The notes under the pieces are model-generated. The model ran no database searches, had not been told where the DNA came from, and saw only the letters and a list, made by a program, of their open reading frames with translations. Shown piece by piece: positions 1 through 33,911 of a stretch of DNA of 33,911 bases. Origin of the DNA: a virus; IMG/VR virus record IMGVR_UViG_3300017917_000386, positions 1 through 33,911 of that record; one strand, 5' to 3'. Position numbers and translations under genes: made by a program. How positions within the stretch are numbered: position 1 is the first letter of the stretch; every line of letters starts with the position of its first letter.

Positions 1-508
1 CAACCATTTCAGGTTGATCCTGTACAATCTCGCCGAGATCGCCAGACTTTCGGAAAGCAGTGTCTGCTTCTACTGCGTCTACTCTCTTTCCAAACTTATC
101 AAATTCTTCTCTTGCTGTTGCGATATCTTTTGCAACTGCTTCGAAAGAATCTTTTGCTGTATTTACATCTACCTTTGAAACCTTAAGTGCTTCCACTTCG
201 GCTTGCAAAGATTTTACTGTTGATACTAGATCGCTAAAGGCTGATGTTAGAGTGTTCTTGATTTCTGTTATTGACTCTGCAACAACATCATCTGATTTAG
301 ATACTTCTTCAGTTGTTTCAACTGCTGCTACTGCTGGGGCTTCATCGGCCTTTGCAACTTCTTCTGCTACTGGTGCTTCTTCAGCAACAGCAACTTCTGC
401 AACAGGTGCTTCAACTACGGCATCTGCCTCTGGAGCGACCTCAACATTTTCAACTACTGCATCAGTCTTCTCAACGATTTCTGATACTGTTTCTGTTGTT
501 TCTGTCAT
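1..508 (-). CDS. Nested in-frame scaffold protein inside the protease gene (partial)
   Basis: The ATG at 508-506 is codon 252 of the protease frame and is preceded by AAGGAGG at 523-517 with an 8-nt spacer, the best ribosome binding site in this part of the window. Initiation here would make a separate protein beginning MTETTETVSEIVEK, containing only the acidic region and coiled coil and no protease domain. That matches the arrangement in phage lambda, where the Nu3 scaffold is made from an internal start within protease gene C. The match to a consensus Shine-Dalgarno is seen directly; the scaffold role is inferred from composition and position. The end lies beyond the left edge. Confidence 0.6.
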   Translation of the reverse strand, partial: MTETTETVSEIVEKTDAVVENVEVAPEADAVVEAPVAEVAVAEEAPVAEEVAKADEAPAVAAVETTEEVSKSDDVVAESITEIKNTLTSAFSDLVSTVKSLQAEVEALKVSKVDVNTAKDSFEAVAKDIATAREEFDKFGKRVDAVEADTAFRKSGDLGEIVQDQPEMV

Positions 509-1261
509 AGGATTTGCCTCCTTGTTAATCTTAGAAGTATTAATGCCTTTAGCACTATCAACTAAGAACTTTATCATGTTTGTTTTTTCGTTGTCTGTTT
601 TTTCAACGAAACCTATATTCTGCATTGGTTGTCCTGATGTAGGACTTACTGCAGATTCATCTTCTGAAACTATAACGATTCCAGATTCTTTATCATAAAA
701 AACGTTTTCAAGTATAGTTTCATCACCCTTAACAATATCAACTCCGTCAACCTTTTCAACTGACATAATATTTGCAAATTGATTTGCTGGTGAGTCAACA
801 AGACTTAACTCTACTAAATCATACTCTTTAATAATTCTAATTTGAGCATCTGCCTTCTCATCGTAAGCATCATCCCATTTATTCATTCTTCCGCCAATAG
901 AAAAACCAGTATAAGTCCCATCAAGAACTTTTTCCCATGCATCTTGTGCACCTTTTGAAACATATGCAGATACAAATACTCCACTGTAAAACTTCTTTGA
1001 TTCTGGATCAAAATACTTATCTTCTTTGAAAGAAACCATTTTACCAATTGCAGATGGTTGATGCATTTCACGAATGTTTCCACGGAATTTTGCAAATGCT
1101 TTCATTGATGCTTCTGCTGTAACAATATCGTTTTGCTTGTCTAGATTATCCAATGACGCAAAACCAGAAACAATACGTTTCTCTTTATCTACCTTACTAA
1201 AAGGTAGTGAAAGGCGGACATTCTCGCCTTCTGTGTTCCAGTGGGCTTTAGATATAGTCAT
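1..1261 (-). CDS. HK97-type prohead protease with C-terminal scaffold-like region (3' end outside the window)
   Basis: I translated this by hand because it runs off the left edge; about 420 residues are visible. The N-terminal ~170 residues look like the caudovirus prohead maturation protease: a beta-rich start with VSGFASLDNLDKQNDIV, then MHQPSAIGK (with the His of the usual catalytic region), a GFSIGG block and a VELSLVDSPANQ block, all familiar from the S78/XkdF-type protease family. After residue ~175 a linker leads into a long acidic Ala/Glu/Val/Pro-rich stretch (residues ~252-330) and then a predicted coiled coil, the composition expected of a scaffold. It is encoded just downstream of the portal, as usual for head genes, and the major capsid protein is expected past the left edge. 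An in-frame internal start with a perfect Shine-Dalgarno lies at 508 (separate entry). The start is the ATG at 1261-1259. A weak TGTTATAAA lies at 1285-1293. Confidence 0.85.
   Translation of the reverse strand, partial: MTISKAHWNTEGENVRLSLPFSKVDKEKRIVSGFASLDNLDKQNDIVTAEASMKAFAKFRGNIREMHQPSAIGKMVSFKEDKYFDPESKKFYSGVFVSAYVSKGAQDAWEKVLDGTYTGFSIGGRMNKWDDAYDEKADAQIRIIKEYDLVELSLVDSPANQFANIMSVEKVDGVDIVKGDETILENVFYDKESGIVIVSEDESAVSPTSGQPMQNIGFVEKTDNEKTNMIKFLVDSAKGINTSKINKEANPMTETTETVSEIVEKTDAVVENVEVAPEADAVVEAPVAEVAVAEEAPVAEEVAKADEAPAVAAVETTEEVSKSDDVVAESITEIKNTLTSAFSDLVSTVKSLQAEVEALKVSKVDVNTAKDSFEAVAKDIATAREEFDKFGKRVDAVEADTAFRKSGDLGEIVQDQPEMV
517..523 (-). promoter_or_regulatory. Internal ribosome binding site for nested scaffold
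   Basis: The minus strand reads AAGGAGG, 8 nt before an in-frame ATG at 508 and inside the protease reading frame. The surrounding codons (Asn-Lys-Glu-Ala-Asn-Pro-Met) have no need to spell a perfect anti-16S sequence. Confidence 0.65.
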
Positions 1262-1311
1262 ACTAATATATATTATAGACCCCTTTTATAACACTATTGT
1301 TAAAAACAGTG

Positions 1312-2910
1312 CTATTGTGCAGATCTACCCTCTCCCTGAGCATTTCTTCCAGAAATCGTTGCTGGACTGTCAGACTGATTATTATTTCTTTCAGTGTCTC
1401 TCTGTCTATTACCAGCAGAGTTTGCTCTAGCATCAGTAGCCTCTCTTGCTGACATCTGGAATGGTTCATCTCCATTTTCACGTTGTGGCATACCAAGTGT
1501 TTGTCTTGCCTCATTTGGAGTCATTACCTGAGTCTTTACATATCTCTCAATAATCTGAGACTGAGCAATCTCATCTGTCAGTGTCAGTTCGTTAAACTTA
1601 AGTTCAAGTATGTCTGTCTTTTCACGTATAATTTTATTGATTTGTTTTTCAAGTTGTCTCTGTGCTGGTCGTGCAACTTGCTCTTTAAATGTTCTATCTT
1701 GTGATAGGGCTGCTGCAATAGATCCTGAATCCCCGCCAAGTTTTGAGAGTGGTACTTGGTGAGCAACTAAGATATCATCACGGTTCTGCTTGCGATATTC
1801 TTTAAATGACCCATCTTGAATTCCATTTTCAATTGGCTCCATATTAAACTCTACCTTGTTAGTTTCTGTATCTCCTGGAAGCGGAATGTAAAGGGTTCTA
1901 TGATTTTGCCCCTTCATTCCAGTCTGCAAAAATCTAAACATCTTGTCTTCTGCCTCACCAGATAGTTTTGCACCTTTAAGTGTTACAACGTATCTTGGAA
2001 CTGCTTTATTGGAAAAATAATCAATATTGTATTGGGATGCTAGTTGATCACCTTGTAGTGATGTAATTGCAGAAATAATATCTGGAACACCATAAAATGT
2101 ATTTAGTGGAGAATATTGTTTAAAATGAATAATCTCATTTGGACGTGGATCTCCAGTTACTGGGTTTGGATTTGTTGCTCCAAAATTTCTAAAGTAAACA
2201 ACTTTGTTTGCAATGATTTGTACATATCCATCTCTTAATCTACGGATACGCATTGTTGTTGCTGGAATATGTCCAACATATCCAATCTCGCCCTTAGTCG
2301 TTCTACCAATTTCAAGGTATCCATTACCAATTGCCTGAACATCTGTATAAACCTTTTCCATTGTTGCTGTAAAACTATCATCATCATTTAATGTTTCAAG
2401 CCAATCATGCAATTCTATTTTTGCACGTTCAATTCTTTTACGAGCACGATCTGTAGCACCAGAATCTGAAGATGCCTCTAACTTTAACATGGTTCGTGGA
2501 GAAATTTCAAAATCATAGCCTAGTCCAACAATATTTTCTACCTTAGCATCTATTGCTGCGTGATTAGCAAAAGAGGTGTCATAAAAGTTTGCAAGTTCGT
2601 ATACATTCCATGGTGGCGTAATTACATCAAATAGTCCGTATCCATTTCTGTATACTGTTCCTGGATTAATCTCTTTTGATTTAGCCCCACCTAGTCCAAC
2701 GTTAACTGCACGAGAACTTTCCATATATGAATCTGTTGCTTCAACTTTAGAAATTCTAGCAGCACGACGCTTAAAGTTATTATCCAAACCAGAAAAAGAC
2801 TTTAGGTCATCCCAGGTTTTATTAAATGGATCTGACTTCTTAAAGATATCTTCTATGTTTTCAAGTTTATCTACACTGGCACCAATGATGTATTCGTTAT
2901 CTTCTGACAT
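1312..2910 (-). CDS. Phage portal protein (HK97/PBSX type)
   Basis: The 532-residue protein matches the family of portal proteins that form the dodecameric DNA-entry ring at one capsid vertex. Recognisable stretches in order are NFYDTSFANHAAIDAKVENIVG near residue 105, a YTDVQAIGNGYLEIGR block near 185, the NEIIHFKQYSP and YGVPDIISAI region near 255-275 (a hallmark of this family), a basic segment NHRTLYIPLPG, an EYRKQNRDDILVAHQVP block near 380 that corresponds to the wing/stem helices, and a C-terminal region ending in a Gln/Asn-rich disordered tail. The length suits the family. Its start codon overlaps the stop of the upstream small gene (ATGA at 2910), so the two are probably translationally coupled. 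The protease gene follows after about 50 nt. Confidence 0.93.
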   Translation of the reverse strand: MSEDNEYIIGASVDKLENIEDIFKKSDPFNKTWDDLKSFSGLDNNFKRRAARISKVEATDSYMESSRAVNVGLGGAKSKEINPGTVYRNGYGLFDVITPPWNVYELANFYDTSFANHAAIDAKVENIVGLGYDFEISPRTMLKLEASSDSGATDRARKRIERAKIELHDWLETLNDDDSFTATMEKVYTDVQAIGNGYLEIGRTTKGEIGYVGHIPATTMRIRRLRDGYVQIIANKVVYFRNFGATNPNPVTGDPRPNEIIHFKQYSPLNTFYGVPDIISAITSLQGDQLASQYNIDYFSNKAVPRYVVTLKGAKLSGEAEDKMFRFLQTGMKGQNHRTLYIPLPGDTETNKVEFNMEPIENGIQDGSFKEYRKQNRDDILVAHQVPLSKLGGDSGSIAAALSQDRTFKEQVARPAQRQLEKQINKIIREKTDILELKFNELTLTDEIAQSQIIERYVKTQVMTPNEARQTLGMPQRENGDEPFQMSAREATDARANSAGNRQRDTERNNNQSDSPATISGRNAQGEGRSAQ

Positions 2911-3296
2911 TAGTCATCACTTCCATACTTCTTTACAGTTTGTTGTGCAGCATGCCAAGCGCCTAGATCGTTCATTGAAGGAATTAGGCCCTCTCTCAAT
3001 CTTTGCTTTTGTTCTGAATATTCTGCTTCGGAAATTCTAGTTAGACCTGGAACAAATACTGCCTTACCATCTCCTGGATCTCCATGATGCATTGCTACTT
3101 TTCTAAGTTCTGCAATCTTACTAAGATCACCTTTTTCAGAAGGGATATTTAAAACTGATCCTTCACCATCTGTAAACCATTTGCCATCAGCCTTTTTGTA
3201 TACATAAAGACCCCAATCATACATTTTATCAATAACTTGACGTCTTACATTGCCAACAATTGGCTTACCAGTTTTTTTATTTATTAAAGAATCCAT
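2910..3296 (-). CDS. Hypothetical protein coupled to the portal gene
   Basis: The 128-residue protein (beginning MDSLINKKTGKPIVG) is not one I recognise. It is hydrophilic, with no membrane segment, and has a WFTDGEGSVLN block and a helical C-terminus ending in KKYGSDD. The stop overlaps the portal ATG by ATGA, so it is a likely head-assembly or head-packaging accessory. I chose the ATG at 3296 over an upstream GTG at 3302 because neither has a Shine-Dalgarno, while an extended -10 (TGGTATACT, read on minus) ends 7 nt before the ATG. That is the leaderless geometry seen repeatedly in this window. Confidence 0.75.
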   Translation of the reverse strand: MDSLINKKTGKPIVGNVRRQVIDKMYDWGLYVYKKADGKWFTDGEGSVLNIPSEKGDLSKIAELRKVAMHHGDPGDGKAVFVPGLTRISEAEYSEQKQRLREGLIPSMNDLGAWHAAQQTVKKYGSDD

Positions 3297-3303
3297 AACC
3301 ACA

Positions 3304-3312
3304 AGTATACCA
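3304..3312 (-). promoter_or_regulatory. Extended -10 promoter for the portal operon
   Basis: The minus strand reads TGGTATACT, ending 7 nt before the ATG of the 128-aa gene at 3296, which would start transcription at or next to the start codon. No clear -35 is present. It lies in the short gap just after the LamG-like gene and would let head genes be transcribed separately from it. Confidence 0.5.
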
Positions 3313-3314
3313 TA

Positions 3315-6300
3315 TTATACTGGAGTAGTGACATATGATTGCCATGTAGAGTCCTGATATACCTTAATAACATCAGAATCTACCATTAATCCTTCTAGGT
3401 CATCAATAATAATCTTATTAGTTCCAATATATGTCTTATAAATATCAGAAGGATTCGTTCCATATAGGTCTGAAGTTCCAATTACTAGCATTTGGTTCCA
3501 TGTATAACTTAGCCAGTTTTCCCAGTCTTGTGGTATTCCGTCTAGATTCTTAACCTTAGACCATGACTGTAAAATTCTACTTTGGGCCAGTTGAAGGTTG
3601 GTTGCCTGATAGAAAGCAATATTGTTAAATGTGTATGGGCCATTAATGTTCATTGAGCCAAGGAAGTTGTCAAAGTTAAGGTTTTTATCAAACGTAATTC
3701 CGATTGCCGACCATTCTTTTGTTGATACGACTGGTTCTCTAACAAAATTTCCATTGACATAATATGTCAACTCTGTAAATAATTGCTGAGATAGTCTGCT
3801 AATGGCATAGATCTTTCCACGATTTCCTAATGAACTATTTGCTTCAATAAAGAATTCAATGGTATCCCCCTGATAGTTTAACTCAAATAACTTTTGCCTT
3901 GTTGCTGGGAAGTTATATTTATTTGATCTCATCCAAAACTGTAATGCAGAAATTTTAAAGTTTCCAGTTTGACCAGCATTAATTGGAATAGACAATCCTT
4001 TATCTATTGATGGCTCATATTCATTTCTAATTTCAATACCGCTATTTTGCGTCATATATAAATATGGGCTTGAATTCTTGTATATTGCAAATGGATTTTT
4101 ATTTTTTGACTTATAATCATAATAAATTCCACTTTTAACATATGGATATAAATATGTTCCAAAACGAGTTCCAACTTTATTAAACTTATTTCTATCAAAA
4201 GCCTGGGAGGCCAACTGTAACTGTTTAATACTTGTTTGCTTATTTACAGTATTTCTTGTATTGAATTCAAGTCTGTAGACAATTGCCAAATTATTAAAAT
4301 CTTCGTCGCTTGGTGGATAGATGACTGTTCCATCTATTAATTCAAACTTATGGTTTCTCCAGTCTGGATGCTTAGAAAGATCTATAATGCGATTTTCCCC
4401 AACATTGATTGTGGTTGTAAAATTATTAGGAAGCAAGTTTGCTCCATCCAATATGTACTGCATTGTCATATAGGCTTTTACTTCATGAGAGGATATATCA
4501 TATTTTTTATACTTATCTGCATTTTGATTCATATCCTCGTAATTCTGCCATCCAGTATAGTTTTCATTATCTAACTGGTAGTATGTTTTTTGTATTGGTG
4601 CGTCAAATTCTGCGTCAAGTTCTGAGTATACCCATTCTGACGTTGTTTCTTCTAGTATTGGAATACTTGGTGACGGATAGTCTATATTAAACTGAAGAAA
4701 ATCTAAATCGTAATATTCTTTTCCATATTCATCAGTTATATACTTGGCAAAATATGATAGTGGCATATAATCTTCCCAATATGAAGAAATTCCAATATCT
4801 AAGAATAATGAGTTATATTTTTTAGTTGGTAAAAGAGTGTAACTTGCAAGTTTGTCAAAGAAATACTCGTGCTGTGTAGAATCTACTATGCCGTCTATAA
4901 AATTTAAAAATGTTGATGCATTATAATTACTTCCAAACCCAACATTATAAATTTTTCCACCGAAAACAGTGTCACCAGTTTCATCTCCACCAACATACAT
5001 TTTTAAATTACTTGTATTATTAAAGAATGAGTATATATTATTATTTTGTCTTGCTAAATCATCAATCTTAATACCAGCAACATATTTTTGAGCATATGAA
5101 ATTGTTTCTGTATGTAGGACAGTTTCAATATTATTAAAGTTAAATAGATACTTTAATTCTGCATCAACTTTTGCAATTTTTAAATAATCTGAATTTGTAT
5201 TATTATATATCTTTAAAATTGTTTGATTATCTGTATATGATGAATTGAATTGAAATACTGTATAGATCATTTTTACTGGAGTCTGAATTATATCTATTCT
5301 TGGAAAATGGATATAGGCATTTGTGTTATCCCATGTAGAATTTGGTCGTAAAGTAATAAATTGATCTTCTTCATTTTGTGCATTTAGACAATCAGTATAG
5401 AAGTCTGATTCTGTTTTATTATTAAAGTAAAGTGTTGGAAGTGAATATTCTGGAGTTGATAAAGACAGGTTACTAGTTACAAGGTTATCAAAAAATCCTT
5501 GATTCCATAAAGCAAAATCTGGATAAGTATAATCTGATGCATATTCAGAAAATGTATAGTCAATAAAAACCTCATTTCCAGCATATGAGTTATTTATTAA
5601 TTCTGATGACCCAACTCCTTGTCCATAGACAAACCTTCTCTTGGCAACAATTACAGGTACCTTATATGAGTATATTGCCACTGAGTCAATCTCAAATGAT
5701 GGAACTTGTGGGTAACTATAAAATCCAATAAAATCTTGATCTTTTCCATCTTGGTCTAATAATGGAGCAAAATTTGTTAGTGATATATCTATTGGCATTG
5801 ATATAATTTCTTCACCATTCAATATAACTCCCGCAGAATCTTTGCCAATAGTTATTTGCATTAGCATTGGTCTGATCCATTGTCCAATAAAATATGAACT
5901 AAATTTATTTCCAATTACCAATGTTAGATGACCACCTTCAACGTATAATCCATCATTTGAGCCAACTGGTCCAACAATTCGATGAGGTAAAAAGGAGTTG
6001 CAATCAATTCTTGCCCAAAACTCTAAAGTATAATCTTTATATTTTCCAGATTCATTAAACATTCCAAGTCCTGGAATAATATAGGATGGAACTGGGAACA
6101 TTGTTCCTCCATCAATCCCAATATCAACACTTGACCATGGAAGTCCACCATCAATAATTTCACTTGCTTGTGGACTAACTGGACCACCATCTACTATAGA
6201 ATCAATCTGTGTTCTATAATTTGGCAATAATCTAATTACTCCAGATGAACCGTACACGAGTGGAATACTTGTATTCTTTGCAGTAAGCACATTATCTGAA

Positions 6301-7007
6301 ATAATGTAATACCCCTTGTTTATTAAAGACCCATACGAACTTGATTCAATACATTTAATATCAGATATTCCAATACCAATATTGCTTGGAAGTAAGATAG
6401 GATCAGCGCCAAGCGATGTTGTATTAAACTCTTCAGACCATTGACCAACACTTAGACCATTCAAATTAAATATATAATCGGATGGAGTAGATCCAGAATT
6501 ATTTAGTTTAATTTTAATTACAACTTTAAAAGGATTATCTTCGTCTGGTATGTCAAAGGTATTTGATACAAATACCCATCGATCTCTAACTGAAGATGTA
6601 AATCTTTTTATATTTTCAACTACTAGGGATGTTTGAGTATCTATGTATTCATATCCAATTTCAATATAGTCATAGTTATCGCTATTTGAATAGTAGTAGG
6701 TTCCTATGCATAGTGTTCCTAACGCTTCCTGAAGAGATTTTAATGAAACTAAATTTGGAGTTTTTAAGATAATTGTTTCATTGGGAACACCTTCGATAAC
6801 ATTTAAAATACTATCTTTAAATGGTTGAGTATTCATCGTATCTTCGTAATATGAGGATACCCCATCAACGTACCATGATGGCTCAGATATCTCTCTTTGT
6901 GATTCAGTAATAAGGCTTAAATAATCAACCTTATCATCTAATGCCCATAGTGCAAGTGGGTGCTCAGAATAAATCTTCTCTGCATATATATTTGATGGAC
7001 TGGGCAT
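3315..7007 (-). CDS. Very large LamG/concanavalin-like virion protein, candidate adhesin or tail component
   Basis: The 1230-residue protein is rich in Tyr, Asn, Ser and Ile. It contains at least two segments with the look of LamG/concanavalin-A-like jellyroll domains. One, at roughly residues 300-460, has YTLEFWARI, then VGSNDGLYVEGGHLTLVIG, then GVILNGEEI. The other, at roughly 1020-1150, has LQFWMRSNKYNF, FFIEANSSLGNRG, LTYYVNGNF and WSAIGITFDKN. Such domains typically bind glycans or surface polymers. There is no signal peptide or membrane segment. The start is the ATG at 7007 with TAGGAGA upstream. It sits between the portal operon and metabolic/modification genes, in the place of a large tail or fibre protein. 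A tape measure is unlikely because long coiled coils and hydrophobic segments are absent. The domain assignment is from pattern recognition only. Confidence 0.7.
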   Translation of the reverse strand: MPSPSNIYAEKIYSEHPLALWALDDKVDYLSLITESQREISEPSWYVDGVSSYYEDTMNTQPFKDSILNVIEGVPNETIILKTPNLVSLKSLQEALGTLCIGTYYYSNSDNYDYIEIGYEYIDTQTSLVVENIKRFTSSVRDRWVFVSNTFDIPDEDNPFKVVIKIKLNNSGSTPSDYIFNLNGLSVGQWSEEFNTTSLGADPILLPSNIGIGISDIKCIESSSYGSLINKGYYIISDNVLTAKNTSIPLVYGSSGVIRLLPNYRTQIDSIVDGGPVSPQASEIIDGGLPWSSVDIGIDGGTMFPVPSYIIPGLGMFNESGKYKDYTLEFWARIDCNSFLPHRIVGPVGSNDGLYVEGGHLTLVIGNKFSSYFIGQWIRPMLMQITIGKDSAGVILNGEEIISMPIDISLTNFAPLLDQDGKDQDFIGFYSYPQVPSFEIDSVAIYSYKVPVIVAKRRFVYGQGVGSSELINNSYAGNEVFIDYTFSEYASDYTYPDFALWNQGFFDNLVTSNLSLSTPEYSLPTLYFNNKTESDFYTDCLNAQNEEDQFITLRPNSTWDNTNAYIHFPRIDIIQTPVKMIYTVFQFNSSYTDNQTILKIYNNTNSDYLKIAKVDAELKYLFNFNNIETVLHTETISYAQKYVAGIKIDDLARQNNNIYSFFNNTSNLKMYVGGDETGDTVFGGKIYNVGFGSNYNASTFLNFIDGIVDSTQHEYFFDKLASYTLLPTKKYNSLFLDIGISSYWEDYMPLSYFAKYITDEYGKEYYDLDFLQFNIDYPSPSIPILEETTSEWVYSELDAEFDAPIQKTYYQLDNENYTGWQNYEDMNQNADKYKKYDISSHEVKAYMTMQYILDGANLLPNNFTTTINVGENRIIDLSKHPDWRNHKFELIDGTVIYPPSDEDFNNLAIVYRLEFNTRNTVNKQTSIKQLQLASQAFDRNKFNKVGTRFGTYLYPYVKSGIYYDYKSKNKNPFAIYKNSSPYLYMTQNSGIEIRNEYEPSIDKGLSIPINAGQTGNFKISALQFWMRSNKYNFPATRQKLFELNYQGDTIEFFIEANSSLGNRGKIYAISRLSQQLFTELTYYVNGNFVREPVVSTKEWSAIGITFDKNLNFDNFLGSMNINGPYTFNNIAFYQATNLQLAQSRILQSWSKVKNLDGIPQDWENWLSYTWNQMLVIGTSDLYGTNPSDIYKTYIGTNKIIIDDLEGLMVDSDVIKVYQDSTWQSYVTTPV

Positions 7008-7030
7008 ATGTTTCTCCTAGTCCTATTTTA

Positions 7031-7561
7031 TCATACAATGCGGGTAAACCAGCGTGGTGTTGTATATCTAATTCCCTCAGTAATTCCTCTTACACCATGT
7101 ATAAATTTTGGATTGTCTGGAAAAGTCAAAAGATCTCCAGGCTCAGGCTTAAAAGAAATGTTGTACTCTGGAAAATATATGTCTCCACCAACATAATCAT
7201 CGTTTAAATATACAAGGGTTGCAATATCATTTGGTCTTCCTGAATCAAAATGCTCGTGCATTCCATTTCCTGGAACAAACTTTGCGATATGTGTTTTAAA
7301 TGGATAGAACTCTTGGAATGGCCCTGGATAATTCTCAACTACATAGTCATAAACTCTTTTTGCATATGACTGCATCAATTCTAAAATATCTTTGCTATTT
7401 GATTCAATGCCGTGGTATGTATGTACTGTAAACTCTTTTTCTCCATTGCCAAATTCTTTAAAGCAATCCGTGTATTCTTTTGCGTAGTCAGATATGGTTT
7501 TAGCATCTTCCTTAGACATAAAAGATTTTACATACTTAATCTGTGAAATATATTCGTTCAT
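7031..7561 (-). CDS. 2-oxoglutarate/Fe(II) dioxygenase, prolyl-4-hydroxylase-like
   Basis: The 176-residue protein has the complete catalytic signature of the 2OG-Fe(II) oxygenase superfamily: the iron ligands His104 and Asp106 (HEHFD), a YVGGDIYFPEY strand pair, the distal iron ligand His155 (KFIHGV) and Arg165 (IRYTTPRWF), which binds the 2OG carboxylate. This short single-domain form resembles prolyl-4-hydroxylase-type enzymes, which hydroxylate protein side chains using O2 and 2OG. The ATG overlaps the stop of the upstream ribonucleotide reductase (TAATG), so it is coupled to that gene. Given the surrounding fibre genes, a virion protein substrate is plausible. The substrate is unknown. 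Confidence 0.85.
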   Translation of the reverse strand: MNEYISQIKYVKSFMSKEDAKTISDYAKEYTDCFKEFGNGEKEFTVHTYHGIESNSKDILELMQSYAKRVYDYVVENYPGPFQEFYPFKTHIAKFVPGNGMHEHFDSGRPNDIATLVYLNDDYVGGDIYFPEYNISFKPEPGDLLTFPDNPKFIHGVRGITEGIRYTTPRWFTRIV

Positions 7562-9591
7562 TATTTTACCTTAATCTCACAATAATCTGTTGTGCAGTAC
7601 ATCTCTCCCTGCGCTTCAAGATTATCTACTCCATCGTAAATAGCAGAAAAGTCGATATGGCCAATTCTTCCAATATAATAGTCATACTCTTCTTCTGTAA
7701 TCTGAGTATAAGGTTGCTGTGGGTATGTAGTATTTCCCATTGGAAGGAATGAGACGGCCTTTAACTGTCCTTCATACATATGCAATGCAGGAACTATATG
7801 CTTTGACTCTGTCTCTTTATCAAAAGATAGCGTTACAGATACCCCATTATCCGACCAATATTTTTGAGCAGTTGCTGCAAGCGCAATCTTTTCAAAAAGA
7901 GTTACATCTTTTTCAGAACGTGGATGCCCAGACTTAATTGGGAAATATACAACAGATGTATTTGCCGACACTACATCATCTTCAATTTTATACCCTGCTG
8001 CTTTAAATAAATGAAGCATAGGATCAGTATTTCCAAAACGAATTGCACGAAGGAAAAAGTTTCCTCCAGGCCCCCAGTGAACCCCAGGAGTTGCACCAGA
8101 AAGAATTGAAACAGATCCAGATGGCTTAACTGTTGTTACACGAATTGATTCACGAACACAAAGCCATTCTGAATATTGGTGATCATATTTACGAATTGTA
8201 TTATATCCTTCATCCATCCATTCACGAACAATTGGCAATCCGTTTTGATCTGCAAAAGATGCAATACCTGTTAGAGATGTTCCAATTCTTCTATTTCTTT
8301 GCATAATGCCATTTGTTTGTTGCCAATGTGTTGGAACTAGAGTAACTGTCTTTCCATAAAGGTAGGCAAACTTAAGAGTACGCAAAAAGTCTTCCTTGTC
8401 AGTATGACGATTTAAATGTACTTCAACTAAAGTACATAATTCATACGATTCTAATGGCTGCTCTGCACATGGATTAAATCCCATAACTCTATAGTCTTTA
8501 CCATCTGGCGCATCCTTAAGTCTGCCATAATTGCGGGCAACGTCTAACCAAATAAATCCAGGTTCTCCATTATCAGTAATTAAATCTACATAGTCTTCAT
8601 ACTTAGTTCCTACCTCTGCTGAGATAGAGTTATTAGACATCCAAGCCCATCCTGGATTTTCTGAGTCAAAAGAGTTTCTATCTGGAAATACCTCTGCATT
8701 TTTTAGATTAATAAAATCTTCGTCTCCTGCTGCACCCAGTGCAAGTGTTGCAGAGCGACGAACGTTTCCAGAAACAACACAGGTTCCAATAAGATTAACT
8801 ATGTCAACAATAGCCCTAGAATCCAGCGTTTGACCAGCCCTGCTGCCGATTACACGGTCTATCTGATCATGTAACTTGATAAGTGGTGCGGGACCAGAAG
8901 CAACGCCTCCAAAGCCCTTAATTGGTGCTCCCAAAGGTCTAATAAGATCGTAATTAAATTTTTGAATATTTTGATTTGCTCTAAGATATGAGTTAAGTAA
9001 AAGTCTTACAGACTCTACCCAGCCTTCACGAGTATCTGGAATTTCATAAATATTTTCTGGCTCAGTTGGAGCATAGATTTGAAAATTCTTTTCCTGACCA
9101 ACGGTATCAAACCCTACACCTATGCCAAGCATCAATGCGTCCATAACCCATGCAAATAGTGCTCCTGGATCATTCTTATCTAAATCTTTTGTCGAAACCA
9201 TTGCACAATTTTGTAGTGCTGCAGAATTTCTTTTTTCCATTGTCATTGGTGTTCCGAATGCCCACATGCCACGTCCTGGCGGAGTCCACTTAAGATTAAA
9301 CATTCTATCGAATGCTTCTTGTGCTGACTTTTGAGCCTTATAATCATTCCATGGAAGACGGTTTTCTTTAGCATGATTCTTTTGTACTGAGTACATACCC
9401 TCAATTACACGACGACATACTTCATGCCAGCGTTCTTTTGTACCATCTTCTTTCATTCTTGAATATGTTCTGATGAAGGTGATTTCTCCCAAAGAGTTTT
9501 CTCCAGCATCTGCAAATCCGAATGGAGGAGTTGTCTTTACGTACTTCTCTACAAAGTCCTCTGGTAATCTAAAAGAAAAAAAATCTGACAT
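7561..9591 (-). CDS. nrdJ: Class II (adenosylcobalamin-dependent) ribonucleoside-triphosphate reductase, monomeric type
   Basis: The 676-residue enzyme makes deoxyribonucleotides for phage replication using coenzyme B12 and needs no oxygen or metal cofactor. Key residues are visible: Cys129 (LQNCAMV) and Cys386 (ELCTL) form the active-site disulfide pair, and the NPCAEQ loop holds Asn373, the thiyl-radical Cys375 and Glu377. Cys375 and Cys386 are 11 apart, as in the Lactobacillus leichmannii enzyme (408/419). The C-terminal swinging pair Cys666 and Cys671 (CTTDYC) keeps the C-x4-C spacing. It is somewhat shorter than that enzyme (739 aa). I chose the ATG at 9591, with AAAGGTG 7 nt upstream, over an in-frame GTG at 9600. 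It lies among late-type genes rather than with replication genes, and it has its own promoter. Confidence 0.92.
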   Translation of the reverse strand: MSDFFSFRLPEDFVEKYVKTTPPFGFADAGENSLGEITFIRTYSRMKEDGTKERWHEVCRRVIEGMYSVQKNHAKENRLPWNDYKAQKSAQEAFDRMFNLKWTPPGRGMWAFGTPMTMEKRNSAALQNCAMVSTKDLDKNDPGALFAWVMDALMLGIGVGFDTVGQEKNFQIYAPTEPENIYEIPDTREGWVESVRLLLNSYLRANQNIQKFNYDLIRPLGAPIKGFGGVASGPAPLIKLHDQIDRVIGSRAGQTLDSRAIVDIVNLIGTCVVSGNVRRSATLALGAAGDEDFINLKNAEVFPDRNSFDSENPGWAWMSNNSISAEVGTKYEDYVDLITDNGEPGFIWLDVARNYGRLKDAPDGKDYRVMGFNPCAEQPLESYELCTLVEVHLNRHTDKEDFLRTLKFAYLYGKTVTLVPTHWQQTNGIMQRNRRIGTSLTGIASFADQNGLPIVREWMDEGYNTIRKYDHQYSEWLCVRESIRVTTVKPSGSVSILSGATPGVHWGPGGNFFLRAIRFGNTDPMLHLFKAAGYKIEDDVVSANTSVVYFPIKSGHPRSEKDVTLFEKIALAATAQKYWSDNGVSVTLSFDKETESKHIVPALHMYEGQLKAVSFLPMGNTTYPQQPYTQITEEEYDYYIGRIGHIDFSAIYDGVDNLEAQGEMYCTTDYCEIKVK

Positions 9592-9624
9592 ATAAAACAC
9601 CTTTCAAAATTGGAATAGATAGCA

Positions 9625-9633
9625 AGTATAGCA
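9625..9633 (-). promoter_or_regulatory. Extended -10 promoter for the reductase gene
   Basis: The minus strand reads TGCTATACT, followed by about 33 nt of leader with an AAAGGTG ribosome binding site and the ATG at 9591. It has the same TGN-TATACT form as other promoters in the window, with no clear -35. Confidence 0.5.
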
Positions 9634-9657
9634 GAGTTTTTAAAAAAGCAAAACTCT
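9633..9657. promoter_or_regulatory. Perfect 8-bp inverted repeat next to the reductase promoter
   Basis: AGAGTTTT at 9633-9640 and AAAACTCT at 9650-9657 flank a 9-nt loop. It abuts the upstream edge of the extended -10, where a DNA-bound dimer or a hairpin could control the reductase gene. It does not match the NrdR box, and no B12-box (GCCACTG) is present in the 218-nt gap. The remainder of the gap up to 9809 holds weak hairpins (for example TGCTTT/AAAGCA at 9704-9720) and nothing I recognise. Confidence 0.4.
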
Positions 9658-9809
9658 CCCTAAAGTAATTGTTTAGAGTTAGTTAAATTGCATTGCACTG
9701 CTATGCTTTTTTGGAAAGCACCTAGAACAAAGAGAAGATTCAACTAATGTTACTGGACACTTCAATGTTTTAATTTTATGTCCAATAAAAAAACACAACA
9801 ACTTTTTTA

Positions 9810-10442
9810 TCAAAGTAGTGGCATCCAGTGCTGTTCTTTATCGTGCATAATAGAACTTAATGGTGAAATATCATAAGCAATTGTTATTCGTTTAAATGGC
9901 TGATCCCAATTGTTAATTCCATGTGGATGACCAGTTTCAGATAAAATAGCACGATTATTTACGTTATTATTTATAAAATATTGTCCATCTATTCCACCAA
10001 TTTTATACTTTGTATAGGATGGCTCTGCTGCTACGCAATAGTAGCCATGAAAATCAGGAGTCCCTTGTCCAGTTAGATGATCGTGTAAAAATTCATCTGG
10101 TAGTGGCTCTGGCTTTTTATAATTGTCAAAATTAAACCATCCTTGAATCATATATTGTTGTTTATCAAAATCAATACTGTAATACTCACATGCTTCATGA
10201 ACCATAGACTTTACCTGAACTAATAGATTATAAATGTATGGATTATGAAATTGAAAAATATTATATTTTGGACCAAGATTGGTAATTGGAGCAATACCCT
10301 TTAAAGATTTAAAATCCTCAACAGAGATATTTGGAACATTGCCATTCTCAAGATCCTTGGCTCTTTGTGCTAAAAACCTTGTAAGATCCTCAAGATCATT
10401 GTCTAAAAATCTTTCAAAAAATTTATGATTTGGCTTGTTCAT
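9810..10442 (-). CDS. Putative 2OG-Fe(II) oxygenase, tandem paralogue B
   Basis: The 210-residue protein is clearly homologous to the gene just upstream (10439-11095); shared blocks are HKFFERFLDNDL at the start, FQFH, QGWFN, FHGYYCV.AEPS, NRA(I/V)LSE.GHPH, RITIAYD and EQHW(M/I)PL at the end. The arrangement of His residues (LHDHLTG, then GHPHG, then an Arg in KRITIAYD) suggests the double-stranded beta-helix of 2OG oxygenases, but the iron ligands are less certain than in the 7031 gene. I chose the ATG at 10442 because it overlaps the upstream stop as ATGA; a longer frame starts at 10457. It is probably a duplicated modification enzyme. Confidence 0.65.
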   Translation of the reverse strand: MNKPNHKFFERFLDNDLEDLTRFLAQRAKDLENGNVPNISVEDFKSLKGIAPITNLGPKYNIFQFHNPYIYNLLVQVKSMVHEACEYYSIDFDKQQYMIQGWFNFDNYKKPEPLPDEFLHDHLTGQGTPDFHGYYCVAAEPSYTKYKIGGIDGQYFINNNVNNRAILSETGHPHGINNWDQPFKRITIAYDISPLSSIMHDKEQHWMPLL

Positions 10443-11095
10443 ACTAGAGGAATCCAATGCTGTTCTTGATGCATACCAAATTTTTGAAGATCTTTTAGTG
10501 GTATAACATCATAGGCTACTGTGATTCTTGGACCTTCCCAATCCCAGTCTGCTTGAGCATGTGGGTGTCCCATTTCAGAAAGAACTGCACGATTGTCTAT
10601 ATTATTATTTACAGTTTCCTTATCAAATACCTTATAGTAAGTTACAGATGGCTCAGCCTTTACGCAGTAGTAACCGTGAAAATTTGGGGCACCAAATGGA
10701 CCATGATCATGCCAATCTAACTTACCCTTTTTAGCATAGTTAATATTAAACCATCCCTGAACCATAAACTGTTGCGAATCAAAGTCTAGGCCATAGTAGT
10801 CACAGGCTTCTCGTACCATTGAGGCAACGTTCTTATACAAAGAGTGAATACCTTCAATATGAAATTGAAATACATTGTACTCTCTCCACTTCATTGTGGA
10901 TACGCTGTTAGAAGATTTCCAGAGTTCGTCATCTTTTACTTCTGTAACCCCAAGAACTTCTGCACGTTCAATTTTTTGATATCTAACATCTAGTTCTTTT
11001 GCAAGTTTTGCCAAGTCATTATCTAAAAATCTTTCAAAAAACTTGTGTGGCTGTTTTGACTGACTTACGCTTTTTATGTCTTGTGGATAATTCAT
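10439..11095 (-). CDS. Putative 2OG-Fe(II) oxygenase, tandem paralogue A
   Basis: The 218-residue protein is the first of a tandem duplicated pair. The likely catalytic core runs from DWHDHGPFGAPNFHGYYCV (residues ~122-140) through GHPHAQADW to PRITVAYDV, with conserved His, Asp and Arg in the order expected of a 2OG-Fe(II) oxygenase. The end EQHWIPLV is shared with its paralogue. The ATG at 11095 has GGGGAGAAAG upstream and an extended -10 (TGATATAAT on minus) at 11115-11123, so this pair may be its own transcription unit. The substrate is unknown. Confidence 0.65.
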   Translation of the reverse strand: MNYPQDIKSVSQSKQPHKFFERFLDNDLAKLAKELDVRYQKIERAEVLGVTEVKDDELWKSSNSVSTMKWREYNVFQFHIEGIHSLYKNVASMVREACDYYGLDFDSQQFMVQGWFNINYAKKGKLDWHDHGPFGAPNFHGYYCVKAEPSVTYYKVFDKETVNNNIDNRAVLSEMGHPHAQADWDWEGPRITVAYDVIPLKDLQKFGMHQEQHWIPLV

Positions 11096-11114
11096 CTTTC
11101 TCCCCTTTTTAATA

Positions 11115-11123
11115 ATTATATCA
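11115..11123 (-). promoter_or_regulatory. Extended -10 promoter for the tandem oxygenase pair
   Basis: The minus strand reads TGATATAAT, a perfect extended -10, about 20 nt before the ATG at 11095 and overlapping the end of the upstream hydroxylase gene. There is no obvious -35. Confidence 0.45.
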
Positions 11124-11688
11124 TAAACTCATTTGGCATAATATCTATAATTAAATGTACCCTATCTATATCAGTTGGATTTTCTACAGAATGGGGCATT
11201 GCGTTATTAATTTCATAACATATGCCCTCTTTCATATTTATTGAGTCTTTATTTACATTAAAAATAACACCATCAGTAGTTATAATTGGGATGTGAACCC
11301 TTCTAGCAAAATATAATATGTCTCCCCCATCAATATGTTTATTAATTTTAGTATGATTAGACATTTTTATTAATTCAGATCCAACAACTTTTCCATTATA
11401 TAAAGACTCTAGGGTAGAATAAATATTTTCTAGTTCTAGTTGAGACATTTTGTTTTTAAATATATTCCTAGTTTCAAATTTAACCCTGTCTCCTGGCAAC
11501 CATTCATAATCAAGATATACTAGAGAGTAGCAAAATGTTTTTTTATGAACTTTATAAGACTCTTGTCTTGATGTATCCATAAACCACTCATCATCAAACA
11601 ATTCTACTTCTTTTTTAATATTTTCTATTTTTACATTATCTATTTTTTTTATGCCCCAGGTGCTATTCTTTTTTTCTTGCATAATCAT
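11116..11688 (-). CDS. Aspartyl/asparaginyl beta-hydroxylase-like protein
   Basis: The 190-residue protein has the motif order of the Asp/Asn beta-hydroxylase branch of Fe(II)/2OG oxygenases: His118 with Asp120 (NKHIDGG), Arg129/Arg130 and His132 (RRVHIPI), His166 (MPHSVENP) and Arg176 (DRVHLIID). Family members hydroxylate Asp or Asn side chains or act on small peptides. The start (ATG 11688, GGAG 4 nt upstream; alternative ATG 11682) lies inside the end of the sulfotransferase gene, so the two genes overlap by about 26 nt and are probably co-translated. Codons here are even more AT-rich than in the neighbours, like those of the sulfotransferase, which hints that the two were acquired together. 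Confidence 0.8.
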   Translation of the reverse strand: MIMQEKKNSTWGIKKIDNVKIENIKKEVELFDDEWFMDTSRQESYKVHKKTFCYSLVYLDYEWLPGDRVKFETRNIFKNKMSQLELENIYSTLESLYNGKVVGSELIKMSNHTKINKHIDGGDILYFARRVHIPIITTDGVIFNVNKDSINMKEGICYEINNAMPHSVENPTDIDRVHLIIDIMPNEFMI

Positions 11689-12352
11689 ACAACTCCATAT
11701 CTAAAGCATTTATATGTTCTATTCTAGCATACTGTTTTTTGTTTAATTTAATCTCAAACTGTTCTGATTCGTTAATCTTAGAGTAATGCTTAAAATTATT
11801 AACCTGTAATATTTGACAAATATTTTTAGTTAATAATTCAATGTTGTTCATAGTAAAAATATGATTATTATCTATTACAGATTTTGCCTTTTTAACATCT
11901 ATATTATTTGAAACTATAAACCAATTATTTACTACTTTATCTTTTATATTAGAACCATTATATTTTTTTAAATCTATATGATTTAAAATAAATTTAATTT
12001 GAGAATTTATATGTTTATCATAAAAATTTTCATCGTATAGCCACATATCTAACAATTCTTTTTCTGTCATGTTGTTAAAAAAATCTCTTGTATATTTTAT
12101 ATAACTAATATATCTGTCTACTGGATTCCTCAATACAGAAAATAATAGTGGATTGTTCATATATCCTAAGGGAGTGGTCCCAAAATGCCCAGAAACAAAA
12201 TAGCACTTTTCTATTTCTTTTAAGTTTATATCTTTATAATGTGTTGCAAAAACATGTTTATCTTTAAATTCATGCAACATATGATTTTTTATAAAAATAC
12301 CAGACGTTCTTGGAATATGAAGATGATACACACTGTCATAGTTATTTAACAT
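11663..12352 (-). CDS. Sulfotransferase-like protein (PAPS-dependent family)
   Basis: The 229-residue protein has both nucleotide-binding signatures of PAPS-dependent sulfotransferases: HIPRTSG at residues 12-18 (the 5'-phosphosulfate loop, equivalent to HIPKTGG) and LRNPVDRYISY at 74-84 (the 3'-phosphate loop, with Arg75 and Ser83). A GHFG motif at 55-58 is also typical of the heparan/chondroitin-type family. It would transfer sulfate from PAPS to a sugar or tyrosine hydroxyl. It overlaps the hydroxylase that follows. Base composition is extremely AT-rich, unlike the fibre genes upstream, suggesting recent transfer. No Shine-Dalgarno precedes the ATG. No PAPS-synthesis gene is in the window, so the host would supply the donor. 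Confidence 0.78.
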   Translation of the reverse strand: MLNNYDSVYHLHIPRTSGIFIKNHMLHEFKDKHVFATHYKDINLKEIEKCYFVSGHFGTTPLGYMNNPLLFSVLRNPVDRYISYIKYTRDFFNNMTEKELLDMWLYDENFYDKHINSQIKFILNHIDLKKYNGSNIKDKVVNNWFIVSNNIDVKKAKSVIDNNHIFTMNNIELLTKNICQILQVNNFKHYSKINESEQFEIKLNKKQYARIEHINALDMELYDYARKKE

Positions 12353-12395
12353 TTATAATCAATACCAGATATATTAAATATTATGTTATTAAATA

Positions 12396-13637
12396 TTAAA
12401 TATCTTCAACATCAACGTTGCGTGTATTAAATCTGTCTTTAATATTATGAACTAAAAAGTTTGCAGCAACAAGTAAATCTATTGGTTCGGCATTAAAACG
12501 ATACACCGTTCTTTCCTCATCAATAAGATTTATTGATACAATAGGAACCTCAATAAAGGTTTTATCTGGCTGTAATTCTATAAGAATATCTCCAACCTCT
12601 AAGAGACCGCTTGTTATAAAGGAATAAGTTCCATTTCTTTTACACATAATGTTTTCTTCAAGAGAGAATCTTTTTCCTGTATCGCCATTAATATACATTG
12701 TTGTTTGTTTTAATGTTGGGAAAATTCCCATAATTGATGTTTTTTCTGATTGAATATTTGTAAGTGTTGGGCTTTCGAATACTGATGGGTTAGTAGAATC
12801 TTCGTCTATATACTCATCAAAAGTTGCTGCCCAAACTTCATCTCCAGCATTAATGGCTTTAGCCATTTTATACTCAATTGTATCGTTTGGTCCAACTACT
12901 GCAACAAGGGTATCTTGATCAATACATCCTCCTCCTGGAGAGAAACCAAACACTGAGAATGGAGAGAATCCGAATACACCAAATGGAGAGAATCCGAATA
13001 CACCAAATGGAGAGAATCCGAATACACCAAATGGTGCAAATGAGAATGTTGTTGTAACTGATGATGAGTCTGATGACCATGAAGAGTTTCCATTAGCATT
13101 TGTTGCATAAACACGATATGTCTGTGCAGTTCCTGCTTCTTGGTCTACCGTTACAGATGTGCCAGCAGTATCTCCTGACTTACCATCATTTGACTCCCAG
13201 TGATAGTTTGTAATTGCTTTTCCACCATTTGCTGGTTGTGACCAAGAAACAACGTCTTGGTTAGCATTTGGAGATGAAGCGCTTGGTGCAGATGGTGTTG
13301 CTGGAACTGTTGTAGCAGTTACAGAAGAAGATGCTGTTGAGTATGAAGAATCTCCAACTGCATTTGTTGCTTTAACCTGAAACGTATATGCTACATCAGA
13401 TGAAAGTCCTGTTACGGTAATTGGAGAAGATGACCCAGTTGCTGTATGGCTACCGCTTGAAAGAACGGTATAACTTGTTGCTGCTGGTGAATCTGTTGGC
13501 AATGTAAAGGAGACAGTTACGGCACCATCGTTATATGGTCTATTAGTTCCTACATCTGATGCAGAATCAATGGTTGGTGCCATTGGTTCTAAAAAGTCAT
13601 TTGCTGACTGTGAGTGTCTACCTGCTTTTTTTGACAT
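12396..13637 (-). CDS. FN3-FN3-octapeptide repeat-Hint domain virion protein
   Basis: The 413-residue protein is built in modules. Residues ~19-112 and ~113-198 are two fibronectin type III-like domains (AVTVSFTLPTDSPAATSYTV, SWSQPANGGKAITNYHW, YRVYATNANGNSSWS). Residues 199-234 are aromatic octapeptide repeats of the form FGVFGFSP. Residues 238-398 form a Hint (hedgehog/intein) domain starting Cys-Ile-Asp and ending LVHN, and a 15-residue tail follows. FN3 domains are common in phage tail proteins. The Hint domain could cut the chain or join it to another molecule. The ATG at 13637 has GGAGACAG upstream. It lies directly downstream of a fibre gene in the same orientation. The product is probably a displayed, self-processing fibre accessory. 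Confidence 0.8.
   Translation of the reverse strand: MSKKAGRHSQSANDFLEPMAPTIDSASDVGTNRPYNDGAVTVSFTLPTDSPAATSYTVLSSGSHTATGSSSPITVTGLSSDVAYTFQVKATNAVGDSSYSTASSSVTATTVPATPSAPSASSPNANQDVVSWSQPANGGKAITNYHWESNDGKSGDTAGTSVTVDQEAGTAQTYRVYATNANGNSSWSSDSSSVTTTFSFAPFGVFGFSPFGVFGFSPFGVFGFSPFSVFGFSPGGGCIDQDTLVAVVGPNDTIEYKMAKAINAGDEVWAATFDEYIDEDSTNPSVFESPTLTNIQSEKTSIMGIFPTLKQTTMYINGDTGKRFSLEENIMCKRNGTYSFITSGLLEVGDILIELQPDKTFIEVPIVSINLIDEERTVYRFNAEPIDLLVAANFLVHNIKDRFNTRNVDVEDI
12444..12926 (-). other. Hint (intein/hedgehog-like) domain, mini form without homing endonuclease
   Basis: 161 residues run from Cys238 to Asn398. The N-terminal block (CIDQDTLVAVV, then AINAGDEVWA) and the C-terminal block (TVYRFN, then ANFLVHN) fit Hint domains well, including the penultimate His397 and terminal Asn398. 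The block-B Thr-x-x-His is not preserved: the equivalent stretch reads RFSLEENI. The residue after Asn is Ile, not Cys/Ser/Thr, so ordinary protein splicing is not expected. Cleavage, as in bacterial intein-like domains, is the more likely outcome. Confidence 0.7.
12936..13043 (-). repeat. In-frame 24-bp tandem repeats coding for FGVFGFSP
   Basis: Four octapeptide units plus a partial one (FSFAP, FGVFGFSP three times, FSVFGFSP). The central units are nearly identical at DNA level, which implies recent expansion by slippage or recombination. A related repeat is encoded at 21987-22082 in a different gene. Confidence 0.85.
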
Positions 13638-13662
13638 TGTCTGTCTCCTTTAGTTGTTAAAT

Positions 13663-15207
13663 TTAAGCCTTAAGATCGCCGTATACAACCCAAGAGTTTT
13701 CTGCTCTCTTGAATAATGTACATGATGACCATTGTGTACGTAATTTTAATCCTGGGGTAGCATTTACAGTTACTCCAGTATCTCCTGCTATTGTAATTAA
13801 ACCTGTATTGACTCCAAGAATATCAAGAGTAGTTCCAATTGGGAAGGCTACTGCTGAATTTGTTGGAATTGTAATTGTTACTGCTGAAGAGGAATCAACT
13901 TCAATTAATGAATCTCTTTCAGATAATGCTGAAAGTGTGTAGTTAGAAGTCTTTGAAATAATTGGAGTTCTTGAAGGAACTCCTTCTTTTGTCTGTGTTC
14001 CGTCTGAGAATACTACTCCAGATGCTGTTAAATTATTTACAGCAAGGTCATCTAGTGAACCCTCAGTAAAGTCTACAGTTGTTGTTGGTTCTGTTGTTAC
14101 ACCTTTAAATAATTTCCATTTATCAGTAGAAACATCTCTTACGATACCTGCATGTTTTGTTGTACCGTCATTATATGCTACGACAAGACCAAGGTCAACT
14201 GTATTTGCTGAATTTTGATGAGCAAGTTGAACCATATTATCTTCGATTGTAATGGTTGTTGCAGATGCTGCAAAGTTAGTACCATTTACAGTAAAGTCAC
14301 CATCAACTGTTAAATCTCCATCAAGAGTTACTGATGATGCGTCCATCATAACAATCTTTGATGTATCCGCAATACCGTGTACGCTTGTAGTATCTGAATT
14401 ATGGTCAGAAATATCGGAAGGTGTTGCTTTAGCGTCTAACTGTGTTTGAATTGCAGATGTCACACCATTAACATATGTTAGATCTGTCATATTTAATGAT
14501 ACTGGAAGTCCTCCCACTGTAACATTAACGCTTGGATCATTAATTGTTTTATTAGAAAGAGTTTCAGTTCCAGTAAGCGTTACTAGTGCTGCTGTATCAG
14601 AAATACCGTGTACGTTTGTGCTATCAGATGAGTGATCAGATACTAATCCTTCTGCATATGTCTTAGTTGACAATGCTGCTGTATCTGTAATACCGTGCAC
14701 ATTTGTGGTATCAGAATTGTGTGTTCCAACAATGATATCAATTGCTGGGTCTAGTGCTACTGTAGTAACATATCCCTCTAACACAGTATCAAGTGCGGTT
14801 GTGTCTATAAGATTTAATGTATTTGCAATTCCATGAACATTTGTTGAAGCCTCAGCGTGATCATTTAATAGACCAAGCATATCTGAAATTTCTTTCAATG
14901 TATCTAATGCTTCTGGAGCACCATCAATTAAGTTTGAAAGTTGAGAAACTGGAATATGTCCATTTGAGTCAAGCGTGGCTACTCCACCATTTGTTCCTTT
15001 TTGTGTTAGTGGTACATAATCGTCAAGTGTTCCACCAAGGTCTTCTAAATTCTTAAAGTAGGAGAGGTCTGACCAGTTGTTTACACCATCGCCGATTTTG
15101 AACTGGCTGGTATCTGATTCAAAACCAATTTCTCCTGCTGCTAAAATTGGATCTGCTGTAGTCCATTGTTCTGCAGTTCCTCTGCGTTGTTGCATTCTTG
15201 TTGCCAT
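13663..15207 (-). CDS. Tail fibre protein with Mtd-like N-terminal domain
   Basis: The 514-residue protein begins with a segment typical of the N-terminal domain shared by the major tropism determinant and many fibre proteins (QRRGTAEQWTT, ILAAGEIGFESDT, FKIGDGVNNWSDL, residues ~7-50), which attaches fibres to the tail. The middle holds four copies of a His/Asp repeat such as HNSDTTNVHGI. The last ~95 residues are a beta-rich module (from SNYTLSALSERDS to SWVVYGDLKA) that recurs at the end of the 22321 gene. The ATG at 15207 has GGAGGAG upstream, a leader with an ATGGG/CCCAT inverted repeat at 15222-15236 and an extended -10 at 15248-15256. It is likely a receptor-binding or fibre-shaft protein. 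No diversity-generating retroelement is visible. Confidence 0.82.
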   Translation of the reverse strand: MATRMQQRRGTAEQWTTADPILAAGEIGFESDTSQFKIGDGVNNWSDLSYFKNLEDLGGTLDDYVPLTQKGTNGGVATLDSNGHIPVSQLSNLIDGAPEALDTLKEISDMLGLLNDHAEASTNVHGIANTLNLIDTTALDTVLEGYVTTVALDPAIDIIVGTHNSDTTNVHGITDTAALSTKTYAEGLVSDHSSDSTNVHGISDTAALVTLTGTETLSNKTINDPSVNVTVGGLPVSLNMTDLTYVNGVTSAIQTQLDAKATPSDISDHNSDTTSVHGIADTSKIVMMDASSVTLDGDLTVDGDFTVNGTNFAASATTITIEDNMVQLAHQNSANTVDLGLVVAYNDGTTKHAGIVRDVSTDKWKLFKGVTTEPTTTVDFTEGSLDDLAVNNLTASGVVFSDGTQTKEGVPSRTPIISKTSNYTLSALSERDSLIEVDSSSAVTITIPTNSAVAFPIGTTLDILGVNTGLITIAGDTGVTVNATPGLKLRTQWSSCTLFKRAENSWVVYGDLKA

Positions 15208-15247
15208 TTGCTTCTCCTCCTATGGGGGCTGCCCATATTCTTAACTT

Positions 15248-15256
15248 ATTATAACA
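15248..15256 (-). promoter_or_regulatory. Extended -10 promoter for the Mtd-like fibre gene
   Basis: The minus strand reads TGTTATAAT, followed by a ~35-nt leader with a small inverted repeat and a strong Shine-Dalgarno before the ATG at 15207. Confidence 0.5.
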
Positions 15257-15264
15257 TCAATTTA

Positions 15265-15720
15265 TTAATTGAAATTATCTACTGCTGATCCACCATCTAA
15301 TGTAAGAGCAAAGTCAGTTGTACTTGGCCCTCCTCCATCAACTGGTGATCCTTGTGGGCTATTAAAACTTCCACCTTGCAAAAATGTTGATACTATTAAA
15401 CCACTTCCATCAATTGCTGTATCGTGAATGTGTTGTGGTAGATTTTGTGTATCATCAATTGTTGCTTGTGTATACCATGATCCCTCATAGTAAAAATTAA
15501 CTCTATTGGTTAATGTGTCTAGCCATTGTGTACCATTTACTGGTGACTCAGGAGCGGTAGTGCCAACAGCCATTGAACCAGTAAGGCTATCAACGTACTC
15601 CTTTGTTGCTGCATGTGCTGCAAGTGTTGGAGAGCCTACTGTTACTGCTCCACCAAAACTACCACCAGATGCAACCTGAAGGCCATTTTTTACCTTAAAG
15701 TCTTTATCTACTGTTGCCAT
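15265..15720 (-). CDS. Small fibre or fibre-associated protein
   Basis: The 151-residue protein begins MATVDKDFKVKNGLQVASGG, the same start as the 1013-residue fibre gene upstream (MATVNNKDFKVKHGLVVEG), so the two share an N-terminal attachment segment. ATKEYVDSL is the motif that often ends the N-terminal module in long phage fibres. The remainder is Gly/Ser/Thr-rich (WLDTLTNRVNFYYEGSWY, then a Gly-Asp tail). GGGAGTGG lies just before the ATG at 15720. It is probably a short fibre or a capping subunit. Confidence 0.7.
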   Translation of the reverse strand: MATVDKDFKVKNGLQVASGGSFGGAVTVGSPTLAAHAATKEYVDSLTGSMAVGTTAPESPVNGTQWLDTLTNRVNFYYEGSWYTQATIDDTQNLPQHIHDTAIDGSGLIVSTFLQGGSFNSPQGSPVDGGGPSTTDFALTLDGGSAVDNFN

Positions 15721-15746
15721 ATTACCACTCCCTCTTTATTTTTAAA

Positions 15747-18700
15747 TTAATCGTTGTATGCCAATAGTGTTGCTGCAACTAATATTTCTGAACTATCATT
15801 TGCTGTTGTAACACGTAAGCGGTACTTTGAAGTTGCTACATCCCAGTCTGCACTGATAGTCGCAAGTTCGTTTGCTGAAGTATAGATTGTTCCATACTCA
15901 ACAATTGCTATGTTATTTGAAGAATCAGTTGTTACTAATACTTCAGATACCTGTGATTTATTATTATTGTATACACGAACAAGATACTTTACGCTGCCTT
16001 CGTTTGTTCCAAAGGTGTGTGCTGTAACCGTTCCTGCTGTAGGGACATCTGTCCATGTTGCCTCTTCACGACGTGCCCATGTAATATCAATTGCTTTTGG
16101 AGCAATCTGATCTGCTGCAGTAATTGCATCAGTTACACGAGTATCTGTGAAGTAAAGGTTTGCAGATCCTTCTTCAATCGCATCTGTGTCAAGATCATCT
16201 ATCGCTGAAGAAATATCTCCTGCAACTGCTGCTTGAGCACGACTGTTTGTGAAGTATAGATTAGTTGTACCTTCTGTTAAATTATCTGTTGTTGAATCAG
16301 CAACACCATTTTCGGCAGTAATAGTTAATCCATTTTCATCGCCAGTGATTGTGATGTTTGATAACGTTGAATTTGTAAGAAGATTTGCTGCTGCAGTCTT
16401 TGCACGAGTATCTGTGTAGTAGTAGTTAACTGTGCCTTCTGCTACATCGTCTGTATCAAGTGCGTCTGCATAATCTTTTGCATCTTGCAATGCTGTTGAT
16501 GCTGCGCCTGCTGCGTCATATGCTGATGCGGTGGCATCTAGCGCTCTTTGATTTGTAAAGTAAAGATTTGTTGTACCTTCTGTTAGATCATCAGTGTCAG
16601 AATCTGCTACACCGTTTTCTGCAACAAAAGATAGATTTTTTGAAATTGGATCATAGGTTACAGAGATGTTTGTCTGTGTTCCACCCAATGCATTTCCAAT
16701 TGCATCTTTTGCACGATTTTCTGTAAAATATTGTGCTGTACCTTCTGCTACATCATCTGTATCAAGAGTTACGCTATCACCAAGTGATGTTGCATTTCCA
16801 TTAATTGTGATTGATGAATTTGTAAGTGATGAGTTAGCAATGTTTGAAATTGTATTGCTTGAAGCATCAATTGTCTTGTTTGTAAGAGTCTGAGAATCAG
16901 TTGTTCCTACGACATCTCCTGAAACTCCATGAACTCCAGATGATACGTTATGGTCATCAATAAGATTTGATGCTGTTCCTGCAGCGTCATACCAAGTATC
17001 AACAGTTGTACGGTCTACAGAAACTTCTAGACCATCTACTGTAATTCCTGTTCCTGCTGTTACAGAGCCTTGACCTGAGAACTGTGTCCAGTTTTGTCCT
17101 TCAAATGTTGTGAGGTAGTGATTTCCCTGTACCCAGGAAGTTGAACCATATTGAGTTCCTTCCATAACATAAACTGCTGCGCCAATAAGTTCTGTATATG
17201 CATCAGCATCTGTTGATCGTTGTGCAACAAGGTTTGTTGATTGAAGAACTAATTCATAAATACCATTTGAGCCAAATCCTCCAGGTGCTGTTTGATTAGT
17301 TAAAAGAATTCTATAGCCAGCATCTGCAGTTGTCAGAGCATCATGTCCATCAATTACTACTCCAACTAAATTTGTTAATCCTGTTTCTGTACCAAGGTCA
17401 ATATTTGTATTAGAAAGAAGATTTACTGCTGGCTTCCAGGCAAGACCAGAAACTGCATTATCTACATATGAGTGAGTAGCAATTTCATTTTCTGCTGAAA
17501 CTGAACCAACATATGCTGATCCATCTGGGTTAAGAACAATGTCACCAGAATCTGTTGTAAGTGTTAAATCATCACTAGCATATACATTTAGATTTCCAGT
17601 ACCATCATCGGAAACCTTAGAACCATTTGTTCCAAACAAAAGATCTCCAGAAATTGTCTTGTTTGCAATTGTCTGTGGATCTGTTATGCCAACAATATCA
17701 CTGATTGTTCCGTGTGCATATGTTGAGTTTGTGTGTGTATCAAGGTTTCCTTGTACTGTGCTTGCTGCTCCTGCTGCATCGTAATTTACTGCAAGACCGT
17801 CTGCATAAGAAACTGCATTGTTATAAGCACCTTGTGCTGATCCTGCTGGATCGTAGTTAGATGCAAGTCCATCTGCATAATCTTTTGCATTTTGTTCGGC
17901 ATCAGCAGCATCTCCTGCTGCATCATACCAAGAATCTACTGTTGTGCGATTAATCTCAATTTGATTAGATCCATCAGTTTGAAGACCAGTTCCTAGTTGA
18001 ACATCAAATGTGCTTCCAGAATACTCAATACCAGTTCCAAGAACATTACTTATTGCAGTTACTGCACGTCCATCTTGGAAGTATAGATTAGTTGTTCCCT
18101 CATCAAGATCGTCTGTTGTAGAGTCGTCTACTCCGTTTTCGGCAGTGATATTAAGTACTCCGCCAATTTCTTGAATAACAATGTTTGTTTGTGTTGAACC
18201 AGTAAGTACATCCTTTACTCTTTCTGTAGTAAAGTACTTATTGGTTAAGCCCTCTGTAAGGTCATCAGTTGTAGAATCTGCTACGCCATTCTCTGCTGTG
18301 ATTGTAAGATTATTTGAGCCATCCTTTGTGATAGAAATATTGCTCTTTGTTGCATCTGTAAGAAGTGTTGCAGCAATTTCTTTTGCCTTGTCTTCACTTG
18401 TAAGTTTATTTCCAGAAGAAACAGAGTTAAGATAGACATGTCCACTTCCATTATTTGGATTAAGGATAATATCATCACCTGAATGAATATCAAGATCTCC
18501 ATTTACAATTCCTAATGAATAATTTTCATCTGATCCAACATATACTGTAGGAGCCATTACTGCATCTTCTGCTGTTATGTATCCCGCAGCAAAGTCACCA
18601 TTTTCATCACGCTTAACTACTGTGTTTGGGGTATTCGCAGAATCTCCTCCACCACCTGCAAGTGCAATAATATAAGCATCGTCTGCTGCACTTTTCTTAA

Positions 18701-18788
18701 GTACGTCAAAACCATCTACGGTTGCATTGGTGCCTTCTACGACTAACCCATGCTTTACTTTAAAATCTTTATTATTTACTGTTGCCAT
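15747..18788 (-). CDS. Long tail fibre protein with repeated shaft motifs
   Basis: The 1013-residue protein is rich in Thr, Asn, Asp, Ala and Gly and has no hydrophobic segment. After the N-terminal FKVKHGLVVEG module it contains at least seven copies of the motif D-x-L-x-E-G-x-x-N-x-Y-F-T-x-x-R-A (for example DDLTEGTTNLYFTNQRA), a well-known shaft repeat of caudovirus fibres, interleaved with TAENGVADSTT and YDAAGAA segments and with NKTI repeats like those of the 13663 gene. The C-terminus (from RREEATWTDVP to ILVAATLLAYND) is a beta-rich globular end. AAGGAG precedes the ATG at 18788. It is likely the main trimeric fibre; the receptor is unknown. Confidence 0.85.
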   Translation of the reverse strand: MATVNNKDFKVKHGLVVEGTNATVDGFDVLKKSAADDAYIIALAGGGGDSANTPNTVVKRDENGDFAAGYITAEDAVMAPTVYVGSDENYSLGIVNGDLDIHSGDDIILNPNNGSGHVYLNSVSSGNKLTSEDKAKEIAATLLTDATKSNISITKDGSNNLTITAENGVADSTTDDLTEGLTNKYFTTERVKDVLTGSTQTNIVIQEIGGVLNITAENGVDDSTTDDLDEGTTNLYFQDGRAVTAISNVLGTGIEYSGSTFDVQLGTGLQTDGSNQIEINRTTVDSWYDAAGDAADAEQNAKDYADGLASNYDPAGSAQGAYNNAVSYADGLAVNYDAAGAASTVQGNLDTHTNSTYAHGTISDIVGITDPQTIANKTISGDLLFGTNGSKVSDDGTGNLNVYASDDLTLTTDSGDIVLNPDGSAYVGSVSAENEIATHSYVDNAVSGLAWKPAVNLLSNTNIDLGTETGLTNLVGVVIDGHDALTTADAGYRILLTNQTAPGGFGSNGIYELVLQSTNLVAQRSTDADAYTELIGAAVYVMEGTQYGSTSWVQGNHYLTTFEGQNWTQFSGQGSVTAGTGITVDGLEVSVDRTTVDTWYDAAGTASNLIDDHNVSSGVHGVSGDVVGTTDSQTLTNKTIDASSNTISNIANSSLTNSSITINGNATSLGDSVTLDTDDVAEGTAQYFTENRAKDAIGNALGGTQTNISVTYDPISKNLSFVAENGVADSDTDDLTEGTTNLYFTNQRALDATASAYDAAGAASTALQDAKDYADALDTDDVAEGTVNYYYTDTRAKTAAANLLTNSTLSNITITGDENGLTITAENGVADSTTDNLTEGTTNLYFTNSRAQAAVAGDISSAIDDLDTDAIEEGSANLYFTDTRVTDAITAADQIAPKAIDITWARREEATWTDVPTAGTVTAHTFGTNEGSVKYLVRVYNNNKSQVSEVLVTTDSSNNIAIVEYGTIYTSANELATISADWDVATSKYRLRVTTANDSSEILVAATLLAYND

Positions 18789-18803
18789 TTTTTATCTCCT
18801 TAG

Positions 18804-19250
18804 TTATGCCTTAAGTCCAATACGTGCATAACGTACTGTTATAGGCTTGATTGCAGGATCTGGAGTGACTGTTATAGCCACGGTATTTCCAGTCCGTGAG
18901 ACGCTAATGGTGCCAATATTCCCATCATTGTCGATAGTGCCATATTCGCTGACTGATACATCTGTACCGTCAACTAAAATTGTTATTTCAGTGGCATAAT
19001 ACTTATTCCCACCGCTTGAAGTTTTTGCGATAGAGATAATGTATTTAACCATTCTCCATACTGTTGCATCAAAGTTATCGATGACTGTTGCATTCTCAAT
19101 ACCTTGGATTGTATTTTCATTATTACCATAAGATCCAAGATCTAATGCTTGACCAGTTGCGGTATCAATTAAATCTTCATAATCTTCCTGGGTAGGACGG
19201 TCACCTGTTTGGAATTTTGCTTTTACTTGGGCCAATGATATTTTTGACAT
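18804..19250 (-). CDS. Fibre-associated or baseplate protein
   Basis: The 148-residue protein has an N-terminal segment LAQVKAKFQTGDRPTQEDYEDLIDTATGQ that is common at the attachment end of phage fibre proteins, then a beta-rich body (YYATEITILVDGTDVSVSEYGTI) resembling the C-terminal part of the 1013-residue fibre (SEVLVTTDSSNNIAIVEYGTI). It may therefore be a short fibre sharing the same end domain. No Shine-Dalgarno precedes the ATG at 19250, but TGTTATAAT ends exactly 6 nt upstream, so the mRNA should be leaderless. Confidence 0.72.
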   Translation of the reverse strand: MSKISLAQVKAKFQTGDRPTQEDYEDLIDTATGQALDLGSYGNNENTIQGIENATVIDNFDATVWRMVKYIISIAKTSSGGNKYYATEITILVDGTDVSVSEYGTIDNDGNIGTISVSRTGNTVAITVTPDPAIKPITVRYARIGLKA

Positions 19251-19256
19251 GTCTAA

Positions 19257-19265
19257 ATTATAACA
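19257..19265 (-). promoter_or_regulatory. Extended -10 promoter, leaderless geometry
   Basis: The minus strand reads TGTTATAAT, then TTAGAC, then the ATG at 19250. The 6-nt gap puts the transcription start at the initiator codon. Confidence 0.55.
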
Positions 19266-19280
19266 CCCATTTTGTAAATG

Positions 19281-19505
19281 TTAAAGTATATAGTTACTGT
19301 AACCAATCACTTGAAGTGGAATTGCTGGGGGATTGCCAAACAATGATTCTATAGCAATACTAGTGAATCTAACTCTAAAAGGAAGTATTTCATTAACTCT
19401 AACTTCTCGTACTGGATTCTTAATTTTAACTATTGGATAGTCTACTGACTCAATTGTTTTTGTTTTATTGTTTAGATCATTGATTATTTGTGCAGTAGCA
19501 ATCAT
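19281..19505 (-). CDS. Small protein coupled to the BppU-like gene
   Basis: The 74-residue protein is not recognised; it has charged, beta-prone sequence (VREVRVNEILPFRVRFTSIAIES) and no membrane segment. Its ATG overlaps the stop of the upstream 134-residue gene (TAATG at 19503-19507), so it is translationally coupled and probably acts with that baseplate/fibre component. Confidence 0.6.
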   Translation of the reverse strand: MIATAQIINDLNNKTKTIESVDYPIVKIKNPVREVRVNEILPFRVRFTSIAIESLFGNPPAIPLQVIGYSNYIL

Positions 19506-19909
19506 TAGTCAGTTACATCTTCAAGGATTTTCATGCTACCCTGACAAACTGTCCAAACTCTTGATGAATCAGTTAACTGAATATCGAAGATATCTCCTGT
19601 TTCAAGATTATGTGATTGTTCTGCTTCAAGCCATACTGTAAATTCTCCTGGACCATCGTTTGCATCTGGTGCTGGAGTAAGTGCCATAATCGTTGTTGCA
19701 TCATCAGTAATAGCACCATCATTCTTAGGATCGTTTGGTCTTTTAATTTTCATAGAAATTGTCCAGTCTGGAATATTAAGGGCAACCTTATCGTCATCTG
19801 TTGCATATACCCTGAACCCAGAGGTGTCTCCTCTTACAACTGTCCAAAGAACTGTAGGTGGCTTAATACCAACATTATATGATGATGCAGATCCTCTTGT
19901 AATAGCCAT
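19505..19909 (-). CDS. BppU-N-like small beta-sandwich protein, copy 1
   Basis: The 134-residue protein shares a pattern with two other genes here (23720-24064 and 24918-25298): a WxxxRGDT element near residues 23-30 followed by alternating strands and ending in a G-x-(I/M)-x-(I/V) strand. This resembles the immunoglobulin-like N-terminal domain of baseplate upper proteins such as BppU, which plug receptor-binding proteins onto the baseplate. The ATG at 19909 has no Shine-Dalgarno, but TGGTATAAT ends exactly 6 nt upstream. The family assignment rests on motif resemblance only. Confidence 0.6.
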   Translation of the reverse strand: MAITRGSASSYNVGIKPPTVLWTVVRGDTSGFRVYATDDDKVALNIPDWTISMKIKRPNDPKNDGAITDDATTIMALTPAPDANDGPGEFTVWLEAEQSHNLETGDIFDIQLTDSSRVWTVCQGSMKILEDVTD

Positions 19910-19915
19910 TATTTT

Positions 19916-19924
19916 ATTATACCA
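19916..19924 (-). promoter_or_regulatory. Extended -10 promoter, leaderless geometry
   Basis: The minus strand reads TGGTATAAT, then AAAATA, then the ATG at 19909; the gap is 6 nt. Confidence 0.55.
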
Positions 19925-19926
19925 TC

Positions 19927-20187
19927 TTAAGGATTATTTCCCTTAAGTTCCCCCCATGTTAATCCGCCACTAAGCAAAGAGTCTAATCCAAGATCATCAA
20001 TTAATGCTGGAATAGTTACTTCAATTGCTTCCGTTAAATCTTCTGTTTGTTGATCAATTGTATTTCCAAATTCATCCAAAACATTATCTACAACTTCTGC
20101 AATTCCTTGAATATCCTGTTGGACATTTACGTTATCTGTCGCTAAAGGATATGGAATGTTACGTTTTGGTGTTGATCCGCTTGCCAT
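19927..20187 (-). CDS. Small helical protein, candidate fibre connector
   Basis: The 86-residue protein has an N-terminal basic Pro/Tyr segment (STPKRNIPYPLATDNVNVQQDI) common in phage fibre-attachment regions, followed by an acidic heptad-like helix (DNVLDEFGNTIDQQTEDLTEAIE). It may be a short trimeric coiled-coil piece that links fibres. The ATG at 20187 has no Shine-Dalgarno, and TGTTATAAT ends exactly 6 nt upstream. Confidence 0.6.
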   Translation of the reverse strand: MASGSTPKRNIPYPLATDNVNVQQDIQGIAEVVDNVLDEFGNTIDQQTEDLTEAIEVTIPALIDDLGLDSLLSGGLTWGELKGNNP

Positions 20188-20193
20188 AATAGA

Positions 20194-20202
20194 ATTATAA
20201 CA
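20194..20202 (-). promoter_or_regulatory. Extended -10 promoter, leaderless geometry
   Basis: The minus strand reads TGTTATAAT, then TCTATT, then the ATG at 20187. It diverges from the lysin promoter on the other strand. Confidence 0.55.
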
Positions 20203-20226
20203 TAATTATAAATATTATTCTATGGT

Positions 20227-20256
20227 TTGACTTTTGACCAAAATTCCTGTTATACT
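20227..20256 (+). promoter_or_regulatory. Strong promoter for the lysin gene
   Basis: TTGACT (20227-20232), an 18-nt spacer and TATACT (20251-20256), with the TGT extension directly before the -10. This is the closest match to a full -35/-10 promoter in the window. A second TTGACC lies 11 nt before the -10, echoing the TGTCA-N11 element of the microgene promoters. Confidence 0.75.
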
Positions 20257-20264
20257 AGTACTTG

Positions 20265-20281
20265 ACACCCCAAAAGGGTGT
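20265..20281 (+). promoter_or_regulatory. Inverted repeat at the start of the lysin transcript
   Basis: ACACCC (20265-20270) and GGGTGT (20276-20281) flank a CAAAA loop. It begins about where the transcript should start (roughly 20263), so it could be a stabilising 5' hairpin or an operator that blocks the promoter. An AAGGAGGA ribosome binding site follows at 20293-20300. Confidence 0.5.
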
Positions 20282-20303
20282 TATCGTTTTCTAAGGAGGA
20301 AAC

Positions 20304-20855
20304 ATGATCAACTTTATGAAGAATAACAGAGAAGTCATTGGAATACTCAGTATAGTAGTGCTTGTCAGCGCTTTATCGAATGCTGCCAATGCAAATGAAA
20401 GAAATAATTTATTGACAAAAAGCAGTATAGATGACCCTTCAGCCACGAAAGTGGCTTTAAGTGTTTCTAAGGCAGAAATGTTAAAGAAATACTCAAATGC
20501 TGTATTTTTAACTGATAAAGACCTTAAAAATGTCTTAGAGTTAGTTGGATTTACAGGTAAAGACTTAAAGGAAGCATGGGCTATAGCAAAGAGGGAGTCT
20601 AATGGACGACCACTAGCCTTTAACGGAGATAAGACAACTGGAGATAACTCTTATGGTCTATTCCAAATTAACATGCTTGGAGATCTAGGTCCAGAAAGAA
20701 GAGAAAAGTTTGATTTAAAATCCAATGCCGAACTTTTTAATCCAGTCAGAAACGCAGAAATTGCATTTTATATGACTGATGGTGGAAAAAATTGGGATGC
20801 CTGGAAAGGCATGACCCCAAGAGCCGTTAAATGGCTTTCGGAGTTTCCAGCATAA
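20304..20855 (+). CDS. Secreted lysozyme-like/lytic transglycosylase lysin
   Basis: The 183-residue protein has a signal peptide: positively charged residues 1-9, a hydrophobic core at ~11-24 and a likely cleavage after ANA (residue ~30). The domain at ~75-180 matches the lysozyme-like SLT fold, with the catalytic Glu98 in AKRESNG, the SYGLFQIN block at 116-123 and an aromatic NWDAW end. It would cut the glycan of peptidoglycan, at lysis or at entry. The signal suggests Sec export rather than release by a large holin pore. It is the only plus-strand gene within the fibre cluster, with its own promoter and a strong ribosome binding site, and it ends directly against the stop of the convergent 20856 gene (no gap). 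Confidence 0.82.
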   Translation: MINFMKNNREVIGILSIVVLVSALSNAANANERNNLLTKSSIDDPSATKVALSVSKAEMLKKYSNAVFLTDKDLKNVLELVGFTGKDLKEAWAIAKRESNGRPLAFNGDKTTGDNSYGLFQINMLGDLGPERREKFDLKSNAELFNPVRNAEIAFYMTDGGKNWDAWKGMTPRAVKWLSEFPA

Positions 20856-21419
20856 TTAAAACCAAGTAGATAACTGATATTTGGTTCCAGAAAGAACTGG
20901 CTTCTCTACCAGACCATAAACATAGTTTGATGGATATATGAGAAGTTGGTTCTTTTTTGGTTTAATGGTGACATCAAATCTTGGAAAGTATATTTCTCCA
21001 CCTTCATAGTTATCATTAATAAAATACTTTAGTGAAACCCTTTTAAACTTGTTTCCAATAATATCTTCATGATAATATCTTTCTTGATCACTCTGAAGAT
21101 ATCTAAAAAATACAAAAAGATCAAAGTCCTCAAACGTTATATAATTATTTTTAGCATAGTCTTTAGATTTTTCTAAAAATATCGAATTTGCCATATTAGA
21201 TATGGTATGCAAAAGTATATCTCCGCCATCTTCTTCATTAATCTTTTTTACCTTATTAAAATTTACAATACCAAAGTGTTCCATAGTCTTTATCGCATCA
21301 GATGATAGTTTCCACTGAATTAGCGAATGAGGCAGTTCAGAGATATCGTTCATATCTGCAATTGTGCTTTCAAGATCTACATCTAAATCATATAAATGTA
21401 TTGCTGGAAAAATTTCCAT
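20856..21419 (-). CDS. 2OG-Fe(II) oxygenase-like protein with substituted active-site residues
   Basis: The 187-residue protein resembles the 7031 enzyme in the core: His117 and Asp119 (YYHEDIIG), YEGGEIYFPRF, KPKKNQLLIYPS and a final KYQLSTWF. Two expected catalytic positions differ: the distal iron-binding His is Tyr168 (VYGLV) and the 2OG-binding Arg is Lys180. Lys can bind 2OG in some relatives, but Tyr is not a usual iron ligand here, so it may be inactive or use another residue. I chose the ATG at 21419 because it overlaps the zinc-ribbon stop (TAATG) with GAGGGG 8 nt upstream; longer frames begin at 21425 and 21440. Confidence 0.7.
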   Translation of the reverse strand: MEIFPAIHLYDLDVDLESTIADMNDISELPHSLIQWKLSSDAIKTMEHFGIVNFNKVKKINEEDGGDILLHTISNMANSIFLEKSKDYAKNNYITFEDFDLFVFFRYLQSDQERYYHEDIIGNKFKRVSLKYFINDNYEGGEIYFPRFDVTIKPKKNQLLIYPSNYVYGLVEKPVLSGTKYQLSTWF

Positions 21420-21619
21420 TACCATTTCCCCTCTGGACAAGTTGCATCTTCTAATTTAGTTTTTAATTGCATAAAGCATCCACATTTTTTACATTGATTA
21501 CTTAATTTTATCAGACTTGGACATGATTTGCAAATCTCAAATCGCTCATTGGCAAGACTTTCTAAAGATCTTTTTTTATTAGGATTCAGCAAGTCCCAAG
21601 GCTTTACACTTTTTGACAT
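21419..21619 (-). CDS. Small zinc-ribbon protein, copy 1 (DUF6171-like)
   Basis: The 66-residue protein has five cysteines, four in two CxxC knuckles (CKSC and CKKC) plus a later CP. The end CGCFMQLKTKLEDATCPEGKW is nearly the same as that of the 26718 gene (CGCFMKLKSTLKQASCPIGKW). Such miniature zinc ribbons occur in many aquatic phages; no function is established that I know of. It is coupled by TAATG to the oxygenase-like gene downstream. Confidence 0.78.
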   Translation of the reverse strand: MSKSVKPWDLLNPNKKRSLESLANERFEICKSCPSLIKLSNQCKKCGCFMQLKTKLEDATCPEGKW

Positions 21620-21620
21620 A

Positions 21621-21827
21621 CTATAGAATGTTTCTTAGTCTGTTTGTAACATCAGTAATTGTATCTATTTCTTCTTCTGTTGGAATATACTCTAAACCTT
21701 CTTCTTCATTTATGACCCAGTCAGTATCCCAAACAAATGGGTTAGCACGACGAATCATATCCTCACCAATACTAAAGGTATCTGATTCTGGATTATACTC
21801 AACCATTACATAATATAGTTTGCTCAT
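21621..21827 (-). CDS. Small hypothetical protein
   Basis: The 68-residue acidic protein (VMVEYNPESDTFSIGEDMIRR, ending DVTNRLRNIL) has no recognisable family. AAGGAG is 7-8 nt before the ATG at 21827. It stops 1 nt before the zinc-ribbon gene starts, so it belongs to that short operon. Confidence 0.65.
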   Translation of the reverse strand: MSKLYYVMVEYNPESDTFSIGEDMIRRANPFVWDTDWVINEEEGLEYIPTEEEIDTITDVTNRLRNIL

Positions 21828-21848
21828 TTTTTCTCCTTATTTTTATTT

Positions 21849-22310
21849 TTAACCTGGACATCTACAACATCTATAGTTTGTTGGACATCCACCACAAAGA
21901 GAGCAGGCAGCGCTATTTGCACCTGGACCACCACAAAGATTTGCACAACTGACAGAACTTGGACCAACTGCGTAGTAGTATCCAGATGGTACAAAACTAA
22001 ATACAGAAAATGGCGTAAAGGTAAATACGCTAAATGGAGTAAAGCCAAATACTGAAAATGGAGTAAAAGAAAAAACATAAGATACATATGAGACATTTGA
22101 TTCATAGTCAACTAGGGTATCTGCAACTGGTGATTGACTTTTAACCTTTGTTCCAAGATTTGAGTCTCCAGTATTTTCTGTTGTATTACCAGTATTAGTT
22201 AGATGTGCACTTGTTAAATCTGTTGTTGCCTCAGTTGTAGTTTTTCCAACAATGTTAGGAACTTTAATCATTCCTTTTAGAGCAGATACTATGCCAGTTA
22301 TCCAAAGCAT
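21849..22310 (-). CDS. PASTA-octapeptide repeat-cysteine-rich protein
   Basis: The 153-residue protein has three modules. Residues ~15-75 look like a PASTA domain (VPNIVGKTTTEATTDL, then TKVKSQSPVADTLVDYESNV), a fold known for binding peptidoglycan and related beta-lactams. Residues 77-108 are aromatic octapeptide repeats (FSVFGFTP, FSVFTFTP, FSVFSFVP) like those of the FN3-Hint protein. Residues 122-151 hold eight cysteines (SCANLCGG, ACSLCGGC, CCRCPG) that could bind metal or form disulfides. GGGGGAAT precedes the ATG at 22310. It is probably a virion surface protein contacting the host cell wall. It shares its design of Ig-like or PASTA domain, octarepeat and special C-terminus with the 12396 gene. 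Confidence 0.75.
   Translation of the reverse strand: MLWITGIVSALKGMIKVPNIVGKTTTEATTDLTSAHLTNTGNTTENTGDSNLGTKVKSQSPVADTLVDYESNVSYVSYVFSFTPFSVFGFTPFSVFTFTPFSVFSFVPSGYYYAVGPSSVSCANLCGGPGANSAACSLCGGCPTNYRCCRCPG
21987..22082 (-). repeat. In-frame octapeptide repeats of the F-x-V-F-x-F-x-P type
   Basis: Four 24-nt units code for YVFSFTP, FSVFGFTP, FSVFTFTP and FSVFSFVP. They are more diverged at DNA level than the 12936-13043 repeats, with the same amino-acid pattern. Confidence 0.8.
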
Positions 22311-22320
22311 CTTATTCCCC

Positions 22321-23139
22321 CTAAGCCGTCAAATCGCCAATAAGTACCCAAGAGTCATCTGCAATTTTCACTAAGGTGCCTGCAGAATATTGGACTGATA
22401 ACTTTTTGTTATTATATTTACTATTAATTGTAACACCAACGGCTGGTGAAATTGTTGTTTGAACTGATCCAATTTGTAAAATATCAATTCTTGTATTTGT
22501 TGCAAAACCAGCAGTTGATTGTAATGGAACTGTAATAATGTTTGTTCCTGTAGATACATTTGTAATAACTACTTTTCCAGCATCGGAAGCCTGTAGGGTA
22601 TAGTCGGTTGTAACTACTGATGGATTAATCGATTGTGACAGAGTTTCTACGTCACCTATAACACCTGTGACCGTATCATTAACTGTTTTTACTGAGTTTG
22701 GCGTGGCAGCCTTACTTGTGGATGTAGATGTTACTGAGTCTTCAAGTTGAACCTTACCTGCTGCTGTTGTAGTTCCTGCAGAAACAAGATCTGTCACTGG
22801 TGACCAAGTCATTCCAAATGTATTTGTTGAGTCTGCTACTAAAACTTCATTATTATTTCCTACTGGAAAATTATCAACAACGTTATTTGATTTTGCAACA
22901 ATCATATCTCCCTTAGCATCAACAATAGATGCTTGGATTCCAGAGGCTGCAGTAAGATCTGCAATATCTGATTCAATTTGTAATAGGTATCCAGCAATAG
23001 ATTCTGCTGGTACGTCCTCTGTTGTTGCTGGAACAGACTCTTGACCATAATGATAAAGTCTTAGGGCTGCTTTAATATCTGCATCATCTTCGTATGCAGG
23101 AATTTGTGTGGGTTTAATAGAACCAATATTTTCAGACAT
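22321..23139 (-). CDS. Tail fibre protein sharing a C-terminal module with the Mtd-like fibre
   Basis: The 272-residue protein starts MSENIGSIKPTQIPAYEDDADI, continues with an EVLVADSTNTFGMTWSPV block common in fibre shafts, and ends in a module of ~95 residues (DYTLQASDAGKVVITN to SWVLIGDLTA) clearly related to the end of the 13663 gene. I chose the ATG at 23139, 11 nt after GAGGT, over a TTG at 23148. An extended -10 lies at 23162-23170. It is probably a fibre with an exchangeable tip. Confidence 0.75.
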   Translation of the reverse strand: MSENIGSIKPTQIPAYEDDADIKAALRLYHYGQESVPATTEDVPAESIAGYLLQIESDIADLTAASGIQASIVDAKGDMIVAKSNNVVDNFPVGNNNEVLVADSTNTFGMTWSPVTDLVSAGTTTAAGKVQLEDSVTSTSTSKAATPNSVKTVNDTVTGVIGDVETLSQSINPSVVTTDYTLQASDAGKVVITNVSTGTNIITVPLQSTAGFATNTRIDILQIGSVQTTISPAVGVTINSKYNNKKLSVQYSAGTLVKIADDSWVLIGDLTA

Positions 23140-23161
23140 TTTAAGCAATCACCTCTTTGAA

Positions 23162-23170
23162 ATTATACCA
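23162..23170 (-). promoter_or_regulatory. Extended -10 promoter
   Basis: The minus strand reads TGGTATAAT with a leader of about 22 nt holding an AGAGGTG ribosome binding site before the ATG at 23139. Confidence 0.5.
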
Positions 23171-23720
23171 CAATTGATATAAATAAATGAACAGTCACTG
23201 CAGAATCTAGGTCTTGCCAAGTTCCAGATGCTGACTCTACTGCTGACATATTTATAACAAGAGTGTCCCCTTCTCCAGTTAATGTTGGTATAGACATTGA
23301 TGACGCTATTGGATTTGTATGTGCAATGCTATACCTTACTGCAAAGTTTTCTGCAGATAAACCAGTTGTTGTTGTTATATTTGCAACAGGTATTGAAATA
23401 GTTGCAGACCCGTCAGTAAAAGTTGTATATCTTACTTCTGTATAAATTGTTGGAGAAATTTTTAAAATTTCAATCCAAGTATTTCCGCTTGGCTGAGAAA
23501 CATATTGATACATATATCCATAATTTGATCCAGGTGATGAATTAATATATAAATCGTTTAAACTTGGAGTTTGTCCAATATTAATTACGTTTGGATTTCC
23601 AAGCCCCACAAATACCTGACTTCCTCTATTACCTTGAGGTCCTATATCAAGAACTAGATCAATGAATTCTGGCGATCCTAAAACTGTGATTTGATCTGTG
23701 TTTACTAATACGTCAGGCAT
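23163..23720 (-). CDS. Fibre-associated beta-rich protein
   Basis: The 185-residue protein has a DIGPQGNRGSQVFVGLGNP segment near residue 27 of the kind often seen in phage fibre and collar proteins, then beta-prone Ser/Thr/Ile-rich sequence. The ATG at 23720 overlaps the stop of the upstream BppU-like gene (TAATG). No known domain is certain. Confidence 0.68.
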   Translation of the reverse strand: MPDVLVNTDQITVLGSPEFIDLVLDIGPQGNRGSQVFVGLGNPNVINIGQTPSLNDLYINSSPGSNYGYMYQYVSQPSGNTWIEILKISPTIYTEVRYTTFTDGSATISIPVANITTTTGLSAENFAVRYSIAHTNPIASSMSIPTLTGEGDTLVINMSAVESASGTWQDLDSAVTVHLFISIVV

Positions 23721-24064
23721 TATGCACCTGTAACCTGCTCAGTAACAGATATTGTTCCAGTTAATAATGTGTGAACAATGTTTGCTGAGTTGCTTATTTG
23801 AACGTCATATACATAACTTGTTCCTGCTGGAATTGTTGCTCCTGTTGTAGCAGATATTGTACAAGTAATCAAGTTATTTACAGTATCGACAGTTGCTGTA
23901 GCGGTATATTGTGTTGCGCCAGATCCTCTTGCGGTTGCGATAGTAAAAATTGCGGAGTAGCCAGAAACAGTGAATGGAGAACTATCTGAGTTTTTGGGTC
24001 TAATGACAAACTGATAGGTGTCACCCTTGTAGTAGTTAAAATTATAAGTTGCTGGAAATGCCAT
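23720..24064 (-). CDS. BppU-N-like small beta-sandwich protein, copy 2
   Basis: The 114-residue protein has FNYYKGDTYQFVIRP near residue 10 (the counterpart of the RGDT element in the other two copies), then strands ending LLTGTISVTEQV. The fold expected is that of the baseplate BppU N-terminal domain. AAGGAGG is 5 nt before the ATG at 24064, with an extended -10 upstream. It is coupled to the following fibre gene. Confidence 0.62.
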   Translation of the reverse strand: MAFPATYNFNYYKGDTYQFVIRPKNSDSSPFTVSGYSAIFTIATARGSGATQYTATATVDTVNNLITCTISATTGATIPAGTSYVYDVQISNSANIVHTLLTGTISVTEQVTGA

Positions 24065-24079
24065 AGTTCCTCCTTGAAT

Positions 24080-24088
24080 ATTATACCA
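24080..24088 (-). promoter_or_regulatory. Extended -10 promoter
   Basis: The minus strand reads TGGTATAAT. The leader to the ATG at 24064 is about 9 nt after the expected start and contains AAGGAGG. Confidence 0.5.
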
Positions 24089-24090
24089 TG

Positions 24091-24804
24091 TTACATAACA
24101 GAAACATAGATAGATTTGATTTGAGCCATAGAGTCCATGTCTGTCCTAAGTTGTGGAACTACCCCACTGACCCTGTTTAGTTCTTTATCAATATAAAAGT
24201 TATGCGTTGTACTTAAGTCATAGGTGTACTGATATTTGAGTGAGGCTACAAAAGATACTACCTCATCTTGGCTATCTGGAAAATACGATCTAGCCCATAC
24301 CTCAGTATTATTAGAAAATGTCGTTATGTTAAAGTTATAAACTACTTGAACCTGAGTTCCAACATTTAGGTGTTTGAAGTTCAATCTTCTCGTTTCGGCA
24401 TTATAAAGGCTTGTATCGTTTTCTGGCAAAAATAATTCTATGGTATTTTTTCCAAGACCATCTACGTGAAAAGATACCCACCCATCATCTCCACTATCTA
24501 CGCCAAGTTTAAATGTTAGTAGATTTAGATTATCGTAATTTGCCCATCCTATTTTTTGTCCATAGATTGGCGTTGATGACTTTCCCTCTGGCCCCTGTGG
24601 CCCTGGCAAACCTTGTGGACCAGTTTCACCTCTTGGCCCTTTGGGTCCTGCCAAACCATCCTTTCCTGGGCTTCCAGGGGGTCCCTGAGGGCCTGGAACA
24701 GGAATGTAGGATATGGAGTTAGCCGAACCAGTTTCTTGTGATTGTTTAACCTGTTTAGCATAACTGCTTTCACCTGGAAAGTTCATGCTTTTAGAAACTG
24801 CCAT
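24091..24804 (-). CDS. Collagen-like fibre protein
   Basis: The 237-residue protein has an N-terminal ~37-residue segment, then twelve uninterrupted Gly-X-Y triplets (residues ~38-74, beginning [14 protein letters not shown]), enough for a short collagen-like triple helix. A C-terminal beta-rich domain with Trp/Asp-rich strands ([22 protein letters not shown]) follows. Proline occurs in the Y position in at least three triplets (GPP, GSP, GLP) and lysine in one (GPK), the positions hydroxylated in animal collagen. Collagen-like phage proteins usually form trimeric fibre stalks. I chose the second of two adjacent ATGs (24804) because GGAGG is only 1 nt from the first. Confidence 0.85.
24583..24695 (-). 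repeat. Gly-X-Y collagen-like tract
   Basis: Twelve consecutive codon triplets begin with glycine, with Pro dominant at X and Pro, Gln, Lys, Arg, Asp, Thr, Ala and Glu at Y. Confidence 0.85.
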
Positions 24805-24816
24805 CATTCCTCCAGA

Positions 24817-24918
24817 TTATTTTTTTATTTTTTGAATCTTTACATCTCCAGTGGAGGTAGTTACCTTTACCACATCTGGTAAATTATTTTTTTTATTAGA
24901 TATTTTTATGATAGCCAT
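24817..24918 (-). CDS. 33-residue basic peptide gene coupled by TAATG
   Basis: Hand-translated: MAIIKISNKKNNLPDVVKV followed by TTSTGDVKIQKIKK. The ATG overlaps the stop of the 24918-25298 gene as TAATG, and the stop lies 12 nt before the collagen-like ATG, so it fills the gap exactly. It is Lys-rich and beta-prone, with no family recognised. Confidence 0.55.
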   Translation of the reverse strand: MAIIKISNKKNNLPDVVKVTTSTGDVKIQKIKK

Positions 24919-25298
24919 TATAGTGTGTTACTAACATTTCCAATCACAGTAATAACTCCAACTAGAGGTGTCCAAACTGTATTATCAGAAAATGTTACCT
25001 TTAGGTCAAAATTTAATTCTGCTACTCTTCCAGAATATAGGGTTCCCCAATTAGCGCTAATATCAGAGGGGATAGAAATTTCAGCATATCCATCTCCTTC
25101 AGTAACAATTAGTTCGTCAATAATGTCTGTTTTAGGGTCATAGGCACTAGAAACATAATTCCAGGTATCAGTATCGTAATTTGTTATTTCATCATTTTGT
25201 AAAAAGTCTATACGCAGCGTAGAGGTGTCCCCACGGACAATGTTCCATTTTACATTTACGGGATCAGATCCAAATACCTCTGGGCAGCAAGTTGTCAT
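24918..25298 (-). CDS. BppU-N-like small beta-sandwich protein, copy 3; first gene of the fibre operon
   Basis: The 126-residue protein has WNIVRGDTSTLRIDF near residue 18, closely matching copy 1 (WTVVRGDTSGFRVYA), and ends TPLVGVITVIGNVSNTL. Copies 1 to 3 appear to be paralogues of a baseplate/fibre-anchoring domain. The ATG at 25298 has no Shine-Dalgarno, but TGGTATAAT ends exactly 6 nt upstream, so it should start a leaderless transcript. Confidence 0.65.
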   Translation of the reverse strand: MTTCCPEVFGSDPVNVKWNIVRGDTSTLRIDFLQNDEITNYDTDTWNYVSSAYDPKTDIIDELIVTEGDGYAEISIPSDISANWGTLYSGRVAELNFDLKVTFSDNTVWTPLVGVITVIGNVSNTL

Positions 25299-25304
25299 AA
25301 TGAG

Positions 25305-25313
25305 ATTATACCA
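25305..25313 (-). promoter_or_regulatory. Extended -10 promoter at the head of the fibre operon, leaderless geometry
   Basis: The minus strand reads TGGTATAAT, then CTCATT, then the ATG at 25298. The position where a -35 would sit is inside the terminator hairpin of the upstream holin gene. Confidence 0.6.
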
Positions 25314-25323
25314 GCATATAAAA

Positions 25324-25370
25324 GCCGAAACCTAGGTAGGTGGGTATGAGAGACTTACCTAGGAATCGGC
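25324..25370 (-). terminator. Rho-independent terminator after the holin-like gene
   Basis: Arms 25356-25370 and 25324-25338 pair as 5 bp (GCCGA/TCGGC) plus 8 bp (CCTAGGTA/TACCTAGG) with a symmetric 2-nt internal loop, and a TTTTAT run follows on the minus strand. It separates the candidate holin unit from the fibre operon. The interval 25371-25571 beyond it holds a TGTCC-N4-TGTCC element and an AT-only tract, with no gene. Confidence 0.75.
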
Positions 25371-25390
25371 AATAAAATTATATCATAATA

Positions 25391-25404
25391 GGACAAAAAG
25401 GACA
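25391..25404 (-). promoter_or_regulatory. TGTCC-N4-TGTCC direct-repeat element, copy 4
   Basis: The minus strand reads TGTCCTTTTTGTCC, matching three plus-strand copies in the microgene region. It is the only copy on the structural side. Confidence 0.4.
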
Positions 25405-25482
25405 TGTGATATTAAAGTTTATCAAATCGTTATAATCAGGTTTATAAATTTGGCATCAAGAAAACGAAACTTAGTGTATACT

Positions 25483-25560
25483 TTTATTATATATATTATA
25501 TTAAAAGAATATACTATAAATTAATATATTATATATATTATATATAAGTATATATTATAT
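25483..25560. other. Almost pure A/T tract
   Basis: About 78 bp with only one to three G or C, dominated by TATATTA-type steps. It lies between the holin stop and the terminator. It would melt and bend easily. It carries no open reading frame and no DnaA box. Confidence 0.6.
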
Positions 25561-25571
25561 ATAGAAAAAAA

Positions 25572-25838
25572 TTATTTATTATTATTAGCGATATGATCTA
25601 ATAAAACCAAATACATTTTGTCAAGTTTTTCATTCATCTCTCGACGCATTTGGTCTGCTTCATTAGTCCGCATTTCAAGTCTTGTAACCTGGTCTTTTAA
25701 ACTGGATCCAGAATTCGGTTTAAGTTCTGCTTTAATTTCATCGAAGTAATGCTTTACGAGAAACTTGACTCCGCCGACCATCAATGCTACAATTGATAAA
25801 GTTGTGAGTATTAGTCCTGCCCAGTCTTGTACTAACAT
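25572..25838 (-). CDS. Small membrane protein, candidate holin
   Basis: The 88-residue protein has one strong transmembrane helix at ~residues 7-28 (AGLILTTLSIVALMVGGVKFLV), then a hydrophilic coiled-coil tail with heptad-like spacing (KDQVTRLEMRTNEADQMRREMNEKLDKMYLVLL). One-helix holins with a charged tail exist in phages of Gram-positive hosts, but the lysin gene is 5 kb away, so the role is inferred. The ATG lies 32 nt from the divergent gene at 25871. TATAAT is 9 nt upstream. A terminator follows. Confidence 0.6.
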   Translation of the reverse strand: MLVQDWAGLILTTLSIVALMVGGVKFLVKHYFDEIKAELKPNSGSSLKDQVTRLEMRTNEADQMRREMNEKLDKMYLVLLDHIANNNK

Positions 25839-25870
25839 AATACGATAATTATAAAGGGAGTTTTTAACAA

Positions 25871-26641
25871 ATGAGAACAGATATACTTGACACGCTAGAG
25901 TATTCTAAAAATTTAATTATATCTCCCGACATGGATGGTTTTATGTCCGCAAAACTGCTTAACAGATACAATGGATCTAAAGTCGTCGGAGCATACGATA
26001 AGAATATTTTAACTCTCGCCGACGGAATCAATCCAGAGGAATGTCTTTTCGTTGACTGTGACATGAATCGACAAGAATATGTTTCAATAGGAAACCATAT
26101 GAGATTACTCTCCGACGGTATGTCCGTTGAGTCGTTTAATCCGAATGTACACTTCGGCGTAACGACATATACCGACAAGTTTCCTTACGCAACGTGTTTT
26201 TTGATAACTTTCGCAACAGAGGTTCCAACATCTGACTTAGACAAAAATCGCATGGCCTACGCCGACTCTACCTATAAGAACTTAATTAATTACGGCCCAA
26301 ACATGCGAAATTGGTCTACTAGGATGTACCATAATGAGGTAGAGAGAATTCTTCATCCAAAACCTTCTGACCATAATGAGAGACTGTGGATTGAAAAACA
26401 ATATCCAAAACAAGCAATGGTCTCAAAGCAGTATGGCAAAACAAGATATATCCAAACCCTCAATGAAGCCCTTGAATCAGAGAAAATGGATTATTTGCCA
26501 ATTTCGACGGGGATCAAGTATAGAACTGGCAGAGTAGATAAACATACAGTAATGAGATATAATAAAGATATCATCTCATATGCAGAAATCTATATGGGAG
26601 AATACTCAGTAACATATGATCAGGAGGCGGATTGGGTGTGA
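25871..26641 (+). CDS. DHH-phosphoesterase-like protein with altered signature motif
   Basis: The 256-residue protein starts with a strand and motif typical of the DHH/RecJ-NrnA superfamily: LIISPDMDGFMSAKLL (Asp20, Asp22, Gly23), then LFVDCDMN (Asp62, Asp64). At the place of the DHH triad it has SIGNHMR (Asn75, His76, Met77). A C-terminal DHHA1-type domain is not evident. It could be a degenerate nuclease/phosphodiesterase or a distant relative. The first ~400 nt use more GC-ending codons (GAC, CGT, TCC, GCC) than the rest, hinting at mosaic origin. AGGGAG lies 10 nt before the ATG. It starts the plus-strand run and overlaps the following small gene by GTGA. Confidence 0.5.
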   Translation: MRTDILDTLEYSKNLIISPDMDGFMSAKLLNRYNGSKVVGAYDKNILTLADGINPEECLFVDCDMNRQEYVSIGNHMRLLSDGMSVESFNPNVHFGVTTYTDKFPYATCFLITFATEVPTSDLDKNRMAYADSTYKNLINYGPNMRNWSTRMYHNEVERILHPKPSDHNERLWIEKQYPKQAMVSKQYGKTRYIQTLNEALESEKMDYLPISTGIKYRTGRVDKHTVMRYNKDIISYAEIYMGEYSVTYDQEADWV

Positions 26642-26718
26642 AGCATCATATATTCACATTTGGTATATCTATTATACTTAGTTGGCTGATATTATCTGTT
26701 ATTAAGAAGATTAAATAA
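26638..26718 (+). CDS. 26-residue single-span membrane peptide gene
   Basis: Hand-translated from a GTG start: MKHHIFTFGISIILSWLILS then VIKKIK. It consists of one hydrophobic helix with basic ends. The start overlaps the DHH-like stop (GTGA) with AGGAGG 10 nt before, and the stop overlaps the next ATG (TAATG), so both junctions show translational coupling. Possible roles include small toxins, holin-like peptides or membrane anchors; none can be chosen. Confidence 0.6.
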   Translation: MKHHIFTFGISIILSWLILSVIKKIK

Positions 26719-26909
26719 TGGTAGGGTTTTTTGATTTGTTTGATCCTAGTCAGCCAAGAAGCGATCAAGATCTCATTGAGTCCCGCCTAAAAATCTGTAC
26801 AGAATGTGAATGGTTTAATCCTCGTCTGGTAAAATGTAAGAAGTGTGGATGTTTTATGAAGTTGAAGTCAACTCTCAAACAAGCATCTTGTCCAATAGGG
26901 AAATGGTGA
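26718..26909 (+). CDS. Small zinc-ribbon protein, copy 2 (DUF6171-like)
   Basis: The 63-residue protein has CTEC and CKKC knuckles and the end CGCFMKLKSTLKQASCPIGKW, almost the same as that of copy 1 at 21419. As with copy 1, a 2OG oxygenase gene lies just downstream (27095, one small gene between). The ATG overlaps the preceding membrane-peptide stop. Confidence 0.78.
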   Translation: MVGFFDLFDPSQPRSDQDLIESRLKICTECEWFNPRLVKCKKCGCFMKLKSTLKQASCPIGKW

Positions 26910-26912
26910 GAA

Positions 26913-27098
26913 ATGTATAAAGATGAAGTTGTAAAGATTATGTCAGATACTGTTGAAGACTTTAATAGGTTTTTAGGAGAAAGGCATGGATATACATCTG
27001 AGCAAATGGAAGAGGTTCTCTCTAATGGACATAATCAGTTGATGCATGTTAATGGTTTAATATATGATACACTTAAGGAACATGGGATTATACAATGA
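26913..27098 (+). CDS. Small acidic hypothetical protein
   Basis: The 61-residue helical protein (VKIMSDTVEDFNRFLGERHGY, then SEQMEEVLSNGHNQLMHVN) has no recognised family. It begins 3 nt after the zinc-ribbon stop, and its stop overlaps the oxygenase start (ATGA), so it belongs to the zinc-ribbon/oxygenase operon. Confidence 0.65.
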   Translation: MYKDEVVKIMSDTVEDFNRFLGERHGYTSEQMEEVLSNGHNQLMHVNGLIYDTLKEHGIIQ

Positions 27099-27688
27099 CG
27101 CTATCAAACCTTAAGCCCCGAATTTTATCTGATGTTTTAGAAAACATAGAAGATTTATATTCTTATATAAACAATAAAGACAATCCAAGAATTAGTGAAG
27201 GAACTGGCTACTTTGCATATTTTCTAGATATCCCTCAAAACGTCAAAGATAGACTTATTGGCGTAGCCATTAGTGAGACTATGGATCAAGAGATTGATTT
27301 TACACCTAAGGATATTGGGTTTCATATTGCAAGATATACGTTAGATTCTAAGTTCCCGCCAAAATTAGATCCTCATACAGATAAGTTCGTCGAATACCCT
27401 TGCGTTATTATTAGTATCCAATTAGATTCAAACATCTCTTGGCCACTTGCTGTCAATGAAGATGTTTTTGAACTTTCTCGCAATCAGGCAATTGTATTTT
27501 CTGGATCACATCAAATACATTGGAGACCTGAAAGAGAGTTTAAGGATGGGGAGTATCTTGATGTCCTTTTATGTACCGTCACAGATACCACTAAGAAGTT
27601 AACCAAAAAGCATTTAGCGGATATGGAAAAAGAAAGATTAAACTTTACAGATAGTAACGAAGTCTTTAAGCGCTATTCTTTATCGTGA
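27095..27688 (+). CDS. 2OG-Fe(II) oxygenase, divergent member
   Basis: The 197-residue protein has His94 and Asp96 (LDPHTDKF), then an IISIQL strand, and His139/His142 (SGSHQIHWRPE) with Arg144, in the order and spacing of an Fe(II)/2OG dioxygenase core. An extra N-terminal helical part (~residues 1-60) precedes it, and a C-terminal Lys/Glu helix follows. The substrate is unknown. It is coupled by ATGA to the 61-residue gene. Its end overlaps the convergent 27673-27783 microgene by 16 nt. Confidence 0.72.
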   Translation: MTLSNLKPRILSDVLENIEDLYSYINNKDNPRISEGTGYFAYFLDIPQNVKDRLIGVAISETMDQEIDFTPKDIGFHIARYTLDSKFPPKLDPHTDKFVEYPCVIISIQLDSNISWPLAVNEDVFELSRNQAIVFSGSHQIHWRPEREFKDGEYLDVLLCTVTDTTKKLTKKHLADMEKERLNFTDSNEVFKRYSLS

Positions 27689-27783
27689 TCTTTTTCAGAA
27701 ATACATGTACATCCGTTACAGCAAAAATCTGAAAAAATTTTTACAGCCAGGTTTTCAAACTTTGTTCCATCAGTAGATATCAT
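27673..27783 (-). CDS. 36-residue Cys-rich microprotein gene
   Basis: Hand-translated: MISTDGTKFENLAVKIFSDF then CCNGCTCISEKDHDKE. Four Cys within seven residues plus a His could bind one zinc or iron. The ATG overlaps the stop of the 52-residue gene (ATGA), which supports coupling. Confidence 0.5.
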   Translation of the reverse strand: MISTDGTKFENLAVKIFSDFCCNGCTCISEKDHDKE

Positions 27784-27938
27784 ATAGACCACCATCCTTG
27801 TACATTATAGAAATACCCTACTTTTTCTTTGTAGGTTTTCATCATTTCAATCTCTTTAACCCAGTTTATTGAGTGAGTCTCCAAACCACATTTAGGGCAT
27901 GGCCCTGGACCAAGATCCTTATATACGTGTTCGCACAT
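27780..27938 (-). CDS. 52-residue zinc-knuckle protein
   Basis: MCEHVYKDLGPGPCPKCGLETH followed by a helix and WWSI. Cys2, His4, Cys14 and Cys17 make a compact zinc site. The reading frame stays open upstream to 28040, but that region encodes a better Cys-knuckle ORF in another frame (27946-28065), so I chose the ATG at 27938. Confidence 0.6.
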   Translation of the reverse strand: MCEHVYKDLGPGPCPKCGLETHSINWVKEIEMMKTYKEKVGYFYNVQGWWSI

Positions 27939-27945
27939 AATTTTA

Positions 27946-28065
27946 TTATACCTCAGAATCTGAAAAAGTTTCTTCATGCCACTGGGTCTGTTCCCAGCCA
28001 CAAAGTGTACAAGAGTATACAGTCTTTGTCTTGTAAACATCTGTCCAGTATTTATGTAAATGCAT
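27946..28065 (-). CDS. 39-residue zinc-knuckle microprotein
   Basis: Hand-translated: MHLHKYWTDVYKTKTVYSCT then LCGWEQTQWHEETFSDSEV. CTLCGW with nearby His residues is a typical zinc-knuckle signature of phage microproteins. It is 7 nt upstream of the 52-residue gene in the same direction and has TATACT 13 nt or so upstream. Confidence 0.55.
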   Translation of the reverse strand: MHLHKYWTDVYKTKTVYSCTLCGWEQTQWHEETFSDSEV

Positions 28066-28082
28066 TGGATAAGTATAAAACC

Positions 28083-28114
28083 ATTTTTACCAAAATCTGA
28101 ATATTTTTACCAAA
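28083..28114. repeat. Two 12-bp direct repeats 20 bp apart upstream of the zinc-knuckle genes
   Basis: ATTTTTACCAAA occurs at 28083-28094 and 28103-28114; the 20-bp period places both on one DNA face. It is a candidate operator for the 28065 gene. From 28115 to 28189 I see only a weak GTGC/GCAC inverted repeat. Confidence 0.5.
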
Positions 28115-28189
28115 TGTATGATACACATATAGAAAAACAATGTGCCCAATAATTAGTGAGCACACTGCTACTATACGCCACAAAGATTT

Positions 28190-28375
28190 TTAACCTACTG
28201 CGACCTTCTTACCTTGAAGATATCCATCAATGCCTAATAAGTCGCATGTTATCTTTAATCGCTTATCAGCATCTAGATCGTTAGGCAATTCTTTGATGAA
28301 ATGCTCTACTTGTTCTCTAGTTTGGAAATGTATATCCTTAACGTTTCCACTCATGCTAGTTAGTCGTACTTTCAT
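28190..28375 (-). CDS. Small protein, paralogue of the 29911 gene
   Basis: The 61-residue protein reads MKVRLTSMSGNVKDIHFQTR, ending KITCDLLGIDGYLQGKKVAVG. It aligns over its length with the 62-residue protein at 29911 (KMSCDALGVRGTLRGKALTK). There is a beta-hairpin start, a helix (REQVEHFIKELP) and a conserved Cys-Asp-x-Leu-Gly. The function is unknown. The ATG overlaps the stop of the 48-residue gene (ATGA). Confidence 0.7.
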   Translation of the reverse strand: MKVRLTSMSGNVKDIHFQTREQVEHFIKELPNDLDADKRLKITCDLLGIDGYLQGKKVAVG

Positions 28376-28518
28376 TTCATACCGTCTTTCTTTAGCAGTC
28401 TAATTGCATAGACTATTCCAATAATACCTAATAGCACACCTGTGTTAATGGTGATATCAATACCTAGAAACTCACTATAGAAATAAGTTTCTCCATCTAA
28501 GTAAAACTCAAAGTTCAT
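28372..28518 (-). CDS. 48-residue single-span membrane protein
   Basis: Hand-translated: MNFEFYLDGETYFYSEFLGI then DITINTGVLLGIIGIVYAIR and LLKKDGMK. One hydrophobic helix (~residues 25-42) is followed by basic residues, giving an inside-positive end. It starts directly after the stop of the 66-residue gene and overlaps the next gene by ATGA. Confidence 0.62.
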   Translation of the reverse strand: MNFEFYLDGETYFYSEFLGIDITINTGVLLGIIGIVYAIRLLKKDGMK

Positions 28519-28719
28519 TTAGTTAGCCTTTCTATTAGCAAACACCCAAGCAGATTCTTTAGGTGATAGAAAACGATGTGAAACAGCATTTGTTTCTACA
28601 ATCATTTCAATATAGGCTTTTCTACTCATGTAGTTGCCTACCTTATTGCGAAACACACGGCTATCGCCTGTGTTGCTACTAGCCATAGGGTGGCTAGGGT
28701 CTAATACTATGTTATTCAT
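28519..28719 (-). CDS. Small hypothetical protein, first of the leftward early unit
   Basis: The 66-residue basic protein (MNNIVLDPSHPMASSNTGDS, then MSRKAYIEMIVETNAVSHRFLS) has no known family. AAAGGAGAAC precedes the ATG at 28719. The promoter at 28756-28777 belongs to it. It is the first gene left of the candidate origin. Confidence 0.68.
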   Translation of the reverse strand: MNNIVLDPSHPMASSNTGDSRVFRNKVGNYMSRKAYIEMIVETNAVSHRFLSPKESAWVFANRKAN

Positions 28720-28755
28720 TTAGTTCTCCTTTCAAGAGACTTTCTTATACCTACT

Positions 28756-28777
28756 AGTCTAGCAGGGGGGTCTGACA
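28756..28777 (-). promoter_or_regulatory. Early-type promoter P1 (TGTCA-N11-TAGACT)
   Basis: On the minus strand TGTCA lies at 28777-28773, an 11-nt spacer follows, then TAGACT at 28761-28756, preceded by TGC (extended -10). A perfect TGTGA-N6-TCACA palindrome is centred 52.5 bp upstream of the -10. It would drive the leftward 28719 operon. Confidence 0.6.
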
Positions 28778-28805
28778 TTTTGGGGTCTTATTTGCTAAGG
28801 CTCAT

Positions 28806-28821
28806 TGTGATGTCTATCACA
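28806..28821. promoter_or_regulatory. CRP/GlxR-like palindrome 1 (perfect arms)
   Basis: TGTGATGTCTATCACA fits the TGTGA-N6-TCACA consensus exactly. It lies upstream of P1. Confidence 0.6.
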
Positions 28822-28912
28822 CTTATTCGCTTAGGCTCATACCCTAATTCCTATATTTAATTTTCTATGTCGTAAGACTATCACACAATACCCGAAAAGT
28901 CAAGGGCTAACA

Positions 28913-28922
28913 CGGCGTGTCG
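28913..28922 (+). repeat. CGGCGTGTCG box 1
   Basis: First of three exact copies of this 10-mer in intergenic DNA (others at 29621 and 30721). Confidence 0.6.
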
Positions 28923-28924
28923 CA

Positions 28925-28940
28925 TGTGATTTAGACCACA
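28925..28940. promoter_or_regulatory. CRP/GlxR-like palindrome 2
   Basis: TGTGATTTAGACCACA, one mismatch in the right arm. It lies between the CGGCGTGTCG box and the DnaA boxes and is not phased to a promoter. Confidence 0.45.
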
Positions 28941-28955
28941 CAAAAACGTCGGGGT

Positions 28956-28964
28956 TTATCCACA
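28956..28964 (+). promoter_or_regulatory. DnaA box (perfect)
   Basis: TTATCCACA, the exact consensus, in inverted orientation to the second box 16 nt away. Confidence 0.6.
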
Positions 28965-28980
28965 GGGTGAGGCCTTAAGT

Positions 28981-28989
28981 TGTGGATAA
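28981..28989 (-). promoter_or_regulatory. DnaA box (perfect, inverted)
   Basis: TGTGGATAA on the plus strand, that is TTATCCACA on the minus strand. Confidence 0.6.
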
Positions 28990-28993
28990 CTTA

Positions 28994-29009
28994 TGTGGTG
29001 TATATCACA
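28994..29009. promoter_or_regulatory. CRP/GlxR-like palindrome 3
   Basis: TGTGGTGTATATCACA, with one arm mismatch. Its centre is 64.5 bp upstream of the P2 -10. Confidence 0.5.
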
Positions 29010-29026
29010 ATCCCATATTTCCCATA

Positions 29027-29040
29027 TGTCCGTTTTGTAC
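29027..29040 (+). promoter_or_regulatory. TGTCC-N4-TGTCC-like element, copy 1
   Basis: TGTCCGTTTTGTAC differs by one base from the exact copies at 32126 and 33133. It lies between palindrome 3 and P2. Confidence 0.4.
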
Positions 29041-29049
29041 ACTCCAATT

Positions 29050-29071
29050 TGTCAGTGGTAGGTGTTATACT
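29050..29071 (+). promoter_or_regulatory. Early-type promoter P2 (TGTCA-N11-TATACT)
   Basis: TGTCA at 29050-29054, 11 nt, TATACT at 29066-29071, with TGT directly before the -10. The ATG at 29129 follows with AAAGAAAGGTGGT as ribosome-binding leader, a 13-mer that recurs before the 29696 gene. Confidence 0.62.
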
Positions 29072-29128
29072 TCTAAGTATAGAAAGTTGAGAAAGGTTCT
29101 TAACTACTTAAAAGAAAGGTGGTCTAAC

Positions 29129-29317
29129 ATGACTACACTAACTACTACTACTAACGCTACATGCGTATCACATAAGGCTCATAAAGAGTCTATCTCTTAT
29201 CATAACGATATTGCTTACACTTTCTGCGAGAATTGTGAGCAGAATATAGAGTCATGGTATATGGACTATGACTCAGACCGTCTAAGCGGTTGGTCATCTT
29301 GGAAGGTGGCTAACTAA
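29129..29317 (+). CDS. 62-residue zinc-binding microprotein
   Basis: It begins MTTLTTTTNATCVSHKAHKE and continues with FCENCEQNIESWYMDYDSD. Cys12, several His and CENC could form a zinc site. I chose the ATG at 29129 because of the AAAGAAAGGTGGT leader and because the open frame upstream overlaps promoter P2 and the DnaA box. It is coupled to the next gene by TAATG. Confidence 0.7.
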   Translation: MTTLTTTTNATCVSHKAHKESISYHNDIAYTFCENCEQNIESWYMDYDSDRLSGWSSWKVAN

Positions 29318-29418
29318 TGATAGACATCAATTGTAAAGTGTGTGATAACTTAGTTGTATCACTACCTACTGATGAGGCAGAATTCTTAACTGCTACATGT
29401 TCAGAATGTTGGGAGTAA
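29317..29418 (+). CDS. 33-residue zinc-knuckle microprotein
   Basis: Hand-translated: MIDINCKVCDNLVVSLPTDE then AEFLTATCSECWE. Two CxxC knuckles (CKVC, CSEC) are spaced as in a minimal zinc ribbon. The ATG overlaps the preceding stop (TAATG). Confidence 0.65.
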   Translation: MIDINCKVCDNLVVSLPTDEAEFLTATCSECWE

Positions 29419-29422
29419 TAAA

Positions 29423-29524
29423 ATGGAAAAAGATATTTTTGGTTTTGCTGATGCAATTAATTTAGATCATCTTGATTTAAAACAACTAAAAGAATTAGAA
29501 AAACTTTTAGAAAAAATAAAATAA
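29423..29524 (+). CDS. 33-residue helical peptide gene
   Basis: MEKDIFGFADAINLDHLDLK then QLKELEKLLEKIK. The C-terminal half is an amphipathic Leu/Lys/Glu helix. It starts 4 nt after the previous stop. The function is unknown. Confidence 0.5.
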   Translation: MEKDIFGFADAINLDHLDLKQLKELEKLLEKIK

Positions 29525-29529
29525 AAAAC

Positions 29530-29576
29530 TTTTTGCAGTAAATAAAAATGCTGCAAAAAATCCCGACGCATTCGGG
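29530..29576 (+). other. Two hairpins closing the first plus-strand microgene unit
   Basis: TTTTTGCAG (29530-29538) pairs with CTGCAAAAA (29551-29559), and CCCGA (29562-29566) pairs with TCGGG (29572-29576). There is no U-run after the stems, so termination is not certain. Confidence 0.4.
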
Positions 29577-29582
29577 CGTGTC

Positions 29583-29630
29583 GTGTGTGTTTAAGGTCAC
29601 ATAAATATTTCTCCAAAATACGGCGTGTCG
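29583..29630 (+). repeat. Intergenic cassette copy A
   Basis: A ~48-bp segment from GTGTGTG to CGGCGTGTCG that resembles 30681-30730. Shared parts are the CRP-like palindrome, an AAATATTTC core and the CGGCGTGTCG box. Confidence 0.6.
29586..29601. promoter_or_regulatory. CRP/GlxR-like palindrome 4
   Basis: TGTGTTTAAGGTCACA, centred 62.5 bp before the -10 of P3. Confidence 0.5.
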
Positions 29631-29639
29631 ATTTGCTTT

Positions 29640-29661
29640 TTTGAACTTGGTGTGCTAGACT
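29640..29661 (+). promoter_or_regulatory. Early-type promoter P3 (weak upstream element)
   Basis: The -10 is TAGACT at 29656-29661 with TGC before it. The 5-mer 11 nt upstream is TTTGA, a two-mismatch version of TGTCA. TTGCTT with a 16-nt spacer might serve as a -35. The next gene is at 29696. Confidence 0.5.
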
Positions 29662-29695
29662 TACGGAGTAAGAAACTAAAGAAAGGTGGTTCATA

Positions 29696-29818
29696 ATGGG
29701 CTACATTGAAATATTCAGAATTGACTCTGAGGGTGCTGGATGGGTTGACCTATCTGAGGCTACCCCTCAAGAAATGCTAGACCTAGAAATAGGCTTATTT
29801 CAGGAAGGGGCTTTGTGA
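29696..29818 (+). CDS. 40-residue acidic protein
   Basis: Hand-translated: MGYIEIFRIDSEGAGWVDLS then EATPQEMLDLEIGLFQEGAL. It is strand-rich at the start and helical at the end, and its family is not known. The leader AAAGAAAGGTGGT is the same as before the 29129 gene. Confidence 0.6.
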   Translation: MGYIEIFRIDSEGAGWVDLSEATPQEMLDLEIGLFQEGAL

Positions 29819-29910
29819 GGTAACTCACACCCCAAAATCACTAAATGGGTTTGAAAATGTCAGCCCTAACTGGTAAAGTTATCACTAACAAAATAAGAAA
29901 GGAAGTCAAA

Positions 29911-30099
29911 ATGACTTACACTATAACACTAGAAACCTTTAATGGTTCTACTAAAAAAATCAGCGTTCCTTCTAAGGGTGCTGTTGCTCAGTTCATCTCT
30001 ACTTATTCTGAGCAGTTGCCTGTTGGCATATCCGTAAAAATGTCCTGCGACGCTTTGGGTGTTCGTGGAACTCTAAGAGGAAAGGCGTTAACAAAATGA
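29911..30099 (+). CDS. Small protein, paralogue of the 28190 gene
   Basis: The 62-residue protein begins MTYTITLETFNGSTKKISVP and has KMSCDALGVRGTLRGKALTK at the end, matching the 28190 protein across its length. AGGAAG lies 8 nt before the ATG, which favours this start over one at 29845. It overlaps the next gene by ATGA. The two copies lie on either side of the candidate origin in opposite directions. Confidence 0.72.
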   Translation: MTYTITLETFNGSTKKISVPSKGAVAQFISTYSEQLPVGISVKMSCDALGVRGTLRGKALTK

Positions 30100-30245
30100 T
30101 AAACTCTGTAATGTCTTTCCCTTGTGATGAGTGCAATGGAGTAGGTTATATCTTTTGGGGTGATGACCTAAACTATGATGTTGAGCAATGTGAGTGTGAA
30201 GATTTCGCACTAGGTAATTTATTTACAAATAAAGAAAATAACTAA
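30096..30245 (+). CDS. 49-residue zinc-knuckle microprotein
   Basis: MINSVMSFPCDECNGVGYIF then WGDDLNYDVEQCECEDFALG. CDEC and CEC suit one zinc site like those in DnaJ-type Cys motifs (CxxCxGxG). The start overlaps the previous stop (ATGA). Confidence 0.62.
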   Translation: MINSVMSFPCDECNGVGYIFWGDDLNYDVEQCECEDFALGNLFTNKENN

Positions 30246-30263
30246 GAAAGGTAAAACTATAAA

Positions 30264-30446
30264 ATGATGACACGAAAAGACTATGTAGCAACTGCCAAGA
30301 TTCTAAACCAATTCAAGGATGAAATTAACCAAACCACCTTTGAAGATTTAATCTATGAATTCACTGAATTCTTTTTTGCTGATAATCCTAGATTTGATGG
30401 CGTAAGATTTGAAGAAGCCTGCACTAAAGAAATGGAGTTAGTATAA
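30264..30446 (+). CDS. Small helical hypothetical protein
   Basis: The 60-residue protein (TRKDYVATAKILNQFKDEI, then ADNPRFDGVRFEEACTKE) resembles short conserved proteins of actinobacteriophages with an NPRFD-type motif near the C-terminus. AAGAAAGG is upstream. The stop overlaps the next ATG (TAATG). Confidence 0.7.
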   Translation: MMTRKDYVATAKILNQFKDEINQTTFEDLIYEFTEFFFADNPRFDGVRFEEACTKEMELV

Positions 30447-30601
30447 TGTATTTAGATAATTATTTAATGGGAGCAATTATTATTGCGCTTAGTGGATCAA
30501 TGTTAGTTATTGGCTTACTAATAAAAGAAAGCATTGCATTGCATAAAGAAATTCACAGATTGCAAATTGCTTTGCGAAGTGCAAGAATAAAAAACAGATA
30601 A
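30446..30601 (+). CDS. 51-residue single-span membrane protein
   Basis: Hand-translated: MYLDNYLMGAIIIALSGSML then VIGLLIKESIALHKEIHRLQ and IALRSARIKNR. A hydrophobic helix at ~8-27 and a basic amphipathic helix after it give a cytoplasmic positive tail. It is coupled by TAATG to the preceding gene. Confidence 0.62.
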   Translation: MYLDNYLMGAIIIALSGSMLVIGLLIKESIALHKEIHRLQIALRSARIKNR

Positions 30602-30612
30602 ATAAAATTCCT

Positions 30613-30652
30613 GAGCAAGAATAAAAACTGCTCCCAAAAAATGGGGCGGGGC
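30613..30652 (+). other. Hairpin plus GGGGCGGGGC tract
   Basis: GAGCA (30613-30617) pairs with TGCTC (30629-30633), followed by GGGGCGGGGC at 30643-30652. The same GGGGCGGGGC occurs at 32113-32122, and a like GAGCA/TGCTC hairpin at 33446-33468. There is no U-run. Confidence 0.4.
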
Positions 30653-30653
30653 G

Positions 30654-30674
30654 TTTTCCACAGGCTGTGGATAA
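30654..30674. promoter_or_regulatory. DnaA-box-like inverted pair
   Basis: TTTTCCACA (one mismatch) at 30654-30662 faces TGTGGATAA (perfect, minus) at 30666-30674, giving a CCACAG-G-CTGTGG near-palindrome. It could bind DnaA or fold as a hairpin. Confidence 0.4.
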
Positions 30675-30680
30675 CTTTAC

Positions 30681-30730
30681 GTGTGTGATTAAAAACACAT
30701 TAAATATTTCCCAGATTTTACGGCGTGTCG
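30681..30730 (+). repeat. Intergenic cassette copy B
   Basis: Matches 29583-29630: GTGTGTG, CACAT, AAATATTTC, CGGCGTGTCG in the same order and spacing (50 bp versus 48 bp). Confidence 0.6.
30684..30699. promoter_or_regulatory. CRP/GlxR-like palindrome 5
   Basis: TGTGATTAAAAACACA; its centre is 64.5 bp before the P4 -10, the same distance as for P2. Confidence 0.5.
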
Positions 30731-30739
30731 TGTTGTATT

Positions 30740-30761
30740 TGTCAGTCCAGTCTGATAAGAT
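30740..30761 (+). promoter_or_regulatory. Early-type promoter P4 (TGTCA-N11-TAAGAT)
   Basis: TGTCA at 30740-30744, 11 nt, TAAGAT at 30756-30761 preceded by TGA. TTGTAT with a 17-nt spacer is a possible -35. It drives the unit starting at 30798. Confidence 0.6.
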
Positions 30762-30797
30762 TACTAGTAATAAAGATAAAGAAAGAAGGTGCCACCT

Positions 30798-31004
30798 ATG
30801 GCTACTAAACTATACACACTAGAAGGCTTACTAATTGGTAAGACTTATCGCTCTAAGTCCCGATTTTTTGAGGGTAAGATTGTATCTGCTGAAAAGCGTT
30901 CAGATGTTTGGTATGGCGATAATACTGAAGCATACTTAATCGAAGTAGATACAGGTATGATTAGAAATAAGTTTGCTACTATCGCAGTTAAGGTTGGTGA
31001 GTAA
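30798..31004 (+). CDS. Small beta-rich hypothetical protein
   Basis: The 68-residue protein begins MATKLYTLEGLLIGKTYRSK and has IVSAEKRSDVWYGDNTEAYLI in the middle, suggesting a small beta-barrel. GAAAGAAGG is about 8 nt before the ATG at 30798; a GTG lies at 30789 in frame. It is coupled to the next gene by TAATG. Confidence 0.65.
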   Translation: MATKLYTLEGLLIGKTYRSKSRFFEGKIVSAEKRSDVWYGDNTEAYLIEVDTGMIRNKFATIAVKVGE

Positions 31005-31129
31005 TGTCTAGATACTCTAACTATGATTTTGACCGCTATGATGATTTTGATGATGAGCGTGTCAGCGTGTCTGATTGCTATTGTAAGTTAATGATGCTAT
31101 GCTCGTATTGTGCGAAAGGATATAACTAA
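31004..31129 (+). CDS. 41-residue zinc-knuckle microprotein
   Basis: MSRYSNYDFDRYDDFDDERV then SVSDCYCKLMMLCSYCAKGYN. An acidic Tyr/Asp-rich start is followed by CYC and CSYC. TAATG junctions occur at both ends. Confidence 0.62.
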   Translation: MSRYSNYDFDRYDDFDDERVSVSDCYCKLMMLCSYCAKGYN

Positions 31130-31269
31130 TGGGAAACTTGATTGAGGAACTATGCGTTGATTGTAATGAAAACGCTCCTATTGATTTTGTTCGTTGTCTA
31201 AACTGCCAATTGGACAACGGCCACCTTGATGTAATAGACTTTGAACCCACACTAGATTGGAAAGACTAA
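31129..31269 (+). CDS. 46-residue zinc-ribbon microprotein
   Basis: MGNLIEELCVDCNENAPIDF then VRCLNCQLDNGHLDVIDFEP. CVDC and CLNC form a classic two-knuckle ribbon. It is coupled by TAATG on both sides. Confidence 0.65.
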   Translation: MGNLIEELCVDCNENAPIDFVRCLNCQLDNGHLDVIDFEPTLDWKD

Positions 31270-31478
31270 TGGAATATAACTACTCACTAACTACCTCATA
31301 TGATGGGGAATTGAGGCATACCCTGCGAACTGCGGATATGCTTGAAGCCGTTGATGCTTGGAATAGATGCGTGGACTATGGCACTGCTATAGGATACGCT
31401 ACCTATAACTTGTCAGACCCTATGGGTAAAATGTACACTAAAACTTTCTATCGTAATGGAGATGTAAGTGTTAGATAG
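31269..31478 (+). CDS. Small hypothetical protein
   Basis: The 69-residue protein (MEYNYSLTTSYDGELRHTLR, then DMLEAVDAWNRCVDYGTAIG) looks like a small alpha/beta domain. The ATG overlaps the previous stop (TAATG), which I prefer to an upstream in-frame start at 31257. Confidence 0.65.
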   Translation: MEYNYSLTTSYDGELRHTLRTADMLEAVDAWNRCVDYGTAIGYATYNLSDPMGKMYTKTFYRNGDVSVR

Positions 31479-31578
31479 TTTAATTGATATGGTGGTAGAT
31501 ATGCGATCTGCCACCCTTGATCAGAATAAGATAATCGCATATAATCAGATACTAGAAATAATTGAGGAGAAACTATAA
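31468..31578 (+). CDS. 36-residue helical peptide gene with GTG start
   Basis: Translated from GTG 31468: MLDSLIDMVVDMRSATLDQN then KIIAYNQILEIIEEKL. It overlaps the previous gene by 11 nt with GGAG 6 nt upstream. The stop overlaps the next ATG (TAATG), which supports it as real. An alternative start is the ATG at 31489. Confidence 0.5.
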   Translation: MLDSLIDMVVDMRSATLDQNKIIAYNQILEIIEEKL

Positions 31579-31868
31579 TGGGATCAGTAACAGCACTAGG
31601 AATTAAAGATAGCGTACTTGATTTAGAAACTCAGATACTTTATCACCTTAAAGGTAATCACTATCCACCAGTACCAGCAGAAATGGTAAAACCTTGTATT
31701 GAGGCAATTGATGCTTACTATGATGAGGATTTTAATCGCATGATTGAAATGCCAATGGTTGGTGATTTTCAGGTATTGTATAAGGGAATGACACACGCAC
31801 CTGCTTCTGCTATTGTAGAGCAACACCACCTTGAGTGGTTTATTGACCCAGTAGATGAAGATTTCTAA
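31578..31868 (+). CDS. Conserved actinophage-type hypothetical protein
   Basis: The 96-residue protein has the YHLKGNHYPPVPAEMVKPCIEA segment at ~20-45 that I associate with small conserved proteins of mycobacteriophage and rhodococcal phage early regions. The rest is acidic and ends in WFIDPVDEDF. The function is unknown. It starts by TAATG coupling. Confidence 0.7.
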   Translation: MGSVTALGIKDSVLDLETQILYHLKGNHYPPVPAEMVKPCIEAIDAYYDEDFNRMIEMPMVGDFQVLYKGMTHAPASAIVEQHHLEWFIDPVDEDF

Positions 31869-31869
31869 A

Positions 31870-32097
31870 ATGTCTGCTACAATAAAAAACATGGAATTCA
31901 TAAAAGTAGATGTACTTGATGTAGATCAATTAGAGGGTGGCGACTTCATTGAAATTGATAATGAAATTGTTGAAGTGCTTGATGTAATATCGCTACCAAA
32001 AGGTTATGCAATTACTTTCTCTAATGACTTTGGTGAAACTGATTTACTTGAAGTTGATGACTACGCTAAGTTTGATTTATTTGTAATCGCTGAATAA
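31870..32097 (+). CDS. Small acidic hypothetical protein
   Basis: The 75-residue protein, starting at the ATG 1 nt after the preceding stop, has VDVLDVDQLEGGDFIEIDNE and VLDVISLPKGYAITFSND, a beta-rich acidic fold. Alternative starts are 31855 and 31891. Confidence 0.62.
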   Translation: MSATIKNMEFIKVDVLDVDQLEGGDFIEIDNEIVEVLDVISLPKGYAITFSNDFGETDLLEVDDYAKFDLFVIAE

Positions 32098-32100
32098 ATC

Positions 32101-32122
32101 CCCCGCAAAAACGGGGCGGGGC
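32101..32122 (+). other. GC hairpin after the 31870 gene
   Basis: CCCCG (32101-32105) pairs with CGGGG (32112-32116) and runs into GGGGCGGGGC. There is no U-run, so termination is only possible. Confidence 0.4.
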
Positions 32123-32125
32123 AAA

Positions 32126-32139
32126 TGTCCGTTTTGTCC
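32126..32139 (+). promoter_or_regulatory. TGTCC-N4-TGTCC element, copy 2 (exact)
   Basis: TGTCCGTTTTGTCC, 12 nt upstream of the -35 of P5. Confidence 0.45.
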
Positions 32140-32151
32140 TAATTAAGAGAC

Positions 32152-32180
32152 TTGATATTTTTCCCCATATCTGCTAAGAT
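32152..32180 (+). promoter_or_regulatory. Promoter P5, leaderless geometry
   Basis: TTGATA (32152-32157), a 17-nt spacer, TAAGAT (32175-32180) with TGC before it, then 6 nt, then the ATG at 32187. The gene has no Shine-Dalgarno, so transcription probably starts at the initiator codon. Confidence 0.65.
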
Positions 32181-32186
32181 TATTAC

Positions 32187-32330
32187 ATGACACTAAAAAA
32201 ATCCCCTGAGGAATTAAGACGACTAATGGAGTTACGACGCTCCAACGCTGCCTCTGCTGTGCCATCAAAAAAAGTTTATAAAAGAATTAGACAAAGCAGT
32301 AAGAAAATGTTAGAATTAGATAACGAGTAG
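32187..32330 (+). CDS. 47-residue basic protein from a leaderless mRNA
   Basis: Hand-translated: MTLKKSPEELRRLMELRRSN then AASAVPSKKVYKRIRQSSKK and MLELDNE. It is strongly basic and helical, as expected of a small nucleic-acid-binding protein. There is no ribosome binding site; it relies on P5. Confidence 0.62.
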   Translation: MTLKKSPEELRRLMELRRSNAASAVPSKKVYKRIRQSSKKMLELDNE

Positions 32331-32341
32331 AAAGAAATAAA

Positions 32342-33061
32342 ATGGCCCTCACTAGAAGCAAAGATCGGAAAGTAACTAATGCAGTCTCACCTAATGGAAA
32401 AACCCCAACAATTGCCAACACCTTTGGATTACCTAGTGGAAAAGCATATTCATGCCCTGGTGCCACTAGTGTTTGTGAGAGTGTTTGCTACGCAGGAAAA
32501 TTAGAAAAGATTTATAAAGGAGTACGCAATGTACTCTTAAGCAATTGGGAACAACTAAAAGACGCTGACCATGAAACTATGGTGGGCCTAATTAATGAAA
32601 TGATTATTGATTTTAAAAAGGATTGCGATAAGCGCAGTGCTGAGAAACTCTTCCGCATTCACTGGGACGGAGATTTCTTTAATGATACTTACGCCAATGC
32701 TTGGAAAGATGTAATCAATACTCATCCTGATATTCAATTCTGGGTATATACACGAGTAAAGTCTGCTGCTATTATCCTTAATGGTATTAGTAATCTATCA
32801 CTCTACTATTCCGCAGATAGCGCCAATATTAAAGAAGCAGTAGATCTCAAATTAAACAATGGCATACGCATGGCATACCTTGCTAAGAATTTTGCGGTAG
32901 GGCAAGAACAACTAAAGGAGATGATAGGTAAGCCTGGTGCTAAGTGCCCTGAGAATAAAAAGGCTATCCCCCTTATCTCTACTAATGGAAGCGCTTGCGT
33001 GTCCTGCTCCTTGTGCGTATTCAATAAATCTGATATAGTGTTTTCTAGTAGTAAGAAGTGA
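32342..33061 (+). CDS. Gp88-family protein (Gene product 88 domain)
   Basis: The 239-residue protein matches the family named after mycobacteriophage gene 88: NTFGLPSGKAYSCPGATSVC (residues ~26-45), CESVCYAGK, then FRIHWDGDFFNDTYANAW, FWVYTR and LYYSADS, and a C-terminal Cys cluster (KCPENK, then SACVSCSLC). The two Cys clusters suggest an Fe-S or zinc site; no experiment on its role is known to me. It starts 11 nt after the leaderless gene and is the largest gene of this region. Confidence 0.85.
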   Translation: MALTRSKDRKVTNAVSPNGKTPTIANTFGLPSGKAYSCPGATSVCESVCYAGKLEKIYKGVRNVLLSNWEQLKDADHETMVGLINEMIIDFKKDCDKRSAEKLFRIHWDGDFFNDTYANAWKDVINTHPDIQFWVYTRVKSAAIILNGISNLSLYYSADSANIKEAVDLKLNNGIRMAYLAKNFAVGQEQLKEMIGKPGAKCPENKKAIPLISTNGSACVSCSLCVFNKSDIVFSSSKK

Positions 33062-33068
33062 GGAGGCT

Positions 33069-33125
33069 ATGAAGGAATTAGGAATTATCCTATTTTTGAT
33101 GTTTTGCTTATTCCTATACCAATAG
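33069..33125 (+). CDS. 18-residue hydrophobic peptide gene
   Basis: MKELGIILFLMFCLFLYQ, almost entirely membrane-seeking. AGGAGG ends only 2 nt before the ATG, closer than ideal. It is tentative, but it fits the run of tiny membrane proteins here. Confidence 0.35.
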   Translation: MKELGIILFLMFCLFLYQ

Positions 33126-33132
33126 TCCGAAA

Positions 33133-33146
33133 TGTCCGATTTGTCC
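33133..33146 (+). promoter_or_regulatory. TGTCC-N4-TGTCC element, copy 3 (exact)
   Basis: TGTCCGATTTGTCC, immediately upstream of CRP-like palindrome 6. Confidence 0.45.
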
Positions 33147-33147
33147 A

Positions 33148-33163
33148 TGTGGGCTAAATCACA
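33148..33163. promoter_or_regulatory. CRP/GlxR-like palindrome 6
   Basis: TGTGGGCTAAATCACA; its centre is 61.5 bp before the P6 -10. Confidence 0.5.
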
Positions 33164-33200
33164 AAAATAAATAGGAAAAATGTTAAAAATAAGTGGAAAA

Positions 33201-33222
33201 TGTCAGACCAAAATGTTATACT
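33201..33222 (+). promoter_or_regulatory. Early-type promoter P6 (TGTCA-N11-TATACT)
   Basis: TGTCA at 33201-33205, 11 nt, TATACT at 33217-33222 preceded by TGT. It serves the 33255 gene, which has AAGGAG upstream. Confidence 0.62.
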
Positions 33223-33254
33223 TAATATATCAACAAAACAAAGGAGAAAAACAA

Positions 33255-33422
33255 ATGGCAGTATCAACAGCAACATACAAGGTAGGCGACCTCTACACTT
33301 CACAGAAGTCAAAGGTTACAGGCACTATCACAGAAATCAAGCCAAACTCTGACGGAACAACAGTTCGTGTTAAGTTAGATGTTAATGGCACACCACGCTG
33401 GACAACTTGGACAGCAAAGTAA
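33255..33422 (+). CDS. Small beta-barrel-like protein
   Basis: The 55-residue protein begins MAVSTATYKVGDLYTSQKSK and ends with alternating strands (TVRVKLDVNGTPRWTTW). It resembles very small OB or SH3-type domains but no family can be named. AAGGAG is 8 nt before the ATG, which favours this start over one at 33180, upstream of the promoter. Confidence 0.68.
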   Translation: MAVSTATYKVGDLYTSQKSKVTGTITEIKPNSDGTTVRVKLDVNGTPRWTTWTAK

Positions 33423-33444
33423 TTACCAAATAGGTAAAAAGTCC

Positions 33445-33469
33445 TGAGCATGACTACTAAAACTGCTCA
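33445..33469 (+). other. Hairpin after the 33255 gene
   Basis: TGAGCA (33445-33450) pairs with TGCTCA (33464-33469). It is similar to the 30613 hairpin (both flanked by AAAACTGCTC). There is no U-run. Confidence 0.35.
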
Positions 33470-33507
33470 ACTTAAACCCCCAAACTAACAGAAAAGGAAA
33501 TGACCCA

Positions 33508-33911
33508 ATGGCAAGACAAAAAGCAATCAGCGTTAAAATCGCTACAACTAAGGTTATTAAAGCCTTAGAAGCAAAGTTAGTAGAAATTGAAACTAACTAT
33601 AAGAAGCAAGACGAGAACGAAGCAAAGTATCAAAAGTCTTTTGCTAAGTGGCAAAAGGAAGTTGTTAAGTTTGCTCTTGATAATATCTCAAAAGCGGAAA
33701 ATGTCCGAACAAATTATCGTTCATGGAATAATCAACTCAATGTTGATTTAGACATAAAGGTTGATGAGAAGGATTTTCCTAAACAACCTGAGCGTGATTT
33801 TGAAACTCTCCACCTTCATACTTACAAGGGCATGAAAGATGAAATTGAAAACGCTATCCGTATTCTGAAAATGACAGATGAGGAAGTAGTTTCAACTTCT
33901 ACTTACAACGC
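33508..33911 (+). CDS. Coiled-coil hypothetical protein (3' end outside the window)
   Basis: Hand-translated for 134 residues; no stop before the right edge. It begins MARQKAISVKIATTKVIKAL and is Lys/Glu-rich, predicted helical, with coiled-coil character in the first ~65 residues. A conserved-looking NYRSWNNQLN segment follows at ~75. AAAAGGA is 9 nt upstream of the ATG. It is an actinophage-type small structural or DNA-associated protein; the role is unknown. Confidence 0.65.
   Translation, partial: MARQKAISVKIATTKVIKALEAKLVEIETNYKKQDENEAKYQKSFAKWQKEVVKFALDNISKAENVRTNYRSWNNQLNVDLDIKVDEKDFPKQPERDFETLHLHTYKGMKDEIENAIRILKMTDEEVVSTSTYN

Follow-up and report, generated by a model that had tools for sequence, protein, structure and literature searches.

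The minus-strand gene at 12396–13637 of the analysed window, a stretch of viral DNA of 33,911 nucleotides, encodes a protein of 413 residues whose C-terminal domain is, on the predicted structure, a genuine Hint fold, with evidence well past chance. The same FN3-repeat-Hint design recurs in dozens of uncultured phages. Across this family, the position-1 nucleophile is kept while the remaining catalytic residues drift.

Domain organization and the Hint fold

The open reading frame is real, as a sequence-only reading of the window had proposed without giving its strand, and its product comprises an N-terminal motif, two FN3 domains, an aromatic octarepeat, a Hint domain and a short tail. The pair of FN3 domains, also claimed in that reading, was recovered by Pfam (fn3, E 5e-9, in two stretches) and in the full-length model, at residues ~22–108 (13314–13574, minus strand) and ~112–197 (13047–13304, minus strand). 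The aromatic octapeptide repeats were likewise located, at residues 198–235 (12933–13046, minus strand), on the basis of the sequence and the model; they read FSFAPFGV FGFSPFGV FGFSPFGV FGFSPFSV FGFSP, with PFGVFGFS as the unit. The DNA of two neighbouring units is identical, as expected from tandem duplication. Modelled as a single chain, the octarepeat has a pLDDT below 50; in the full-length model the FN3-FN3 and Hint parts are ordered, and the repeat and the tail are of low confidence. The Hint domain spans Cys238–Asn398 (12444–12926, minus strand). The 15 residues past Asn398 (12399–12443, minus strand) are predicted from the sequence and the full-length model to be disordered, and this tail is too short for an extein domain.

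None of the Pfam, NCBIfam or PHROGs models recognizes the C-terminal part above its cutoff; Intein_splicing stays below it at E 0.04. The sequence-only reading thus picked up a domain missed by routine annotation. When a profile built from 19 relatives was compared with the PDB, it matched the RadA intein (E 2.4e-6) and a BIL domain (E 4.3e-6). The structure prediction proposed in the earlier reading gave a Hint fold, with an AlphaFold2 model of pLDDT 91. VIA-align placed this model closest to Tetrahymena BIL2 (6y75; Z 18.5, 2.1 Å over 140 residues), followed by the Mtu RecA intein (Z 18.1), the Clostridium thermocellum BIL (2lwy; Z 17.0) and hedgehog (1at0; Z 16.8), and Foldseek also groups it with BIL, intein and hedgehog structures. 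Profile, model and structural matches together place the domain in the HINT superfamily by fold, and the Pfam matches, the full-length model and the Hint profile bear out the FN3-repeat-Hint architecture as a whole.

Active site of the window copy

The domain begins with Cys238 (codon 12924–12926, minus strand), which provides the position-1 Cys/Ser of block A that is characteristic of the superfamily. It ends in block G with His397-Asn398 (12444–12449, minus strand, from the sequence and the alignment), followed by Ile399. The Cys238 start, the Asn398 end, the penultimate His397 and the following Ile in place of Cys/Ser/Thr had all been noted before and hold. The earlier reading had also reported the block-B His missing; the alignment puts Glu328 at its position, so that Ser325-Leu-Glu-Glu328 (12654–12665, minus strand) stands where T/S-x-x-H is usual. 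With Ile at +1 and 15 residues left in place of a C-extein, the copy departs from a canonical class 1 intein, and standard splicing, which had been judged unlikely, is ruled out. The B-type BIL pattern, with intein motifs minus the C-terminal one, does not describe it either, as His-Asn is kept and the block-B His is absent. A Hog-Hint would carry a sterol-recognition region past the Hint domain, where this protein has just its short tail. His397-Asn398-Ile399 does agree with the A-type BIL definition of a terminal His-Asn with a non-nucleophilic +1 residue (PMC7765530, PMC7664689).

A block-B T/S-x-x-H is typical, not obligatory. A few inteins without the His are active (PMC7664689, PMC6333167), and natural inteins of this kind splice in some cases via compensatory residues (PMC7664689). 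With Gly at −1, the Ssp DnaB intein cannot do without its block-B His: once this is lost, the N-S acyl shift no longer occurs, and compensation comes only from bulkier residues at −1 (PMC6333167). Such compensation was rejected for the window copy, in which the −1 residue is Gly237. Because Ssp DnaB loses its first step with such a pairing (PMC6333167), that of Glu328 and Gly237 would be unfavourable for the first acyl shift, and by this analogy the activity of the window copy is uncertain. Relatives with Gln at block B mostly have Gly at −1 as well, and the bulky −1 compensation is therefore inapplicable to most of them (PMC6333167).

A modular family in uncultured phages

The earlier reading had suggested looking for the same architecture in other phages, and it was found in many uncultured ones. 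It was the octarepeat query of viral contigs that brought the family to light, with 116 relatives, of which 80 were kept. The alignment of 19 rows proved too diverse to yield a search pattern, and a closer set was used for the Hint-subset search, which yielded 44 loci, partly on the same contigs as the octarepeat relatives. Single-sequence searches gave no match to the whole protein in named phages and no close relative of the Hint domain alone among viral contigs; weak matches to S-PM2 were judged to be chance. Scans of 84,980 bacterial and archaeal genomes with the short conserved octarepeat and Hint-subset patterns found no relative, leaving a cellular origin or prophage link unsupported by these scans.

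The parsed relatives are modular, joining an N-module (FN3-FN3 or PASTA) through a tandem-repeat linker to a C-module, which may be Hint, Cys-rich, thrombospondin-like or FNFAPWG. Their linker repeats are wholly unlike one another (PFGVFGFS, PPGFFA, PPFFPPYFP, TIN, NTQ, TP, VTP). The N-terminal motif SKKAGRxSQxANDFLxP is common to Hint-bearing and Hint-less versions, and certain octarepeat proteins whose N-terminus is similar lack the Hint domain and end in FNFAPWG instead. The wider group can thus do without the Hint module.

A Hint domain occurs in 31 of the 36 records searched, and 14 of the 36 hold two. In the cases read, the second Hint protein is mostly of the PASTA type and lies about 8–11 kb away. 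Where both domains of one phage were read, they are often alike in catalytic type: Ser/His/His-Asp in both in two phages (L083/L136, L055/L137), Cys/Glu without His-Asn in three (L014/L072, L017-type/L140, L020-type/L141), and Cys/His/His-Asn in three (L025/L074, L079/L138, L076/L139). The PASTA partners of the Gln group (L130–L134) have His at block B. Several PASTA-type Hint proteins (L130–L134, L136, L138, L139) have extreme short-repeat linkers (TINTIN, NTQNTQ, TPTPTP, VTPVTP), with Cys-rich modules interspersed among the short tandem repeats. Additionally, a very divergent FN3-aromatic-repeat protein (L135, an open reading frame from base 778 on the plus strand, and L118, near its 3' end) has a Hint-like C-terminus that keeps Cys1 and lacks the terminal His-Asn; the same phage has an 885-residue Hint protein.

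Hint domains at the C-terminus of phage tail proteins are already in databases, in phage NCTB and in UniProt entries from uncultured phages, some under the name 'Hint domain containing protein'. The NCTB proteins BN7874_132 and BN7874_136 ('intein domain') resemble the window protein in being tail proteins with a C-terminal Hint domain, there placed after a glycine run, with Cys1 and a His-Asn close to the C-terminus. However, they have the block-B His (TxxH), lack the FN3-octarepeat part and are distant in sequence. The nearest structural matches in BFVD are the uncultured Caudovirales proteins A0A6J5MFV5 (E 1e-20) and A0A6J5NY54 (E 7e-15), whose Hint domains share 41% and 28% identity, respectively, with that of the window. 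They were deposited as 'Fibronectin type III' and 'PASTA', names taken from the N-terminal domain only. In the library searched, no paper was found on the Hint domains of these phage tail proteins (NCTB, A0A6J5MFV5, A0A6J5NY54), and the mentions of Hint that it found in phage genome papers concerned inteins of terminase, reductase or helicase genes, none in fibres. As far as we searched, the present Hint family, with its modular repeat stalks and graded active site, is undescribed.

Conservation and selection

Residues were counted over 52 non-redundant Hint domains in an alignment of 159 columns. Position 1, the 8th most conserved column, is Cys in 43 and Ser in 9, and thus a nucleophile in all 52. 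The block-B position is divided among His (28), Glu (12) and Gln (12). The penultimate residue, the 7th most conserved column, is His in 44, Tyr in 6 and Phe in 1, and the last residue is Asn in 37, Asp in 9 and another residue in 5; several clades have Asp, His, Gly, Pro or Ser in place of the terminal Asn. Among the domains ending in His-Asn, the +1 residue is never Cys/Ser/Thr, and no more than 15 residues, in some as few as one, come after the Asn. On a tree of the 52 rows built with the catalytic columns left out, there is one change between Cys and Ser at position 1, against at least four between His and non-His at block B and at least five at the terminal residue.

The dN/dS values (NG86, unreliable for pairs with dS near zero) are ~0.07–0.25 for most pairs in every class, including the types without the block-B His or the terminal His-Asn, and reach ~0.46 in the Ser class. 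Being well below 1, they led us to reject decay into pseudogenes. Low dN/dS and the residue counts indicate that the domain is maintained and that the position-1 nucleophile is the strictest of the catalytic sites, with the penultimate His kept almost as strictly. The invariant Cys/Ser under purifying selection argues for the importance of position-1 chemistry to the family. Since the nucleophile is invariant, no cis acceptor is present and the C-terminal machinery is variable, the sequence pattern fits selection for N-terminal (thio)ester chemistry, BIL-like or hedgehog-like, rather than for splicing.

Genomic context

The fibre setting proposed earlier is borne out by the gene upstream, which encodes an Mtd_N tail-fibre protein (13663–15207, minus strand; Pfam Mtd_N E 9e-12), and relatives keep this gene order. 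A fibre-like open reading frame lies directly upstream of the Hint gene in 10 of 10 relative loci examined. Six were tested by Pfam, with four matching Mtd_N, one collagen-like, and one without a match that has the same C-terminal 'GDL' ending; the remaining four were judged by eye to have an Mtd_N-like start. A companion PASTA-octarepeat protein with a Cys-rich tail is encoded at 21849–22310 (minus strand; Pfam PASTA E 1e-6), and in related phages this companion often ends in a Hint domain or a thrombospondin-like module. The same structural cassette holds a collagen-repeat protein (24091–24807, minus strand; PF01391, E 4e-7).

Downstream of the Hint gene, several loci carry sulfotransferase-like or hydroxylase/oxygenase-like genes. 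The window has a sulfotransferase-like gene at 11663–12352 and, amid the fibre genes, 2OG-Fe(II) oxygenase or Asp/Asn-hydroxylase genes (PF13640, PF05118) at 7031–7561, 11116–11688 and 20856–21440 (minus strand), which suggests that enzymes modify the fibre proteins. Near the oxygenase/hydroxylase genes, 9810–10457 and 10439–11095 encode two similar-looking proteins without a Pfam match. A B12-dependent (class II-like) ribonucleotide reductase gene at 7561–9600 (minus strand) is flanked by structural genes. The nearest named portal proteins are those of Streptomyces phages (46–48% identity), a hint only that the host may be actinobacterial.

Proposed role and alternative explanations

We tentatively propose, as the likeliest reading though one that falls a little short of probable, one-step self-processing. 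The protein would belong to the virion of an uncultured phage, in association with the tail fibre; it runs from a conserved N-terminus through the FN3-FN3 body and the repeat stalk to the Hint domain at its C-terminus, which would act without splicing. Cys238 would attack the Gly237-Cys238 bond to form a thioester, and the FN3-octarepeat part would then be freed from the Hint domain via hydrolysis or by an outside nucleophile. With Glu in place of the block-B His, the window copy may cleave slowly. The presence of the N-terminal motif in Hint-less versions too suggests that the protein is anchored to the virion by its N-terminus, with the Hint domain distal. We infer this virion location and orientation, and likewise thioester formation and cleavage. 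In fold, Cys1 and setting in variable proteins, the domain resembles BIL domains; it differs in lying in a phage fibre-type protein with a repeat stalk and almost without a C-flanking domain, in having Glu for the block-B His, and in that cleavage is putative here.

A credible but more doubtful explanation is that the Hint domain is catalytically silent in the window and other Glu/Gln copies, serving as a structural cap, folding nucleus or binding tip. The repeated changes at block B and at the terminal residue under continued purifying selection would suit such a role, as would a Gly at −1 that offers no compensation and the ability of other C-terminal modules to take the place of the Hint domain. 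However, position 1 is Cys or Ser in every copy, and a swap between these two conserves chemistry but not obviously packing. The retained His397-Asn398 and the strictness of the penultimate His would accord with C-terminal cleavage alone, in which Asn398 would cyclize as in an A-type BIL and the last 15 residues be trimmed. Nevertheless, the short tails of the His-Asn group and the replacement of Asn in several clades make a general need for such cleavage unlikely, and we regard this explanation as very improbable.

Transfer in the manner of hedgehog or thioester adhesins, in which the Cys238 thioester would be attacked by a nucleophile (amine, hydroxyl or thiol) of the host surface or of another virion protein and the FN3-stalk thereby covalently joined to it, is also unlikely. 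The domain is close in fold to that of hedgehog, in which it likewise ends a displayed protein without a splice partner; there is no C-terminal extein to act as a cis acyl acceptor, the gene lies among fibre genes, and the Cys-rich tail of the PASTA-octarepeat companion is a conceivable acceptor. Yet neither a conserved acceptor nor a region resembling one for sterol recognition was found, the window copy differs from Hog-Hints in lacking the latter as well as the block-B His, and transfer here is putative. The bolder idea that the terminal Hint domain presents the stalk as an activated (thio)ester that bonds covalently to a nucleophile of the host surface or virion is decidedly improbable. 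Ser-type Hint domains, present in both FN3-type and PASTA-type proteins of two phages, would use oxyesters.

Phage Hint domains are usually reported as inteins within enzymes, terminases and reductases among them. What recurs here, across many uncultured phages, is a BIL-like Hint domain at the C-terminus of tail-fibre-type proteins. Should this domain cleave or transfer, it would represent an unrecognized step of fibre maturation or covalent attachment, and its natural Cys/Ser, His/Gln/Glu and Asn/Asp variants would serve for probing minimal Hint catalysis. If it is silent, a domain of the self-processing kind would have been put to new use as a structural tip.

Follow-up and report, generated by a model that had tools for sequence, protein, structure and literature searches.

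Gene content and kinship of the locus

The window, the whole 33,911-base virus record IMGVR_UViG_3300017917_000386, has a GC content of 36% and is generally AT-rich. Its minus strand carries the portal gene (1312–2910), a pre-portal gene, a gene for a 1230-aa protein, a class II ribonucleotide reductase gene (7561–9600) and, further on, tail and tail-fibre genes in a row that reaches 25298; small genes occupy the plus strand in the right part. Genes are referred to below by their start coordinate; those from 20187 down to 12396 are co-directional and tightly packed.

The portal protein is homologous to that of Streptomyces phages of the family Stanwilliamsviridae and the late-gene order matches theirs, with a portal identity of 46–48% that leaves family membership undecided. 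Megablast of the first 24 kb of the window against phage records returned no match, and the protein of gene 19250 had no useful relative in cultured actinophages. Judged from its sequence, the virus is probably an uncultured, freshwater-type actinophage related to Stanwilliamsviridae. WhiB, a protein of actinobacteria, is encoded in 10 of 11 long relatives (82–123 kb), and none is encoded in the 34-kb window itself.

Extended -10 boxes and start codons

TATAAT alone occurs 64 times in the window. Its extended form, TGN-TATAAT, is present in 10 copies against 3.9 expected, and none of 100 shuffles reached ten. The original prediction had listed eight such sites on the minus strand, all of which are present where it placed them (Table 1); two further exact copies lie at 25377–25385 (minus) and 5799–5807 (plus, intragenic). 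The full pattern TGNTATAAT-N6-ATG (TGN-TATAAT-N6-ATG) has four exact copies, every one at an ORF start (25298, 20187, 19909 and 19250), compared with a mean of 0.07 and a maximum of 2 in 300 dinucleotide shuffles. No Shine-Dalgarno (SD) sequence precedes these four genes, confirming the claimed combination of a gap of exactly 6 nt with a missing SD. Two more leaderless-type starts were found outside this set, at ATG 3296 (gap 7) and ATG 27938 (gap 6).

Table 1 Boxes, predicted starts and a hairpin in the window; lower-case letters are the bases between box and ATG.
Feature	Position	Strand	Context
TGG-TATAAT-ctcatt-ATG	25296..25313	-	Predicted leaderless start of gene 24918-25298 (126 aa, weak phrog_1084)
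Second TGATATAAT	25377..25385	-	Same intergenic region as the 25313 box, 64 nt upstream of it; upstream of the hairpin
Strong hairpin, then U-rich stretch	25322..25370	-	-22.8 kcal/mol, z -6.8; just before the 25313 promoter; probably a terminator or the end of a short RNA
TGG-TATAAT	24080..24088	-	15 nt before gene 23720-24064; SD aaggagga; candidate short-leader promoter
TGG-TATAAT	23162..23170	-	Before gene starting at 23148 or 23126; SD gaggtga; candidate short-leader promoter; few relatives
TGT-TATAAT-tctatt-ATG	20185..20202	-	Predicted leaderless start of gene 19927-20187
TGG-TATAAT-aaaata-ATG	19907..19924	-	Predicted leaderless start of gene 19505-19909 (phrog_1084)
TGT-TATAAT-ttagac-ATG	19248..19265	-	Predicted leaderless start of gene 18804-19250 (weak tail-connector match)
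TGT-TATAAT	15248..15256	-	~41 nt before gene 13663-15207 (tail protein); SD; candidate leadered promoter
TGA-TATAAT	11115..11123	-	~20 nt before gene 10439-11095; SD; candidate leadered promoter
TGC-TATACT	9625..9633	-	~24 nt before ribonucleotide reductase gene 7561-9600
TGG-TATACT-tgtggtt-ATG	3294..3312	-	ATG 3296, gap 7; pre-portal gene (phrog_9394), listed as 2910-3302
AGG-TATAAT-aaaatt-ATG	27936..27953	-	Leaderless-type start 27938; 52-aa ORF ending at 27780; outside the structural part
TGC-TAAGAT-tattac-ATG	32172..32189	+	47-aa ORF from 32187; -35-like TTGATA 17 nt upstream

The arrangement had been called uniform, which is true of the -10 box but not of the gap: at 24080, 23162, 15248 and 11115 the box stands 14–41 nt before the start, and the genes have an SD. 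The TATACT box at 3304 is present and is of the leaderless type if gene 2910–3302 starts at ATG 3296. The proposed plus-strand promoter P5 keeps its 6-nt gap but departs from the motif, its box being TAAGAT rather than TATAAT, with a -35-like element upstream (Table 1). We read the set as a single promoter type that would give either no leader or a short one with an SD.

The boxes have the form of sigma-70 extended -10 promoters, with TGN directly before TATAAT and a weak or absent -35. Only one listed site, 19257, has a good -35 (TTAACA, spacer 16 nt), and no -35 enrichment was seen among 52 non-redundant related promoters, with 7 matches at spacers of 16–18 nt against 9 and 3 at control spacers of 8–10 and 24–26 nt; the predicted near absence of -35 boxes is thus borne out. 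A promoter and terminator scan that requires a -35 called 56 promoters in the window and 72 in shuffles, and is therefore uninformative for promoters of this type.

Conservation in related viruses

We recruited 160 related loci from viral contigs using the 13663–15207 protein and the portal. Among their 210 non-redundant TGNTATAAT (TG.TATAAT) sites, 47 are followed by ATG at gap 6, compared with 1–10 at other gaps; the frames opened by these 47 ATGs all run for at least 17 codons, and no peak of GTG or TTG follows the 210 sites. An SD was found in none of the 52 non-redundant related leaderless-type promoters.

Orthologues were placed by protein alignment, independently of the motif. A box at gap 5–7 precedes the orthologues of 19250 (15/15) and 19909 (10/13, these ten being TG-extended), and is found before none of 112 orthologues of the SD-led genes 18788, 15720, 15207 and 13637. 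For 19250 the -10 lies at gap 6 in all 15 cases despite diverged upstream DNA; phylogenetic footprinting of this set gave 2.0 bits in all six columns of the hexamer and only 0.1–0.6 bits at spacer bases -6 to -2, and an SD-like core was matched in 2 of the 15. Three of the 13 relatives of 19909 lack a box at gap 5–7, one of them having an SD and a more distant box. All five non-redundant related starts of 25298 have a box at gap 6–7 and no SD, and the pre-portal gene (ATG 3296) has a box at gap 6–7 before ATG in 28 of 30 relatives. Relatives of gene 20187 have gaps of 6 to 9, so a leader of 1–3 nt is possible where the gap is 8 or 9. At the leadered gene 24064, a box at gap 15 recurs in two of three relatives.

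Loss of the hexamers from relatives that keep the proteins had been named as evidence that would count against the original prediction; the hexamers are kept, as the 19250 orthologues and the gap-6 peak attest. The feature is not limited to the structural half: eleven related records of 82–123 kb hold 81 copies of the exact pattern, against four of the reversed pattern, on both strands and in all parts of the genome.

Cultured Stanwilliamsviridae share the arrangement. In all 10 phages compared for the head-to-tail adaptor gene, which represent several genera, this gene is preceded at gap 6 by one of the hexamers TATAAT, TATACT and TACAAT. TATAAT also precedes a 122-aa late gene at gap 6–7 (8 of 8) and, at gap 7, gp25 of Blueeyedbeauty, a gene adjoining the portal gene of that phage. 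The feature was not seen in the distant Rhodococcus phage NiceHouse.

Promoter map and predicted transcription units

We mapped promoter-like boxes as sense matches to TGN-TA[TAG]A[AC]T within 100 nt upstream of orthologues, with antisense matches as the control. A box is present at 25298 (5/5), 20187 (5/5), 19909 (10/10), 19250 (11/15), 15207 (24/32, 11–43 nt upstream; 2 antisense), 9600 (24/25, 21–55 nt upstream; 0 antisense), 7007 (17/17) and 3302 (15/17), and less often at 11095 (7/34; 0 antisense). It is absent or nearly so at 19505 (0/8), 18788 (0/19), 15720 (0/28), 13637 (1/28) and 2910 (0/15). Antisense counts were low for most genes; at 20187 they equalled the sense count (5/5) and at 19909 they reached 4/10, which may reflect a divergent promoter in the neighbouring DNA. 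The map supports predicted units that comprise roughly one to three genes and have a promoter each.

Because this map is conserved, the proposal that the region is transcribed from many small promoters is supported. Its corollary, that there is not one long late operon, exceeds the evidence, as the terminator scan found no terminator between 20187 and 18804; read-through transcripts overlapping the units are thus possible, and nested and separate transcripts are equally likely in that interval. Placing a terminator before leaderless promoters as a general rule was rejected, with only 6 of 52 cases, five of them in one gene family.

The lack of a terminator here, with the dense co-directional packing from 20187 to 12396, is what speaks for a single long late transcript on which the TATAAT-N6 boxes are minor internal promoters boosting some genes, most mRNA being leadered read-through. 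We regard this as possible but unlikely. Read-through mRNA would initiate poorly at the four genes that have no SD, and it is these very genes that retain the boxes, which are absent from their neighbours. Moreover, the gene upstream of 20187 (20304–20855) is on the other strand, and the 25298 unit is set apart by the strong hairpin that precedes it.

The likely host

The host link draws on one binned contig, with an 81% identical portal, in an Actinomycetota metagenome-assembled genome (MAG), on WhiB in the relatives and on kinship to Streptomyces phages. Genomes of the likely host order are 1.2–2.2 Mb in size, with a GC content of 42–46% in the three sampled, and the order would fit freshwater Nanopelagicales. 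The exact TGNTATAAT-N6-ATG does not occur in the MAG with the portal contig, and across 21 genomes of that order TATAAT-N6-ATG was no more frequent than the control. We considered this as evidence against the host link and set it aside once the degenerate TANNNT was found at gap 6 before ORF starts, in 29 of 215 cases in the MAG and in 70 of 366 and 70 of 375 in two genomes of its order (backgrounds 2.1, 4.3 and 6.1), a share of 13–19% of starts in three genomes. The likely hosts thus appear to make leaderless mRNAs of the same geometry, and because TANNNT-N6-ATG stands at this share of their starts, the phage starts can be read as leaderless expression of the host type.

The two words are not the same, the host order's own leaderless hexamer being mostly TAGRCT, preceded by TG in only 6 of 70 and 3 of 70 cases, and the phage word being TGNTATAAT. 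This difference, along with the WhiB-like proteins of 10 of the 11 relatives, could suggest that the phage word is read by a phage-encoded or phage-modified sigma specificity and that the late genes form a phage regulon. We consider this improbable. Sigma70_r2 was not found, and Sigma70_r4 not over the cut-off, in the 11 relatives of 82–123 kb, which may be incomplete and in which a very diverged sigma could escape notice. In addition, TGNTATAAT is the textbook housekeeping extended -10, for which an AT-rich phage with a stronger consensus needs no special factor, and the boxes occur in all parts of the genome, beyond the late genes.

A phage factor might instead act by subtraction, for example a WhiB-like protein on sigma region 4 that blocks -35-dependent host promoters and spares extended -10 ones. 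WhiB proteins contact sigma, and AsiA of phage T4 acts likewise on sigma-70 of Escherichia coli. We hold this, too, to be improbable; if it were true, the late mRNAs would also be leaderless and would bypass SD-dependent initiation. The simplest reading is that an AT-rich phage here uses strong extended -10 promoters of the host-sigma type; the difference between the host and phage hexamers is the one point that it leaves unexplained.

In the literature searched, we found no paper on leaderless genes in 'Planktophila' and none on how phages of freshwater actinobacteria start their genes; a paper on cultured Nanopelagicales phages covers, in its first part, WhiB and sigma factors and not promoters.

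A model for gene starts in this phage

Taking these lines together, we consider it very probable that the window is a piece of an actinophage genome of roughly 100–130 kb whose minus-strand genes are read from a series of extended -10 promoters, without a leader at one class of unit heads and with short leaders at the other. The tail-fibre and head genes would be transcribed from TGN-TATAAT promoters of the host-sigma type, essentially without a -35, each opening a unit of roughly one to three genes. At the first class of heads (25298, 20187, 19909, 19250 and 3296, and 27938 elsewhere) the -10 lies 6–7 nt before ATG, and RNA polymerase would begin the transcript with the A of ATG or a base beside it, giving a leaderless mRNA that actinobacterial ribosomes could translate without an SD. 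At the second (24064, 23126, 15207, 11095 and 9600) the -10 lies 14–41 nt upstream (as far as 55 nt in relatives); the leaders would be short, most of them with an SD. The virion genes among them would be late genes, if their timing is as we infer. The original prediction of leaderless starts from extended -10 promoters is thus well supported by conservation, by the missing SD at these genes and by the 6-nt spacing in host-order genomes.

It is very improbable that the boxes are instead AU-rich elements for translation initiation or mRNA stability in leadered mRNAs. The general AT-richness of the window would favour such elements, but nine bases in which TG and TATAAT are invariant, placed at a fixed gap, resemble a promoter, conservation does not extend to the spacer, the host has TANNNT at the same gap, and the same word stands at a longer gap before SD-led unit heads. 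Chance matches in AT-rich DNA, in which TATAAT is common (64 copies in the window), are refuted by the shuffles and the relatives and retain a negligible probability.

Comparison with known systems

Promoters of this geometry have precedents. TA-led genes, in which the -10 lies some 12 bp upstream, are common in Actinobacteria, where more than 20% of genes are leaderless (Zheng et al. 2011, PMC3160421). The phage starts share with these a -10 at a fixed short distance, the lack of an SD and an ATG at the presumed 5' end; they differ in a near-perfect TGNTATAAT, where high-GC actinobacteria have a degenerate TANNNT, in the use of ATG only, and in the genes concerned, which are phage virion and other phage genes. 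For mycobacteria, Shell et al. (2015, PMC4633059) reported that an ATG or GTG is needed at the 5' end and that it suffices.

For cluster O mycobacteriophages, an earlier study predicted leaderless SigA promoters (PMC4351075). Those are likewise actinobacteriophage promoters with +1 at the first base of the start codon, one of them in the structural operon. They were predicted with a -35/-10 model, and are few and from five close phages, whereas the boxes described here are poor in -35 elements, numerous and traced across orthologues in a diverse family.

The cultured Stanwilliamsviridae Blueeyedbeauty, Yaboi and Samisti12 share with the window the ribonucleotide reductase and the portal-flanking gene in the same order, and the family shares TATAAT or TATACT at gap 6–7 before adaptor, pre-portal and 122-aa late genes. 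The window differs from them in its 36% GC and in belonging to an uncultured freshwater-type lineage with no close cultured DNA relative. The predicted leaderless mode of starting is ordinary for actinobacteria, but here it recurs family-wide with a word unlike the commonest one of the likely host order.

The fixed spacing between -10 and ATG can be used to set gene starts: it moved that of the pre-portal gene to 3296 and revealed a 52-aa gene at 27938. No transcriptome was needed for the promoter map that it yielded. Although abundant, freshwater actinobacteria and their phages are for the most part uncultured, and the recurrence of predicted leaderless virion genes from freshwater phages to cultured Streptomyces phages makes this mode of gene expression testable at the bench.

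Promoters and start codons of minus-strand genes

For gene 2910-3302 (minus), the true start is most likely the ATG at 3296 and not the listed GTG at 3302. Its -10 box, retained in 28 of 30 relatives, comes immediately after the preceding gene's stop codon. The genes starting at 25298, 24064 and 19909 (minus) encode three members of phrog_1084 from a single tail-fibre region, two with a leaderless-type start and one with a Shine-Dalgarno sequence; the 24064 protein also has a sub-threshold match to an LtfC-like beta-sandwich. In two genomes of the likely host order (G005 and G009), the consensus of the leaderless -10 is TAGRCT, very different from the phage promoter word TGN-TATAAT, and leaderless starts prefer T at -6 and a pyrimidine at -1.

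Hairpins and transcription units

The SLT-type lysozyme gene, which has a divergent promoter, carries a hairpin in its leader. Another hairpin, on the minus strand, has a U-rich tail (-22.8 kcal/mol, z -6.8 for the hairpin) and ends just short of the promoter at 25313; it may be either a terminator or an RNA gene of about 50 nt. A very AT-rich stretch of about 180 nt, with many TATATAAT-like stretches, lies between two minus-strand genes.

Features in the window
Feature	Position	Strand	Context
Promoter-like box TGATATAAT	25377-25385	minus	directly 5' of hairpin, within 25322-25385
Hairpin with U-rich tail	25322-25370	minus	
AT-rich stretch	25390-25570		
Promoter TTGACT-N18-TATACT with TG	within 20227-20283	plus	before lysozyme gene 20304-20855
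Lysozyme leader hairpin	within 20227-20283	plus	

In five related virus loci (L085, L086, L089, L096 and L129), a terminator hairpin is immediately followed by TGNTATAAT-N6-ATG, the ATG in each belonging to one gene family with the N-termini MATTVYE or MPTTVYE. These genes provide the clearest example of a new unit beginning immediately past a terminator.
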